Assembly (NCBI GenBank): GCA_016191995.1
Contig: JACPVA010000034.1
Location: forward strand, 1-64,000
Source: Burkholderiales bacterium
GTDB taxonomy: Bacteria > Pseudomonadota > Gammaproteobacteria > Burkholderiales > Burkholderiaceae_C
Direction of reading: 5' to 3'
Length of the DNA: 64,000 bases
Each line of letters starts with the position of its first letter. The first letter of the stretch is position 1. The notes beneath the pieces were generated by a model. That model saw nothing but the letters and a program-made list of their open reading frames with translations. It searched no databases and was not told the DNA's origin. The position numbers were made by a program, and so were the translations under genes. This document shows positions 1 through 64,000 of this stretch, piece after piece.

Positions 1-381
1 CCGCGCGCGCTGCGCGTCGGCGCGACCGTCGACGGCGAGCTGGTCCTGCAGCGCGTGCATGCGCGCGGGGTCGACCTGGGCGCGCGCGGCGCGGCGGCGG
101 CGTTCTCGCTCCCGGCGCCGGCGCTGCCGCTGCCGGCGGCCGGCGGCGCCCCGGCGGGCCGGCCGCTGCCGCCTCCGCGCATGCTTCCCACGCCAGTGCC
201 GGGCGCGGTGCCGACGCCCAGGCCGACGCCGGTTCCCGTCGCCACGCCGGTGCCGTCGATCCAGCCCGTGCTGCCCAACGATGATGCGGTCACCGGCGAG
301 CCCGACGCCGACGGCGCCGACGACGAGATCCCGCCGACCTCGCCGCACACGCCGACTCGGGCGGGCTTGTTGCGACAGTGA
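1..381 (+). CDS. C-terminal part of an uncharacterised protein with a proline-rich tail (5' end outside window)
   Basis: The frame is open from base 1 to a TGA at 379-381 and nearly every codon ends in G or C, as expected of a real gene here. The visible 126 residues start with a short stretch rich in beta-forming residues (LRVGATVDGELVLQRVHARG) that vaguely resembles the end of pilus or type II secretion periplasmic domains, then an Ala/Gly segment, then Pro/Val/Thr repeats such as PTPVPGAVPTPRPTPVPVAT, and an acidic end. No family can be assigned. It converges with the cobT-like gene 42 bp downstream. The upstream sequence is needed to identify it. Confidence 0.5.
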   Translation, partial: PRALRVGATVDGELVLQRVHARGVDLGARGAAAAFSLPAPALPLPAAGGAPAGRPLPPPRMLPTPVPGAVPTPRPTPVPVATPVPSIQPVLPNDDAVTGEPDADGADDEIPPTSPHTPTRAGLLRQ

Positions 382-423
382 GCCAGCGCGCCGCCTGATC
401 GCGGCCGCTCGCGGCGGCGGGGA

Positions 424-1839
424 TTAGCGGGTCCCGCGCAACCAGGATTCGCCGATCGGCGCATCGTGCCGCGGTGGGGTCGGGTCCGCATCGCCGGCAT
501 CGCCGGCATCGTTGGCGCCATCGACGTCGAAGCCGGAGTCGGCGGAGACGCGGCGCTCGCGCACGGCCGGATCCTCGCCGGAGTCCGCATGCAGGGGCTC
601 GGCATCTGCCGCCGCGGCGTCGAGGTGCTCGTCCTCGGGCGGCAGCGCCTGCTCCGCGTCGCCCGCGCCGGCCAGCGCGCGGTCGTCGTCGCCGATCTCG
701 TCGCGGCCGCTGGCGGGCGCCGCGTCGCCGAAGCCCGCGGCCGCGGCGCCGGTGGCCGCGGCGGCCGCGCCGTCGGCGTCGCCCTGGGCCGCGGCTGCCA
801 TCGCCGCCGGCCGCGTCGGCCCGGCGTCCTCGCCTTCGGCGAGCTCGGTCAGCAGCGCGGCGGCGCTGCGCACCAGCGGCCAGGACAGCGTCGCGCCGGT
901 GCCGTCGGCGCATTCGAGCCCGAGCTCGAGCAGCGCGCTGGCGCGGAATAGCGCCAGCGCGCGCGTCAGCCCGCGGTGCGAGTGGCTGCGGCAGAAGACG
1001 CAGTAGTCGGTCACCGGCGTGGCGATGCGCGAGGCCGTCATCAGCGCTGCGCAGGCCGGCAGGCCGTCGATCAGCAGCAGCTGGCGCTTGCTCGCCGCCA
1101 CCAGCATCGCGCCGACCATCACCGCCATGTCGAAGCCGCCGAAGGCCGCAAGCACCTCGACCGGGTCGACGACGTTGCGGTGGCGCGACTGCGCGGCGTG
1201 CATGACGCCGGCCAGATGCATCATCTGCTCGGCGTCCATCCGCCGCGGGTCGCCGGCCAGCTCGCGCACCGGCACGTCGCACAGGCGCGACAGCACCAGC
1301 GCCGCGCTCTCGTCGCCGCCCACGCCCAGCCCGGCGCAGATCAGCACGTTGCCGCGCAGCGAATCGCCGATCTCCATTCCGGCGCGCATCGCCGCATGCG
1401 CCTGGTCGACCGTCATCGCGGCGCCGGCGCGCGGGTTGCGGGTGCCGTGCGCGATCTTTCGCATCAGCAGCCGCTCGTGCGCCGGCATGTCGGCGGCGAT
1501 GCCGCAGTCGACGACCGCCAGCCGCAGGCCTTGGGTGCGCGCATAGACCGCCATCGGCCAGCGCCCAGCCAGCAGCTGCTCGACCTGCTGCGGCGTGGTC
1601 GGCTGCCCGGGTGCCGCCAGGCCCTCGACCGCGATCCCATGGTCGGCCGCGAAGACGATCAGCTGCGGGTCGACGAAACGCGGCTTGAGCGTATTCATCA
1701 TCAGCCCCAGCCGCAACGCCAGCGGCTCCAGCTCGCCGAGGCTGCCGGCGGCGCCGCTGCGCCGCTGCAGCTTCTCCTGCAGCGCGCGTTCGAGCAGCGG
1801 GTTGGCGCTCGGGGCGATCAGCGATCGGGTCGCGGACAT
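424..1839 (-). CDS. CobT-like nicotinate-nucleotide--dimethylbenzimidazole phosphoribosyltransferase homologue with altered active site
   Basis: Residues 1-345 follow the CobT fold family, which in cobalamin synthesis moves phosphoribose from nicotinate mononucleotide to the lower-ligand base. Recognisable blocks are FAADHGIAVEG (about 63-73), the glycine-rich AGLGVGGDES (169-178), DYCVFCRSHSHRGL (278-291) and DGTGATLSWPL (312-322). In canonical CobT the last two glycine-rich blocks read GEMGIGNT and GEGTGA, and carry the two active-site glutamates (Glu174 and Glu317, Salmonella numbering). Here the aligned residues are Gly170 and Asp312. The protein is 471 residues against about 355 for the family; the extra ~110 C-terminal residues are Ala/Asp/Glu-rich low complexity. 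A GAGGA-type ribosome site precedes the ATG. No other cobalamin gene is in the window. It could be a divergent functional clade or a repurposed relative. Confidence 0.75.
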   Translation of the reverse strand: MSATRSLIAPSANPLLERALQEKLQRRSGAAGSLGELEPLALRLGLMMNTLKPRFVDPQLIVFAADHGIAVEGLAAPGQPTTPQQVEQLLAGRWPMAVYARTQGLRLAVVDCGIAADMPAHERLLMRKIAHGTRNPRAGAAMTVDQAHAAMRAGMEIGDSLRGNVLICAGLGVGGDESAALVLSRLCDVPVRELAGDPRRMDAEQMMHLAGVMHAAQSRHRNVVDPVEVLAAFGGFDMAVMVGAMLVAASKRQLLLIDGLPACAALMTASRIATPVTDYCVFCRSHSHRGLTRALALFRASALLELGLECADGTGATLSWPLVRSAAALLTELAEGEDAGPTRPAAMAAAAQGDADGAAAAATGAAAAGFGDAAPASGRDEIGDDDRALAGAGDAEQALPPEDEHLDAAAADAEPLHADSGEDPAVRERRVSADSGFDVDGANDAGDAGDADPTPPRHDAPIGESWLRGTR

Positions 1840-1941
1840 GGGGATCCTCGGCGGTGGGCGGGCCGGGCCGGTCCGGCGCCTGGCGGCGCCGGGCGCAGCA
1901 TACGCGAGCGCGCGAGGGCCGGCATGGACCCGGGCAGGCGC

Positions 1942-3534
1942 TCAGCGAAGGAAGAGCTTGTAGACCGGGTTGGCGGTCTCCTCCGCCCACGGGTAGGCCA
2001 GCGTGTGCAGGAATTGCGCGAACACGGCGTCGTCGCTGGCCGGCACCTGAATCCCGACCAGGATGCGCCCGTAGTCGGCGCCCTGGTTGCGGTAGTGGAA
2101 CAGGCTGATATTCCAGCCCGGGTGCATCGCCGCCAGAAATCGCATCAGCGCCCCCGGCCGCTCGGGGAAGACGAAGCGGAACAGCCGCTCGTCGGCGGCC
2201 AGCTCGCTGCGCCCGCCGACCATGTGCCGGATATGCTCCTTGGCCAGCTCGTCGCCGCTCAGGTCGACGGTGGCGAAGCCATGGCGCTCGAACTGGCGCG
2301 CGATGCGCGCCGCCTCGTCGCGCGTGCGGATCGCGATGCCGACGAAGACATGCGCGAGCTGCGGATCCGAGATGCGGTAGTTGAACTCGGTCACCGCGTG
2401 CGGGCCGATCAGCGCGCAAAAGCGCTTGAACGAGCCGCGCTCCTCGGGGATCGTGACCGCGAACAGCGCCTCGCGCTGCTCGCCGACCTCGGCGCGCTCG
2501 GCGACGAAGCGCAGGCGGTCGAAGTTGATGTTGGCGCCACAGGTGATGGCGACGAAGGTCCTGCCCTTCAGCCCGTGGGCCGCGGCGTACTGCTTCATCC
2601 CGGCCACGCCGAGCGCCCCGGCGGGCTCCATCACGCTGCGCGTATCCTGGAAGACATCCTTGATCGCCGCGCAGACGGCGTCGGTGTCGACGCTGACGAA
2701 GTCGTCGACCAGCGCGCGCGTGAGGCGGTAGGTCTCGCGCCCGACCAGCTTGACCGCGGTGCCGTCGGAGAACAGCCCGACGTCGGCGAGCTCGACGCGC
2801 CGGCCGCGGCGCACCGAGCGCAGCATGGCGTCGGAGTCGACCGTCTGCACGCCGACGATGCGGATCTCCGGCCGCAGCGCCTTCAGGTAGGCCGCCACCC
2901 CGGAGATCAGCCCGCCGCCGCCGATGGCGACGAAGACGGCGTCGATCGGCCCGGCATGCTGGCGCAGGATCTCCATCCCGACCGTGCCCTGGCCGGCGAT
3001 CACGTCCGGGTCGTCGAACGGATGGACGAAGGTCAGGCCGCGCTCGCGCTCGAGCGTCAGCGCGTGCGCGTAGGCGTCGGAGTAGCTCTCGCCGTGCAGC
3101 ACGACCTCGCCGCCGCGCGCGCGCACGGCATCGATCTTGACCTTGGGGGTGGTCACCGGCATCACGATGGTCGCCTTGCAGCCGAGCTTGCGCGCGGCCA
3201 GGGCGACCCCTTGCGCGTGGTTGCCGGCCGAGGCGCAGATGACGCCGCGCGCGAGCTGCTCGGCGCCCAGGTGCGCCATCTTGTTGTAGGCGCCGCGCAG
3301 CTTGAAGCTGAAGACCGGCTGCTGGTCCTCGCGCTTGAGCAGCACGTGGTTGCCGGTGCGGCGCGACAGATCGGGCGCGGGTTCCAGCGGCGACTCGATC
3401 GCGACGTCGTACACGCGCGCGGTCAGGATGCGCTTGAGGTAGGCGTTGGCGATGCGCGCCGCGGCGGGCTTCAGCGTCGGTAAAGGCTGCGCGTTGGGTG
3501 CGGCGGCGGTCGCGGAGGGCGCAGCGGGCTTCAT
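1942..3534 (-). CDS. ilvA: Threonine ammonia-lyase, biosynthetic (IlvA)
   Basis: It deaminates threonine to 2-oxobutanoate, the first step specific to isoleucine synthesis, in the cytoplasm with PLP. The 530-residue protein (E. coli IlvA is 514) has the PLP lysine in FSFKLRGAYNK (Lys78), the phosphate-binding SAGNHAQGVA block, the GGGGLISG loop, and a C-terminal half with two ACT-like regulatory domains (for example FPERPGALMRFL near 454), so feedback control by isoleucine is expected. The ATG at 3534 is chosen because family similarity begins just after it; an in-frame ATG at 3732 lies upstream of the leader hairpins and would add 66 unlikely residues. The gene stands alone on the minus strand behind a long leader with a terminator-like hairpin. 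Confidence 0.93.
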   Translation of the reverse strand: MKPAAPSATAAAPNAQPLPTLKPAAARIANAYLKRILTARVYDVAIESPLEPAPDLSRRTGNHVLLKREDQQPVFSFKLRGAYNKMAHLGAEQLARGVICASAGNHAQGVALAARKLGCKATIVMPVTTPKVKIDAVRARGGEVVLHGESYSDAYAHALTLERERGLTFVHPFDDPDVIAGQGTVGMEILRQHAGPIDAVFVAIGGGGLISGVAAYLKALRPEIRIVGVQTVDSDAMLRSVRRGRRVELADVGLFSDGTAVKLVGRETYRLTRALVDDFVSVDTDAVCAAIKDVFQDTRSVMEPAGALGVAGMKQYAAAHGLKGRTFVAITCGANINFDRLRFVAERAEVGEQREALFAVTIPEERGSFKRFCALIGPHAVTEFNYRISDPQLAHVFVGIAIRTRDEAARIARQFERHGFATVDLSGDELAKEHIRHMVGGRSELAADERLFRFVFPERPGALMRFLAAMHPGWNISLFHYRNQGADYGRILVGIQVPASDDAVFAQFLHTLAYPWAEETANPVYKLFLR

Positions 3535-3648
3535 CGGCGGGCGATCGGTGGCGGCGCGGATGATAGGCGCTGCTGTAGGCGGGGTGGCCCGGGGCCGAAC
3601 CGGCGCCTGCCGCGGCGCCGCAGCATGCCGCTGCCGGCGTAACCCAAG

Positions 3649-3702
3649 AAAAATGGCCCGGGACCGAGGCCCCGGGCCGAATCCACCCTTTGGGGAGGTG
3701 GA
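3649..3702 (-). terminator. Intrinsic-terminator-like hairpin in the ilvA leader (candidate attenuator)
   Basis: Read on the minus strand there are two tandem hairpins. The first pairs TCCACC with GGTGGA (3702-3682). The second has a perfect 8 bp GGCCCGGG/CCCGGGCC stem (3678-3655) followed by ATTTTTC. The T-run is only on the minus-strand side, so the signal works toward ilvA, whose start is 115 bp further on. No minus-strand gene lies upstream that it could terminate. A terminator between promoter and gene suggests attenuation. No short leader peptide with an early stop was found, so ribosome-mediated attenuation is not shown. The rest of the 3535-3873 gap holds only this leader and a weak promoter. 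Confidence 0.55.
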
Positions 3703-3746
3703 GGAGACAAGCGGCGGGCGCTGCCGCGGCATCGCCCATGCGGCGC

Positions 3747-3775
3747 AGTCTAGCTGCTTGCATGCTGCGGTGCAA
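3747..3775 (-). promoter_or_regulatory. Possible sigma-70 promoter for ilvA
   Basis: On the minus strand TTGCAC (3775-3770) and TAGACT (3752-3747) are separated by 17 bp and lie upstream of the leader hairpins. The match to the consensus is modest (three and four of six bases). It is the best candidate in this divergent gap. Confidence 0.3.
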
Positions 3776-3873
3776 TATGCATCCCGGTCTCGCGGTTAGG
3801 GGCGGCGCTCAAAATGCGGCAACGGCGGCGCGCGGCGCCGGCCGAGTCAACCCTCGAGAGGAAGGAGCGGACG

Positions 3874-4296
3874 ATGGAATGCAAGGTCCACTGGCAGCCG
3901 GCCGCCGGCATGGCCTTCGTCGCCGAGACCGGCAGCGGCCACCTGCTGACGATGGACGGCGCGCCCGACGGCGGCGGGCGCAACCTGGCGCCGCGACCGA
4001 TGGAGACGGTGCTGGCCGGCACCGGGGGCTGCGCCGCCTACGACGTCGTGCTGATCCTCGAGCGCGGCCGGCACGACGTGCGTGGCTGCGAACTGCGGCT
4101 GCAGGCCGAGCGTGCGGCGCAGGACCCGAAGGTCTTCACGAAGATCCACATGCACTTCGTCGTCAGCGGCCGCGGCCTGCCCGCGGCCGCGGTCGCGCGC
4201 GCGATCGAGCTTTCGCACCAGCGCTACTGCTCGGCCAGCGCGATGCTGGGCAAGACGGCCGAGATCACGACCAGCCACGAGATCGTCGAGAGCTGA
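3874..4296 (+). CDS. OsmC family protein
   Basis: A 140-residue member of the OsmC/Ohr superfamily, small homodimeric thiol-dependent peroxide-handling proteins. The first conserved cysteine lies in GTGGCAAYDV (about residues 50-59) and the second in SHQRYCSASAML (about 115-126), the spacing usual for the YhfA-like branch, so organic hydroperoxide reduction is possible but the true substrate of this branch is poorly defined. The ATG at 3874 is preceded by GAAGGAG (3861-3867), a good ribosome site; an in-frame start at 3814 would add 20 basic residues without family similarity. It is divergent from ilvA and convergent with coq7, with a long repeat-filled gap downstream. Confidence 0.85.
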   Translation: MECKVHWQPAAGMAFVAETGSGHLLTMDGAPDGGGRNLAPRPMETVLAGTGGCAAYDVVLILERGRHDVRGCELRLQAERAAQDPKVFTKIHMHFVVSGRGLPAAAVARAIELSHQRYCSASAMLGKTAEITTSHEIVES

Positions 4297-4480
4297 TCGG
4301 CCGGGGAGAGGCCGCGCCCAGGCCGGATGGTGGCAGGTCGGCCGCCGCAGCCCTGAGACACTGATGCAGGTTTCGGCCGCCCGAAGTCCCTCGCGGTGCG
4401 AGTGGTCCGCGCTCGGCCCGTTGCCGACAGTCGTCGAAGTCAGTGCTTCGCTTGTCTTGGTATTCGACGTATCAGCGTGC

Positions 4481-4576
4481 CATGGGTGGCGGGCACCCTC
4501 CCACTCCATGTCCCCCGGGTCGGGCTGCGCCCGCCCCTCCTCCTCTACTTACGTGGGAGGGCGCCCGCCACCCATG
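4481..4576. repeat. Long hairpin next to repeat copy A (inverted partial copy)
   Basis: Arms 4481-4504 and 4553-4576 are reverse complements over 24 bases with one mismatch, enclosing a 48-base loop. The loop carries CTCCTCCTCTACTTAC, the reverse complement of a segment inside the neighbouring copy A (about 4653-4668), so this looks like a truncated, inverted and rearranged piece of the same element. Confidence 0.8.
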
Positions 4577-4591
4577 GCCTGCCGCCGCCCG

Positions 4592-4795
4592 GGTATTCGA
4601 CGGTCGAAGACCGCTGCGGTTGCCTGCCGAGGACAGCGGGTGCCCTTTCCCGTAAGTAGAGGAGGAGCCGGCGGCGCAAGCCGACGGCGGGGGAGCAAGC
4701 CCGGACACAAACAGTCCTGCGGACTGTTTGTGCCTGGCGAGCGCCCGGGGCACTGTCCCCGGGCATGGAGGGCAAGGGTACCCGCCGTCCTCGGC
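4592..4795 (+). repeat. Palindromic dispersed repeat, copy A (full length)
   Basis: The element starts with GGTATTCGACGGTCGAA. Its core has imperfect terminal inverted arms (4626-4651 and about 4770-4795; GCCGAGGACAGCGGGTGCCC against GGGTACCCGCCGTCCTCGGC). Inside are a purine-rich GTAAGTAGAGGAGGAGCC segment, a perfect 11 bp stem ACAAACAGTCC/GGACTGTTTGT (4707-4731) and a perfect 8 bp stem GCCCGGGG/CCCCGGGC (4743-4764). The order matches copy B at 11083-11289, which lies in the opposite orientation. It fills the convergent gap between the osmC-family gene and coq7. No open reading frame of its own is credible. The remaining sequence of the 4297-4921 gap shows nothing recognisable. Confidence 0.9.
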
Positions 4796-4921
4796 TCGCC
4801 AGGTGATGGCATGCGCACGAAAGACGAACGCCATTGAGGGGCGGCAACGGACCGGCAGCGGCCGGGTGCACGCCGGGCCCAGGCCGATCTACCGCAGGCC
4901 ATCGAGCTTGGAAACACCGCC

Positions 4922-5545
4922 TCAGATCCGATGCGCCGTCGTCGTCATCACGCGCGCTGCGGCGCGCATCGCCCAGCGCAGCGGGGCCGGCAGCGTGTGG
5001 GCGCCGGCGGCCAGGGCCTGGTCGGCGTGGCGCGCCTCGTCGGCCTTCATCTGCCGCACGACGGCGCGCGACGCGGTGTCGGCGGCAGGCAGCCGCTTCA
5101 TGTGGCCGGCCAGGTGCTCCTCGACCTGGCGCTCGGTCTCGACGACGAAGCCCAGGCTGGTGGCGTCGCCGGCGCGCCCGGCGAGCAGCCCGATGGCGAA
5201 GGCGCCCGTGTACCAGAGCGGGTTGAGCAGGCTGGGCCGCGCGCCGAGCGCCGCCAGCCGCTGCTGCGTCCAGGCCAGGTGGTCGGTCTCGTCGCGCGCG
5301 GCGGCGGCCATCTTCTGGCGCAGCGCCGGGTCGCGCGCCGTCAGCGCCTGCGCCTGGTACAGCGCCTGAGCGCAGACCTCGCCGACGTGATTGACGCGCA
5401 TCAAGGCGCCAGCCTCGCGCCTCTCGACCTCGCTCAGCTCCGCCGGCGGCTCGGCGGGCGCGGGGCAGACCCGGGCGGCGTGCACCGCGCCGGCGAGCGT
5501 TCGCAGGGCATTGTCCAGGCTGACGATCATGCGATCCGCATCCAT
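4922..5545 (-). CDS. coq7: 2-polyprenyl-3-methyl-6-methoxy-1,4-benzoquinone monooxygenase (Coq7)
   Basis: This di-iron hydroxylase performs the C6 hydroxylation in ubiquinone synthesis at the inner membrane, the oxygen-dependent alternative to UbiF. Its 207 residues carry the ferritin-like iron ligands in the expected order: [14 protein letters not shown] (first Glu), DETDHL (Glu and His), [12 protein letters not shown], and MKADEARHA (last Glu and His). The ATG at 5545 (MDADRM) is preferred over one at 5680, which would add 45 Arg/Pro-rich residues. The protein ends at a TGA next to repeat copy A and is divergent from the porin gene. Confidence 0.93.
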
Positions 5546-5737
5546 ACGGGGCCGAGCATAGCGCCGGCGCGCAGTTCCGGCGGGGGCAAGCCGGGGCGCC
5601 CGCCCGGCGGATGGGCGGCCGGGATGCGTGCCAGCGCGCGGCGGTGGCCGCGGCCGCGACACCCTCCAGGCCGGGATCACGCGCCACCGGGCTCGTTGTT
5701 GTCAGGCAACAACCCTTGGGCTTTTCCGGCCCGAAAC

Positions 5738-5767
5738 TTGGCATCCCGGCGGCGGGTCTGGTGCAAT
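5738..5767 (+). promoter_or_regulatory. Possible sigma-70 promoter for the porin gene
   Basis: TTGGCA (5738-5743) and TGCAAT (5762-5767) are 18 bp apart, about 95 bp upstream of the porin ATG. An inverted repeat GTTGTTG/CAACAAC lies about 30 bp further upstream (about 5695-5713) and could be an operator. The matches are weak. The 5546-5862 coq7/porin divergent gap contains nothing else recognisable. Confidence 0.3.
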
Positions 5768-5862
5768 ACGGGCAACTTCCGCTGAGGAGGTTGGCTCGAT
5801 CAGCCCCTCGAAGGGGTTCCTCGTCGATCGGGGCCTCTCGTTCAACCTAGGAGATCCTTGCA

Positions 5863-6813
5863 ATGAAAAAATCTCTGCTCGCCCTGGCTGCGCTGACCGC
5901 GTTCGCCGGTGCTGCTTCGGCCCAGTCGTCGGTAACCTTGTACGGCCGCGTGGACCTTTCGGGTGCCAAGAACATGGGATCCGCTGCCAAGGGCATCCAG
6001 AACGGCTCGGGCAGCCGTCTTGGCGTCCGTGGCGTGGAAGACCTGGGTGGCGGCATGTCGGCGCTGTTCAACATCGAGCATCGCTTCAATGCCGATACCG
6101 GCTCCGACAGCAGCGGCGGAGTCCGCCACTGGAACGGGCGTTCGTTCGTCGGCCTCCAGGGCGGCTTTGGCCAGGTGGTGTTCGGCCGCGAGTACAGCAC
6201 GGCGTTCCTCGGCAGCCAACTCGTGGCCGACCCGTGGGGCTGGGACACGATCGTCGTTCCGCTGAATACCGCGATCACCGGCGGCGCGATTGCCAAGGTG
6301 CGCTACGACAGCTCGGCGACCTACCGCATCTCGGCGTCCGGCTTCTCGTTCGCGGCGCAGATCGCCGAAGCGACGGATACGATCTACAAGGTCAAGAACA
6401 AGCCGGTGAACTTCGCCGTCGGATATGCGAGCGGCCCGATCGCTGTCGGCCTGGGCTATGAGCGTACCGGCGAGGAAGCGGCCGGGACCGCCAAGTGGAT
6501 GACTGTCCATGGCTCCTACAACCTGGGCATGGTCAAGCTCGGCGCGATGTATGGTACCGGCACCACCGCGGCCGACCACGACCACCGTTCGTGGCTGCTG
6601 TCCGCTGTTGCTCCGATGGGCGCTGGCGAGCTCCGTGCAAGCTATGGCCGCCTGAAGGACAAGACGGCGGACGTGGATGCCGCCAAGGGCTTCGCGCTCG
6701 GCTACCACTACAACATGTCCAAGCGGACCACGCTGTACGTCGACCTGGCGCGCAACACCGCGCTGACGACCGAGAAGTCCGGCTACGACGTCGGCATCAA
6801 GCACAACTTCTGA
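5863..6813 (+). CDS. Gram-negative general porin (Burkholderiales OmpC/Omp32 type)
   Basis: A 316-residue outer-membrane trimeric porin that lets small polar solutes diffuse into the periplasm. The first 20 residues form a signal peptide (MKKSLLALAALTAFAGAASA) cleaved before QSSVTLYGRVD, the usual first beta strand of Burkholderiales porins. Other family marks are GSRLGVRGVEDLGGGMSALF, the WNGRSFVGLQGGFGQVVFGR strand, and the C-terminal strand YDVGIKHNF ending in phenylalanine as needed for BAM recognition. A GGAG ribosome site lies just upstream of the ATG. Codon use is less GC-extreme than in neighbours, as is common for highly expressed genes. It forms its own unit, closed by a strong terminator. 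Confidence 0.93.
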   Translation: MKKSLLALAALTAFAGAASAQSSVTLYGRVDLSGAKNMGSAAKGIQNGSGSRLGVRGVEDLGGGMSALFNIEHRFNADTGSDSSGGVRHWNGRSFVGLQGGFGQVVFGREYSTAFLGSQLVADPWGWDTIVVPLNTAITGGAIAKVRYDSSATYRISASGFSFAAQIAEATDTIYKVKNKPVNFAVGYASGPIAVGLGYERTGEEAAGTAKWMTVHGSYNLGMVKLGAMYGTGTTAADHDHRSWLLSAVAPMGAGELRASYGRLKDKTADVDAAKGFALGYHYNMSKRTTLYVDLARNTALTTEKSGYDVGIKHNF

Positions 6814-6855
6814 TCCCCGTGCCCGCCCACGCGGCGGGCCTGGTTCAGCCTTTCG

Positions 6856-6880
6856 AGCCGCCCCTCGGGGCGGCTTTTTC
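6856..6880 (+). terminator. Intrinsic terminator of the porin gene
   Basis: A perfect 8 bp stem GCCGCCCC/GGGGCGGC with a two-base loop (6857-6874) is followed by TTTTTC. It lies 43 bp after the porin stop codon and separates the porin from the ABC transporter operon. Confidence 0.92.
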
Positions 6881-7003
6881 ACGCCTGCATCCGCGGCGTC
6901 CCGGGTCTTCCCCCGTGGCGCCGGGACGCCGTCCTGCGCATCATCGGCCGCTTCGCCCGCCGGTCACGATCGTCCGTGACGACGGCGCGCCGAATCCCGA
7001 TCG

Positions 7004-7987
7004 ATGCTCGCCTTCGTCCTCCGTCGCCTGCTGCAAGCCGTGATCGTGATGCTCACGGTCGCATTCGTCGCCTTCATGCTGTTCCAGTATGTCGGCGACC
7101 CGGTCAGCAGCATGCTGGGGCAGGACGCGACCCCCGAGCAGCGCGAGCAGCTGCGCGCCGACCTCGGGCTGGATGCGCCGTTCCCGCTCCAGTTCGCACG
7201 CTTCGTCGGCAATGCCGTACAGGGCGAGTTCGGCATCAGCCTGCGCCAGGGGCGCAAGGTCTCGGCGCTGATCGCCGAGCGGTTCCCGGCGACGCTGGAG
7301 CTTTCCCTCGCGGCGGCGGTGATCGCGCTGGCCGTCGGCGTGCCGCTGGGGGTCTACGCGGCGCTGCGTCGAGGCGGCCTCGGCGCGCAGCTCGCGATGA
7401 CCGGCTCGCTGCTCGGGGTGTCGCTGCCGACCTTCCTGATCGGCATCCTGCTGATCCTGGTGTTCGCGGTACTGCTGGGCTGGCTGCCGAGCTTCGGCCG
7501 CGGCGAGACCATCGCGCTGGGCGCGTGGAGCACCGGCTTGCTGAGCGCCGACGGCTGGCTGCACCTGATCCTGCCGGCGCTGACCCTGTCGATCTTCCAG
7601 CTCGCGCTGATCCTGCGCCTGGTGCGCGCCGAGATGCTGGAGGTGCTGCGCACCGACTACATCAAGTTCGCGCGCGCGCGCGGCCTGCCGGACCGCATCG
7701 TCCACTTCGGCCACGCGCTGAAGAACACCCTGGTGCCGGTGATCACGATCACCGGGCTGCAGCTCGGCGGGCTGATCGCGTTCGCGATCATCACCGAGAC
7801 GGTCTTCCAGTGGCCAGGCATGGGGCTGCTCTTCATCCAGGCGGTGCAGTTCGCCGACATCCCGGTGATGTCGGCCTACCTGTGCCTGATCGCGCTGATC
7901 TTCGTGCTGATCAACCTGGCGGTCGACCTGCTGTACTTCGCCGTCGACCCTAGGCTGCGCGTCGAGCGGCCGGGTGCGGCGCACTGA
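7004..7987 (+). CDS. ABC transporter permease, dipeptide/oligopeptide family (DppB-like)
   Basis: An inner-membrane permease of the peptide/nickel/opine uptake family. Its 327 residues begin with the conserved first helix FVLRRLLQAVIVMLTVAFVAF, followed by the periplasmic segment with PFPLQFARFVGNAVQGEFGI, and about five further membrane helices. The EAA loop that docks the ATPase is around DYIKFARARGLPDRIVHFGH (about 215-235). It opens a four-gene cassette with a second permease (54 bp gap) and two ATPases. The binding protein that normally supplies the substrate is not adjacent, so the substrate (peptides, glutathione or others) cannot be told. Confidence 0.9.
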   Translation: MLAFVLRRLLQAVIVMLTVAFVAFMLFQYVGDPVSSMLGQDATPEQREQLRADLGLDAPFPLQFARFVGNAVQGEFGISLRQGRKVSALIAERFPATLELSLAAAVIALAVGVPLGVYAALRRGGLGAQLAMTGSLLGVSLPTFLIGILLILVFAVLLGWLPSFGRGETIALGAWSTGLLSADGWLHLILPALTLSIFQLALILRLVRAEMLEVLRTDYIKFARARGLPDRIVHFGHALKNTLVPVITITGLQLGGLIAFAIITETVFQWPGMGLLFIQAVQFADIPVMSAYLCLIALIFVLINLAVDLLYFAVDPRLRVERPGAAH

Positions 7988-8041
7988 GGCAAGCCGCACG
8001 CACGCATCCGCCGCCCGCGCGATCCAGCACCTGCCCGCCCC

Positions 8042-8995
8042 ATGAACGACCCCACCGCCAACGCCGCCAACACCGCCCGCGCCGCGCCCGGCGCGGTCGC
8101 GCGGATGCTCGACAGCGACGTCTGGCACAGCTTCAAGGGCTCGCCGGTGGCGATGCTCGCTGCGCTCGCGGCGGCGCTGTGTCTCTTCGTCGCCTTGTTC
8201 GCGCCCTGGGTCGCACCCTTCGACCCCTACGACCTGGCGGCCATCGACCTGATGGACGCGCGGCTGCCGCCGGCGTGGATGGAAGGCGGCGACGCCCGCT
8301 ACTGGCTCGGCACCGACGACCAGGGGCGCGACATCCTGTCGACGATCATCTACGGCGCGCGCATCTCGCTGGCGGTCGGGCTGGCGGCGGTGGCGCTGTC
8401 GGTGGTGCTGGGGGTCGTGCTCGGGCTGGTGTCCGGGTTCGTCGGCGGACGGCTGGACGCCTTCATCATGCGCGTGTGCGACGTCATGCTGTCGTTCCCG
8501 GCGCTGCTGGTGGCGCTGCTGATCGACGGCATCGGGCGCGCGATGTTCCCCGGCGCGCACGATACGCTGGCGTTTGCGGTGCTGGTGTTCGCGATCGCGC
8601 TGACGGGCTGGGTCAAGTTCGCGCGCACCGTGCGCGGCTCGACGATGGTCGAGCGGCAGAAGGAGTACGTGCAGGCGGCGCGCGTGATCGGCGTGTCGGG
8701 CCCGCGCATCATGCTGCGCCATGTGCTGCCCAACGTGATGGGGCCGGTGCTGGTGCTGACGACGATCGACATCGGGCAGGCGATCCTGATCGAGGCGACG
8801 CTGTCGTTTCTCGGCGTCGGCGTGCCACCGACGACGCCGTCGCTCGGCACGCTGATCCGCATCGGCGGCGACTTCCTGTTCTCCGGCGAGTGGTGGATCA
8901 CGGTCTTCCCGGGCGCGATGCTGGTGCTGATCGCGCTGTCGGTGAACCTGCTGGGCGACTGGCTGCGCGATGCGCTGAATCCCAGGCTGCGATGA
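8042..8995 (+). CDS. ABC transporter permease, dipeptide/oligopeptide family (DppC-like)
   Basis: The second permease of the cassette, 317 residues. An N-terminal cytoplasmic stretch leads into the helix [20 protein letters not shown]. The family signature [20 protein letters not shown] (about 88-107) follows, and then five more helices with the ATPase-docking loop [20 protein letters not shown]. It forms a heterodimeric channel with the DppB-like protein. Its stop codon overlaps the start of the next ATPase gene (ATGA), implying translational coupling. Confidence 0.9.
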
Positions 8996-9980
8996 CCCAG
9001 CCCCTGCTCGAAGTGCGCCACCTGCGGGTGGAGTTCCCGACCCGCCGCGGCACGCTGCTGGCGCTGGACGATATCTCGTTCGACATCGCGCCGGGCGAGA
9101 TCCTGGGTGTCGTCGGCGAGTCCGGCGCCGGAAAGTCGCTGACCGGCGCGGCGATCATCGGGCTGCTGGAACCGCCCGGGCGAATCGCCGGCGGCGAGAT
9201 CGTGTTCGACGGCCGGCGCATCGACAACCTGCCCGCCGACGCGATGCGCAAGCTGCGCGGGCGTCATATCGGCGCCATCTTCCAGGACCCGCTGACCTCG
9301 CTCAACCCGCTGTACACGATCGGCCGCCAGCTCGTCGAGACGATCCGCCAGCACCTGCCGATGAGCGAGTCCGACGCCCGCCAGCGCGCGATCGGGCTGC
9401 TGCAGGAGACCGGCATCCCGGCCGCCGAGCAGCGCATCGGCCATTACCCGCACCAGTTCAGCGGCGGCATGCGCCAGCGAGTCGTCATCGCGCTGGCTCT
9501 CGCGGCCGGGCCGCGGCTGATTGTCGCCGACGAGCCGACGACGGCGCTGGATGTGTCGATCCAGGCCCAGATCATCTCGCTGCTCAAGCGGCTGTGCCGG
9601 GATCACGGCGCGGCGGTGATGCTGGTGACGCACGATATGGGCGTGATCGCCGAGACCTGCGACCGCGTCGCCGTGCTGTACGCCGGCCGGGTGGCCGAGA
9701 TCGGCCCGGTGGCCGAGGTCATCCACAGGCCGGCGCACCCCTACACGGTCGGGCTGATGGGGTCGATCCCGGCGATGGACGAGGACCGCGAGCGGCTGCT
9801 GCAGATCGACGGCGCGATGCCGCGACTGAACGCGATCCCGAGCGGCTGCGCGTTCAACCCGCGCTGCCCGCAGGCCTTCGACCGCTGCCGGCGCGAGCGG
9901 CCGGACCTGATGCCGGCCGGCGCGACGCGCGCCGCGTGCTGGCTCGTCGACCGCGCCGCGGGTGCTGCCGGGCAGGCCGC

Positions 9981-9984
<4 letters not shown>
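8992..9984 (+). CDS. ABC transporter ATP-binding protein, DppD/OppD type
   Basis: A 330-residue ATPase that powers the peptide-family transporter. Walker A is GESGAGKS (about 42-49), the signature FSGGMRQR lies near 160, Walker B is [12 protein letters not shown], and the switch histidine is in LVTHDMG. The C-terminal oligopeptide/dipeptide extension with [14 protein letters not shown] provides the cysteine cluster that in relatives binds an iron-sulfur cluster. The ATG at 8992 overlaps the permease stop by four bases. The stop overlaps the next ATPase start in the same way. Confidence 0.92.
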
Positions 9985-11054
<1,070 letters not shown>

Positions 11055-11082
11055 GCCCTTGAGGTTTGCGACGCTCTCGCGA

Positions 11083-11289
11083 GCCGAGGACGGCGGGTGC
11101 CCTCTCCCTCCATGCCCGGGGACAGTGCCCCGGGCGCTCGCCAGGCACAAACAGTCCGCAGGACTGTTTGTGTCCGGGCTCGCTCCCCCGCCACCGGCCT
11201 TCGGCCGCTGGCTCCTCCTTTACTTCCGGGAGAGGGCACCCGCCGTCCTCGGCTGGCACCCGCAGAGGTTTTCGGCGGTCTCGAATACC
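11083..11289 (-). repeat. Palindromic dispersed repeat, copy B (full length)
   Basis: The same element as copy A, inverted. Terminal arms 11083-11108 and 11228-11253 are perfect 26 bp reverse complements starting GCCGAGGACGGCGGGTGCCC. Internal stems match copy A: GCCCGGGG/CCCCGGGC and ACAAACAGTCC/GGACTGTTTGT, plus a GGCCTTCGGCC-type hairpin. The flank CGGTCTCGAATACC corresponds to the GGTATTCGA end of copy A. It occupies the convergent gap between dppF and lysA, where it could end transcription in both directions. Confidence 0.92.
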
Positions 11290-11408
11290 TGTGCGGTGCT
11301 CGCGAAGCCGGGACCCGGCCGGCCCGGTCCCGGCTTCGTTGCTCGGATCGTCGCAAGAGTGGGCGACAGGCAGCACCCGCTGCACGAGAGGTGCGGAGAC
11401 CCGCTTGC

Positions 11409-12686
11409 TCAGCCCGAGATCAGCCGCTCGCCCGCAAACAGCGACTCGATCACCTCGCGCTCACGCACCAGCACCGCTTCGCCGCGGACGATCATGACCT
11501 CGGCCGCGCGTGGCCGCGAGTTGTAGTTGCTCGCCATCGTCATGCCGTAGGCGCCGGCGGACAGCACGGCCAGGATGTCGCCCGGCTCGACCGTCAGCGC
11601 CCGGTCGCGCCCCAGCCAATCGCCGGACTCGCAGACCGGCCCGACGACGTCCCACACGCGCGCCGGCCCGGCGCGCTCGACGCAGGGCTCGATCGCCATC
11701 CAGGCCTCGTACATCGCCGGGCGGACGAGGTCGTTCATCGCCGCGTCGACGATGCAGAAGTTCCTCGCCGCGCCGGGCTTGAGGTACTGCACCTCGGTCA
11801 GCAGCACGCCGGCGTTGCCGACCAGCGAACGCCCGGGCTCCAGCAGGATCTCGCGCGTGCCGAATCCGCGCGCATCCAGCCGCGCCAGCATGCGCGCGAC
11901 CAGCGCATCGGCCGCCGGCGGCGACTCGTCGGCGTAGCGGATGCCCAGCCCGCCGCCGAGGTCGATGTGCGCCAGCACGATGCCCTCGGACTCGACCGCC
12001 GCGACGAGGTCGAGCATCCGGTCCAGCGCGTCGACGAAGGGCTCGGCCTGCGTGATCTGCGATCCGATGTGGCAGTCGATGCCGGTCACGCGCAGCCCGG
12101 GCAGCGACGCCGCCAGCCGGTAGGCGGCCAGTGCCTCGTCGTGCGCGATGCCGAACTTGTTGTCGCGCAGCCCGGTCGAGATGTAGGGGTGCGTGCCGGC
12201 GTCGACGTCGGGGTTGACGCGCAGGCTGACCGGCGCGGTCGCACCCAGCTCGACTGCGACCGCCGACAGCCGCTGCAGCTCGGCCAGGCTCTCGACGTTG
12301 AAGCCTCGCACGCCGGCGTCCAGCGCCTGCCGCATCTCGGCGCGCGTCTTGCCGACACCGGAGAAGACGATGCGCGATGCCGGCATGCCGGCGGCGAGCG
12401 CGCGCGCCAGTTCGCCACCGGAGACGATGTCGGCGCCGCAGCCGGCGCGGGCGAAGGTCTGCAGCACCGCGAGGTTGGCGTTCGCCTTCATCGCGTAGCA
12501 CAGCAGGTGGCGTCGGCCCGCGAGCGCGCGCTGGTAGGCGGCGAGCGCATCGAGCATCGCCGCCTGCGAATAGACGTACAGCGGCGTGCCGAATCTGCGC
12601 GCCAGCTCGGCCAGCGGCACACCGCCCAGCCGCAGCGCGCCGTCCGCGCGCGCCAGATGCGGGGCGCCGGGCAGCATCGCCGGCAT
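11409..12686 (-). CDS. lysA: Diaminopimelate decarboxylase (LysA)
   Basis: It decarboxylates meso-diaminopimelate to lysine, the last step of lysine synthesis, with PLP. The 425-residue protein shows the PLP lysine in CYAMKANANLAV (Lys67), the SGGELARAL segment, GGGLGIRY for phosphate binding, the GPVCESGDWLGRDR block whose cysteine enters the neighbouring subunit's active site, and the C-terminal AYGMTMASNYNSRPR. Its ATG overlaps the lptM stop by one base (TGATG), so the two are translationally coupled. Confidence 0.95.
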   Translation of the reverse strand: MPAMLPGAPHLARADGALRLGGVPLAELARRFGTPLYVYSQAAMLDALAAYQRALAGRRHLLCYAMKANANLAVLQTFARAGCGADIVSGGELARALAAGMPASRIVFSGVGKTRAEMRQALDAGVRGFNVESLAELQRLSAVAVELGATAPVSLRVNPDVDAGTHPYISTGLRDNKFGIAHDEALAAYRLAASLPGLRVTGIDCHIGSQITQAEPFVDALDRMLDLVAAVESEGIVLAHIDLGGGLGIRYADESPPAADALVARMLARLDARGFGTREILLEPGRSLVGNAGVLLTEVQYLKPGAARNFCIVDAAMNDLVRPAMYEAWMAIEPCVERAGPARVWDVVGPVCESGDWLGRDRALTVEPGDILAVLSAGAYGMTMASNYNSRPRAAEVMIVRGEAVLVREREVIESLFAGERLISG

Positions 12687-12952
12687 CAGCGCGCCGGCGC
12701 GGTGTGCGCGCCGGCTGCCGCCTTGCGGTCGCGCGTGGCCCCGTCGTCCGCGGACGGCTTGGCCGCATTGGCTGCGGCCGGCGCGGGAGCGGCCGTCGCC
12801 GGTGGCGGCAGCACGAGCGGGCCCTTCTGCCCGCAGGCCGCGCCGAGCAGCGCGGCCAGCGCGAGCGCGGCCTTCGGCGCGAAAAGTCGCCGCGCGACCG
12901 GCAAAGCCTGCGAGGCCGGGAGGGCGGGGGCCAAGCAGGAGGTATTTCGCAT
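12686..12952 (-). CDS. lptM: LptM-like small lipoprotein (LPS translocon maturation chaperone)
   Basis: An 88-residue outer-membrane lipoprotein. An N-terminal hydrophobic stretch ends in the lipobox LGAAC, followed at once by GQKGPL, the hallmark Cys-Gly-x-x-Gly-Pro-Leu of the LptM (formerly YifL) family. In E. coli LptM helps LptD form its native disulfides. The remainder is Ala/Pro-rich and disordered, longer than in E. coli. Upstream of the ATG at 12952 the minus strand offers only a weak ribosome site. It sits directly before lysA, its standard neighbour; cyaY, often next to it, is not present here. Confidence 0.85.
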   Translation of the reverse strand: MRNTSCLAPALPASQALPVARRLFAPKAALALAALLGAACGQKGPLVLPPPATAAPAPAAANAAKPSADDGATRDRKAAAGAHTAPAR

Positions 12953-13074
12953 CGCGCGAATTCTACCGAGCGGGCCCGCGACGACGGCCGCTGCGGGCGC
13001 CACCCCGCCATCGCGACCGGCGGCGGCGTGCACACCGGTGCTGCGGCCCCGCACGGGGCGCGGCAGTGACTTCC

Positions 13075-15426
13075 TCAGCGCCGGAAGAGGTCGAGGATGC
13101 TGCCGCGCTCCTCGGGCGTCGTCGGCTCGGGTGTCGTCGGCTCGGGCCGGTGACTTTCCATGCCGACGCTGCGCACGCCGGCGCCGCCGGCGAACTCCTC
13201 GAATACCCAGCCGTGCGGCTCGCGCACGACTCCAGCCGCAGGCTCGAGCGGCGCCACCGGGACGCCAGTGAGTGCCTCGCGCATGAAGTCGATCCACACC
13301 GGCAGCGCCAGCCGCCCGCCGGTCTCGCGCGCGCCGAGCTTGCGCGGCGTGCTGTGGCCGACCCAGACGACGCCGACCAGCGTCGGCTGGTAGCCGGCGA
13401 ACCAGGCGTCGACCGACTCGTTGGTGGTCCCGGTCTTGCCGTACAGGTCGTCGCGGCGCAGCGCGCGCTGCGCCGCCGCCGCCGTGCCCGAGCGCGTGAT
13501 CTCCTGCAGCAGCGAGCTCATCACGAAGGCGTTGCGATCGCTGATCGCGCGCGTCGACTCCTCGAGCTTCGGCATTGCGGTTTCCACCAGCACATGGCCC
13601 TGCGGGTCGCTGATGCGGTCGATCAGCCGCGGCGCCAGCAGATGGCCGCCATTGGCGAATACGGCGTAGGCGCTGGCCATCTGCAGCGGGGTCACGCTGC
13701 CGGCGCCGAGCGCCATCGTCAGATACGGCGGGTGCTTGGCGCGCTCGAAGCCGAAGCGCGTGATCCAGCCCTGGGCGTAGTCGGGCCCGATCGACTGCAG
13801 CACGCGGATCGAGACCATATTCTTGGACTTGGCCAGCGCGCGCACCAGCGGCATCGGCCCCTCGAAGTCGCCGTCGTAGTTCTTCGGCTCCCAGGGCTTG
13901 TCACCGGTGAACTCGGCGTCGAAGTACAGCGGCGCGTCGTTGACGATCGTCCCCGGGCCGAAGCCCTTCTCCAGCGCCGCCGAATAGATGAAGGGCTTGA
14001 ACGCCGAGCCCGGCTGGCGCTGCGCCTGCGCCGCATTGTTGAACTTGTTGCGCTCGAAGTCGAAGCCGCCGACGAGCGCGCGCAGCGCGCCGCTGCGCGG
14101 GTCCAGCGCGACCAGCGCGCCCTCGACCTCCGGGCGCTGGGTCAGCGTCCACTGGCCCTTGTCGCCCTGCAGCGCGCGCACGACCGCGCCGCGGCGGATG
14201 CGGACCTGCGGTGCGGCGCTCGCCGACAGGCCCGAGCGCACCGGCTGAAGCCCGTCGCCGCTGATTCGGATGAGCTCGCCGGACTGCAGCATCGCGCGCA
14301 CCTCGCCCGGCGAGGCCTCGAGCACGACCGCGGCGCGCAGCTCCTGCTCGTCCGGGTGCTCGGCCAGCACCTCGACGATGCGCGCATCCAGCGCTGCCGG
14401 ATCCGACGGCAGGTCCACGACTGCCTCCGGGCCGCGGTAGAACTGGCGCTGCTCGTAGACCAGCAGCCCGCGGCGCAGCGCCGCATGCGCCGCGCGCTGC
14501 AGCCGGCTGTCGATGCTCAGGTGCACGTCCAGCCCGCGCGTGTAGGCCTCGTCGCCGTACTGGGCGTGCACCAGCAGCCGCGCCATCTCGGCGGCGTGCT
14601 CGGCGTGCAGCGCATCCGGCGGCGGGGCGCGGTAGTGCAGCGTCTCGGCCAGCGCTGCGGCATGCTGCTCGCGCGTCACGAATCCGGCCTCGAGCATGCG
14701 GTCGATGACGTAGCGCTGGCGCACCACCGCGCGCTTCGGGTTGGCGAAGGGGTTGTAGGCCGAAGGCGCCTTCGGCAGCCCGGCCAGCATCGCCGCCTCG
14801 GCGACGCTGAGCGCGTCCAGCGGCTTGCCGTAGTAGATCTCCGCCGCGGCCGCGAACCCGTGCGCGCGCTGGCCGAGGAAGATCTGGTTCATGTACAGCT
14901 CGAGGATCTGGTCCTTGCTCAGCAGGCTCTCCATCTTCAGCGCCAGCAGGACCTCGTAGATCTTGCGCGTGAAGGTCTTCTCGCTGGAGAGGTAGAAGTT
15001 GCGCGCGACCTGCATCGTGATCGTCGACGCGCCCTGGCTGCGCGCATCGCGCAGGTTCTCCAGCGCGGCGCGCGCCAAGCCCTTGAAGTCCACGCCGGGG
15101 TGGTCGTAGAAACGCTCGTCCTCGGCCGCCAGCACGGCGTGTTTCATGACTGCGGGGATGCGGTCGATCGGCGTGAAGTGGCGCCGCTCCTCGCCGAACT
15201 CGCCGATCTGCACGCCGTCGGCGGTGAAGACGCGCAGCGGCAGCTTGGGCCGGTAGTCGGTCAGGCTGTCGATGCTCGGCAGCTTGGGGTAGGCCACGGC
15301 CAGCGCGACCGCGACCAGCAGCAGCACGACCAGCGGCAGCGCCAGCACGATTCCGGCGACCCACGCCAGCGCGCGCGCCAGCCAGTGGCGGGCGCCGGGG
15401 GCGGCGGCTTCGGACTCGGCGGGCAT
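13075..15426 (-). CDS. mrcA: Penicillin-binding protein 1A (bifunctional glycosyltransferase/transpeptidase)
   Basis: This inner-membrane enzyme polymerises and cross-links peptidoglycan. An N-terminal membrane helix is followed by the GT51 domain with AAEDERFYDHPGVDF (catalytic Glu), GASTITMQVARNFYL and the RKIYEVLLAL motif. An OB-like insert follows, then the transpeptidase with active serine in GSAFKPF, the SKN motif in AKSKNMVS and KTGTT near the C terminus. The ATG at 15426 (783 residues) is preferred over one at 15474 because a perfect TATAAT lies between them. It is divergent from the pilus operon, the conserved arrangement in betaproteobacteria. Confidence 0.94.
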   Translation of the reverse strand: MPAESEAAAPGARHWLARALAWVAGIVLALPLVVLLLVAVALAVAYPKLPSIDSLTDYRPKLPLRVFTADGVQIGEFGEERRHFTPIDRIPAVMKHAVLAAEDERFYDHPGVDFKGLARAALENLRDARSQGASTITMQVARNFYLSSEKTFTRKIYEVLLALKMESLLSKDQILELYMNQIFLGQRAHGFAAAAEIYYGKPLDALSVAEAAMLAGLPKAPSAYNPFANPKRAVVRQRYVIDRMLEAGFVTREQHAAALAETLHYRAPPPDALHAEHAAEMARLLVHAQYGDEAYTRGLDVHLSIDSRLQRAAHAALRRGLLVYEQRQFYRGPEAVVDLPSDPAALDARIVEVLAEHPDEQELRAAVVLEASPGEVRAMLQSGELIRISGDGLQPVRSGLSASAAPQVRIRRGAVVRALQGDKGQWTLTQRPEVEGALVALDPRSGALRALVGGFDFERNKFNNAAQAQRQPGSAFKPFIYSAALEKGFGPGTIVNDAPLYFDAEFTGDKPWEPKNYDGDFEGPMPLVRALAKSKNMVSIRVLQSIGPDYAQGWITRFGFERAKHPPYLTMALGAGSVTPLQMASAYAVFANGGHLLAPRLIDRISDPQGHVLVETAMPKLEESTRAISDRNAFVMSSLLQEITRSGTAAAAQRALRRDDLYGKTGTTNESVDAWFAGYQPTLVGVVWVGHSTPRKLGARETGGRLALPVWIDFMREALTGVPVAPLEPAAGVVREPHGWVFEEFAGGAGVRSVGMESHRPEPTTPEPTTPEERGSILDLFRR

Positions 15427-15448
15427 CGGCGGCGCGTATCGGTCGTGA

Positions 15449-15454
15449 ATTATA
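15449..15454 (-). promoter_or_regulatory. Perfect -10 element (TATAAT) for mrcA
   Basis: On the minus strand TATAAT spans 15454-15449. Transcription would begin near 15442, giving a leader of about 16 bases to the ATG at 15426. No good -35 is seen 17 bp upstream, so strength or an activator is uncertain. Confidence 0.5.
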
Positions 15455-15610
15455 GAAACCGGCCGTGCCGCCACCGGCCGTGAGATGTGTCACGCGCCGC
15501 CGCACCGGGGCGCGGGACAACCCTCAGCGGTGATTTGCGGCTTGTTTCAGCCGCTGTTCCGGGCGTCGGCCCGCCGCAACGACGGGCAGACTGGCGCTGG
15601 CCGTTTTCCT

Positions 15611-15639
15611 TTGGTGCACAAAGGCTTTACTGCTAGCAT
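15611..15639 (+). promoter_or_regulatory. Candidate sigma-70 promoter of the pilMNOPQ operon
   Basis: TTGGTG (15611-15616) and TAGCAT (15634-15639) are separated by exactly 17 bp and lie about 70 bp upstream of the pilM GTG. The surrounding sequence is clearly more AT-rich than the genes. Confidence 0.45.
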
Positions 15640-15707
15640 TGAAGTGACTTCTTAAGTGCGCGCGAGTGCGCCGGAAGCCTGACCATAACCCCGGGGGGTC
15701 GAACACC

Positions 15708-16787
15708 GTGAGTTTTCTGGATGTCCTCCTGGGACGCAGACATCCGCCGGCGATCGGCCTGGACATCAGCTCCTCGAGCGTCAAGCTGGTCGAGCTCGGC
15801 CAGTCGGCCAGCGGCGAGTATGTCCTCGAGCGCATGGCCTCGGAGCCGTTCGAGAAGGGCTGGATCGCCGACGGCCAGATCGAGAAGCTCGACGAGGTCG
15901 CCGATGCGGTGCGTCGCGTCGTCGGCAAGAGCGGCACCAAGACCCGCAACGTCGTGATGGGGATGCCGCCGTCGGCGGTGATCACCAAGAAGATCGTCCT
16001 GCCCGCCGGCCTGCGCGAGGAGGAGATGGAGCTGCAGGTCGAGTCCGAGGCCAACCAGTACATCCCGTTCTCGCTCGACGAGGTCGCGCTGGACTTCTGC
16101 GTCGTCGGCCCGAGCGCGACCTCCGCCGGCGACGTCGATGTGCTGATCGCCGCCAGCCGCAAGGACCGTGTCCAGGACCGCCAGGGCCTGGCCGAGTCCG
16201 CCGGACTGAAGCCGATCGTGCTCGACGTCGAGTCGCACGCCTCGAGGCTGGCGATGGGCCGCATCATCGCCGGCCTGCCGAACGAGGGCCGCGATGCGCT
16301 GGTGGCGCTGTTCGAGATCGGTGCCGACACCACGAGCCTGAAGGTGCTGCGCGACGAGGAGCTGCTGTACGACCGCGACCAGGCCTTCGGCGGCGCGCAG
16401 CTGACGCAGCTGATCAGCCGCCAGTACGGTTTCTCGTTCGAGGAGGCCGAGGCCAAGAAGCTCAGCGGCGACCTGCCCGAGGACTACGAGAGCGGCATCC
16501 TGGTGCCGTTCGTCGACAGCCTGTCGCAGGAGATCGGGCGCGCGCTGCAGTACTTCTTCACCAGCACACCGCACCACAAGGTGCACTACGTGATGATGGC
16601 CGGCGGCACCGCGACGCTGCCCGGGCTGAAGGACCGCGTGACCGACCTGACCGGCTTCGCGGCGATGGTCGTCAACCCGTTCGAGGGCATGCAGCTCGGC
16701 CCCGCGGTGCGCGAGAGCCGGGTGCGGCGCGAGGCGCCGTCGTACCTGACCGCCTGCGGGCTGGCGATGCGGAGGTTCGCGCAGTGA
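15708..16787 (+). CDS. pilM: Type IV pilus inner-membrane platform protein PilM
   Basis: PilM is a cytoplasmic actin/FtsA-like ATPase that binds the N-terminal tail of PilN and links the pilus alignment complex to the motor. The 359-residue protein shows the ATPase-fold segments AIGLDISSSSVKLVEL at the N terminus, FEIGADTTSLKV in the middle and MMAGGTATLPGL near the end. The GTG at 15708 follows a strong GGGGGGT site; a GTG at 15666 would add 14 residues and has no such site. Its TGA overlaps the pilN start (GTGA). Confidence 0.93.
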   Translation: MSFLDVLLGRRHPPAIGLDISSSSVKLVELGQSASGEYVLERMASEPFEKGWIADGQIEKLDEVADAVRRVVGKSGTKTRNVVMGMPPSAVITKKIVLPAGLREEEMELQVESEANQYIPFSLDEVALDFCVVGPSATSAGDVDVLIAASRKDRVQDRQGLAESAGLKPIVLDVESHASRLAMGRIIAGLPNEGRDALVALFEIGADTTSLKVLRDEELLYDRDQAFGGAQLTQLISRQYGFSFEEAEAKKLSGDLPEDYESGILVPFVDSLSQEIGRALQYFFTSTPHHKVHYVMMAGGTATLPGLKDRVTDLTGFAAMVVNPFEGMQLGPAVRESRVRREAPSYLTACGLAMRRFAQ

Positions 16788-17413
16788 TCCTGATCAACCT
16801 CCTGCCGCACCGCGAGGCGCGGCGCGCGCGGCGCAAGCAGGCCTTCTTCGCCACGCTGGGCGCCGCCGCGGTCGCCGGCGCGGTCGCCGCCGGCGCCTGG
16901 TGGACGGCGGTCGAGCAGGCGCGGGCGGCGCAGGACTCGCGCAACGACTTCCTCGGTGCCGAGATCAAGCGCCTGGAGGCGCAGATCAAGGATATCGCCT
17001 CGCTGCGCGAGGAGATCGACGCGCTGAAGGCGCGCCAGGCTGCGGTCGAGGACCTGCAGAACGACCGCAACATCCCCGTCTACCTGCTCGACGAGCTGGT
17101 GCGCCATGCGCCCGAGGGCGTCTACCTGACCGCGATCCGCCAGACCGGCAGCACGGTGGCCGTCACCGGTGTCGCGCAGACCAACGAGCGCGTCTCCGAG
17201 ATGCTGCGCAACGCCAGTTACAACGCCACCTGGCTCGAGCGCCCCGAACTGGTCGAGATCAAGGCCGCCAACGTCACCACCACCGGGCGCGAGGCGCGGC
17301 GCCTGTACGAGTTCTCGATGCGGCTGTCGATCAAGCGGCCGCAGCCCGCGGGCGAGACCGGCGATGCACCGGCCGGTGCGCCGGCGCGCGCCACCGGCAC
17401 ACGTGCCTCCTGA
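16784..17413 (+). CDS. pilN: Type IV pilus assembly protein PilN
   Basis: A 209-residue bitopic inner-membrane protein. The conserved N-terminal motif ILINLLPHRE binds PilM in the cytoplasm. A membrane helix follows (about 20-42), then a coiled coil (about 45-85) and a periplasmic ferredoxin-like domain that pairs with PilO. The start is a GTG overlapping the pilM stop by four bases. The C terminus is Pro/Ala-rich. Confidence 0.92.
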   Translation: MILINLLPHREARRARRKQAFFATLGAAAVAGAVAAGAWWTAVEQARAAQDSRNDFLGAEIKRLEAQIKDIASLREEIDALKARQAAVEDLQNDRNIPVYLLDELVRHAPEGVYLTAIRQTGSTVAVTGVAQTNERVSEMLRNASYNATWLERPELVEIKAANVTTTGREARRLYEFSMRLSIKRPQPAGETGDAPAGAPARATGTRAS

Positions 17414-17421
17414 GCCTCACG

Positions 17422-18147
17422 ATGGCCACGACCAATCCCCCCAAGACCAGCCCGGAGCTCTCGGCGCGGCTGGAGCGCGCGGCGGCGCAGTTCCGCGGCC
17501 TGGACATGCGCGAGCCGGGCCAATGGCCGATCCTGCCGAAGGCCGCGGCCTGGCTGGGCGCGGCGCTGGCAGTGCTGGCCGCCGGCTGGTGGTTCCTCGT
17601 CGCCCCGGCGACCGAGGAGCTGGACGCCGCGCGGGCGCGCGAGGAGTCGCTCAAGTCGGACTACCGCGCCAAGGTCGCGCAGGCGGTCAACCTCGCCGAG
17701 CTGCGCAAGCAGAAGCTGCAGGTCGAGGAGTACGTCACGCAGCTCGAGAAGCAGCTTCCCGGCAAGGCCGAGATGGACGCCCTGCTGTCCGACATCAACC
17801 AGGCCGGGATCGGCCGCGGGCTGTTGTTCGAGCTGTTTCGTCCCGGGCAGGTCGAGCTCAAGGACTACTACGCGGTGCTGCCGATCACGCTGCGCGTGTC
17901 GGGCCGCTACCACGACTTCGGCTCGTTCGCCGCCGACATCTCCAACCTCTCGCGCATCGTGACGCTGCAGAACCTGTCGATCTCCACGCCGACCGGGCGC
18001 GACGCCCTGCCGGGCGGCGCGCTCGTGATGGAAGCCACCGCGCGCACCTACCGCTACCTCGACACGAGCGAGGTCGAGGCGCAGAAGAAGAGCAAGGCCG
18101 ATGCCGCCGCGAAGGCCGCGAAGGCCGGCGCCGGAGGGCGCACGTGA
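17422..18147 (+). CDS. pilO: Type IV pilus assembly protein PilO
   Basis: A 241-residue inner-membrane partner of PilN. An N-terminal cytoplasmic part leads into one membrane helix (AAWLGAALAVLAAGWWFLV), a coiled coil of Lys/Glu-rich heptads (about 75-115) and a periplasmic ferredoxin-like domain with RVSGRYHDFGSFAADISNL. The C terminus is Lys/Ala-rich. It starts 8 bp after pilN, and its stop overlaps the pilP GTG by four bases. Confidence 0.92.
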   Translation: MATTNPPKTSPELSARLERAAAQFRGLDMREPGQWPILPKAAAWLGAALAVLAAGWWFLVAPATEELDAARAREESLKSDYRAKVAQAVNLAELRKQKLQVEEYVTQLEKQLPGKAEMDALLSDINQAGIGRGLLFELFRPGQVELKDYYAVLPITLRVSGRYHDFGSFAADISNLSRIVTLQNLSISTPTGRDALPGGALVMEATARTYRYLDTSEVEAQKKSKADAAAKAAKAGAGGRT

Positions 18148-18722
18148 GCGCCGCCGTGCGATCGCGCACCTGCGCCCGCGGCCGGCACGGCCGGGGCGCG
18201 GCCGCGCTGGCCCTCACCGCCGCGCTGGCCTGGCTGGCGGGCTGCAGCGCCGGCCACGACGAGCTGCAGTCGTGGATGGAGCAGCAGCGGCGCGAGGTGC
18301 GCCCCAACGTCAAGCCGCTGGAGGCGCCGAAGCCCTTCACCCCGGCCCCGTATGCCGGGATCGACGCGACCGACCCGTTCAGCCCGCAGAAGATGTCGGT
18401 CGCGCTGCGCGTCGAGGCGCGCGCCGCCAGCTCGCTGCTGGCCAGCGAGCTCAACCGCCGGCGCGAGCCGCTCGAGGCCTTCCCGCTGGACAACATGCGC
18501 ATGGTCGGCAGCGTCCAGCGCGAGGGCCAGCCGACCGCGCTGCTGCGCGTCGGCGAGCTGCTCTACCAGGTCAAGGTGGGCGACTACCTGGGCCAGAACT
18601 ACGGACGCGTCCTGCGCATCGACGAGACCGAGATCGCCCTGCGCGAGGTCGTGCAGGACGCCGCCGGCGAATGGATCGAGCGTCCCGCCAGCCTGCAGCT
18701 GCAGGAGGGGGCGGCGCGATGA
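18144..18722 (+). CDS. pilP: Type IV pilus lipoprotein PilP
   Basis: PilP connects the PilNO complex to the secretin PilQ. The 192-residue precursor has a signal peptide ending in lipobox LAGC (near residue 33) followed by SAGHDELQSWMEQQR, a conserved PilP segment. The C-terminal beta domain contains MRMVGSVQREGQ and LYQVKVGDYLGQNYGRV, typical of PilP. The GTG start overlaps the pilO stop; the stop overlaps the pilQ ATG. Confidence 0.92.
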   Translation: MSAAVRSRTCARGRHGRGAAALALTAALAWLAGCSAGHDELQSWMEQQRREVRPNVKPLEAPKPFTPAPYAGIDATDPFSPQKMSVALRVEARAASSLLASELNRRREPLEAFPLDNMRMVGSVQREGQPTALLRVGELLYQVKVGDYLGQNYGRVLRIDETEIALREVVQDAAGEWIERPASLQLQEGAAR

Positions 18723-20869
18723 AGACAGGCAAGGAGAACCGCATCATGCGCAACTGGGGTGCCGCGCTGGCAGCCGTCGTCGTCGGCTGTGCGATGCCGC
18801 TGGCGGCATGGGCGCAGAACGCGATCCGCTCGATCACCAGCACCCAGCAGGCGGGCGCCGAGGTCGTCCGCATCGAGCTCAAGGAGCCGCTGGCGGCGCT
18901 GCCGCGCGGCTTCGCGATCCAGCAGCCGCCGCGCATCGCGGTCGACCTGCCGGGTGTCGGCAACGAGATGGCCGACAACCGGGTCGAGCTCAACCAGGGC
19001 AACCTGCGCTCGGCGATCGTCGCGCAGTCGGGCGACCGTACGCGGCTGGTGCTCTCGCTCAAGCAGCCCGCCGGCTACCAGGCGCGGCTCGAGGGCAATG
19101 CGCTGGTCCTCGTCGTCGAGGCCGGGACGACCTCGGTGGCGCAGGCGCCGGGCGAGCCTGTGCACTTCGCGCCGAGCCAGAATGCCACGCCGCAGGCGCT
19201 GCGCGACATCGACTTCCGGCGCGGGCCCGACGGCGCGGGGCGCGTCATCGTCGCGCTGCCCGACGCGCGGACCGGCGTCGACATCCGCCAGCAGGGCCAG
19301 AGCCTGGTCGTCGAGTTCCTGCGCGCGAAGCTGCCCGAGCCGCTGCGCCGGCGGCTGGACGTGACCGACTTCGGCACCCCGGTGCAGACCGTCACCGCCA
19401 CCCAGAGCGGCGACAACGTGCGCGTGACGGTGCAGCCGCGCGGCGAGTGGGAGCACAGCGCCTACCAGACCGACGACCAGTTCGTGCTCGAGGTGCGGCC
19501 GATGCAGGTCGACCCGAACAAGCTTGTGCAGGGGCCTGGCTTCCAGGGCGAGAAGCTGAGCCTGAACTTCCAGAATATCGAGGTGCGGGCGCTGCTGCAG
19601 GTGATCGCCGACTTCACCAACTTCAACGTCGTCACCAGCGACACCGTCACCGGCAGCGTCACGCTGCGGCTGAAGGACGTGCCCTGGGACCAGGCGCTGG
19701 ACATCATCCTGCAGAGCAAGGGCCTGGGCGTGCGCAAGAACGGCAACGTGCTGTGGATCGCGCCCAAGGACGAGCTCGCCGCCAAGGAGCAGCTCGATCT
19801 GGAATCGCGCAAGAAGATCGAGGAGCTGGAGCCGCTGCGTACGCAAGCCTTCCAGCTCAACTACACCAAGGCCGAGGAGGTCGCGCGCGGACTGACCGGG
19901 CAGACCAGCGGCGGCGGCGGCGGTGGTGGCGCGGCCGGAGGCGCGCAACAGGCCACGCGCATCCTGTCGCCGCGCGGCAGCGTGATCTACGAGCAGCGCA
20001 CGAACCAGCTCTTCGTCAGCGACATCCCGTCCAAGCTGGAGGAGATCGCGGCGATGATCGCCAAGATCGACATCCCGGTGCGGCAGGTGCTGATCGAGGC
20101 GCGCATCGTCGAGGCCGACGACCGCTTCGGCCGCAGCCTGGGCGTCAAGCTCGGGGCGGTCGACCTGAGGCAACCGACCGGCGCCGGTTTCACCGTCGGT
20201 GGCAGCTACGACGCGGTAGGCGTGCAGACCGGGCAGCTCGCCGGGCCGATCGACTTCAGCAACTCGCAGCTCGTCAACCTGCCGGCCAACGTCAGTGCGC
20301 TCGGTGGCGCCAACGCAGCGACGATCGCGCTGTCGCTGTTCAGCTCGTCGGTCGACCGCTTCCTCAACCTCGAGATCTCCGCCCTGGAGGCCGAGGGTCG
20401 CGGCAAGATCGTCTCGAGCCCGCGCGTCATCACCGCCGACCAGGTCGAGGCGCTGATCGAGCAGGGCGAGGAACTGCCGTATCAGGCCGCGACCTCCAGC
20501 GGCGCGACGCAGATCCAGTTCCGCAAGGCCAACCTGGCGCTACGCGTCACGCCGCAGATCACGCCCGAGGGCAACGTGATCCTGGACGTCGACGTCAACA
20601 AGGACAGCGTCGGGCGCCAGACCGTGGCCGGCTTCGCGATCGATACCAAGCATGTCAAGACGCAGGTGCTGGTGGAAAACGGCGGCACCGTCGTCATCGG
20701 CGGCATCTTCACGCAGACCGAGCGCAACGAGGTCAACAAGGTGCCGCTGCTGGGCGACATCCCGGTCGCCGGCGCGCTGTTCCGCAACAAGCTGAAGCAG
20801 ACCAACCGCACCGAGCTGCTGGTCTTCCTGACCCCCAAGATCGTCACCGACCGCTCGGCGGCTCGCTGA
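18719..20869 (+). CDS. pilQ: Type IV pilus secretin PilQ
   Basis: PilQ is the outer-membrane channel for the pilus fibre. The 716-residue precursor has a signal peptide ending WAQ. Two AMIN domains follow (residues about 30-130 and 150-260) that bind peptidoglycan, then an STN/N0 domain from FQGEKLSLNFQNIEVRALLQ, an N1 domain, and the secretin core with IVSSPRVITADQVEALIEQG and the closing VPLLGDIPVAGALFRNK. A Gly/Gln-rich linker of variable type occurs near residue 400. It closes the pilMNOPQ run, every gene of which overlaps or nearly touches the next. Confidence 0.95.
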   Translation: MKTGKENRIMRNWGAALAAVVVGCAMPLAAWAQNAIRSITSTQQAGAEVVRIELKEPLAALPRGFAIQQPPRIAVDLPGVGNEMADNRVELNQGNLRSAIVAQSGDRTRLVLSLKQPAGYQARLEGNALVLVVEAGTTSVAQAPGEPVHFAPSQNATPQALRDIDFRRGPDGAGRVIVALPDARTGVDIRQQGQSLVVEFLRAKLPEPLRRRLDVTDFGTPVQTVTATQSGDNVRVTVQPRGEWEHSAYQTDDQFVLEVRPMQVDPNKLVQGPGFQGEKLSLNFQNIEVRALLQVIADFTNFNVVTSDTVTGSVTLRLKDVPWDQALDIILQSKGLGVRKNGNVLWIAPKDELAAKEQLDLESRKKIEELEPLRTQAFQLNYTKAEEVARGLTGQTSGGGGGGGAAGGAQQATRILSPRGSVIYEQRTNQLFVSDIPSKLEEIAAMIAKIDIPVRQVLIEARIVEADDRFGRSLGVKLGAVDLRQPTGAGFTVGGSYDAVGVQTGQLAGPIDFSNSQLVNLPANVSALGGANAATIALSLFSSSVDRFLNLEISALEAEGRGKIVSSPRVITADQVEALIEQGEELPYQAATSSGATQIQFRKANLALRVTPQITPEGNVILDVDVNKDSVGRQTVAGFAIDTKHVKTQVLVENGGTVVIGGIFTQTERNEVNKVPLLGDIPVAGALFRNKLKQTNRTELLVFLTPKIVTDRSAAR

Positions 20870-20882
20870 AAGAGGTTTTCCC

Positions 20883-23465
20883 ATGAGGTTCAGTGGCTCG
20901 ATCGCGCGCGCGGCGCGCTGGCTGGGCGCGGCGGCCCTGGCATTGGCGCTGGCGGCCTGCGGCGGCGGCAGCGGCGAATGCAATCCCGTCTATGGCAACT
21001 GCCCGGGCGATGGCGGCAGCGGCGGCGGGGGTGGCACGGATCAGGTGCTGGGCCTGAGCATGCAGCTGCTCGATGCCGGTGGCCAGCCGACGACCTCGGT
21101 CGTCCTCGGGCAACCCTTGCGCGCGACCGCCGTGCTGACGCTGGACGGCAAGGCGATGGCCTCCGAGATCGTCCAGTTCGGCATCGAGCAATCGGCCGAC
21201 CTGGTCAAGATCGATCCGGTCACCGGCTCGCAGCTGACCGATGCCAGCGGCAGTGCCAGCGTCACGGTCAACTCGCTCGGCAGCGCGACGGGGGCCGGGC
21301 GCATCGTCGCGCTGGCGCGCGTCGGCGACCTCGAGGCGACCGCGTCGGCCAACTTCTTCACCACCGGCGGGACGACGCCGCAGCCGACCACGCTGACGCT
21401 GGGTGCGGTGCAGGTCCTGCCCGGCAGCGTTTCCGCCTACGGAACCGCCGGCATCAAGGTGCAGGTGCTGCAAGGCGGACTTCCCTACACGGGCGGCCCG
21501 GTCGAAGTGAGCTTCAGCAGCTCCTGCCCCGCCGGCAAGGCCACCGTCACGACCAGCGCCACGACTCAGCCCAGCGGCCTGGCCGAGGCGACCTTCGTCG
21601 ACAACGGCTGCGCGCAGACTGCCGATGCGGCGGTCAACATCACGGCGACGATTGGTACCGACACCAAGTCCGGATCGCTGACGGTGCTGGCGCCGACGAC
21701 CGGCAGCCTGCGCTTCGTCGAGGCCGATCCCGAGGACAAGTCGATCACGCTGCGCGGCCAGGGCGGCATCGGCCGGCAGGAGAACGCGATCCTGACCTTC
21801 AGGCTGGTCGACGTCGCCGGCCAGGGCGTGGCCAATGCCGACGTTTGCTTCGACGCGTCGACCTACGTCGGCGGGCTCAATATCGATGGCTTCAGCCCGG
21901 ACAAGAAGCCCGACCCGCAAGGCTCGACCGAACTGTGCGGCAGCGACAACCTCAGCATCGTGCGCTACGTCAAGCGCAGCAATGCCGACGGCACCGTCAC
22001 CGTGCAGGTCAATTCGGGCACCGTGCCGACGCCGGTCCGGGTGCGCGCGCGTGCGCTGTACCCGGCGGGTGCGACGACCGCGCTGCAGACCTACTCGGAC
22101 ACGCTGTCGATCTCGACCGGCCTGCCGCTGCAGCGCTCGTTCTCGCTGTCGGTCGACAAGGCCAATATCGACGGCGGCAATATCGACGGCGAGATCGCCA
22201 CCGTCACGGTGCGGCTCGCGGACCAGTTCTCCAACCCGGTGCCCGACGGCACGGTGGTCAGCTTCATCGGCTCCGGCGCGTCGGTCTGCACGGCCGACAA
22301 GGGATCGTGCAAGACCGTCGATGGCGGCTGCTCGTGCAATGTCGTGTCGCAGGCGCGCCGGCCGCTGGACAACCGCGTCATCGTCAGCGCCTACGCGGTC
22401 GGGCTGGAGGACTTCGACGATCGCAATGGCGACAACGAGTACACGCCGGGCGTCGATGGCTTCCGCACCAGCGGGGTCGATCGCCAGGATCTGGGCGATG
22501 CCTTCGTCGACGCGAACAAGGATGGCCAGGTGGCCGACAACTCGCCGTCCGGCGCGATCAACCCGACGATCAACGGCGATACCGACATCCTGATCCCGTT
22601 CCGGCAGGAGCTGGGTTTCCGGCGCGACGGCGACGGCGTACGCGGCCTGGCACACATCCGCGCGTCGACCGTGATCTACCTGAGCCAGTCGTCGTCCGCG
22701 GGTGACCCGACCGTGGTCGTGCCGCTGGCGAACCTCAGCGAGGAGCGCGAACTCGTCAGCGGCGACCCCGTCGGCGGCTACTTCGTGCGCCTGAAGCCCG
22801 TCTGCCCGGAGGGTGCGGTGCTGCCGGATGCCGCGCTGTCGATGGCGCTGGATGACGGCATCGGCAACCCGATGGCTGCCGGGACCTCGCTGCTGGCGGT
22901 CGACCCTTCCACCAACATCTTCACCGGGGGGTTCCGGCCGTCGAGCGTGCTGGCCGCGGGATCGCGGCCGCCGAGCCCGCTGGCGGATCTGCCGAACCTG
23001 CCCAAGCACTGGCCCGACGGGACCGGAATGATCACGACGAGCCACGGCATCACGGTGCGCGGCGTCCAGGACAAGTGCAGCGGCGAGGCGCGCTTCTTCC
23101 TGCAGGTGACCTCGCCGAAGGGCGCGGCGGCGATGGCCCGCGTGCTTTACGAGGGCGAACCCCGGGTCGTCGAGCGGAGAGCCTTCGACGTACGGTATCG
23201 GGACCTGAGGACGGTCGAATTCGAGCCTTCAGCATCCGGCAAGCTGAAGGTCGAGCTGAATCCCGGCACCTGGGTCGGGCCCGTCGGCGAAGCTCCCACG
23301 AAGGTCGAGGTCGATTGGGGCGATGGCCAGACCGACGATGTCAGGCTGGTCGGCAGCCATACCTACGACGCGAGCTTCGCCGGCAAGCCCGTGACGATCA
23401 CGGTCACGGTGACGGTCGGCGGTCGGACCGATCGCGGGACGCGAAGTGTCTTCGTCACCAACTGA
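20883..23465 (+). CDS. Large Ig-like domain lipoprotein of unknown function between pilQ and aroK
   Basis: An 860-residue predicted lipoprotein. The signal peptide ends with lipobox LAAC (near residue 26), followed by a Gly/Ser/Cys-rich linker. The body is a series of Ig-like (bacterial invasin/Big-type) beta repeats rich in Thr, Val and Gly, with cysteine pairs. Two acidic loops near residues 508-520 (DDRNGDNEY) and 545-556 (DANKDGQVADN) look like calcium-binding loops. The last ~100 residues look PKD-like (VDWGDGQTDDV). A good GAAAGAGG ribosome site lies 13 bp after the pilQ stop, and aroK starts 6 bp after its end, so it is part of the operon. A role at the pilus or cell surface is inference only. 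Confidence 0.8.
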   Translation: MRFSGSIARAARWLGAAALALALAACGGGSGECNPVYGNCPGDGGSGGGGGTDQVLGLSMQLLDAGGQPTTSVVLGQPLRATAVLTLDGKAMASEIVQFGIEQSADLVKIDPVTGSQLTDASGSASVTVNSLGSATGAGRIVALARVGDLEATASANFFTTGGTTPQPTTLTLGAVQVLPGSVSAYGTAGIKVQVLQGGLPYTGGPVEVSFSSSCPAGKATVTTSATTQPSGLAEATFVDNGCAQTADAAVNITATIGTDTKSGSLTVLAPTTGSLRFVEADPEDKSITLRGQGGIGRQENAILTFRLVDVAGQGVANADVCFDASTYVGGLNIDGFSPDKKPDPQGSTELCGSDNLSIVRYVKRSNADGTVTVQVNSGTVPTPVRVRARALYPAGATTALQTYSDTLSISTGLPLQRSFSLSVDKANIDGGNIDGEIATVTVRLADQFSNPVPDGTVVSFIGSGASVCTADKGSCKTVDGGCSCNVVSQARRPLDNRVIVSAYAVGLEDFDDRNGDNEYTPGVDGFRTSGVDRQDLGDAFVDANKDGQVADNSPSGAINPTINGDTDILIPFRQELGFRRDGDGVRGLAHIRASTVIYLSQSSSAGDPTVVVPLANLSEERELVSGDPVGGYFVRLKPVCPEGAVLPDAALSMALDDGIGNPMAAGTSLLAVDPSTNIFTGGFRPSSVLAAGSRPPSPLADLPNLPKHWPDGTGMITTSHGITVRGVQDKCSGEARFFLQVTSPKGAAAMARVLYEGEPRVVERRAFDVRYRDLRTVEFEPSASGKLKVELNPGTWVGPVGEAPTKVEVDWGDGQTDDVRLVGSHTYDASFAGKPVTITVTVTVGGRTDRGTRSVFVTN

Positions 23466-23471
23466 CGTCCC

Positions 23472-24062
23472 ATGCCAGATCATGCGCCCGTGCCGAGAGG
23501 AGCCATCTCGATCGCCCTCGTCGGCATGCCCGGCTGCGGCAAGTCCACGGTCGGGCGGCATCTGGCGCGAAGCCTCGGCATGCGATTCGTCGACAGCGAC
23601 GCCGAGGTCGAGCGCCGCGTCGGCTGCAGCATCCGCGACTACTTCGACCGCGCCGGCGAGGACGCCTTCCGCGATCTCGAGCAGCAGGCGATCAGCGAGC
23701 TGACCGCCGCCGACGCCGTCGTGCTCGCCACCGGCGGTGGCGCGGTGCTGCGCCAGCCCAATCGCGACGCGCTGCACGCGCGCTGCCAGGTGTTCTACCT
23801 GCGCGCCAGCCCCGAGGACCTGTTCCGGCGCCTGAAGCGCGACACCACGCGCCCGCTGCTGCAGGTCGCCGACCCGCTGCGCCGGCTGCGCGAGATGTTC
23901 CGCGAGCGCGACCCGCTGTACCGCCGTACCGCGCACTTCGTCGTCGAGACGCCGCGGCCGTCGGTGCCGGCGCTGATCAATATGGTGCTGATGCAGCTCG
24001 AGGTGCTCGGGCTGGTCGACCCGGCGCGCGTACCGTCGCCGATCGACGCGCCCGCGCATTGA
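23472..24062 (+). CDS. aroK: Shikimate kinase (AroK)
   Basis: It phosphorylates shikimate at the 3-hydroxyl in the aromatic amino acid pathway. The 196-residue protein has the P-loop GMPGCGKST, the shikimate-binding DSDAEVERR and FRDLEQQAI segments, GGGAVLR, and the lid RLKRDTTRPLLQ. The length is slightly above the usual ~175 residues because of a short N-terminal and a C-terminal extension. It lies 6 bp after the Ig-like lipoprotein gene and before aroB, as in most betaproteobacteria. Confidence 0.94.
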   Translation: MPDHAPVPRGAISIALVGMPGCGKSTVGRHLARSLGMRFVDSDAEVERRVGCSIRDYFDRAGEDAFRDLEQQAISELTAADAVVLATGGGAVLRQPNRDALHARCQVFYLRASPEDLFRRLKRDTTRPLLQVADPLRRLREMFRERDPLYRRTAHFVVETPRPSVPALINMVLMQLEVLGLVDPARVPSPIDAPAH

Positions 24063-24200
24063 TGAAAGCCCCCGGGCCGTCCGCTGCGCGTCAGGCACCC
24101 CGAGGGGGATGAGTCGACTCGCGGCGTGGCGGCGTCGACTCCTAAGGCGGAGCGACCGCGCGGGCCCGGGCGCCGCCCCGGCCCCGTACACTCGCCGCCG

Positions 24201-25292
24201 ATGCGCACCTCCGTCACCGTCGATACCGGCGCGAGCCGCTACGAGATCCTGATCGGCCGCGGTGTCTGGGCCGACGCCGCGTCCTGGGACGGCCTGCCGC
24301 GCGCCGCGCACGCGGCGATCGTCAGCAATACGACCGTCGCGCCGCTGTATGCCGGGCGCGTCGCGGCGCTGCTGCAGGCGCGCTACCGCGAGGTCTGCAC
24401 CGTCGTGCTGCCCGACGGCGAGGCGCACAAGGACTGGCGCACGCTGGACCTGATCTTCGACCACCTGCTGGCGCACGGCGCGGACCGCCAGACGGTGCTG
24501 TTCGCGCTCGGCGGCGGGGTCGTCGGCGACATGGCGGGTTTCGCCGCCGCCTGCTTCATGCGCGGCGTGCCCTTCGTGCAGCTGCCGACGACGCTGCTGG
24601 CGCAGGTGGACTCGTCGGTCGGCGGCAAGACCGGGATCAACCACCCGCGCGGCAAGAACATGATCGGCGCCTTCCACCAGCCGAGCCGCGTGCTGTGCGA
24701 GCTCGACACGCTGGCCACGCTGCCGGCGCGCGAGCTCAGCGCCGGCCTGGCCGAGGTCATCAAGTACGGCCCGATCGCCGACATGGGATTCCTGGACTGG
24801 ATCGAGGACCAGCTCGACGCGCTGCGCGAGCGCGACCCGGCGGCACTCGCGCACGCGGTGCGGCGATCGTGCGAGATCAAGGCGCAGGTCGTCGGTGCCG
24901 ACGAGAAGGAGGCCGGGCTGCGCGCGATCCTCAACTTCGGCCACACCTTCGGCCATGCGATCGAGGCCGGCGTCGGCTACGGCCGCTGGCTGCACGGCGA
25001 GGCGGTGGCTTGCGGCATGGTGATGGCGGCCGAGCTCTCGGCGCGGCTCGGGCTGGTCGATCGCGGCTTCGTCGCCAGGCTCGAGTCGCTGCTGCAGCGC
25101 GCCGGGCTGCCGACCGTCGCGCCGCCGCTCGGTGCCGGTCGCTACCTCGAGCTGATGCGGGTCGACAAGAAGGCCCTAGGCGGCGAGATCCGCTTCGTCG
25201 TCATCGAATCGCCCGGGCGCGCGGCGCTGCGCCCGGCGCCGGATGCGCTGGTGCGCGAGGTGATCGAGGCGCGCTGCGGCGCCGTCGCGTGA
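24201..25292 (+). CDS. aroB: 3-dehydroquinate synthase (AroB)
   Basis: It converts DAHP to 3-dehydroquinate, the second shikimate-pathway step, using NAD and a divalent metal. The 363 residues show the NAD-binding [38 protein letters not shown], the metal-ligand regions GLAEVIKYG and [10 protein letters not shown], and HGEAVACGM. The ATG at 24201 is chosen at the start of family similarity. The 138 bp before it contains an inverted repeat GAGTCGAC/GTCGACTC (24111-24118 and 24134-24141) of unknown role. Its stop overlaps the dgt GTG (GTGA). Confidence 0.94.
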
Positions 25293-26551
25293 GCCGGGAC
25301 GGCGCAACTCCCTCTGGGCCAGCGACCGCGGTCGCGAGAACGACCGTCGCGGGCCGGGCGGCCGATGCGGCAGTCGCCGGCGCTGCGGCCTCGTCGGTTG
25401 CGGCGCTGGCGCCCTGGGCCAGCGACCCCGCGCGCTCGCGCGGCCGGCGCCACCCGGCGCCGCCGCCGGACGCGCGCAGCGAGCACCAGCGCGACCGCGA
25501 CCGCATCGTCCACAGCAGCGCGTTCCGCCGCCTGGTCTACAAGACGCAGGTCTTCGTCAACCACGAGGGCGACCTGTACCGCACGCGGCTGACGCACTCG
25601 CTGGAGGTGGCGCAGCTCGGGCGCTCGATGGCGCGTGCGCTGCGCCTGAACGAGGACCTGGTCGAGGCGATCGCGCTCGCGCACGACCTCGGCCACACGC
25701 CGTTCGGCCACGCCGGGCAGGATGCGCTGGACGACTGCATGGCCGCGCACGGCGGTTTCGAGCACAACCTGCAGAGCCTGCGCGTGGTCGATACGCTCGA
25801 GCAGCGCTACCCCGCGCACGACGGGCTGAACCTGAGCTTCGAGACGCGCGAGGGCATCCTCAAGCGCTGCCCGCGCGCGGTCGCGCAGAGGCTGGACGCC
25901 GTCGAGCCCGGCGGCGTGGCGCGGCGTTTCCTCGACGGCACGCAGCCCAGCCTCGAGGCGCAGCTCGTCAATCTCGCCGACGAGATCGCCTACAACGCGC
26001 ACGATATCGACGACGGCGTGCGCGCCGGGCTGCTCGACTTCGAGCGCGTGGCCGAGCTGCCGCTGGTCGGACGCTTCCGCGACGAGGCGCTGGCCGAGCA
26101 CCCGACGCTCGCCGGCCGGCCCGGGCGGCTGCTGCTGTTCGAGACGCTGCGCCGGATGCTGGCGGCGCAGGTCGGCGACCTGGTCGCGACCACCGCGGCG
26201 CGAGTCGAGGCGGTGGCGCCGGCGGATGCCGACGCGGCGCGGCACGCCGCGCCGCTGGTGGGCGCCAGCGACGCGATGCGCAGTGCCGGCGCCGAGCTCA
26301 AGCGCTATCTCTTCGGCGCGCTGTACCGCCACCCGCAGGTCACCGCCAGCACCGACCGTGCGCGCGAGGTCGTGCGCGAGCTGTTCGCCGCCTACCTGCG
26401 CACGCCGCACGAGCTGGCGGCCGAGTACGCCGCGCGCGCCGACCTGCCGCGCGCAGTGGCCGACTACATCGCCGGGATGACCGACCGCTTCGCGCTGCGC
26501 GAGCACGAGCGCCTGACCGGGCGGCGCGTATTCGGCGACGTGGCGGGCTGA
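25289..26551 (+). CDS. dgt: Deoxyguanosinetriphosphate triphosphohydrolase-like protein (Dgt family)
   Basis: An HD-domain dNTP triphosphohydrolase that splits dNTPs into nucleoside and triphosphate and so tunes dNTP pools. The 420-residue protein has a 45-residue Ala-rich N terminus, then the family start [19 protein letters not shown], the HD residues in [13 protein letters not shown] and [13 protein letters not shown], and the downstream [12 protein letters not shown] metal/substrate motif. The GTG at 25289 overlaps the aroB stop by four bases. The precise nucleotide specificity cannot be told from sequence. Confidence 0.9.
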
Positions 26552-26598
26552 GCCACGCCCCATCCCCCCACCGCGCACGACGCCGAAGGCCCGCCGCC

Positions 26599-27297
26599 AT
26601 GGCCCGACTCGCGCGGCTCTGCGTCCCCGGGCTGCCGCACCTGGTGCTGCAACGCAGCGTGCACGCGCAGCCGCTGGTCCACGACGACGCGGACAGGCGC
26701 GCGCTGCACGAGGCGCTGCAGGCCGCCGCCCGCGCGCAGCAGCTTGCGGTCTGGGGTTGGGCGGTCGAGCCGCAGGCGCTTTGGCTGCTCGTCTGTCCGC
26801 CTGCCGTCGAGTCGCTGGGCCGTGCGATGCAGATGCTGGGGCGGCGCTACGTCGCCGGCTTCAACCGCCGCCACGGCCGCCAGGGTGCGCTGTGGGGTGG
26901 GCGATTCCGCGCCGCCGTGGTCGAACCGGGAGAGTGGGTGCTCACCGCACTGTGCATTATCGAGCAGGGATCGGCGGCAGATCGTGTCGGGGTCGACCCC
27001 GCGCGTGCGCCGTGGTCCAGCGCCGCGCATCATCTCGGCGCCTCGCCGGACACCTTGTTGACCGACCCGCCCGAATGGTGGGCGCTCGGCAACACGCCCT
27101 TCGAGCGCGAGCACGCCTGGCGCGCCCGGCTGCTGGCCGGCCCGGACCCGGCGCGCGCCGCCGCGCTGGCACGCGCCGTCCAGGGTGCCTGGGTGGCCGG
27201 CTCGGCTGCCTTCGCCGCCGAGGTCGAGGCGCTGGCCGGCCGCCCCGCCAAGCCCAGGCGCCCGGGGCGGCCGCCACGCAGGACGGCGACGCGCTGA
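26599..27297 (+). CDS. Y1-transposase-like (REP-associated type) protein with degenerate active site
   Basis: A 232-residue protein of the IS200/REP-associated tyrosine transposase (RAYT) fold. Family frame is clear at the start (MARLARLCVPGLPHLVLQRS), in AMQMLGRRYVAGFNRRHGRQ, in ALWGGRFRAAVVEP and in APWSSAAHHLG. The metal-binding HUH segment, normally MPNHVHLI, reads EPQALWLL (57-64), so both histidines are lost. The strand that normally carries the catalytic tyrosine (RYVELNP) reads LCIIEQG, so the tyrosine is lost as well. The frame is nevertheless intact with normal codon use, suggesting a retained, non-catalytic DNA- or RNA-binding role. It follows dgt by 47 bp, and repeat copy C and REP-like motifs lie downstream. 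Confidence 0.82.
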   Translation: MARLARLCVPGLPHLVLQRSVHAQPLVHDDADRRALHEALQAAARAQQLAVWGWAVEPQALWLLVCPPAVESLGRAMQMLGRRYVAGFNRRHGRQGALWGGRFRAAVVEPGEWVLTALCIIEQGSAADRVGVDPARAPWSSAAHHLGASPDTLLTDPPEWWALGNTPFEREHAWRARLLAGPDPARAAALARAVQGAWVAGSAAFAAEVEALAGRPAKPRRPGRPPRRTATR

Positions 27298-27410
27298 GAA
27301 AGTTCGCCGCATCGGCTCCTGCATACGACAGGCGTATCGGGTACCTCAACTGGTCGAGCGGAGGAGCCGCCTGACTGCGACGGACAGCGCGGTTTCCCGG
27401 AGACCACGGT

Positions 27411-27545
27411 GGTATTCGACCGTCGAAAACAACGAGGTAGCCTGCCGAGGGCGGCGGGTACCCGTCCGCGTAAGTAAAGGAGGAGCCAGCGGCCGAAGGC
27501 CGGTGGCGGGGGACATGGAGCGGAAGGGTGCCCGCCGCCCTCGGC
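27411..27545 (+). repeat. Palindromic dispersed repeat, copy C (internally deleted)
   Basis: It starts GGTATTCGACCGTCGAAAAC like copies A and B. Arms 27444-27463 and 27526-27545 are 20 bp reverse complements with one mismatch (GCCGAGGGCGGCGGGTACCC). The purine segment GTAAGTAAAGGAGGAGCCAG and the GGCCGAAGGCC hairpin are kept, but the ACAAACAG and GCCCGGGG hairpins are missing, shortening the core to 102 bp from about 170. It lies between the RAYT-like gene and gltB. Confidence 0.88.
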
Positions 27546-27581
27546 GCGCGCGCAGGCGGCAATCGCACAGTAGAGGACGCA

Positions 27582-27653
27582 ACCAATATGTCCCCAATTC
27601 CGTAGCATCGCGGCAAGCAAGAGCCATAACCCACTCCGACCCCATTTATTCTG
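27582..27653 (-). repeat. REP-like G-rich motifs downstream of the RAYT-like gene
   Basis: On the minus strand two G-tract motifs occur in a short AT-richer stretch: AATAAATGGGGTCGGAGTGG (ending near 27632) and GGAATTGGGGACATATTGGT (27601-27582). They resemble, from memory, G-rich sequences often found beside RAYT genes in other proteobacteria. Both lie within the likely gltB promoter region. The rest of the 27298-27756 gap holds copy C and a weak promoter. Confidence 0.4.
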
Positions 27654-27654
27654 C

Positions 27655-27683
27655 TTGTGGCCGATGCTGCACTGCGGTAATCT
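27655..27683 (+). promoter_or_regulatory. Weak candidate promoter for gltBD
   Basis: TTGTGG (27655-27660) and TAATCT (27678-27683) are 17 bp apart and about 75 bp upstream of the gltB ATG. Only three of six bases match in each hexamer. Confidence 0.25.
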
Positions 27684-27756
27684 CGCGGGCCTTTCCGGTC
27701 CGAGCTTGCTTCGCAGGCCGACCTTCCGTTCCCCGCCCCGACTCCAGGAGTGCGCC

Positions 27757-32478
<4,722 letters not shown>

Positions 32479-32508
32479 CCCGTCCCGATCCGCAGGAGCG
32501 ATCACATC

Positions 32509-33996
<1,488 letters not shown>

Positions 33997-34030
33997 GGGC
34001 GCTGCCTGCACCCGGCGGCAGCGTCGTCGC

Positions 34031-36814
34031 TCACAACTGCTTGCGCAGCGCCTCCACGGCGCGCTGGCGCGGGAAGCCGTCGCCCAGCGCCGCAAGCTTG
34101 TCGAGCTCGGCTCTGGCGCCTGACTTGTCGCCCGTCAGGACTAGCAGCCGAGCCAGGTTAAGACGCATCTCCGGATCCTTGTCATTGAGCGCCAGAGCCT
34201 GACGTTGCACAGCGACGGCCTTGGCGGTCTGGCCATCGGCCTCGAGTGCCGTGGCCAGCGTATCGAGGATCACCGGCCGGTCGGGAAGCAGTTCGACCGC
34301 GCGCTCGGCCAGCGCCACGGCACCTGGCTTCTTCTGGACCGCCATGAGCCATGCGACGTTGTTGAGTGCCAGCGCGTTCTCGGGTTGCAGCCTCAGCACC
34401 TCGCGGTACGACTGTTCGGCAGCGGGGAGGTCGCGTCGCGACAGCGCGACGTCGCCGAGGTAGAAGCGAAATCCCGCGTCGTCCGGGTTGGACTTGGTCC
34501 ATGTCGAGGCATGGCGATCGGCCTCGTTAACGCGCTTGGACGCTGCGAGTGCGGTGTGGATCTTCATCGCCAGCTCGGTCGACTTCGGTGCCACCTCGAG
34601 GCCCTTTCGGTAGACGGCCAACGCCGCATCCCAGCGCTGCCGGCTCGCGTCCATGTTTCCCTCGATCAGGTAGCCGATGTCCGACTTCGGTCGCTGCTGC
34701 TGGATCTGCTGCGCCACCGCGCGCGCCTCGGCGGGCATGTCTTTCGACATGTAGGTCTCGACGAGCGCGCGCTGCGCCTGCAGTTGTTTCGGCTCGATCG
34801 CTAGTGCGCGCTGCAACGCCTCGATGGTCGCGTCGGCATTCTTGGCCGCCCAGTGCACCTCGGCCAGCCGCAGGTACGGCGCGGGCGAGCTCGGCATCAT
34901 CTTCGCCAACTTGCCAAAGCTGCTGGCCGCCTGCTGCGTGTCACCGGAGATCGCCTGTGCGCGGCCCAGCGCGTCGAGCAGCCCGGCGTGCTCGGGCAGC
35001 GCGGCGACGGCCTGCTGCGCGGTGCTCAGCGCCGCCTTGGATTCCTTCTGCGCGAGCTGGTAGTTGATCAGCGCCAGTCGCGGCGCGGCGTCGGCCGGCA
35101 CCTGCTGGATCGCGCGCGTGAACATCGCGACGATCTCCTCGCGCTTGGCCCCCGCGCGCGCCTTCAGCGCGGCGCTGGCGATCAGCGCCTGGCTGTTCTT
35201 CGGATCCGCCGCCAGCACCTTGTCGACGATCGCCTGCGCATCCTGCGGGCGCTTGTCGGCCAGCGCGATCTGGGCCAGGGCCGCCGCCGCCGGGAAGAAC
35301 GCGGGCTGGATCTCCAGCGCGCGCTCGAAGGCCTTGGTCGCCCCCGCGCGGTCACCCTTGGCCAGCAGCACGCGCCCGCGCAGGCTGGCCGCCACGGGCC
35401 GGTCGGGCTGTTTCCTTTCCAGCACGTCGATCGCCTTCAGCGCGCCGTCGTAGTCGCGCTTGCGCACCAGCGTGGCGATCAGCGGCAGGTCGGCCACCGA
35501 GCTGTCGGCATCCGCCGCCAGCGATCGCAGCTGTGCCAGCCCGGCATCGGTATCGCCGCGCAACACCTTGCTGACGGCGAGCGCCGCCTGCGCACGCTCG
35601 TCGTCCGGGTTCAGCTTGGCGGCCTGGGCGAAGGCGGCCTCGGCCTCCTGCAGCTCGCCCAGTTGCACGTGCGCCTGCGCCTTCATCGACCAGATCGCCG
35701 CACCCGGCTCGGGCCTTTCCAGCAGCGGCTGGATCACGGTCAGCGCCTTGCCCGGCTCGGACCGGCGCAGGTGCACCAGCGCCAGCATGCGGCGTGCGAC
35801 GTCCAGACCCGGTGCCAGCGCGATCGCACGCGCGAGGTGGCCTTCGGCCAGCACCAGGCTGCCGCGCTCGAACTCGACCGCGCCGGCAAGCTGCAGTACG
35901 CGCGGGTTGTTCGGCGCGATCTTGAGCAACTGCTGTGCATGCTCCTGCGCCTTGTCGATCTCCTTGCCCAGCAGCGCGACGTTGGCGGCGAAGTAAGTCG
36001 TCTGCGGGTGCTTCGGCAACACCTTGCGCAGCGCCGCGAGCTGGGCCTTGGCACCTTCCAGGTCGCGCTTGCCGAGCAGGATCGTCATCGCCCCGCTGTG
36101 CGCCGGGACATGATCAGGTTTGATCTCGAGCGCCTTGCGGTACGCCGCCAACGCGCCGTCGGCGTCGCGCTTGCCGAATGCGAGCAGGTCGCCGCGGACC
36201 TGCCAGCCCTCGGCGTCGGTCGGTGTGCGCTGCAACTGCTCGTCGGCGGCGGCGATCGCGCCGTCGATGTCACCGGTGTCGGCCTGCAGCCGGGCGAGGA
36301 AGATATTCGCCGGCCCGTAGTCGGGCACCGCCCGCAGCGCAGCCTGCGCCGCGGCGCGCGCCTCCTCGCGGCGCCCGAGCCCGCCCCAGGCGCGTGCCAG
36401 CGTGACCCGCAGGTCCGCCTCGGCCGCCTTGTCAGGCAGCGAGGTCTCGCCGAACTTCTCGGTCAGCTCCCGCAGCTCGCCCTGCGCGAGCAGGGCGCGC
36501 GCGAGCTCGGGCGCGACCTCGACCTCGGGGTGGCGCAGCTCCAGTGCCCGTCGCAGCTCGATCGCGGCTCCTCCGGCGTCGCCCGAGGCCAGCAGCGCGC
36601 GTCCGAGCAGGAAGCGCGCCTCGGCCGACTGCGGCGCCTTCTGCAGCGCCGTCTTGAGCTGGATGATCGCGGCCTTCGCGTCGTCCTTGTCCAGGTACTG
36701 GCGCGCCGACGCGGTCAGCTTGGCGGGATCCTCGTCCGCCCCGCAGGCGGTCAGCACGGTGGCCGAGATCGCCAGCAGCGCGGGGGCGAGGGTTCGGGTC
36801 AGCATCCTGTTCAC
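34031..36814 (-). CDS. prsT: XrtA/PEP-CTERM system TPR-repeat lipoprotein PrsT
   Basis: A 927-residue lipoprotein made almost entirely of tetratricopeptide repeats, found with the exosortase A/PEP-CTERM exopolysaccharide system; in that system it is thought to act in polymer export or periplasmic scaffolding. The signal peptide ends with lipobox LTAC (residue 24), then [20 protein letters not shown], a typical PrsT start. TPR units such as [14 protein letters not shown] and [15 protein letters not shown] recur at about 34 residues to the end. The GTG at 36814 is chosen because AGGGGA lies 6-7 bases before it; an ATG three codons later is less well spaced. It follows prsR by 67 bp. Confidence 0.9.
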
Positions 36815-36881
36815 GGGGTTCCCCTGTTCGATATGCCTATCTGCGACCAGGCGACGCGTCGCGGGTTCAACCCCCGCGACA

Positions 36882-38255
36882 TCAACGCACCGCCAGCCGG
36901 TTCATCAGGTCGTACAGCGTCGGCCGGCTGACGCCCAGCATCTCGGCCGCGCGCAGCACATTGCCGTTGGCGCGCGCCAGCGCATTGACAATGGCATCGC
37001 GCTCGGCGCGCTCGCGGATCGTCCGCAGGTCCAGGTCCAGATGCTCGGCCGGCGCCTGCGGCGCGGGGGTCTCGGGCGCCTTCAGCCCGAGGTCGGTGGC
37101 CGTCACGCGCCCGCCCTCGGCCATGATCGACGCGCGCTTGACGACATTGATCAGCTCGCGCACGTTGCCCGGCCAGTCGTGTGCCTCGATCGCGCGCAGC
37201 GCATCCTCGCCGAAGGAAAGCGCGCCGCGCCGCTGCTCCTGCGCGAAGCGGCGCAGGAAGGCATGCGCCAGCAGCACCGCGTCGCCGGTGCGCGCGCGCA
37301 GCGGCGGGATCTCGACGACGATCTCGGCCAGCCGGTAGTACAGGTCCTCGCGGAAGCGGCCGTCGGCGATCTGCGCCTTCAGGTCCTGGTGCGTCGCGCA
37401 CACCACGCGCACGTCGACCGCGATCTCCTGCCGCCCGCCGACGCGCTCGATCGTGCGCTCCTGCAGGAAGCGCAGCAGCTTGGCCTGCAGCGCCAGCGGC
37501 AGGTCGCCGATCTCGTCGAGCATCAGCGTGCCGCGGTGCGCGGTCTCGATCTTGCCGACGGTCGTCTTGGTGGCACCGGTGAAGGCGCCTTTCTCGTGGC
37601 CGAAGAGCTCGGTCTCGAGCAGGTTCTCCGGGATCGCCGCGCAGTTGATGGCGACGAACTTGCCGCTGCGCCGCGACGCCTGGTGCAGCCCCTGCGCCAG
37701 CACCTCCTTGCCGGTGCCGCTCTCGCCGAGCAGCATCACCGTCGCGTCGCTGCCGGCCACGCGCTCGATCAGCCGGCAGATCTTCAGCATCCCGGCGTCG
37801 CGCGTCGTCAGCCCGGCCAGCGCGTCCGGGTGCGCGACCGCCTGCAGCCTGCGGTTCTCGGCCTGCAGCTCCCACAGCCGGTAGGCGCGCGAGACGATCA
37901 ACGCCAGCAGCTCGGGCTCGAAGGGCTTGGCCAGGAAGTCGTAGGCGCCCATCGCGACCGCGCGCAGCGCGTGCGCCTGCTCGTTCTGGCCGGTCAGCAC
38001 GATGACCTTGACCCAGGGGTCGATCTCGAGCATCTGCTCCAGCAGCCGGAAGCCCTCGGAGGTCGAGTCCGGGTCCGGCGGCAGCCCCAGGTCCATCGTC
38101 ACCACCGCCGGCTGGTGGCGTCGCAGCGCCAGCAGCGCCGACGGCCGATCCTGCGCGGCCGCGCTCTCGAAGGCGTCGAGCGACCACTTGATCTGCTTTT
38201 GCAGCGCGAGGTCGTCCTCGACGATGAGCAGCGGGGGCGACCGGTCGGAACTCAT
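36882..38255 (-). CDS. prsR: XrtA/PEP-CTERM system sigma-54 response regulator PrsR
   Basis: A 457-residue NtrC-family activator. The receiver domain (about 8-125) has the phospho-accepting Asp in [10 protein letters not shown]. The AAA+ domain has Walker A GESGTGKE, the sigma-54-contact loop GAFTGA, Walker [12 protein letters not shown] and WPGNVREL. A Fis-type helix-turn-helix ([20 protein letters not shown]) closes the protein. Its sensor is encoded next door by prsK (43 bp gap). In other bacteria this pair drives PEP-CTERM and exopolysaccharide genes with RpoN; the perfect -24/-12 site at 45812 is a likely target. The ATG at 38255 opens the receiver domain directly. Confidence 0.93.
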
Positions 38256-38298
38256 GCGATCGGGTGCGGGTTTGGGGTCAGGTACCCGGGCGGTGGGG

Positions 38299-40443
38299 TC
38301 AGGCACTGGCCGTCATGCGCAGGCCGGAGTCGTGGCGCGACTCGAACAGCGGCAGCACGACCGTGATCACCGTCCCCTGGCCGGGAGCGCTGTCGACGAG
38401 GATCTGCCCGCCGAGCTCGCGCACATATTGCGCGCTCTCGTACGAGCCGATCCCCATGCCGGCCGCCTTGGTGCTGGCGAAGGGCTTGAACAGCCTCGAC
38501 TCGACGAACTCGCGCGTCATGCCGCTGCCGGTGTCGCCGACGACCACCCGCGCCTGGCCGGCGACGCGCCGCAGCTCCAGCCACACTCGGCCCTCGGGCG
38601 GGGTGGCGTCCAGCGCGTTGTGCACCAGGTGGCCGATCACGCGCTCGATGCGCTCGTCGTGCCCGCGCGTGGCCAGCGGCTCCAGGTGCGGCAGCTCCAG
38701 CGTGCGCCCGCGCTGCGCGGCGGCGCCGGCGATGCGCCGCACGATCGGCTCGAGCTCCACGCCGAGCGCGCCGCCGGGCGGCGGCGCGCCCTCGCGCAGC
38801 TGCAGCATCAGCTGGCGCATCTTGTCGAGCGAGCTTTCCACCGTCGCGAGCATGTCCTGCCTGAACTCGGGATTGTCGTGCAGCCGCTCGGCGTTCTTCA
38901 TCATCAGCGACAACTGCGTCACGATGTTCTTCAGATCGTGCACGACGAAGGCCGACATGCGGTTGAAGGCGTCGAACTTGCGCGCTTCCAGCAGCGCCTC
39001 GGCGGCGTGCAGCTGGGCCAGGAAGGCGGCCGCCTGGCGGCTCGCGGTCTTGAGCAGGTCGCGCGTCTCCCAGTCGAGCTCGGTCGCCGCGTGCGGGCGT
39101 GCCAGCAGCGCGAAGCCGGTGAGCCGCTCGCCGACGATCAGCGGCACCACCGCCCATGCCGACTGGCCCGGGGTCTGGGTCCCGGGCGGGGGCTCGGCCA
39201 GCCAGCCGGGCAGCCGCATGCCCTCGTAGCGCTCGGGGTGGCGGCGCGCCTCGTCGATGTCGACGATCCAGCCCTTGTCGGCCAGGTAGCGTGCGAAGTC
39301 GCCGTCGGCCGGCTCCTCGGGCGCGGCCGGCATGCGCAGCGTGCGCGCCGACTCGACGTAGGCACGCCCGCCCGCCGGCAGCGTCCACAGGCTGCCGCCG
39401 GGGCTGTCGACCATGTCCGCCAGCCCGCGCAGCGCCAGCAGCCCCATCTCCTGCGGCGACGCCGGCGCCGAAAGCATCGCCGTGAAGCGCAGCCACTGCT
39501 CGCGGTAGTCGTAGCGGTAGGCGAAGAAGTTCTTGGCGACGAAGACGCGCAGCCGCGCTCGCAGCGTTCCCGACAGCGCGAGCAGCAGCAGGAAGACGAC
39601 CGCGCTGAACAGCACCGCGAGCTGCAGCGCGCGCCCCCAGCTGCCGCCGAAGTCGCGCACGTAGTAGCCGATGCCGGACACCAGCAGCAGGTAGCCGCCG
39701 GCCAGCAGCAAGGTGGCCGAGTAGAACGCCGCGTTGTGCGAGACCTGCAGCTGCGCGCGCCAGTCGGCCTGCCGGCGCGCGGCGACGAACAGCAGCGGCA
39801 CCGCCAGCGTGTGGATGCCGGCGCGGATGCTGAACGCGTCGGCATCGAAGGCGCCGAACAGCACCGCCTGCGAGTAGATGTAGAGGTCGAAGGCGAACAG
39901 CAGCGCCAGCGCCAGGCACAGCGGCTTCGCGCCCCAGCGGCCGTCGCGCGCGACATTGCGGAACAGCTGCTCGACCAGCAGCAGCCCGAAGACCGGCTGC
40001 GCCATCGACGCGAACAGCGCCAGCCGCTCCGCACCCTCGGCTTCCAGCACCAGCGGTGCGGCCAGCGCGATCGCCCCGAAGCCGACGATCAGCACCGCCG
40101 TCGGCGCCAGCAGCCCGATCTCGCCGCGCGCCGGCGCACCGGCGGCGGTTGCGGGCCGCAGCAGCACGAGCAGGAAGGCAAACCATGCCGCGTAGCGCAG
40201 CAGGTCCGCCGCCGCGACGACCCAGGCCGGCCAGTCCGCCGGCAGCAGCCCGGCTGCCGCACCCGCGACACCCCACAGCGCGCTCGCGCCAACCGCGACC
40301 AGGAACCAGCGCGCCGCCGCGCCGGCGCCGGCGCGCAGGTATCCGCCCAGCACCTGCCGCACGACCAGGCCGCCGTAGGCGATCGCGGCGGCCACGAAAC
40401 CGATCAGCGCCAGCTCGAAGGCGCCGCTGTCCAGCGTTCCCAT
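38299..40443 (-). CDS. prsK: XrtA/PEP-CTERM system histidine kinase PrsK
   Basis: A 714-residue sensor kinase. The first ~290 residues form about nine or ten membrane helices, followed by a GAF-like domain (about 310-470). The phospho-accepting histidine is in AFVVHDLKNIVTQL, in the HDLKN form typical of this family. The ATPase domain has the N box HNALDATPPEG, G1 GDTGSGM and G2 KAAGMGIGSYES. It partners PrsR. The signal it senses is unknown. The 168 bp gap to the sugar transferase gene shows only GC-rich hairpins. Confidence 0.92.
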   Translation of the reverse strand: MGTLDSGAFELALIGFVAAAIAYGGLVVRQVLGGYLRAGAGAAARWFLVAVGASALWGVAGAAAGLLPADWPAWVVAAADLLRYAAWFAFLLVLLRPATAAGAPARGEIGLLAPTAVLIVGFGAIALAAPLVLEAEGAERLALFASMAQPVFGLLLVEQLFRNVARDGRWGAKPLCLALALLFAFDLYIYSQAVLFGAFDADAFSIRAGIHTLAVPLLFVAARRQADWRAQLQVSHNAAFYSATLLLAGGYLLLVSGIGYYVRDFGGSWGRALQLAVLFSAVVFLLLLALSGTLRARLRVFVAKNFFAYRYDYREQWLRFTAMLSAPASPQEMGLLALRGLADMVDSPGGSLWTLPAGGRAYVESARTLRMPAAPEEPADGDFARYLADKGWIVDIDEARRHPERYEGMRLPGWLAEPPPGTQTPGQSAWAVVPLIVGERLTGFALLARPHAATELDWETRDLLKTASRQAAAFLAQLHAAEALLEARKFDAFNRMSAFVVHDLKNIVTQLSLMMKNAERLHDNPEFRQDMLATVESSLDKMRQLMLQLREGAPPPGGALGVELEPIVRRIAGAAAQRGRTLELPHLEPLATRGHDERIERVIGHLVHNALDATPPEGRVWLELRRVAGQARVVVGDTGSGMTREFVESRLFKPFASTKAAGMGIGSYESAQYVRELGGQILVDSAPGQGTVITVVLPLFESRHDSGLRMTASA

Positions 40444-40611
40444 GGGGTGGATCAGACCACAGCGCAGCCGAGGTGGCTACCAGATGTCACGCACGGCGAT
40501 GCGGCGCGCGGCAACAAATGCGCGCTGCACTCGGCGCACTTTGGTTCGGCGGCAGGCGCACGGCTGCGTGACCAGCCGGCGCCAGCGCGCCGGGCCTCGC
40601 GCAACCTGCGA

Positions 40612-41994
40612 TCAGCGCGCGCCCTTGCCCGTCAGCACCACCGCGACCGTCTCGAACAGGATCATCAGATCGAGAAACAGCGAGTGGTTCTTGACGTAGT
40701 AGAGGTCGTACTGCAGCTTCTCCGCCGCGTCCTCGACCGTCGAGCCGTACTGGTAGCGCACCTGCGCCCAGCCCGTCACCCCCGGCTTGACCGAATGCCG
40801 CACGGCGAAGAACGGGATCTGCTCGGTCAGCTGCTCGACGAAGAACGCGCGCTCGGGCCGCGGCCCGACCAGGCTCATCTCGCCCTTGAGCACGTTGAAC
40901 AGCTGCGGCAGCTCGTCGATGCGAGTCTTGCGCAGGAATGCGCCGACGCGGGTGATGCGGTCGTCCTGCACGCTGGCCCAGCGTGGCTGGCCGTCGCCCT
41001 CGGCGTCCTCGCGCATGCTGCGGAACTTGGCGACCATGAACGGCCGGCCGTACTGCCCCAGCCGTTCCTGCCGGTACAGCACCCGGCCGCGGCTGTCGAG
41101 CCTGATCGCGATCGCCGCCAGCAACATCACCGGCGCGGCCAGCGCGATCAGCAAGAGCGAGAAGACGATATCGAAGGCGCGCTTGATCGCGCTGCGCCAG
41201 AAACCCTGGTTGAAACCGTCGCCGAAGATCATCCACCCGGCGTTGGCGAAGCCGAGCCTTATCTGCCCGAGCGTCTTCTCGAAGTGGGTGTTCACGTCGA
41301 AGACGCGGATCCCGAGCAGCTTGCAGTCCAGCAGCTCGCGCAGCGGCATGCTGCCGGAGCGGCGTTCGGTCAGCGCGACGACGATCTCGTCGGCACCCAG
41401 CGTGCGCGCGGTCTCGGTCAGCGACTGGCCGGCACCGAGCACGAGTTGCCGATCCACCGCGCAGCCGGTCTCGTTCGGGCTCGGGTAGTAGCCGACGACC
41501 TGCGCGTGCGGATCGGCCTGGCGTAGCGTATTCGTCACCAGTTGCGCCGCCGGCCCGCAGCCCAGCACGAGGATGCGCGTGCGCACGCCATGGCTGCTGG
41601 CCGAGGCGGTGGCGTAGACGCGGCGCAGGATGACGACCCCCACGCCGACCATCGCCGCCGCGCGGATCGCGTCGCGGCTGGCCAGGTCCGCCGGCAGCAG
41701 CCCGAACAGCAGCCAGGTCAGCGGCAGCGCCAGCGTCAGCGCCAGTGCCGCGCGCGCGGCGGCCTGGGTGGGCGTGAAGCTGGGGGCGGGCTGGTACAGG
41801 CCGGAGGCGGTATTGATGACGAACATCCCCGCAGCCAGCGACAGCACCTGCGGTGCGGCCAGCGGCAGCAGCCCCTCGAAGCCCCCGGCGGTGGTGGCGA
41901 AGACCACGACCATCGCCAGCACGATGAATCCCAGGTCCGACAGGATCCCGAGCAGGGTGCGGCGGTGCATGTAGTGGTTGAAGATTCGGATCAT
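40612..41994 (-). CDS. XrtA/PEP-CTERM-associated undecaprenyl-phosphate sugar transferase (TIGR03013-like)
   Basis: It probably starts exopolysaccharide repeat-unit synthesis by moving a sugar phosphate to undecaprenyl phosphate at the inner membrane. The 460-residue protein has four N-terminal helices, a Rossmann-like CoA-binding-type middle (ILVLGCGPAAQLV), a fifth helix and the C-terminal bacterial sugar transferase domain with FKRAFDIVFS-type start (KRAFDIVFSLLLIALAAPVM), VAKFRSMREDAE, RKTRIDELPQLFNVLKGEMS and VGPRPER. The start at 41994 (MIRIFNHY) matches the family; one at 42039 would add 15 residues. It heads the minus-strand prs group. Confidence 0.88.
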   Translation of the reverse strand: MIRIFNHYMHRRTLLGILSDLGFIVLAMVVVFATTAGGFEGLLPLAAPQVLSLAAGMFVINTASGLYQPAPSFTPTQAAARAALALTLALPLTWLLFGLLPADLASRDAIRAAAMVGVGVVILRRVYATASASSHGVRTRILVLGCGPAAQLVTNTLRQADPHAQVVGYYPSPNETGCAVDRQLVLGAGQSLTETARTLGADEIVVALTERRSGSMPLRELLDCKLLGIRVFDVNTHFEKTLGQIRLGFANAGWMIFGDGFNQGFWRSAIKRAFDIVFSLLLIALAAPVMLLAAIAIRLDSRGRVLYRQERLGQYGRPFMVAKFRSMREDAEGDGQPRWASVQDDRITRVGAFLRKTRIDELPQLFNVLKGEMSLVGPRPERAFFVEQLTEQIPFFAVRHSVKPGVTGWAQVRYQYGSTVEDAAEKLQYDLYYVKNHSLFLDLMILFETVAVVLTGKGAR

Positions 41995-42039
41995 CGGGTC
42001 GTCGGATCGTGTCCACGGAGGGCGCATGTCCGGGGCCAT

Positions 42040-42434
42040 GCCGGTTCAGGAAGCCCGCGCCCGCCCCCCGGAGGCACCGACTGTAAGAAGCTTCGACACC
42101 GGCGTGCACCCCCGGGTCAGGGGGATCCGGGGGCTTGCGCGTGCCGGATTACCGCCTTGGCGGGGGACTGCGCCGTGCGTTCCGGCGCAGCCGCTCCGCG
42201 ATGCCGCGGTGATCGGTTGGCGGACGTGAATGACTCCGCGCGCTCTGCCGTGCCTGCGCCGACGCGATAGCGGGCCCCTGGTGCCGTGGGCGGCTCGCGA
42301 TGCGTCCGTATCCCGCCAGCGGCGCCGTGAAGCCCGTCTCGACCCCCCCTGGACCGGTGGGTCGCAAACCCATGCATCGCGGGATTGCAGTCCTAGAATG
42401 CGCCTCTCAGGGGAAGTCTTCCAGAGGCCAGGCC
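42040..42434. other. Divergent intergenic region between the sugar transferase and HPr-rel-A operons
   Basis: About 395 bp without a credible gene. It has a CCCCCGG/CCGGGGG inverted repeat (about 42109-42132), and a good -10-like TAGAAT (42394-42399) about 36 bp before the ATG at 42435 but without a matching -35. Confidence 0.4.
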
Positions 42435-43244
42435 ATGTCGACCGATCAGCGTGACGAGAAGAGCGCCCAGGCGAGCGCCGCGGCGGTGGCCAACCCGGGT
42501 CGGCGGCGCTTTGCCCAGGCCGGGCTCGGCGCCTCCGCGGTGCTCGGCGTGCTGCACGCGAGGCCGGTGCTTGCGTCGGATACCAGCATCTACCACTGCA
42601 CGGTGTCGGGGCACGTGTCGGGCAACATGTCGCGGCCGGAAGGGCTCGTCGATTGCTCCACGCTGGGGCGGTCGCCCGAAGACTGGTTCGCGGAGCCGAC
42701 GTGGCCCGTTCCGGGAAACCGCGACGAGATCTTCAACGCGGCGATGGGGGGCGGGTCGTACTTCTTCCTCAGCAAGAATCCCAAGTCGCAGAATGATCCC
42801 TCGAGCGCCGAGTCGACGGAAGACGGCACGGCCGACGAAGACGGCGACACGGGCAAGGGCAAGGGGGGCGCGAAGAAGCCGGGGGCGGCCGACCCGGCGG
42901 CGCTGGATCCGTCGTCGATCGAGGCGAACGCGGCAAGCGAGCCCAAGGTTCAGACGGAACCTACGAAGTGGCCGGCGACGATGGAGCATGTCCTCGGCCC
43001 GGCCAACGACGGCTCGACTCAAGACCTGGTTCTCGGCAAGGTCGCCGCGGCCTCGCTGCTGAGCGCGCGCGCCGGTGCGGTCGGCGATCACCGCTTCCCG
43101 TTGACGCCGGCGGGCGTGCAGCACATGTTCAGGTCAGTCTATGGCAGTGGCGCTGGCTACGCCGCGCAGTCGGGGACCAATACCGTCATCTGGGACCGCG
43201 CCAAGGTGATCTGGTGGCTTCAAAGCCTCTACGACGTCTCCTGA
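42435..43244 (+). CDS. Exported protein with Tat-like signal, first gene of an HPr-rel-A operon
   Basis: A 269-residue protein not assigned to a named family. Residues 23-50 form a twin-arginine-like signal (GRRRFAQAGLGASAVLGVLH). The mature part starts with two cysteine-containing blocks (YHCTVSGHVSGNMSRPEG and VDCSTLGRSPEDWF), continues with an acidic, Lys/Gly-rich low-complexity centre (about 125-170) and ends in a conserved-looking C-terminal domain (HRFPLTPAGVQHMFRSVYG, then VIWWLQSLYDVS). Only 16 bp separate it from the PqqD-like gene, so it is cotranscribed with the modifying enzymes and may be their substrate (inference). Confidence 0.75.
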   Translation: MSTDQRDEKSAQASAAAVANPGRRRFAQAGLGASAVLGVLHARPVLASDTSIYHCTVSGHVSGNMSRPEGLVDCSTLGRSPEDWFAEPTWPVPGNRDEIFNAAMGGGSYFFLSKNPKSQNDPSSAESTEDGTADEDGDTGKGKGGAKKPGAADPAALDPSSIEANAASEPKVQTEPTKWPATMEHVLGPANDGSTQDLVLGKVAAASLLSARAGAVGDHRFPLTPAGVQHMFRSVYGSGAGYAAQSGTNTVIWDRAKVIWWLQSLYDVS

Positions 43245-43260
43245 TGCGCTTCGGCCGCAA

Positions 43261-43539
43261 TTGACCCCGCCGCCAGGCTCCCAGCCTGCTGCTCGGTTCG
43301 GGCTGGGGAGCCGAATCGACTTGGCATTCTTCGCCTGGCCCGAGGGCAGCGTCGTGCACGAGGGGTTCTGCAACGATACCTATCGGCTCTCCGACGAGGC
43401 GACCGCGGTGCTGAGGGCGCTGCAGGCATCGGGTCCTTCCGACGTCCATGCGCTCGCGTCGGCCTCCGGCGCCGCCCCGACCCGGGTGACGGAACTGCTG
43501 CAGGAACTGCAAGGGCTCGGCCTGGTCGGGCCGTGCTGA
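43261..43539 (+). CDS. HPr-rel-A system PqqD family peptide chaperone
   Basis: A 92-residue winged-helix protein of the PqqD/RRE type, the fold that binds precursor peptides and presents them to modifying enzymes. The core runs from WPEGSVVHEGFCNDTYRLSD through ATAVLRALQ to VTELLQELQGLGLV. The only start before the core is TTG (43261), or TTG at 43321; the first gives the fuller domain. Its stop overlaps the start of the kinase gene by seven bases. Association with HprK-like kinases and nucleotidyltransferases in exosortase genomes is known for this family; its client is not. Confidence 0.8.
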   Translation: MTPPPGSQPAARFGLGSRIDLAFFAWPEGSVVHEGFCNDTYRLSDEATAVLRALQASGPSDVHALASASGAAPTRVTELLQELQGLGLVGPC

Positions 43540-44438
43540 GGCTGGGCGAACTCGACCGCGCCGGGCTCGGGCGGATGCTGCGTTCGGGATTGCCGCTGCG
43601 TGCGGGCCCGTTCGTCTTCCGCGTTCGCTCGCCGATGCGCGCGGTGCGCGACGCGATCGCCACGCTGTACGCGGACGCGACGCTGGCCCCCGACGCCGGC
43701 TTCCACGACTTCCACGTCGAGGTGCGGCCGGTGCGCGGCCTGCGGCGCTGGATCGGCCCGCAGGTGCAGTTCTACGTCGACGGCACCGCGCCCTTCCTGC
43801 CACTGCCGGCCGGCAACGCCTACGCCTTTCTCGAGTGGGGCATGAACTGGTGCGTCGCCGGCCGCGCGCACCACGCGCTGCTGCTGCACGCCGCGGTGCT
43901 GGAGCGTGGCGGCCGCGCCGTCGTCCTGCCCGGCGAGCCGGGCGCCGGCAAGAGCACCCTGGCGGCGGCGCTGATGCTGGGCGGCTGGCGGCTGCTGAGC
44001 GACGAGATGGCGATCGTCGACCTCGCGGGCGACCGCATCCACGGCATGGCGCGGCCGGTCAACCTGAAGAACGCGTCGATCGACCTCGTCCGCCGACGCT
44101 GGCCGGATGCAGTCTTCGGCGAGGTCTTCGCCGACACCCACAAGGGCACCGTCTCGCACCTGCGCCCGCCGGCGGGCACGATGCCGCGCGCGGCTGAGCC
44201 CGCGGCGCCGGGCCACATCGTCTTCCCGCGCTGGTCCGCGGGGGCGGCGACCTCGCTGCAGCCGCTGGCGCGCGGAGACGCCTTCATGCGTGCCGCCGGC
44301 TGCGCGTTCAACTACAGCCTGCTCGGGCGCGCCGGCTTCCTGGCCCTGGGGGCGCTGGTGTCGGCGTCGGATTGCTGGGCGTTCGAGTACGCGGAGCTGG
44401 ACCAGGCGCTGGCCGCCTTCGAGGGGCTGGCCGCGTGA
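43533..44438 (+). CDS. HprK-related kinase A (HPr-rel-A system)
   Basis: A 301-residue protein related to HPr kinase/phosphorylase. The Walker A GEPGAGKS lies near 133-140, followed by GGWRLLSDEMAIVDL, where the catalytic Asp/Glu of HPr kinases is found, and the MARPVNLKNASIDLV loop. The N-terminal half is specific to this family. No HPr protein is encoded nearby, so it probably phosphorylates another protein or peptide. The GTG start overlaps the PqqD-like stop, and the stop overlaps the next GTG. Confidence 0.87.
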   Translation: MLRLGELDRAGLGRMLRSGLPLRAGPFVFRVRSPMRAVRDAIATLYADATLAPDAGFHDFHVEVRPVRGLRRWIGPQVQFYVDGTAPFLPLPAGNAYAFLEWGMNWCVAGRAHHALLLHAAVLERGGRAVVLPGEPGAGKSTLAAALMLGGWRLLSDEMAIVDLAGDRIHGMARPVNLKNASIDLVRRRWPDAVFGEVFADTHKGTVSHLRPPAGTMPRAAEPAAPGHIVFPRWSAGAATSLQPLARGDAFMRAAGCAFNYSLLGRAGFLALGALVSASDCWAFEYAELDQALAAFEGLAA

Positions 44439-45508
44439 ACGCGAGCTGGCAGCCGCTGCTGCTGGCGCTGCGCGACCCGGCCGCGATGGCCGGGTTCGAC
44501 GCCGCCACCTGGGACCGCGTCGTGCCGATGGCCTTCTGGACCGGCGTGCTGGGCCGGCTGGCGGCCGAGGCGCGCCGCGTCGGGGTCGAGCCCCGCATCC
44601 CGCCGCCGGTCTGGCGCCACCTGCAGGCGATGCTGGCGGTCTCCGACGAGCAGGCGCGCGCGGTGCGCCACGAACTTCAGCACCTGTCCGATGCGCTGGC
44701 CGAGCTGCCCGGCCCGGTCCTGCTGCTCAAGGGCGCGGCCTATGTCGCCGCCGGGCTGCCGCCGGCGCCCGGCCGCATCTTCGGCGACATCGACCTGATG
44801 GTGCCGCACGAGCAGATCGGGGCCGCCGAGGCGGCGCTGATGCTGGGCGGTTGGATCAGCCAGGCGAGGACCGCCTACGACGAGCGCTACTACCGCCAGT
44901 GGATGCACGAGATCCCGCCGATGGTGCACATCCGCCGGCGCAGCGTGGTCGACCTGCACCACGCCATCCTGCCGCCGACCGCACGCATCAAGACCCCGCC
45001 GGGGCCGATCCTGGAGGCCGCGCAGCCGGTACCGGGCTGGCCGCGCTTTCACATGCCGTGCGCGGAGGACCTGCTGCTGCACAGTGCGACGCATCTGTTT
45101 CACGAGGGGGAGGCCACGCGGTTGCTGCGCGATCTGGTCGATATCGATGCGCTTTGGGTCGCGCAAGCGGGCGATTCCGGCTGGGACTCCCGGCTGGCGG
45201 ACCGGGCCGCTGCGCTCGGAGTGGCGCATCCATGGTGGCTGGCGGATTCGGCGCGCGAGCGGCTTCTCTTGCGCCAGCCGTTGGGTGAAAGATCGACCCG
45301 GGCCTATTGGGGAAACGGGCTGACGCGGGCCGTCGTCCTTTCCGCGATGACCCGCGCCTACCGGAGCGGCTCCGACGCGACGTCGAGCGTGGCCGAGGCC
45401 TGCCTCTATCTCCGAGGTCACTGGCTGCGAATGCCGCTGCTTCAGCTATCGAAACACCTGGCCGTGAAGGCATGGCTAGGGCTCCGTTCGTCGCCCACGA
45501 CGACATGA
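44435..45508 (+). CDS. Nucleotidyltransferase family protein (NTP_transf_5-like)
   Basis: A 357-residue protein of the uncharacterised nucleotidyltransferase family found with HPr-rel-A kinases. The polymerase-beta-like motif is LLKGAAYVAAGLPP followed by RIFGDIDLMVP, which supplies the two acidic residues. HLFHEGEATRLLRDLVDID in the C-terminal half is also typical. The GTG start overlaps the kinase stop (GTGA). It ends the four-gene operon. In some lasso-peptide clusters a kinase and a nucleotidyltransferase of these types tailor a peptide together, which suggests a similar role here. Confidence 0.82.
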   Translation: MNASWQPLLLALRDPAAMAGFDAATWDRVVPMAFWTGVLGRLAAEARRVGVEPRIPPPVWRHLQAMLAVSDEQARAVRHELQHLSDALAELPGPVLLLKGAAYVAAGLPPAPGRIFGDIDLMVPHEQIGAAEAALMLGGWISQARTAYDERYYRQWMHEIPPMVHIRRRSVVDLHHAILPPTARIKTPPGPILEAAQPVPGWPRFHMPCAEDLLLHSATHLFHEGEATRLLRDLVDIDALWVAQAGDSGWDSRLADRAAALGVAHPWWLADSARERLLLRQPLGERSTRAYWGNGLTRAVVLSAMTRAYRSGSDATSSVAEACLYLRGHWLRMPLLQLSKHLAVKAWLGLRSSPTTT

Positions 45509-45811
45509 ACCGTTGCAGGCCTACGGGATGCTCTCCGGATCGACCCGCGCGCAGAAGACTCCTGGCCACCAAGGTGCCACATTCGTATGCACCTCGAGTG
45601 GCGAAAGACGCGCCCACGGCCCCTTGCCGCGCCGCTTGCACGGTGGGATACGGCGCGCGTGCGAAGGCTCCAGCGATGGTCGCGCCGGACCGACGCCTGC
45701 CGCGCCAGCGTCTCCGCAGATGTCGGTTTACTTTACACGCCTACCCCGCAGGTGCCGCGCAGTCAATGCCGCACAGCGGCAAGTGCTTGATTTTCAATGT
45801 CTACAAAGCAC

Positions 45812-45827
45812 TGGCACGGTGATTGCT
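45812..45827 (+). promoter_or_regulatory. Sigma-54 (-24/-12) promoter of the PEP-CTERM gene
   Basis: TGGCACG (45812-45818), four bases, then TTGCT (45823-45827) is a full match to the RpoN consensus with correct spacing. Transcription would begin near 45838, about 80 bp upstream of the ATG at 45917. About 75-90 bp upstream lies GTTTACTTTACAC (about 45724-45736), an imperfect palindrome that could be an activator site. The PrsR gene in this window encodes a fitting activator. The remainder of 45509-45916 shows no gene. Confidence 0.85.
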
Positions 45828-45916
45828 AGCTTGATGGGCGTGTAGAGGGCTCCGAGCCCGACACGCTGGTCTCGGGTCATTCGTCGTGCGCCTTGGGCGC
45901 TTCTTGGAGGTTAGAC

Positions 45917-46879
45917 ATGAAACTTAAGAAAGCACTGACGGCGCTCGGCGCGGCAGCGATGCTGGCCGGAGCGAGCGGGTCGGCAAGCGCCGCCATTCAG
46001 GTCGAGAACTGGGTGATCGACCTCGGTTCGCTGGGGGGCGAGTTGGCCGGGTTCGGCAAATTCGGTACCAACGGCGAACTGGGCATCGATCAGATGGAGT
46101 TCAGCGCGCTGTACCACGCGATCATCGCGGGGCCGCTTGCGGTCGGGACACTTCAACACATCGACACGGCGGGAGCAGTGACGACTGCCGTCAACGGTAC
46201 CGGCTTCGTGAACTCGACGACTACCGGCAAGTTCCTCAACGGTAATTTCGAGCTCACGTTCGCCTCGACGACGACAAACGTGATCACTGACGTCGACGGC
46301 ATCACCTTCGACAACAAGACGAGGCATCTGGCGTCCGGTACGGGCCCGGACGGGCTGGTGAGCAATGGCTTCCTGAATATTTACGCCGACGTATGTGGCG
46401 CGATGCTTGGCAACTCGGACGCCAGTCTTTGTGCCAACACCTCTAGTGCTTCAGGTGGAACGGGAATGCAGGACGGGCTGTTGATTGCCACGTTCGAAGT
46501 GCTTGCGGCGTCGGGAGATTCCGGCAGCTTCAATGTCGATGCGCTGGATGGGCAGGACGATGCCGAGTTCAAGCTGGTGTTCAACTTGCTTGGCGCGTTG
46601 CAGGACAGCACCGGGACGGCGCTCGCGCTTGGTTCGACGCTGGCGTTCACGAACGGGAATACCGACGCTGACGACGACAACAATGGCGCCATCGATACGC
46701 TCCCGTCCGGCTGGGGCTCTCAAGGGCTTGGTGCCTGCGGGACGACGATTTTCGACAACTGCGGCGAGGAAGAGGGCAGTCTGAATCTGCAGCAGCGGGT
46801 TCCGGAGCCGGGAACTCTCGCCCTTCTCGGGACGGCCTTGGCGGGCTTGGGCTTCGCTCGCCGTCGCGTCGCCAAATAA
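45917..46879 (+). CDS. PEP-CTERM sorting domain-containing secreted protein
   Basis: A 320-residue exported protein. The N-terminal signal peptide is MKLKKALTALGAAAMLAGAS and so on to ASA. The C terminus has the sorting signal VPEPGTLALLGTALAGLGFARRR: the PEP motif, a membrane helix and an arginine cluster, recognised by exosortase A for processing and surface or matrix delivery. The mature part is Gly/Ala/Thr/Asp-rich and beta-like, with four to five cysteines. The composition is less GC-rich than its neighbours. A GGAGG ribosome site precedes the ATG. The exosortase itself is not in the window. Confidence 0.9.
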   Translation: MKLKKALTALGAAAMLAGASGSASAAIQVENWVIDLGSLGGELAGFGKFGTNGELGIDQMEFSALYHAIIAGPLAVGTLQHIDTAGAVTTAVNGTGFVNSTTTGKFLNGNFELTFASTTTNVITDVDGITFDNKTRHLASGTGPDGLVSNGFLNIYADVCGAMLGNSDASLCANTSSASGGTGMQDGLLIATFEVLAASGDSGSFNVDALDGQDDAEFKLVFNLLGALQDSTGTALALGSTLAFTNGNTDADDDNNGAIDTLPSGWGSQGLGACGTTIFDNCGEEEGSLNLQQRVPEPGTLALLGTALAGLGFARRRVAK

Positions 46880-46916
46880 GGCCAATCGAAAGCGCACAAG
46901 GCCAAGCACGATCAAG

Positions 46917-46950
46917 GGGGCGGCCACCAGCGGTCGCCCCTTTCCTTTTC
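46917..46950 (+). terminator. Intrinsic terminator after the PEP-CTERM gene
   Basis: GGGGCGGCC (46917-46925) pairs with GGTCGCCCC (46932-46940), with one G-T pair and a six-base loop, and is followed by TTTCCTTTTCC. It lies 38 bp after the stop and separates the gene from the convergent glycosyltransferase gene. Confidence 0.8.
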
Positions 46951-47037
46951 CGCTTCCATCCCCTTCCCGGCTTGGACTCCGGGCTTCGGCGCGGCCCCTG
47001 TGAGGGCCCGGCGGATCAGACGAGGGCGCCAGCTTGC

Positions 47038-48267
47038 TCAGACTGGCGATGAGTCTGCGTGGGCGATGATCACGGTCTCTGTTGGCGAGCGCAATTCGTA
47101 GGTAATCCCGCGCCATGTCATGCGCCGCGTACGAGCCGATTGAAGCGTGTTGATCAGCGTCATCGCCGAAGCCAACGGTGCGGTGAGAACGTAATGCCAG
47201 CGCAAGTGTCGCACCTGCGGCCGCAGATGCTCGGGAATCAGATCGACGATCGCGCCAAATAGCCACAGCGCGTTGGCCCACTGCATCGGGACGAGCAACA
47301 GCCCGAGCGCGCCGGCAAGTGCCGAGGTACTGTCGGAAGAGGCCCAGACGAGCAGGTTGACGGCGCCATAGGCCACCAGCAGATTGGCGCTGGCATGCCC
47401 GATCGCGGTGCTCCACCACAGCGGCGGCAGATAGACGCGCGAGATCAAGGACTGGCGGTTCGTGAACTCGAGCGTCGCGGGCAACGAGGACTCCTCGTAG
47501 GACACCGCGATGCAGCTTGGCACGAATTGCAGCTTCAACCCCAGTCGCTTCACGGCCACGGTCAGTGTCAGATCGTCCGAGACCGCCCTATCCCAGATCG
47601 CTGCAATATCGGCCCGGTCGTAGACCTCGCGACGTATCGCCATGGCGCCGCCCCAAGCATGCGTCGTCTTCTCGTCGACCAGGAACGGCAGCGCGCCGGC
47701 ATTCCACGTGCTGCGAAGCATCGATCCGAGCGAGGGCTCGGGGGGGTGGTACCAGCGGTAGCCGGTTGTCGCCCCTATCCGGGCGTCGGCGAGCGGTCCG
47801 ACCAGCCGCCGCACGAAGCCCGAGTCGGGCCGGCAGTCGGAATCGACGAAGACAAGGACCCGGGAACGCCGTGACGCCTGCGCAATCGCGGCGAGCTGGT
47901 TCGTGAGCTTCTGCGCCCGGCCGTGGCCAAGCCCGGCGACGATCAGGCGCGCCCGACGCGGGGCTAGGCCGTCCTCGGCCAGCAGCCTCGCGATCGCGTC
48001 GTAGGCTGGATCATCCGCCGTCGCGACTACGAACAGGAGTTCGAGGTCCGGGTAATCCTGGTGCAGCAAGGAGCCGACGTTGTCGACGAAGCCCGGATCG
48101 AGGCCCTTGCAGGGCAGGATCACCGATGCCGGGGGGCAATATTGGATGTCGGTCGGTGTACGCAACATCGCCGGCAGACGGCGTCTCAGGCGCGCTGTAA
48201 GCAGCAAGGGAACCGCCCCGAGGACGGCCGCCAGCGCGGCTACGGCGCCGTTGAGGAGCAAGCTCAT
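47038..48267 (-). CDS. Family 2/21 glycosyltransferase (ceramide glucosyltransferase/HpnI-like)
   Basis: A 409-residue membrane glycosyltransferase. An N-terminal helix precedes the GT-A domain with PPASVILPCKGLDPGF, the metal-binding FVDSDCRPDSGF, GATTGYRWYHP, SDDLTL and the acceptor motif QSLISRVYLPP, a form of the Q-x-x-R-W motif of ceramide-type enzymes. Three or four C-terminal helices follow. It likely adds a sugar to a lipid in the inner membrane; the acceptor is unknown. Its ATG overlaps the methyltransferase stop by one base (TGATG), so the two form an operon. Confidence 0.83.
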   Translation of the reverse strand: MSLLLNGAVAALAAVLGAVPLLLTARLRRRLPAMLRTPTDIQYCPPASVILPCKGLDPGFVDNVGSLLHQDYPDLELLFVVATADDPAYDAIARLLAEDGLAPRRARLIVAGLGHGRAQKLTNQLAAIAQASRRSRVLVFVDSDCRPDSGFVRRLVGPLADARIGATTGYRWYHPPEPSLGSMLRSTWNAGALPFLVDEKTTHAWGGAMAIRREVYDRADIAAIWDRAVSDDLTLTVAVKRLGLKLQFVPSCIAVSYEESSLPATLEFTNRQSLISRVYLPPLWWSTAIGHASANLLVAYGAVNLLVWASSDSTSALAGALGLLLVPMQWANALWLFGAIVDLIPEHLRPQVRHLRWHYVLTAPLASAMTLINTLQSARTRRMTWRGITYELRSPTETVIIAHADSSPV

Positions 48268-49280
48268 CACCGGCTCGGGCGACCCGCGGGTGCCCGCATC
48301 ACCATCATCATGTGGTCGCGCCTCGTCGAAGGCAGGAAGTAGCCGAAGAAGAGGTGGAAGAGCAGGCTGGGATGTCGCAAGAACAGCCCCAGTCGCGGTG
48401 GTTCGTAGCCGACGTCCAGATCGTTTCCCGCGTACATCATCAGCGACTCGAACAGGCGTCGGGCCGTGCCCGGTTGCCACGAGTCCATGTACCAGCGAAG
48501 GTATGTCGCGACGTGGTCCAAGCCTTGCTCTTTCGACAGATCGAGCAAAGCTCGCTCGGACAGGATGTGCAGGTGATACGGCACGTGGATCGCGTGCACG
48601 AACGTCTCCGAGTCCCCCAGCACAATGCCGTCGGCGTTCGGTGTTTCGATGCACAGCCGACCGCCTGGCCTAAGCAGGCCCGCCATTCGCGCGAGAAAGG
48701 TTCGCGGGTCGTCGGCATGCTCGATTACGTCGAGGCTGACAATCCAGTCATAGGACTGCTCAAGTGCCTCCTGTGAGCTGAACGCCTCGACGTACGGATC
48801 GTACCCCGTGCAGCGACCATATCCGTTCTCGCGCAGGAAATCGATGAAGAGACCTCGGTTGCACCCGTAGTCGAGGATCTCGTCGTCCCGCGAGAGGCCC
48901 GCACGCTCCAATCGCCGGAGTACGACTTGGTACCAGCTGCGTGTAAAGTAGTCGAGTCGCTGGTTGCGGATCGGGTAGTCGGCGTAATAGCTCTGCAGGT
49001 CGTCGACCTTCTCGCAGTGTAGCGAGCCGCAGTTTGCACAGCGCGCGACCTCGAAGTAGCGATCGCGATAACGCCTCACATTGCAGCGAACATGCCTCGA
49101 CTCCGCCGCAATCGAAACAAAGCGACAGACTGGACACGACAGTGTCGTGGAGGTCGACCGCGATACATGGTCCGGTATCGACCCAGCGGCAGATACAGCT
49201 CTGAACTGGCGCGCCGCGAGGCTGGCGACGCATGCGTCGACTCGATTGCCTTCAGTCTTCAGTTGCACACTATCCATCAT
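48267..49280 (-). CDS. Class I SAM-dependent methyltransferase with N-terminal zinc-ribbon-like segment
   Basis: A 337-residue protein. Residues 40-90 hold two Cys pairs (CPVCRF and CANCGS) typical of the zinc-binding domain found in sugar-modifying C-methyltransferase relatives. The SAM-binding motif I is ILDYGCNRGLFIDFL (about 139-153) and the post-I acidic motif is in SLDVIEHADDPRTFL. The C-terminal ~80 residues (HPSLLFHLFFGYFLP) are hydrophobic and may touch the membrane. It is coupled to the downstream glycosyltransferase and likely modifies the same lipid or glycan. Confidence 0.82.
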   Translation of the reverse strand: MMDSVQLKTEGNRVDACVASLAARQFRAVSAAGSIPDHVSRSTSTTLSCPVCRFVSIAAESRHVRCNVRRYRDRYFEVARCANCGSLHCEKVDDLQSYYADYPIRNQRLDYFTRSWYQVVLRRLERAGLSRDDEILDYGCNRGLFIDFLRENGYGRCTGYDPYVEAFSSQEALEQSYDWIVSLDVIEHADDPRTFLARMAGLLRPGGRLCIETPNADGIVLGDSETFVHAIHVPYHLHILSERALLDLSKEQGLDHVATYLRWYMDSWQPGTARRLFESLMMYAGNDLDVGYEPPRLGLFLRHPSLLFHLFFGYFLPSTRRDHMMMVMRAPAGRPSR

Positions 49281-49328
49281 CTTCGTTCCCGGTGATTGCC
49301 GATGCGTCGCGGATCAAGAGTCAACTGA

Positions 49329-49344
49329 AGCAATAGGGTGTCCA
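49329..49344 (-). promoter_or_regulatory. Possible sigma-54 promoter of the methyltransferase/glycosyltransferase pair
   Basis: On the minus strand TGGACAC, four bases, TTGCT reads with correct GG-to-GC spacing. The -12 element is perfect and the -24 keeps the essential GG but not the CAC. Transcription would begin near 49317, 37 bp before the ATG at 49280. Confidence 0.4.
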
Positions 49345-49470
49345 CGGACCACTGGAGGCAGCCCGGCCCGACTTCGCCGGCAACGATAGACTCATCAGCT
49401 CGTCGCATCGCCGTCAAGAGGGTGGGTCTTGTCTCGAACATCGAAGCTTCGAGGCGCAGCGACGCACGCA

Positions 49471-51207
49471 TCAGCTGACGCCATAGCGTCCGGGTGCGAG
49501 GATGCCGCAAGGGTCCAGTGCGGACTTGATGCGCCGGTTCAACGCCAGCAGCGCCGGCGCGTCATCGAACAGCCGCGGCCACGCCAGCAGCCCGGCGCGG
49601 TATTGCGCGTAGCCGGCGGCGCGCATGTCGCCGACTAGCGCGTCGTACAGTGCAGCGGCCCGGCGCGCCTCGTCCGCCTCGTCCTTGTCGTACAGGATGT
49701 TCATCAGGCAGGTTACCGCGCGCGGGTTGAGCACCAGCACCGCGACCCAGTAGTCCAGACCGAATTCCTCGAAACGCCGCCGCGCCTGCGCCATGAACGG
49801 CAGCATCGCTGCACTGGTAAACGGTAGCACGGGCGCGAACCAGATCACGCCGCAGCCGTCGCGTCCCGGATCGATGGCGGTGTCCGGCCGCCGGCGCCGG
49901 TGGCGGTAGTAAGCGTGCTTGACGAAATAGTCGGTGGGCACGCCTTGCAGCAGGCGGTGCACGTGCGGCGCCGAGTCGAGCACCTGCAGCGACGAGCCGG
50001 CGAGCTTCTCGACCAACGCGCGCAGCCACGGCTTGCGCCAGGCCTGGCCCAGCACGCGTTCGAGCACGGCGAGCATGCTGTCGGAGACGAATAGCAGTCG
50101 GCCGTAGCGGCCGATCGCCCGCTTCAGGATCCGGCGCTGGAGGCGGACCTGAGCGCGGGTACCGTACAGCCCGCCGGCACAGGTCATCGGTGCCACGCCG
50201 TACCGTTGCCGAAGCTCGGCGATCTCGCCGGCCGACAGTGGTGCGCCGTCCGGGCGCTGCTGTTCGATTCGCTGCATCACCACCGTGAGCGAGACGAAGT
50301 CGTTGATCATGTGCAGCTTGGTCGTCACCACGCCCTGCAGTGCGAGTCGGCGGAATGCGTCGATGACCTGGGGCAAGTGCCGCTCGTCGTGAAGCTCGAA
50401 CACATACGACGCGTGCGCTTCGGGCTCAGGCATCAGCCACACCCCGGCCTGGGTCACGACGCCGAAGTTCGACTGCGTGAAGAGGCCCTCGAGGTAGGGG
50501 CCGACTCCCCACTTGTGCAGGTGCCAGGTCTTGGGGCCCTCGTCCGTGCCCCCGAGGCGCACGATCTCGCCGGTGGGCAGCACGACCTCCAAACCACAGA
50601 GGTTGCCGAAGTGGTCTCCGTAGGGCGTCTGCCCAAGTCCGCGGTCGAGCGCGTTGCCGACCACGCTGCCCTGCGAGGTGCCGTCGATGCAGTCGGCCCA
50701 GAGCCGATGGCCGTTCGCCTTCAGGTGGGCATTCAGCTGGGCGTAGGTCACGCCGGGTTCGAGCACGGCGTAGGCAAGCTCGTCGTTCACCTCGAGGATG
50801 CGGTTCATGCGCTGCAGCAGCATGACCACGACGCCGTCCTCGGGCGCTAGCGTGGTGCCGTAGCCCCAGTTGCGCCCGCCGCTGAAGGGCCAGACCTTCA
50901 GGCCGTGCGCGGCGGCGATCTTCAGCACGGCCGACACGTCGTCACGGTTGCCGGGGAACACGACCGCGGCGCAGCGACTCTGCCACGGAATGGTGCAGCG
51001 CGAGGAGCGGTCGAGATCTTCCGGCCGGATGCACACATGCGCGTCGCCCAGCGCCGCACGGAGCTGATCGAGCGCGGCGACAGGCAACGCGGTTGATGGG
51101 GTCACGGATTTCACGCCCAGCTGGTTCACGCCCTGCCCGCGATCGTCCTCAGGCTGCTCGACGGGCGCGGGCCGACCGTCATGCGGCAGTCGTTCCGGGC
51201 TTCCCAT
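49471..51207 (-). CDS. FAD-binding oxidoreductase, vanillyl-alcohol oxidase/p-cresol methylhydroxylase family
   Basis: A flavoprotein of about 578 residues. The PP-type FAD domain shows VVFPGNRDDVSAVLKIAAAH, PFSGGRNWGYG, YAVLEPGVTYAQLNAHL, and DGTSQGSVVGNALDRGLGQT. KWGVGPYLEGLFTQSNFGVV closely follows the p-cresol methylhydroxylase/vanillyl-alcohol oxidase pattern, and LDPCGILAPGRYG ends the protein. Family members oxidise phenolic or related alcohols and amines; the substrate here is unknown. Starts at 51207 (ATG) and 51129 (GTG) are both possible, and neither has a strong ribosome site. The first overlaps the reductase gene by 29 bp. Confidence 0.82.
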   Translation of the reverse strand: MGSPERLPHDGRPAPVEQPEDDRGQGVNQLGVKSVTPSTALPVAALDQLRAALGDAHVCIRPEDLDRSSRCTIPWQSRCAAVVFPGNRDDVSAVLKIAAAHGLKVWPFSGGRNWGYGTTLAPEDGVVVMLLQRMNRILEVNDELAYAVLEPGVTYAQLNAHLKANGHRLWADCIDGTSQGSVVGNALDRGLGQTPYGDHFGNLCGLEVVLPTGEIVRLGGTDEGPKTWHLHKWGVGPYLEGLFTQSNFGVVTQAGVWLMPEPEAHASYVFELHDERHLPQVIDAFRRLALQGVVTTKLHMINDFVSLTVVMQRIEQQRPDGAPLSAGEIAELRQRYGVAPMTCAGGLYGTRAQVRLQRRILKRAIGRYGRLLFVSDSMLAVLERVLGQAWRKPWLRALVEKLAGSSLQVLDSAPHVHRLLQGVPTDYFVKHAYYRHRRRRPDTAIDPGRDGCGVIWFAPVLPFTSAAMLPFMAQARRRFEEFGLDYWVAVLVLNPRAVTCLMNILYDKDEADEARRAAALYDALVGDMRAAGYAQYRAGLLAWPRLFDDAPALLALNRRIKSALDPCGILAPGRYGVS

Positions 51208-52318
51208 ATCGATGTGCGAGAAAGTGGTCGAGCACGGCGGGAAGGTACGCGCTCGGCGCGGGACGCGACATCCCGCGGCCCTGCAGCCAAGTCCGGAATC
51301 CGGCGTCGTCGAAGGCCTGCGTGTCGGCCAGGTAATCCAGATAGATCGGCAAGGTGGCCAGCGGCTTGCGCAGCTCGCGCGGCGCCACCCTGGCCAGCAG
51401 CCTTGCCAGGGCGCCGTAGCAGCGACGCGGCAGCACATGGTCGCCAGGGACGGACAGCCCATGATGCGAATACGCCCGGCGTACCTGCTCCTTCAGGTCG
51501 TGGATCGGCACCGCTTCCCTGGCTCCGCTGCACAGGTGCAGGATGCGCCCGACCGTGGCCGGGTCGTTGCTGGCGGCAGCGATGGCTTCGGCGACGATGT
51601 CGCAGCCGATGACGTCCAGGCTGGCGGCGCCGAACGCCGGATAGAGGCCATGCGTGCGCCGCCCTGACAGGAACTCGCACAGGAAGTAGAAGACCTGGAA
51701 ACCGATGATCCGCCCGGTGTGTGAATCCCCGACGACCATGCTCGGGCGATGCACGGTCAGTGGCAAGGGGTAGGCAGCCGTCGCCTCGCGCAGGTAGTCT
51801 TCGGCCTCCGCCTTGGCCTGCTCGTAGGTGTTGTGGAAACCACGCGGCTCGGCCAGCCAGCGCTCCGGGATTGGGACCTGCAGTCGGCCGCCTACACCGA
51901 CCGTGCTGACGAAGTCGAGCTTGACCAGGCGGGGACAGTCGCGCGCCAGCGCCACGACCTGGCGAGCCGACCCCACCGCCGATCGGCGAGCCTCGTCGAG
52001 CGGCAGGTTCATGCGCACCAGGCCCGCGGCGTGGACGATATGGGTGCAGGTTGCGGCCAGCGAGCGATAGGCGGTCTCGTCGAGCCCGAGTCGCGGCAAG
52101 GTTGTGTCCCCCGCCACTGCTTCGATGCGCGACCGCAAGGCCGTGCTGCCCCGGGGAACGTCCCAAAAAGCGTACAGCGTCTCGAGCCGGCTGGCGAGCT
52201 CCTCGGAATCGCGCGCCCGGATCAGCAGTCTCAGGCGTGCCGACGGGTCGGCCAGCAGCCTGGGCACGAGGCTGCTTCCGACCACGCCGGTGGCGCCCGT
52301 CACGAAGTAGGTCTTCAT
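51179..52318 (-). CDS. Extended SDR, thioester-reductase/fatty acyl-CoA reductase-like
   Basis: A 379-residue NAD(P)-dependent enzyme. The Rossmann motif is TGATGVVGSSLVPRLL, followed by the RARDSEELASRL region typical of thioester reductase domains, GDTTLPRLGLDE, IVHAAGLVRMN, and the Ser-Tyr-Lys set in VSTVGVGG and YEQAKAEAE. Relatives reduce acyl-CoA or acyl-carrier thioesters to aldehyde or alcohol. Its ATG overlaps the acyl-CoA ligase stop (ATGA), so ligase and reductase are made together, fitting activation then reduction of a fatty or other carboxylic acid. Confidence 0.82.
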   Translation of the reverse strand: MKTYFVTGATGVVGSSLVPRLLADPSARLRLLIRARDSEELASRLETLYAFWDVPRGSTALRSRIEAVAGDTTLPRLGLDETAYRSLAATCTHIVHAAGLVRMNLPLDEARRSAVGSARQVVALARDCPRLVKLDFVSTVGVGGRLQVPIPERWLAEPRGFHNTYEQAKAEAEDYLREATAAYPLPLTVHRPSMVVGDSHTGRIIGFQVFYFLCEFLSGRRTHGLYPAFGAASLDVIGCDIVAEAIAAASNDPATVGRILHLCSGAREAVPIHDLKEQVRRAYSHHGLSVPGDHVLPRRCYGALARLLARVAPRELRKPLATLPIYLDYLADTQAFDDAGFRTWLQGRGMSRPAPSAYLPAVLDHFLAHRYGKPGTTAA

Positions 52319-54240
52319 GTGCTGAGCCACAGGACGGTTCCGTTGTGGCGCTCGACGACGATGGGTTCGGTCGGGTGCGCGGCGATCGCTTCGCTGAGCT
52401 CGTCGATCTCGGAGGCAAATGACTTCTCGACGTTCGCGCGTCGCACCTTCAGGTTGGGCGTGACCAGTCCCGCGTCGACGGTGAAGGGGCGCGTGGTCAG
52501 CACCGCGCCGGCGGGCCGGTGGTGATCGGGCAGGTCCGCGAGCGCCGACGCCAGGTCGGCCCGAAGCGTGCCGGCCCACGGCCGGGCATCGTCGGCGGCC
52601 GCTGCGCGCGCAGCTACCCGGCTGCGCAGTGCGGGCTCCGAAATCGCGATCAGCGCGACCAGGAACGGCCGGCTGGCGCCGAAGACCACGGCGTGCTCCA
52701 CGTACGGGATCTGGCGCAAGCGGCTCTCGATCGTCGACGGCGCGATCCGCCGGCCCGTCGAGGTCTTGAAAATCTCCGACTTGCGCCCGAGCAGCGTCAC
52801 GAAGCCGTCCGGATCGATGCTCGCATGGTCGCCGCTGGCCAGGAATCCATCAGCGCCCGTGCGGCGCCGGGCCTCCGAGTCCCCAAGGTAGCCGGCAAAT
52901 ACCCCTGCCCCCCGCACCAGCAGCTCGCCGTCCGGCGCCAGCCTGACCTCCACGCCATCCAGCGGCCGGCCGACCGTACCGAAGCGGAATGCGCCGGGCG
53001 TGTTGGCCGCCACCGGCACGATGCACTCGCTCATGCCATACGCTTCCAGCACGAGAAAGCCGAGGCCATGAAACCGTTCGAGCAGCCATACCGGCATCGG
53101 CGCCGAGCCGCTGATCAGGAAGCGGATGTCCCGGCCCAGCACGCTGCGCACGCGTGCGAGCACGAGCCGGTCGGCGATCGCGGCGGACAGCCGATGCACC
53201 GCACCCAGCGGTGCGCCGCCACGGGTGGCCCGGGCGCGGCGGTCACCGGCGCGTATCGCCCAGTGGGCCAGCTTGCGCTGCCAGGCTGGCTTGGCGTCGA
53301 TCGCCTCCAGGATGCCGGCGTAAAGCTTCTCGAAGAAGCGCGGCACGCCGATGAAGAGGTGCGGCGAGATCGTCGGCACGTGCGCCATCACGGCCCGTGG
53401 GTCGGCGACGTAGAAGGTCTGCGCGCCACGGCCCAGGGCACAGAAGTTGATCATGCGCTGGAACAGGTTGGACAGCGGCAGCCAGCACGCCAGGCGGCTT
53501 CCGGGGCCGATATCCGGAAAGGCCAGCAGGATGGCCGCCACCGCGCCGCAGACCTGTCGGTGCGTGTAGGCAATCCCTTTGGGCTCACCGGTGGTTCCGG
53601 ACGTGAAGACAACAAGCGCCTCGTCGTCGGCTCGGGATTGATCCCAGCCCTGCCCGGGCTCGGCCTGGCCTAGCCGCTCCAGATCGTCGAACGACGTGCT
53701 GCCTTGCCCCGGTTGCCCGTCCAGGGTGACGGTGAAGCGCAAGCTGTCCCGACGGTCCGGCCCCAGCTTGGCAATTGCGGCTTCATCCTGCCCCACGACT
53801 CCGACCAGCCCGGACTGAAGGGCCATCTGGGCGAGTCGATGGTCGGTGTCGTGCGGGTCGAGCCCGACGACGACCCCTCCGGCAGCCATGGCCGCCAACT
53901 GCACGATGTCCCATTGCGGCGAACTGCTGGCGATAAGGCCCACCCGTTCGCCGTGGCGCAGGCCCAGTGCCCGCAGCCCACGTGCTGCAGTGGCGACCGC
54001 CTCGAGGAACTGCCGCCATCGGATCACTTGCCAGCGCGGGTCGTCCTGCAGCCACCACAGCGCAGGCGCCTGGGGATCGATCTCGGCGCGGGCCCTTAGC
54101 ATGGCAGGTACCGTGACGACATCCTGCCCCAGCGTTGCGCGGAGATCCGGCCACGCTGCGACAGGTCCGGGCGCAGACGCCTGTCCGCGCGTCGCCCGGG
54201 CCGGGGCCAATTCGAGAAAAGCAGGGGGCGCGGGGTTCAC
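52315..54240 (-). CDS. AMP-dependent acyl-CoA synthetase (long-chain fatty acid ligase type)
   Basis: A 641-residue adenylate-forming enzyme. The phosphate loop is VVFTSGTTGEPKG, the adenine motif is VLEAYGMSE, the ATP-ribose motif is ASGDHASIDPDGFV followed by LLGRKSEIFKTSTGRRIAP, and the C-terminal region holds LVTPNLKVRRANVEK with the likely catalytic lysine. The build resembles long-chain acyl-CoA synthetases. It is translationally coupled to the reductase gene downstream. Its own substrate cannot be read from sequence. Confidence 0.87.
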   Translation of the reverse strand: MNPAPPAFLELAPARATRGQASAPGPVAAWPDLRATLGQDVVTVPAMLRARAEIDPQAPALWWLQDDPRWQVIRWRQFLEAVATAARGLRALGLRHGERVGLIASSSPQWDIVQLAAMAAGGVVVGLDPHDTDHRLAQMALQSGLVGVVGQDEAAIAKLGPDRRDSLRFTVTLDGQPGQGSTSFDDLERLGQAEPGQGWDQSRADDEALVVFTSGTTGEPKGIAYTHRQVCGAVAAILLAFPDIGPGSRLACWLPLSNLFQRMINFCALGRGAQTFYVADPRAVMAHVPTISPHLFIGVPRFFEKLYAGILEAIDAKPAWQRKLAHWAIRAGDRRARATRGGAPLGAVHRLSAAIADRLVLARVRSVLGRDIRFLISGSAPMPVWLLERFHGLGFLVLEAYGMSECIVPVAANTPGAFRFGTVGRPLDGVEVRLAPDGELLVRGAGVFAGYLGDSEARRRTGADGFLASGDHASIDPDGFVTLLGRKSEIFKTSTGRRIAPSTIESRLRQIPYVEHAVVFGASRPFLVALIAISEPALRSRVAARAAAADDARPWAGTLRADLASALADLPDHHRPAGAVLTTRPFTVDAGLVTPNLKVRRANVEKSFASEIDELSEAIAAHPTEPIVVERHNGTVLWLST

Positions 54241-54315
54241 GAGATGATCGACTCGGCGAGTCCAGGTACGCGCGCGCGCGGTCGGGGCGTCCGGGCAGCG
54301 ATCGCGGACCTTGCC

Positions 54316-55392
54316 CTAGATCGGCGGATCATAGGCACCGCGCGGACGCGTGATCCGCAACTCCTCGGGCTTCAGGCCCAGCCAGCGGAGATGGGTCGTG
54401 ACGTTGCTCCCGAGGAAGAGCCGGCGACGGATCATCGTGTCCACCAGCGGCGCCATGACACGCCAATAGGCCCGGCTCGCCTTGCCGTCGCGAATCAGCG
54501 CCGAGAACTCGGGCGCATAGGGGTTGTAGCCGAAGTTGCGCAGGTCCGAATACATGAGCAGCCAGTTGATGGGGTAGTTGCTGACCACCGGGCTGGCGTG
54601 CGAGGACTTGTCGACCAGGCCGAGCCGGGACACCTCGCGCATCACCTGGTCCTGGTCGTAGTCCCAAGCGTGGAAGGGGGCGATATAGCGCGGAAACCTT
54701 GTCCCGGCCGGATAACGCGCCGGGTTCCAGAAGCGTGCCAGTTCGGGCTCGCTGAACTGGCCCGACTCGCGCAGGCCCGGCGGCGTCCAGTCGACCTCGC
54801 CGATCAGCCGGCGCGAGAACTCGTACACCATGCGCTCGGGTTCGGGTTGGCCGGGGGAGTAGCCGGCCGCCACCAGCGGGATGCCCTTTTCAAGCGCGAC
54901 CTGGAGCGCGTCGCCCTCGAACAGCGGGGCGTAGACGTACGAGACGGTATAGACCGCGCCGCGGGCCTCCTGTTCGGTCAGCAGGAAGCGGAACAGCTTG
55001 CGGTAGAAAGCCTCGGGCGGGCGATAGACCAGATGGTCGATCTCGAGCTTGGCCACCGTGCGCCGGATGCTGCGCCAGGCGACGTCGGGAATGTTGACAT
55101 CGGTCGTGAAGGCCAGGACGCTCAGGCCGAAGTCCACTCTGAGCCGGTGCAGCAGGTACAGGCTGTCCTTGCCGCCACTGAGGCAAACCAGTGCGTCGTA
55201 CGGCCGCCCCTGGCCCCGCGCTGCGGCCAGCGTGCGCTCCAGGTCGGCTTTCCACGCCTGCCGCTGTGCGTGCTGCCGCTCATTGATGTCGCTGGACGAA
55301 GATGGCGCCCGGCAGAGCCGGCACAGCCCCGACTTGTCGATGTCCGATCCAGGCACGGCGGCTGGAAGCAGGCAGTTCTTGCAGCGCTTCAT
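54316..55392 (-). CDS. PP-loop N-acetyl sugar amidotransferase-like protein (WbpG/PseA family)
   Basis: A 358-residue ATP-pyrophosphatase-type enzyme. The N terminus has a four-cysteine zinc-ribbon-like pattern (CKNCLLP, then GLCRLC). The PP-loop SGGKDS follows in ALVCLSGGKDSLYLLHRL, then FTTDVNIPDVAWRSI. The C-terminal region includes FHAWDYDQDQVMREV. Classic family members turn a sugar acetamido group into an acetamidino group and need HisH/HisF-like partners; none is encoded here. Aminated or thiolated non-sugar products are therefore also possible. It lies 75 bp upstream of the acyl-CoA ligase on the same strand. Confidence 0.78.
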   Translation of the reverse strand: MKRCKNCLLPAAVPGSDIDKSGLCRLCRAPSSSSDINERQHAQRQAWKADLERTLAAARGQGRPYDALVCLSGGKDSLYLLHRLRVDFGLSVLAFTTDVNIPDVAWRSIRRTVAKLEIDHLVYRPPEAFYRKLFRFLLTEQEARGAVYTVSYVYAPLFEGDALQVALEKGIPLVAAGYSPGQPEPERMVYEFSRRLIGEVDWTPPGLRESGQFSEPELARFWNPARYPAGTRFPRYIAPFHAWDYDQDQVMREVSRLGLVDKSSHASPVVSNYPINWLLMYSDLRNFGYNPYAPEFSALIRDGKASRAYWRVMAPLVDTMIRRRLFLGSNVTTHLRWLGLKPEELRITRPRGAYDPPI

Positions 55393-55518
55393 CGTGGCGC
55401 CGATACGTTGGGCCGACTCGGGGTCTCGGCGGGATCGCAGATCCTGCGCGGCACAGAAGCCGCCAACCGGCGCCTTTGGGGCCTGGCGGGCATGAGCGAG
55501 TTCAAGGCAAGCCTGACG

Positions 55519-56787
55519 CTAGAAGTAGACGGCGACGAGCGCCGAGATCGACCGCTTGATGGGAGCGACCGCATATTCGCTGGCGCCGGTGCCGCTCGTG
55601 CTCTGCCACTGCAGCGCCAGGTCCGCGCGATCCATGCGGTAGCGGAGCTCCAGCCACAGGAGCCGACTACGGTCGGTCGCATTCAGGCGCCCCAGCGCGG
55701 TCAGTTCGAGATTCTTCACACCCAAGTCGCGCTGGATCGCGTACGCCATGACGGCATCGCGCGCAGCATTGTCCTGAAGCAAGATGGCTGTCGCGTAATA
55801 GGCGGGCAGCGCGGAGGTGCTGGTGGACCGAAGCGCGAGCCAGCCTTCGCGATCGAGCGCGAAGCCGTTGTACTGCGCCTCGAGCGTCAGCGACAGGCGG
55901 GTAGGCGTGGTGTAGGTCAGGCCGACGGCGCCGCGCTGGCGTGTTCGTGCCTGGCCGTCCAGCCCGAGCGCGCGTGCGAGCAAGTCGGGCTCCCGGCTGA
56001 ACGACCATTCCGCGTGCGCCACGGTGGCGTCGGTGAGGAGAAGGCTGCCACTGGCACCCAGTCTGGCCGACGAGCCCTCTTCCTGGTACAGGCTCAGCTG
56101 GGTGTTGGCCGCGGCGCTCCAGCGCGTGCCCAGCGAGACCAGAGCGCGGTGGCGTGCATTGGTGGCGCCCAGATCGGCACTGAAGCTGGCGCGGCTTGCC
56201 GTACTGGCCAGCTTGGGGGCAAATGCACCCGACAACGAGCCGGTGTCCCAGTTGCGCTGCGCTCGCAGCATGAACACCCCCATCCTGTTCTCGCGCAGCG
56301 TGAAGGGGTCCTGCGTGCTGATGGTACGAAGCGCGCTGTCGCGCAGGAAATCGGACGGGTTGTAGCCGTAGCCCGGGCCCTCGCGCAGGTTGACGCGACC
56401 GATCTCCCACGCGCTGGCGCCGCCGTCATCTTGCCAGCCCAGGTAGGCCTCCCGCAGGCTGAAGACCGGGTTCTCGATGCGGCCGTCGGCCGGCCGCGAC
56501 GCGTCCAGCCGCGCCGAGACGGTCGTGCGCATTCGCGGGCCGAGCGACTGGGTGTGCCGGCCTTCGACGGCAATGCGGCCGATCGATCGCGACCCGAGGC
56601 CAAGGCGATGGTCTGCGTGGCCGATCGAGCCCTCGACGCGCCAACGCTTGCCGCCATCCTGCGCCGCCACCGGTTGGGACTCCTGCACTTGCAGATCCAG
56701 CGCGTCGAGGTCGGATGCCTGGGCCGCCAGGCCAACCCAACTACCTAGTGCGGCGGCTGCGGCCCAGCGAGCGACGGTGCGTTTCAT
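55519..56787 (-). CDS. Predicted outer-membrane beta-barrel protein, unknown function
   Basis: A 422-residue precursor. The signal peptide ends near QAS (about residue 25). The rest is alternating polar/apolar strands with frequent Trp/Tyr/Arg and few long helices, as in outer-membrane barrels, and it ends ISALVAVYF with the C-terminal phenylalanine expected for BAM recognition. No named family was recognised. It starts the middle of a minus-strand run with the LolA-like gene only 3 bp upstream, so it may be the outer-membrane end of the ABC export system. Confidence 0.75.
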   Translation of the reverse strand: MKRTVARWAAAAALGSWVGLAAQASDLDALDLQVQESQPVAAQDGGKRWRVEGSIGHADHRLGLGSRSIGRIAVEGRHTQSLGPRMRTTVSARLDASRPADGRIENPVFSLREAYLGWQDDGGASAWEIGRVNLREGPGYGYNPSDFLRDSALRTISTQDPFTLRENRMGVFMLRAQRNWDTGSLSGAFAPKLASTASRASFSADLGATNARHRALVSLGTRWSAAANTQLSLYQEEGSSARLGASGSLLLTDATVAHAEWSFSREPDLLARALGLDGQARTRQRGAVGLTYTTPTRLSLTLEAQYNGFALDREGWLALRSTSTSALPAYYATAILLQDNAARDAVMAYAIQRDLGVKNLELTALGRLNATDRSRLLWLELRYRMDRADLALQWQSTSGTGASEYAVAPIKRSISALVAVYF

Positions 56788-56790
56788 GTG

Positions 56791-57627
56791 TCAGCGCTCC
56801 GGCTGGAAGCGTGGAAGTTGATCGCGCTGGAACCAGCCGGCGGGGATGTCCATCGCCGTGTACTCGCTCATTCGCATCAGGGTCACCGACCGGGGGTCCA
56901 GCCCGTCGATGATGACCAATTCGGTCGGCCGCTGCGAGCCGAGGTGACGCTCGAAGCGCCGGTAATAGACGGTCTTGAGCAGCCGACCCGAGTCGGCGTG
57001 GAAGAGTCCCTTGATCGGCCAGTTGTCGTCCACGCCGACCCAGAGCAGGATGCTGCCATAAGTGGCACTTCCGATCGCCGGCCGCAGCTCGAGCTTGTAG
57101 GCGCGGCGCGTGCGACGTTCGCCATCGGTCACGTCCTCCTCGCCGAGGATCTCAGCCGCATAGTCGCGCGCCAGGTTGACGGTTACGACATCGCCGTTGG
57201 CGGCCTGCCCGAGCAGCCGTTGCTGCGGTGACAACCGCACGCTGGCCTTGGTATCCGGATCATAGAACCACAGGTCGTTGCCGTTCTTGAGCATCAGCTT
57301 GCCGGCGTCCCGCGCGGGCGCGACGAAGCGCACCAAGCTGGCGAACTGGCCGCCCTCATCGAGCGCGCGGGAGTAGGTCGCCAACGCGCTGCTGGCGACC
57401 TGCCGCCCCTGCTGAAACTCCACGAGCGTCACGTCGACGCGGAACGGCCGCCCCGGATTGCGGACGTCGTCGCTGGCCGCAAGGATGCGCTGAGGGTCGG
57501 GGGCTGCCAGGGCGACAGTCGCAGCCGCGAGGATGAGGACGGCGACCAGAACGCCGACCGTGCCAGCGAAAGGAGGGGCGGGATTGCGACGCATTTCGGG
57601 CGGGCGCTCGGGAAGGGGATCAGGCAT
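56791..57627 (-). CDS. LolA-like outer-membrane lipoprotein-sorting protein
   Basis: A 278-residue exported protein with an N-terminal membrane/signal helix (VGVLVAVLILAAATVALAA) and a LolA-like beta domain. Recognisable blocks are GKLMLKNGNDLWFYDPDTKA, RLSPQQRLLGQAANGDV and a hydrophobic C-terminal half with WFQRDQLPRF. Members of this family sit next to LolCDE/MacB-like ABC genes and are thought to carry lipids or lipoproteins across the periplasm. The start at 57627 overlaps the permease stop by eight bases; an ATG at 57594 is an alternative. Confidence 0.82.
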   Translation of the reverse strand: MPDPLPERPPEMRRNPAPPFAGTVGVLVAVLILAAATVALAAPDPQRILAASDDVRNPGRPFRVDVTLVEFQQGRQVASSALATYSRALDEGGQFASLVRFVAPARDAGKLMLKNGNDLWFYDPDTKASVRLSPQQRLLGQAANGDVVTVNLARDYAAEILGEEDVTDGERRTRRAYKLELRPAIGSATYGSILLWVGVDDNWPIKGLFHADSGRLLKTVYYRRFERHLGSQRPTELVIIDGLDPRSVTLMRMSEYTAMDIPAGWFQRDQLPRFQPER

Positions 57628-59020
57628 GACGCAGCGCGTCGACGATCACGAGGCGCGATGCACGGCGTGCTGGCCACCAAGCCGAAAGTGCGGCCACCGA
57701 AGCCAGCCCGACCACTGTCAACGTGATGGTCCCGATTTCACCCCAGACGACGAGCTGCAGGGGAAGCCGAACGCCGCTGCCCGGCGGCAGCCAGGTCAGC
57801 CCCAGGCTGTTGAAGGTCCCCGAGGCGACTAGCGCGAACAGGGCGCCGAACGCGGCGCCGGCAACGCCTAGCATGAGGCCTTCGAGCACGAAGAGGCGTT
57901 GAATGCCTCGTCGACGCACGCCGATCGCGCGGACCGTGCCGATCTCGACCGTGCGCTCCATGACCGCGGTGCTCATCGTGTTGCCTACCGTGAACAGCAC
58001 GATGGCAGCGATCAGTGCAAAGATGAAGCTGAAGATGGTGCCGAACATCTCGACGGTCTGAACGAAGAAGGGATTCAGCTCACGGAAGTTCCGCACCACG
58101 AGACGCTGGTCGGCGCCGCGGGCCGCCAGCAATTCCTCGAGCCGCTGGCGTGCGGGCTCGATCTGCTCGCTACGGTTCAATTGCACCTGCAGCGAGGTGA
58201 CCTTCGGATCGCCGCGCCCGTAGACGAGCCGCTGAGCGAGCGGCAACTGGGTCAGCACGTAGACCTCGTCGACTTCCTTGAAACCCTGGCGCTCGACTTC
58301 GATGACGTCCATCGCGACGACGTTCGGCGCGCCGCCGCTTCCGCTGGCCAGCAGGTCCACGCGGGTGCTGCCAGGGCTAGAACCTGGCGTACCGCCGGCG
58401 GCATCGGAAGCCAGGGCGGCGATATCCGTCGGCAGGTCGACCCCGCCTGTCTCAGCACCCTCCTCGACGGGGTGCGGGCAGTCGTCGACACCCAACGGCT
58501 GGCACAGTCGCAACACGCGCGCGACCCCGGCGCCGACGAGCGCGGCATTGTCCGCGGCGCCTTCCAGCGCGAAGGGGGCCGGCGGTAGCGGGAGCCTGAA
58601 CTGGTTCCAGGTGCGCATGCGGTTGACTGCCTCGCCGATCCTGCCGACGACCTGCACCGTTCGGGAGACATCGGCGAGGTGATTGCTGGCGATGCCGCCG
58701 AACTGGAGTACGGGGGAGACGATGACGACCATGTTGCGTAGCACGGGATCGCTGGCGACGGCCGTCATGATCTCCTGGTAGCCCTCGATGCCGTAGGCGA
58801 TCGGGTTCCCACTTCCGTATAGGAAGTAGTCGCGATGTTGAATCTGCAGATGCCCGCCGTCGCGCACGTAAGCCGTGTGCATGCTGTACTCGATGTTCGC
58901 CCGGTAACCGCCGAACAGAAGGATGGATGCGGTGCCGATCGCCAAGGCGAGCAATGTGGCCAGCGACCGCCTGCGGTTGCGCAGCAGGTTGCGCGCCGCC
59001 AGCGACAGGCCCGCGATCAC
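57620..59020 (-). CDS. ABC transporter permease, FtsX/LolC-E type
   Basis: A 466-residue inner-membrane protein with an N-terminal helix (SLATLLALAIGTASILLFGG), a ~230-residue periplasmic domain and three C-terminal helices carrying the FtsX signature (TVGNTMSTAVMERTVEIGTVRAIG within about 345-370). This is the MacB/LolCE fold, which extracts lipids or lipoproteins from the membrane instead of moving solutes through a channel. It overlaps the ATPase stop by four bases. Confidence 0.85.
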   Translation of the reverse strand: MIAGLSLAARNLLRNRRRSLATLLALAIGTASILLFGGYRANIEYSMHTAYVRDGGHLQIQHRDYFLYGSGNPIAYGIEGYQEIMTAVASDPVLRNMVVIVSPVLQFGGIASNHLADVSRTVQVVGRIGEAVNRMRTWNQFRLPLPPAPFALEGAADNAALVGAGVARVLRLCQPLGVDDCPHPVEEGAETGGVDLPTDIAALASDAAGGTPGSSPGSTRVDLLASGSGGAPNVVAMDVIEVERQGFKEVDEVYVLTQLPLAQRLVYGRGDPKVTSLQVQLNRSEQIEPARQRLEELLAARGADQRLVVRNFRELNPFFVQTVEMFGTIFSFIFALIAAIVLFTVGNTMSTAVMERTVEIGTVRAIGVRRRGIQRLFVLEGLMLGVAGAAFGALFALVASGTFNSLGLTWLPPGSGVRLPLQLVVWGEIGTITLTVVGLASVAALSAWWPARRASRLVIVDALRHA

Positions 59021-59823
59021 GTGCCCACCTCCGCACGAGGATGGTCGGCAGGAGACCCAGGATGTTCGGACTTGCGCCGGATGCCGCGGATCACCCCGTC
59101 CTTGAGGAAGATCGCATCGTCGGCCGATCCGATGACCGCCCGGTCGTGCGACGAAAACAGGAAGGAGATCTGGTAGCGCTGCTGCATGCGCCTCATCAAG
59201 TGCAGGATTGCCTTGCCGGTGTGGCTGTCGAGATTGGCCGTGGGCTCATCGGCGATGACGAGCCGAGGCTTCAACGCGAGCGCGCGGGCGATCGCGACGC
59301 GCTGACGCTGGCCACCGGAGAGCTGCCCGGGCCGGTTGCGTGCCCGGTCGGCCAGCCCAACCGCCTGCAACAGCTTGTGCACTCGTCGTTCCCGCTTGGC
59401 CGCCGGTACGCCTGCCAGGAGCATCGGATACTCGACATTCTCGTAGGCAGAAAGCACCGGCAGCAGGTTGTAGTTCTGGAAGATGAAGCCGACGTGCCGG
59501 GCACGAAAGTCGGACAGCTCGTCGTCGCTCATGGGGCCGATGTCGTGGCCGGCGACGACCACCGTGCCGCGGTCGGGGTGATCGATCCCGCCGATAAGGT
59601 TGAGCAACGTTGTCTTGCCGCTACCCGAGGGCCCGAGCAGCACGGTGAACCGCCCAGGGCGAACGAGCAAGTCGATGCCCTTGAGGACGGGCACCTCGAC
59701 TTCGTCCATCCGATACGTCTTGTCGACGGCTTCGAGCAAGGCAACCGGCTCTGGGCCGGGCGCCATGGGCTGCGTCGGCGCGCCGCTGTCGGTCGCCTCA
59801 GGCACGCGCGGCATCCTCGACAT
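59017..59823 (-). CDS. ABC transporter ATP-binding protein, LolD/MacB type
   Basis: A 268-residue ATPase with Walker A GPSGSGKTT, Q-loop FIFQNYNLLPVLSAYENV, signature LSGGQRQR, Walker B LVIADEPTANLD and the switch histidine in LFSSHDRAVI. The LPVLSAYENVEYP segment is typical of LolD-like proteins. The start codon lies at the left edge of a ~1.3 kb non-coding and remnant region, so this is the first clear gene of the minus-strand cluster. Confidence 0.88.
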   Translation of the reverse strand: MSRMPRVPEATDSGAPTQPMAPGPEPVALLEAVDKTYRMDEVEVPVLKGIDLLVRPGRFTVLLGPSGSGKTTLLNLIGGIDHPDRGTVVVAGHDIGPMSDDELSDFRARHVGFIFQNYNLLPVLSAYENVEYPMLLAGVPAAKRERRVHKLLQAVGLADRARNRPGQLSGGQRQRVAIARALALKPRLVIADEPTANLDSHTGKAILHLMRRMQQRYQISFLFSSHDRAVIGSADDAIFLKDGVIRGIRRKSEHPGSPADHPRAEVGT

Positions 59824-60480
59824 TGAGCCGCAACGCGGCAGGCTCGCGCCGGCTCGACCGATGCACGTGGGGCGGGCCCATGCCTGCGCGCCCCGGGGGC
59901 ACGCTACGCAAAGGCGCCCGTTCTCCCGACGACGGCTTCACTCTGGCGCGGACGCGGCGTTCGGATTCCATCGCCTCAGGGTCGATCGGGAACTCGCGCT
60001 GCTCGGTCGCTTGGCCGCCGAGGACGGCCGCCTTGAGTCTGGGCTGCGACATGAACAGGAGCTTCGCGATTGAGAGGTACGGTACGGCCGACTCGGCCCC
60101 CGGCCGGCCTGGGGACAGCCGCGCCCTGATCGTCGCGTTGCGCGCGCGCCGAGGGGTTGATGCGCGGCGCACCGTCCCCAAGGCCGCACCTCCAAGTGCG
60201 ACCGCGCGATCTCGATTTCCGCCAGCGGACCTCTGAAGTATTGCACTCGTCGATATCCTCGGCGCTGAATGCCGAGCGTGCCATGTCGGCGAGAAACCTG
60301 GTCTGCCGAGCATCGGCGGCTACGCCACGTTGATTGTCACTTACAGATCGCCGTCGACAAGAAGCTGCTCCCTGCCGCACCAATGCTCCGAACTTGAGAA
60401 GTCCGTGCTAGAACTTTGCGCAAGTTGTTGATCCGAAGAGTGTTTCTGCTCTAGACAAGGAAAGCTTGGGTAGAATTCCA
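59798..60480. other. Intergenic region upstream of the LolD-like gene; one doubtful small ORF
   Basis: No confident gene is present. A minus-strand frame from an ATG at 60052 would give about 84 residues (MSQPRLKAAVLGGQATEQRE and so on), overlapping the LolD-like start, without recognisable similarity. The part from about 60310 to 60510 is clearly more AT-rich than the rest of the window. A weak promoter-like TTGATC/TAGACA pair (18 bp apart) occurs around 60430-60460. Confidence 0.3.
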
Positions 60481-60483
60481 GAT

Positions 60484-60501
60484 ACTGTAGGTTCATACAG
60501 T
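60484..60501. promoter_or_regulatory. LexA-like dyad (CTGT-N8-ACAG)
   Basis: ACTGTA, six bases, TACAGT is a perfect dyad and contains CTGT-N8-ACAG, the format of the LexA box. It lies just upstream of the IS4-family transposase remnant, where some IS elements carry SOS control. Confidence 0.4.
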
Positions 60502-60506
60502 CTTCT

Positions 60507-60890
60507 AATCGTCAATTCTCCGAACATTTCCGCTCGGCCGAGTTCAGGCAGCTGGCTCGGCACCCTGATCACCCGCAAGCCTTCCGTCGCGACCGCAAGC
60601 TGCCGCTGCCGGCGCTGATCGCGCCGCTGGTGTCCTTTCGCGGCCAGTCGCAGCAGGTCGGGCTGGAGTCTTCCTATGCCTCGCTCAGCGGCTCGCCGCT
60701 GCCGCAGCGCGGTGTGTCCGACCGGGCCTTCGCCAAGGCCCGCGCTCACCTGTACATGCCCGCGCTGACGGCGCCCAGCGACATTCTGGTGCGGCGTGCC
60801 GAGCAGGCCGGCCTCGTGCCGCGCTGGCACGCTCGCGCGTCGTGGCCGCCGACGGTTCGGTGCTGATGCCAGACCATCGTGTGGGTAGGA
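60507..60890 (+). pseudogene. IS4-family transposase remnant (N-terminal part, frameshifted)
   Basis: The plus-strand frame from about 60510 reads RQFSEHFRSAEFRQLARHPD, then FRRDRKLPLPALIAPLVSFR and VSDRAFAKARAHLYMPAL, the pattern of IS4-family transposase N termini in betaproteobacteria. Near 60835 the frame shifts by one or two bases; the continuation VVAADGSVLMPD (60839-60875) holds the first catalytic aspartate. The match then stops, and the remaining two thirds of the protein are absent. No clear inverted repeats were found at the ends. The rest up to 61095 shows nothing recognisable. Confidence 0.75.
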
Positions 60891-61095
60891 CGGGGCCGCC
60901 GGGGGGATGCGGCGACGCCCCACTGGGTGCCGAGTCCCCGTCCCTTGCGTGGCAATCTCACGCATTGCCGCCCCAATCCGCGCCGCGCGACCCCTTCGCC
61001 AACCCGCCGGCGCCCCGGCCTGTGCCATCATTCCTGCTCCAATCCAGGGCGGCCGCTGACAGCCTGGCCGGGCCGCGCCCCAACGGGAGAACCGC

Positions 61096-61728
61096 ATGAA
61101 CAAAACGACCGAGCTGCCGTTCCGCGCGGCCCGCTGGCTCGCCGCCGTAGGCGCCGCCGCGCTGCTCGCCGCCTGCGCCACCGGCCCGGAGTACCCCCCC
61201 GCGCCGGTCGCCGCCGCCACACCCGACTACACCTACATCATCGGCGCCGGCGACAGCGTCAACATCGTCGTCTGGCGCAACCCGGAGGTGTCGATGTCGG
61301 TCGCGGTGCGGCCGGACGGCAAGATCACGACGCCGCTGATCGACGAGCTCTATGCCCAGGGCAAGACGCCGACGCAGCTGGCGCGCGACATCGAGAAGGA
61401 GCTCGCCAAGTATGTGCGCGACCCGGTCGTCACCGTCATCGTCGGCGGCTTCGTCGGGCCCTACAGCGAGCAGATCCGGATCCTCGGCGAGGCCGCGCGG
61501 CCGCAGGCGCTGTCGTACAAGCAGAACATGACGCTGCTGGACCTGATGATCGCGGTCGGCGGCGTGACCGACTACGCCGACGGCAACAAGGCGGTGCTGC
61601 TGCGCACCTCCGACGGCAACAAGACATACACCGTGCGGCTGAAGGACTTGATCAAGCGCGGCGACGTGTCGGCCAACGTCGATGTCAAGCCGGGCGACAT
61701 CCTGATCATCCCCGAGAGCGTCTTCTGA
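61096..61728 (+). CDS. XrtA/PEP-CTERM system exopolysaccharide export lipoprotein (Wza-like)
   Basis: A 210-residue outer-membrane polysaccharide export protein. The signal peptide ends with lipobox LAAC (near residue 27). The export domain follows with YTYIIGAGDSVNIVVWRNPE and VRPDGKITTPLIDELYAQGK, and then a SLBB-type domain (ILGEAARPQALSYKQNMTLL, DVKPGDILIIPES). It is short compared with E. coli Wza (379), as is typical for the PEP-CTERM export family. It opens the plus-strand export operon, 42 bp before the chain-length gene. Confidence 0.9.
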   Translation: MNKTTELPFRAARWLAAVGAAALLAACATGPEYPPAPVAAATPDYTYIIGAGDSVNIVVWRNPEVSMSVAVRPDGKITTPLIDELYAQGKTPTQLARDIEKELAKYVRDPVVTVIVGGFVGPYSEQIRILGEAARPQALSYKQNMTLLDLMIAVGGVTDYADGNKAVLLRTSDGNKTYTVRLKDLIKRGDVSANVDVKPGDILIIPESVF

Positions 61729-61770
61729 CGCTGCCGCAGTCCAGCCCGACCTCGTCCGGAGCCCTGATCC

Positions 61771-63345
61771 ATGCATGAACTCCTCGCCCAGGTGCTCACC
61801 TACGCGCGCGGGATGTGGCGCTTCCGATGGGCGGGCGTGGCCGTCGCCTGGGTCGTCGCGATCGCGGGCGCGGTGATGATCTTCCGCATCCCCGACCAGT
61901 ACCAGGCCTCGGCGCGCATCTACGTCGACACCCAGACCATCCTCAAGCCGCTGATGTCCGGGCTGGCGATCCCGCCCAACGTCGAGCAGCAGGTGGCGAT
62001 GCTCAGCCGCACGCTGCTCACGCGGCCGACGCTGCAGAAGCTGGTCCGCTTGGCCGACCTGGACCTCGGCCAGAAGACCCAGGCCGAGCAGGACGAGCTG
62101 ATCGAGATGCTGATGCGGACGATCCGCATCGTCCGCGGGCGCGGCGACAACATCTTCAACCTGACCTACAACGACGAGGATCAGGACAAGGCCAAGCGCG
62201 TGATCCAGTCGCTGGTGTCGATGTTCATCGAGTCCAGCCTCGGCGCGTCGCAGAGCGACTCGACGCAGGCCAGGACCTTTCTCGACGAGCAGATCCGCGG
62301 CTTCGAGTCCAAGCTCTCGGAGGCCGAGGCCAGGCTGCTGGACTTCCGCATCCGCAACCTCGACGTCAAGACTACCGAGGGCGGCGACGCGGCGACCCAG
62401 CTCGGCTCGCTGCGCGGCCAGCTGCAGGATGCGCGGCTACAGCTGCGCGAGGCCGAGAACATGCGCGATTCGGTCAAGGCGCAGATCCAGCAGGAGCGCT
62501 CCCGCCCGGCGACCGAGCCGCGCGCGCTGCCGCAAGCGACCGGGGTCCTGGCCACGCCCGAGCTCGACGCCCGCATCCAGGGCCACCAGCGCAACCTGGA
62601 TGCGCTGCTGCAGCGCTTCACCGACCAGCACCCTGACGTGATCAGCGTGCGACGCCTGATCACCGACCTCGAGCAGCAGAAGGAGCGCGAGATCGCCGAA
62701 CGCCGCGCCGCGCTCGAGAAGGCGGCGAAGGCGGGCGGCGATTCGGCCGCCGATGCCGCCAACCCCGTCATCGCCGAGCTCAACCGCATGCTCGCCACCG
62801 CCGAGGTCCAGGTCTCGGCGCTGCGCGGCCGGGTCGGCGAGCTGGACAACCGCTTCGAGCAGGCGCGCGTCGCGATGCGCGAGGTGCCGCAGCGCCAGGC
62901 CGAGATGGCCGGCATGGAGCGCGACTATGCGACGGTCAAGCGCAGCTACGACGCGTTGCTGGCGCGGCGCCAGAAGCTCGAGCTGTCGGGCGAGCTCGAG
63001 ACCGCCGCCGGGGCCGACTTCCGCCTCATCGAGCCGCCGCGCGTGACGCCCAAGCCGGTGTCGCCGAACCGGCTGCTGCTGCTGCCGCTGGCGCTCGCCG
63101 CCGGGGCCGGTGCCGGGCTGCTGCTGGCCTTCCTCGGCAGCCAGCTGCGGCCGGTCTTCCTCGACGGCAGCGACCTGCGCCACAAGACCGGGTTGCCGAT
63201 GCTCGGCATCGTCTCGGCCGTGATGGGCGACGCCGACCGCCGGCGCGAGCGCATGGACCGGCTGCGCTTCGCCGGCGCCTCCGGCAGCCTCGTGCTGCTG
63301 TTCGGCCTGGGGCTGGCCGGCATGGCGGTCCTGAATGCAGCCTGA
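61771..63345 (+). CDS. XrtA system polysaccharide chain-length determinant protein (Wzz-like)
   Basis: A 524-residue inner-membrane co-polymerase. Membrane helices lie at about 20-40 (AGVAVAWVVAIAGAVMIF) and near the C terminus, flanking a long periplasmic coiled-coil region (about 150-400). The Wzz motif YQASARIYVDTQTILKPLMS occurs near residue 45, and the Pro-rich segment before the second helix reads EPPRVTPKPVSPNR. It sets polymer length together with the tyrosine kinase. A further C-terminal helix ends the protein. Confidence 0.9.
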   Translation: MHELLAQVLTYARGMWRFRWAGVAVAWVVAIAGAVMIFRIPDQYQASARIYVDTQTILKPLMSGLAIPPNVEQQVAMLSRTLLTRPTLQKLVRLADLDLGQKTQAEQDELIEMLMRTIRIVRGRGDNIFNLTYNDEDQDKAKRVIQSLVSMFIESSLGASQSDSTQARTFLDEQIRGFESKLSEAEARLLDFRIRNLDVKTTEGGDAATQLGSLRGQLQDARLQLREAENMRDSVKAQIQQERSRPATEPRALPQATGVLATPELDARIQGHQRNLDALLQRFTDQHPDVISVRRLITDLEQQKEREIAERRAALEKAAKAGGDSAADAANPVIAELNRMLATAEVQVSALRGRVGELDNRFEQARVAMREVPQRQAEMAGMERDYATVKRSYDALLARRQKLELSGELETAAGADFRLIEPPRVTPKPVSPNRLLLLPLALAAGAGAGLLLAFLGSQLRPVFLDGSDLRHKTGLPMLGIVSAVMGDADRRRERMDRLRFAGASGSLVLLFGLGLAGMAVLNAA

Positions 63346-63366
63346 CCCCCGCACGAGGTCCCTGTC

Positions 63367-64000
63367 ATGAGCAGCCTGATCGAACAAGCCGCCCAGCGCC
63401 TGGCCCAGCTGCGCGAGGCCGGGGTCGAGGTTCCCGTCCCGGTGCGGGCGGGTCCGGCCGACGAGCCGGCCGTGGCGGCCCCGGCCAACGTCCCGGTGCG
63501 GGAGGCGCCGGCGCCGCAGTCGCGCCAGGTCCGGATCGATTTCGCGCACCTCGACGCCATGGGCGTCGTCACACCGCAGTCGCCGCGCAGCGCCACCGCC
63601 GACCAGTTCCGCGTCATCAAGCGCCCGCTGATCGCCAATGCGATGGGCCGGGGTGCGGCGCCGATCAAGCATGGCAACCTGATCATGGTCACGAGCGCGC
63701 TGCCGGGCGAGGGCAAGAGCTTCACCTCGCTGAACCTGGCGATGAGCATCGCTGCCGAGCTCGACAATACCGTGATGCTGGTCGACGCCGATGTCGCCCG
63801 CCCGTCGCTGCTGCGCACGCTCGGGCTGGAGCCCGGGCCGGGGCTGCTCGACGTGCTCGAGCGCAAGGCGGAGCTGCCGCAGACGCTGCTGCGCACCAAC
63901 GTCGACAAGCTGACCGTGCTGCCCAGCGGCACGCCGCATGCCAAGGCCACCGAGCTGCTCGCCAGCGACGCGATGCGCGATCTGCTCAGCGACATGGCCA
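63367..64000 (+). CDS. XrtA-associated tyrosine autokinase, CpsD/CapB type (3' end outside window)
   Basis: The first 211 residues of a bacterial tyrosine kinase that controls polysaccharide polymerisation by cycles of phosphorylation with the chain-length protein. After a ~90-residue N-terminal region comes DQFRVIKRPLIANAMGR, then Walker A TSALPGEGKSFTSLNLA and Walker A' VMLVDADVARPSLL. A TELLASDAMRDLL segment follows, as in the family. The tyrosine-rich C-terminal tail is expected beyond the window end. It starts 21 bp after the chain-length gene. Confidence 0.88.
   Translation, partial: MSSLIEQAAQRLAQLREAGVEVPVPVRAGPADEPAVAAPANVPVREAPAPQSRQVRIDFAHLDAMGVVTPQSPRSATADQFRVIKRPLIANAMGRGAAPIKHGNLIMVTSALPGEGKSFTSLNLAMSIAAELDNTVMLVDADVARPSLLRTLGLEPGPGLLDVLERKAELPQTLLRTNVDKLTVLPSGTPHAKATELLASDAMRDLLSDMA

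What the first reader, a model, noticed from the sequence alone, without database searches (positions are those of the whole stretch)
49471..59823. Undescribed acyl-product synthesis and export cassette
On one strand lie a VAO/PCMH-type flavoprotein, a thioester-reductase-like SDR coupled to an acyl-CoA ligase, a PP-loop amidotransferase homologue, an outer-membrane barrel, a LolA-like carrier and a LolCD-like ABC pair. Ligase plus reductase would give an aldehyde or alcohol, the flavoprotein an oxidation, the PP-loop enzyme nitrogen or sulfur transfer, and the Lol-like part transport to the outer membrane. I know of no named system with this set.
Basis: inference. Interest (0 to 1): 0.8.

Follow-up and report, generated by a model that had tools for sequence, protein, structure and literature searches.

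The report
Lipid-tailoring operon beside PEP-CTERM genes
A run of bacterial genes that looks like a pathway for modifying and exporting a fatty amino-acid lipid is really there, its three-enzyme core recurs in distant bacteria near genes for a class of cell-surface proteins, and what it makes is still unknown.

Summary
The eight genes are on one strand at 49471-59823, overlapping or closely spaced; a methyltransferase and a glycosyltransferase follow (to 47038). They sit inside an XrtA/PEP-CTERM exopolysaccharide locus. The set recurs in part: PP-loop enzyme, acyl-CoA ligase and thioester-reductase-like SDR occur together in 24 of 26 related loci (proteobacteria, Planctomycetes, others), and the first two form one 980-aa frame in two Planctomycetes. 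The flavoprotein (10 of 26) and Lol-like genes (11 of 26; controls 3 of 20) are optional. [quoted passage not shown] a PEP-CTERM gene lies in 14 of 14 loci of 16 kb or more (controls 3 of 20). Best reading: the core tailors an N-acyl amino acid. Ligase plus SDR reduce its carboxylate to an aldehyde, the PP-loop enzyme turns its amide into an amidine, and closure to a lipid imidazole is plausible; the flavoprotein oxidises a phenol side chain; the Lol-like part exports. Linkage is shown, chemistry inferred. Nine paper searches, with capped listings, showed no description of this module.

The parts
59017..59823 (-). LolD-like ABC ATPase (268 aa)
   Evidence: ABC_tran 1.7e-35; LolD model 220 bits, below its cut-off of 307.75
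57620..59020 (-). LolC/FtsX-like permease (466 aa)
   Evidence: FtsX 7.8e-13; lolCE 74 bits, below its cut-off of 362; overlaps LolD by 4 bp
56791..57627 (-). LolA-like periplasmic lipid carrier (278 aa)
   Evidence: PF17131 1.1e-32
55519..56787 (-). probable outer-membrane barrel (422 aa)
   Evidence: no family match; signal-like start and C-terminal Phe; weak DUF1302-type resemblance, 11% probability; inference
54316..55392 (-). PP-loop (NASAT/WbuX-like) enzyme (358 aa), core gene
   Evidence: TIGR03573 2e-23, below cut-off; SGGKDS and the four Cys invariant in 27 of 27; 58-74% identity in 26 loci
52315..54240 (-). acyl-CoA ligase, FadD11/CAR-adenylation-like (641 aa), core gene
   Evidence: AMP-binding 2.2e-59; in 26 of 26 loci; one frame with the PP-loop enzyme in L053 and L054 (families tested for L053 only)
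51179..52318 (-). thioester-reductase-like SDR (379 aa), core gene
   Evidence: NAD_binding_4 2.3e-48; Thioester-redct 140.9 bits, cut-off 213; start corrected; in 24 of 26 loci
49471..51129 (-). VAO/PCMH-type flavoprotein (about 550 aa; the longer frame to 51462 is probably not translated; exact start not settled)
   Evidence: Tyr and Tyr-Arg positions kept in 11 of 11
48267..49280 (-). SAM methyltransferase, possible operon continuation
   Evidence: Methyltransf_23 2e-21; relatives beside the core in L038 and L039
47038..48267 (-). GT21/HpnI-like glycosyltransferase, possible operon continuation
   Evidence: HpnI 1e-34, below cut-off; Glyco_transf_21 3.2e-09; start at 48267; no relative in the 26 loci
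45917..46879 (+). PEP-CTERM surface protein, PepA-like, neighbour
   Evidence: PEP-CTERM 5.7e-06 (frame from 45893); floc_PepA 1.2e-12, below cut-off
45812..45826 (+). sigma-54 -24/-12 promoter-like site upstream of the PEP-CTERM gene
   Evidence: exact TGGCAC-N5-TTGC; sites with at most one mismatch at 15 of 20 such genes, the window's included

Best explanation
[quoted passage not shown] In the window's genome the NAS candidates lie elsewhere; in relatives the NAS-type gene is often next door. Proposed steps: (1) the ligase activates the amino-acid carboxylate of N-acyl-tyrosine (or a similar N-acyl amino acid) as a thioester and the SDR reduces it to the aldehyde; (2) the PP-loop enzyme activates the fatty-amide C=O with ATP and replaces its oxygen with nitrogen, giving an amidine, as its relatives are thought to do on N-acetyl sugars; (3) an amidine beside an aldehyde can close to a 2-alkyl-4-(4-hydroxybenzyl)imidazole (for a palmitoyl chain C25H40N2O, [M+H]+ 385.321, my arithmetic); (4) the VAO/PCMH-type flavoprotein, where present, oxidises the carbon para to the phenol; (5) the Lol-like ABC pair, LolA-like carrier and barrel move the lipid to the outer membrane, where it acts with the PEP-CTERM protein and exopolysaccharide. 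Shown: genes, order, recurrence, NAS-type and PEP-CTERM linkage, kept motifs. Inferred: all substrates, every reaction, ring closure, export cargo. The confidence given is for 'tailors a NAS product and exports it'; the imidazole itself I put near 0.18.
For: PP-loop enzyme and ligase in 26 of 26 loci, with the SDR in 24; single 980-aa PP-loop-ligase frame in two Planctomycetes. NAS-type genes in 13 of 26 loci, in seven of them on the same strand within 325 bp upstream of the PP-loop gene; 0 of 20 control stretches matched the two local NAS profiles. Of the 26 genomes, 16 were searched whole and 16 of 16 encode a NAS-type gene; the other 10 have one in the locus. In 150 genomes of the order, 5 of 5 genomes with a strong PP-loop match have one against 38 of the other 145 (p 0.0016). 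The PP-loop enzyme keeps both sequence signatures of the NASAT family in 27 of 27 (definition in PMC10607449 passages). The flavoprotein keeps the phenol-pocket Tyr and Tyr-Arg positions in 11 of 11 (roles recalled). Ligase and SDR co-diverge (rho 0.79).
Against: No NAS lies in the window; the genome's two FeeM-type genes above cut-off are on other contigs and it has no TIGR03694 match. 13 of 26 loci show no confident NAS-type gene, seven of them 16 kb or longer (L037, L044, L047, L048, L049, L053, L054; the last two only weak matches). NAS are already reported near PEP-CTERM genes, so the link could be indirect. That TIGR03694 proteins make N-acyl amino acids rests on a weak FeeM match of one of them and a passage of PMC11072679, not on a test. 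The PP-loop enzyme scores 83 bits against a WbuX cut-off of 203, and no HisH/HisF-type ammonia donor was found near the core. The flavoprotein is in only 10 of 26 loci and its distances do not track the core significantly.
Confidence: 0.45

Rival explanations
1. Sugar reading: the PP-loop enzyme makes acetamidino sugars for the exopolysaccharide, as WbuX/WbpG do for O-antigen, and the ligase and reductase modify an acyl group of the polysaccharide.
For: WbuX-family resemblance; the window is an XrtA exopolysaccharide locus; rhamnose-type sugar genes lie upstream in L046 and, by clustering, in L041 and L042.
Against: Score well below the WbuX cut-off; no HisH/HisF partner found nearby; one frame with the acyl ligase in two genomes; NAS-type gene within 325 bp upstream in seven loci.
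Confidence: 0.2
2. Plain fatty aldehyde or alcohol reading: ligase and SDR reduce a fatty acid, giving an alcohol or wax-like outer-membrane lipid; the PP-loop enzyme makes a fatty amide or amine-type headgroup; NAS is only a neighbour.
For: Ligase resembles FadD11 and CAR adenylation domains, SDR resembles thioester reductases and the Male sterility family; Lol-like export genes; ligase and SDR co-diverge most tightly.
Against: Does not explain why each of the 26 genomes carries a NAS-type gene nor the phenol-pocket flavoprotein.
Confidence: 0.2
3. Sulfur reading: the PP-loop enzyme inserts sulfur rather than nitrogen, giving a thioamide that closes with the aldehyde to a thiazole.
For: PMC10607449 lists sulfur transferases among the nearest folds of the solved NASAT (passages); no ammonia donor found nearby.
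Against: No sulfur carrier or cysteine desulfurase among the neighbours that were annotated; most neighbours were not annotated.
Confidence: 0.07
4. The eight genes are a chance cluster of unrelated functions.
For: The exact eight-gene set, with this barrel, was not seen in the 26 loci.
Against: Overlapping or closely spaced genes; core recurs in 24 of 26 loci across distant taxa.
Confidence: 0.03

Closest known systems
[quoted passage not shown] not held; cited in PMC7293339 and PMC11072679)
   Same: NAS-type genes near PEP-CTERM genes
   Different: The PP-loop, ligase and SDR core is not mentioned in the passages I saw; the 2011 paper itself was not read
Stieleriacine / thalassotalic acid / kyonggic acid / tyrazolone pathways (PMC12479983, section 6)
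   Same: NAS product tailored further; one host genus (Stieleria) shared
   Different: Those use a ThiF-type protein and a nitroreductase; here PP-loop enzyme, ligase, SDR and VAO-type flavoprotein
NASAT family: WbuX, WbpG, Legionella NASAT 8WEX (PMC10607449, passages)
   Same: PP-loop and tetracysteine signature; presumed amide-to-amidine chemistry
   Different: Below the family cut-off, no HisH/HisF neighbour found, fused or adjacent to an acyl ligase
VAO / p-cresol methylhydroxylase flavoproteins
   Same: FAD domain, phenol-pocket Tyr and Tyr-Arg positions
   Different: A Trp stands where I recall the covalent flavin anchor of relatives; substrate would be a tyrosine-derived lipid (inference)
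LolCDE-LolA lipoprotein sorting
   Same: LolD-like ATPase, FtsX permease, LolA-like carrier
   Different: One permease gene; ATPase and permease below the Lol cut-offs; cargo probably a small lipid (inference)

Membership tests
NASAT/WbuX N-acetyl sugar amidotransferase | PP-loop SGGXDS | tested here: met
   SGGKDS in 27 of 27; definition from PMC10607449 passages
NASAT/WbuX N-acetyl sugar amidotransferase | Tetracysteine CXXCXn[GN]XCXXC | tested here: met
   C4, C7, C24, C27 invariant in 27 of 27; Gly at position 22 of the window protein
NASAT/WbuX N-acetyl sugar amidotransferase | Score above the curated TIGR03573 cut-off | tested here: not met
   83.4 bits against 203.2; so not filed as WbuX
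NASAT/WbuX N-acetyl sugar amidotransferase | N-acetyl sugar substrate | not testable with these tools
   needs an enzyme assay
NASAT/WbuX N-acetyl sugar amidotransferase | HisH/HisF-type ammonia partner nearby (recalled for WbuX/WbpG) | tested here: not met
   HisH and HisA of the own genome as tblastn queries: no hit at E 0.01 in 30 held stretches (three are duplicates) and the window, positive control found; divergent relatives could be missed
VAO/PCMH 4-phenol-oxidising flavoproteins | FAD_binding_4 domain and PCMH/VAO as nearest solved relatives | tested here: met
VAO/PCMH 4-phenol-oxidising flavoproteins | Phenolate-binding Tyr and Tyr-Arg (roles and positions recalled) | tested here: met
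   11 of 11 sequences
VAO/PCMH 4-phenol-oxidising flavoproteins | Covalent flavin anchor | tested here: inconclusive
   Trp at the recalled position, also in 9fge
Thioester reductase (TIGR01746) | Score above the curated cut-off | tested here: not met
   140.9 against 213.35 bits; called thioester-reductase-like only
N-acyl amino acid biosynthetic cluster | NAS gene in the cluster | tested here: not met
   none in the window; two FeeM genes above cut-off elsewhere in the genome; NAS-type gene present in 13 of 26 related loci
N-acyl amino acid biosynthetic cluster | N-acyl amino acid-derived product | not testable with these tools
   needs lipid analysis
Stieleriacine/tyrazolone-type pathway | ThiF-type protein and nitroreductase | not tested
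   not searched for; none among the neighbours annotated, which are a minority
LolCDE lipoprotein sorting | Scores above LolCE and LolD cut-offs | tested here: not met
   74.1 against 362; 220 against 308
XrtA/PEP-CTERM exopolysaccharide locus (surroundings) | PrsT, PrsR, PrsK, EpsB_2, pepcterm_export and chain-length genes above cut-off | tested here: met

The most novel reading that the evidence does not exclude
The core makes a so far unknown class of lipid heterocycle, 2-alkyl-4-(hydroxybenzyl)imidazoles, by amidine formation on an N-acyl amino aldehyde, and exports it to the outer membrane as the partner of a PEP-CTERM floc-type protein, possibly even as the lipid to which an exosortase attaches such proteins (that last step perhaps 0.04; it could not be universal, since 52 of 145 other genomes of the order have an exosortase without a strong PP-loop match).
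Probability: 0.18. Interest if true: 0.88.

Novelty: new variant of a known kind. Interest (0 to 1): 0.6.

Why it matters
Why N-acyl amino acid synthases sit beside PEP-CTERM/exosortase genes is, as far as I know, an open question. A conserved three-enzyme module in such neighbourhoods, found from Nitrosomonas and methanotrophs to Planctomycetes, suggests that the N-acyl amino acid is often not the end product and names the enzymes to test. If the amidine step is real, it would extend an enzyme family known from sugars to lipids and give a new lipid class tied to flocs and biofilms of nitrifying, methanotrophic and sludge bacteria.

Tried and rejected
Ether-lipid reading (flavoprotein as alkyl-DHAP synthase beside a fatty acyl reductase): dropped because the best alkyl-DHAP synthase match is 40 bits against 281 for the VAO/PCMH group. 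Stieleriacine pathway: dropped because PMC12479983 assigns it to other enzymes. A sigma-54 site ahead of the operon itself: none with at most one mismatch near 59823; the exact site found lies before the PEP-CTERM gene. Sigma-70 promoter scan of 46800-61200: none found, and terminator-like sites fewer (3) than in shuffles (mean 5.3), so uninformative. DUF1302 relation of the barrel: 11% probability, not claimed. IS4-type remnant at about 60480-60860: recalled resemblance, no Pfam match, left as a guess. Literature listings that showed no describing paper.
Full report
The observation. The window lies in contig C13 of a 4.55 Mb draft genome (199 contigs, 94% complete). On the minus strand at 49471-59823 are a LolD-like ATPase, a LolC/FtsX-like permease, a LolA-like carrier, a probable barrel, a WbuX-like PP-loop protein, an acyl-CoA ligase, a thioester-reductase-like SDR and a VAO/PCMH-type flavoprotein. 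Neighbouring genes overlap or are close. The barrel has no family match. After a 190-bp gap a methyltransferase and a GT21/HpnI-like glycosyltransferase follow on the same strand.

Surroundings. Left of the run are PrsT, PrsR, PrsK and EpsB_2 of the XrtA/PEP-CTERM system, right of it the XrtA export and chain-length proteins, all six above their curated cut-offs. Third-position GC is 0.75-0.88 in the run with the methyltransferase and 0.76 in the PEP-CTERM frame, 0.90-0.97 in those six EPS genes, and 0.84-0.95 in four frames between them at 42300-45508 (the glycosyltransferase was not measured). This suggests later arrival of the run but is not a test. A PEP-CTERM protein (PepA-like, below the PepA cut-off) at 45917-46879 has an exact sigma-54 -24/-12 site at 45812-45826; with one mismatch allowed the window holds 4 sites where about 5 are expected by chance, so only the exactness and place carry weight. 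PMC9850573 (passages) reports that pepA of Aquincola is RpoN-dependent with a TGGCAC -24 element and is involved in floc formation.

Recurrence. In 150 genomes of the window's order, 27 had a PP-loop match at E 0.001, of which 5 (the window's genome included) were strong and the other 22 weak or partial. An alignment of those five was used for one scan of 84,980 species genomes, which returned 26 loci: Nitrosomonas, Nitrosospira, Methylomonas, Thiorhodococcus, Accumulibacter, Stieleria, Rhodopirellula, Desulfohalobiaceae, Kiritimatiellae and other MAGs, names as in the record titles. By tblastn with the window's proteins: PP-loop 26 of 26, ligase 26, SDR 24 (L035 ends inside the ligase; none found in L055), flavoprotein 10, LolD-like 8, LolC-like 6, LolA-like 4 (L058 has one more by Pfam), any Lol-like 11, methyltransferase 2, barrel 0, glycosyltransferase 0. 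In 20 control stretches of 20 kb the numbers, in the same order, were 0, 1, 0, 0, 3, 0, 0, 3, 0, 0, 0. Order and strand vary: in L052 and L057 the SDR precedes the ligase, and in L056 the ligase is on the other strand. In L053 and L054 the PP-loop enzyme and ligase are one open frame of 980 aa (families tested for L053). Pairwise divergence is correlated for ligase/SDR (rho 0.79), PP-loop/SDR (0.55) and PP-loop/ligase (0.43), not significantly for the flavoprotein with any of them; pairs are not independent.

N-acyl amino acid synthases. Two recurring neighbours are FeeM (PF21926) and the PEP-CTERM/exosortase-associated acyltransferase TIGR03694. I count both as NAS-type; [quoted passage not shown] Representatives were tested against the libraries (L034, L045, L055 for FeeM; L052 for both); the rest were assigned by clustering and local profiles. 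FeeM-type genes are in 8 of 26 loci (L033, L034, L035, L038, L045, L055, L057, L058), TIGR03694-type in 8 (L038, L040, L042, L045, L046, L052, L056, L057), either in 13; L053 and L054 gave only weak matches (no NCBIfam match for L054) and were not counted. In seven (L033, L034, L035, L040, L045, L055, L056) the gene lies on the same strand within 325 bp upstream of the PP-loop gene, in two more (L052, L057) divergently within 142 bp. Of 14 loci of at least 16 kb, 7 hold one, against 0 of 20 controls searched with the local profiles (p 0.0006). Sixteen of the 26 genomes were searched whole: TIGR03694 above cut-off in 13 of 16, FeeM in 9 of 16, either in 16 of 16; the other ten carry one in the locus. 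In Methylomonas LW13 the nearest such gene is about 51 kb from the core. Among the 150 genomes of the order, 21 have TIGR03694 above cut-off, 36 FeeM, 43 either; the 5 strong PP-loop genomes are all among the 43 (p 0.0016), 4 of 5 have TIGR03694 (17 of 145 others, p 0.0013), 4 of 5 FeeM (32 of 145, p 0.012), and 5 of 5 an exosortase (52 of 145, p 0.007). The window's own genome has two FeeM genes above cut-off on other contigs and no TIGR03694 match. Relatedness of the genomes means that these p values overstate the surprise.

PEP-CTERM link. By one fixed rule a PEP-CTERM protein gene is present in 18 of 26 loci, and in 14 of 14 loci of 16 kb or more, against 3 of 20 control stretches (p 5e-7). 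In L049 the rule also caught one further frame that looks like chance. Of 20 linked PEP-CTERM genes examined (18 loci, the window and L029), 15 have a sigma-54-like site with at most one mismatch in the 300 bp upstream or first 90 bp; such a site turned up in up to 6% of shuffles of each of those stretches; the five without are L042 (its upstream is not held), L047, L053, L054 and L058. Of 16 linked proteins aligned, 15 match the PepA model at E 0.001 or better, several probably through the terminal motif alone. That NAS genes lie near PEP-CTERM genes is reported (Craig et al. 2011, not held; cited in PMC7293339 and PMC11072679, passages); the core module beside them is what I did not find described.

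How it may work. PMC10607449 (passages) describes the NASAT family as ligating ammonia to a sugar N-acetyl group with loss of water, with a PP-loop and a tetracysteine motif that binds zinc in the solved member. Both motifs are invariant in 27 of 27 core proteins, the window's included. An N-acyl amino acid has the same kind of secondary amide. The ligase and SDR resemble the two ends of carboxylic acid reductases and would turn its carboxylate into an aldehyde. An amidine beside an aldehyde can close to an imidazole; this is chemical reasoning, not a result. The flavoprotein keeps the Tyr of the GYG motif and the Tyr-Arg pair in 11 of 11 sequences; their role in phenol binding is recalled. 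Together with the tie of NAS enzymes to N-acyl tyrosines (PMC12479983, abstract and section 6) this points to a tyrosine-type head group where the flavoprotein occurs. The varied exporters (Lol-like; HlyD and FtsX types in L051, L053 and, by clustering, L054; MMPL with LolA-like in L058) all suit a lipid crossing the envelope.

Doubts. The NAS association may be second-hand through PEP-CTERM loci; seven loci of 16 kb or more show no confident NAS-type gene; the PP-loop protein is far below the WbuX cut-off; no ammonia donor was found in 30 held stretches (three of them duplicates) or the window; only a minority of neighbours was annotated; the control stretches come from six genomes; no structure could be predicted; no product is known. 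I therefore give 0.45 to the general reading and 0.18 to the lipid imidazole.

Literature. Search listings only: 20 of 39 papers listed; 25 of 2,254; none found; 15 of 40. Read in part: PMC7293339 (passages, section 8), PMC11072679 (passages), PMC12479983 (abstract, passages, section 6), PMC8762209 (passages, all in its reference list), PMC10607449 (passages), PMC9850573 (passages). The library lacks most subscription journals, so absence there is weak evidence of novelty.

Noticed in passing
window 45812-46879 (+): PepA-like PEP-CTERM gene with an exact sigma-54 -24/-12 element; 15 of 20 PEP-CTERM genes linked to the core, this one included, have such an element with at most one mismatch.
   Followed up: partly
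window 59824-61095: About 1.2 kb in which I found no convincing gene, between the run and the XrtA export gene, with a broken transposase-like stretch near 60480-60860 (resemblance recalled, no Pfam match).
   Followed up: partly
window 45893-59823: Lower third-position GC than the named EPS genes on both sides, suggesting horizontal arrival.
   Followed up: partly
L053 9926-12868, L054 9926-12868: PP-loop enzyme and acyl ligase in one 980-aa frame in two Planctomycetes.
   Followed up: partly
L045 8078-8926: A DUF2887/DUF4351 gene sits between ligase and SDR, as if inserted into the module.
   Followed up: no
L042 13718-14188: A second, partial SDR copy lies between the ligase and the full SDR.
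   Followed up: no
L046: A MAG titled Klebsiella pneumoniae carries this type of locus with a TIGR03694-type gene; the label is probably wrong (inference).
   Followed up: no
L034 8161-8958: The FeeM protein resembles part of PRK14852 (989 aa profile), which may be a NAS joined to further enzymes (guess).
   Followed up: no
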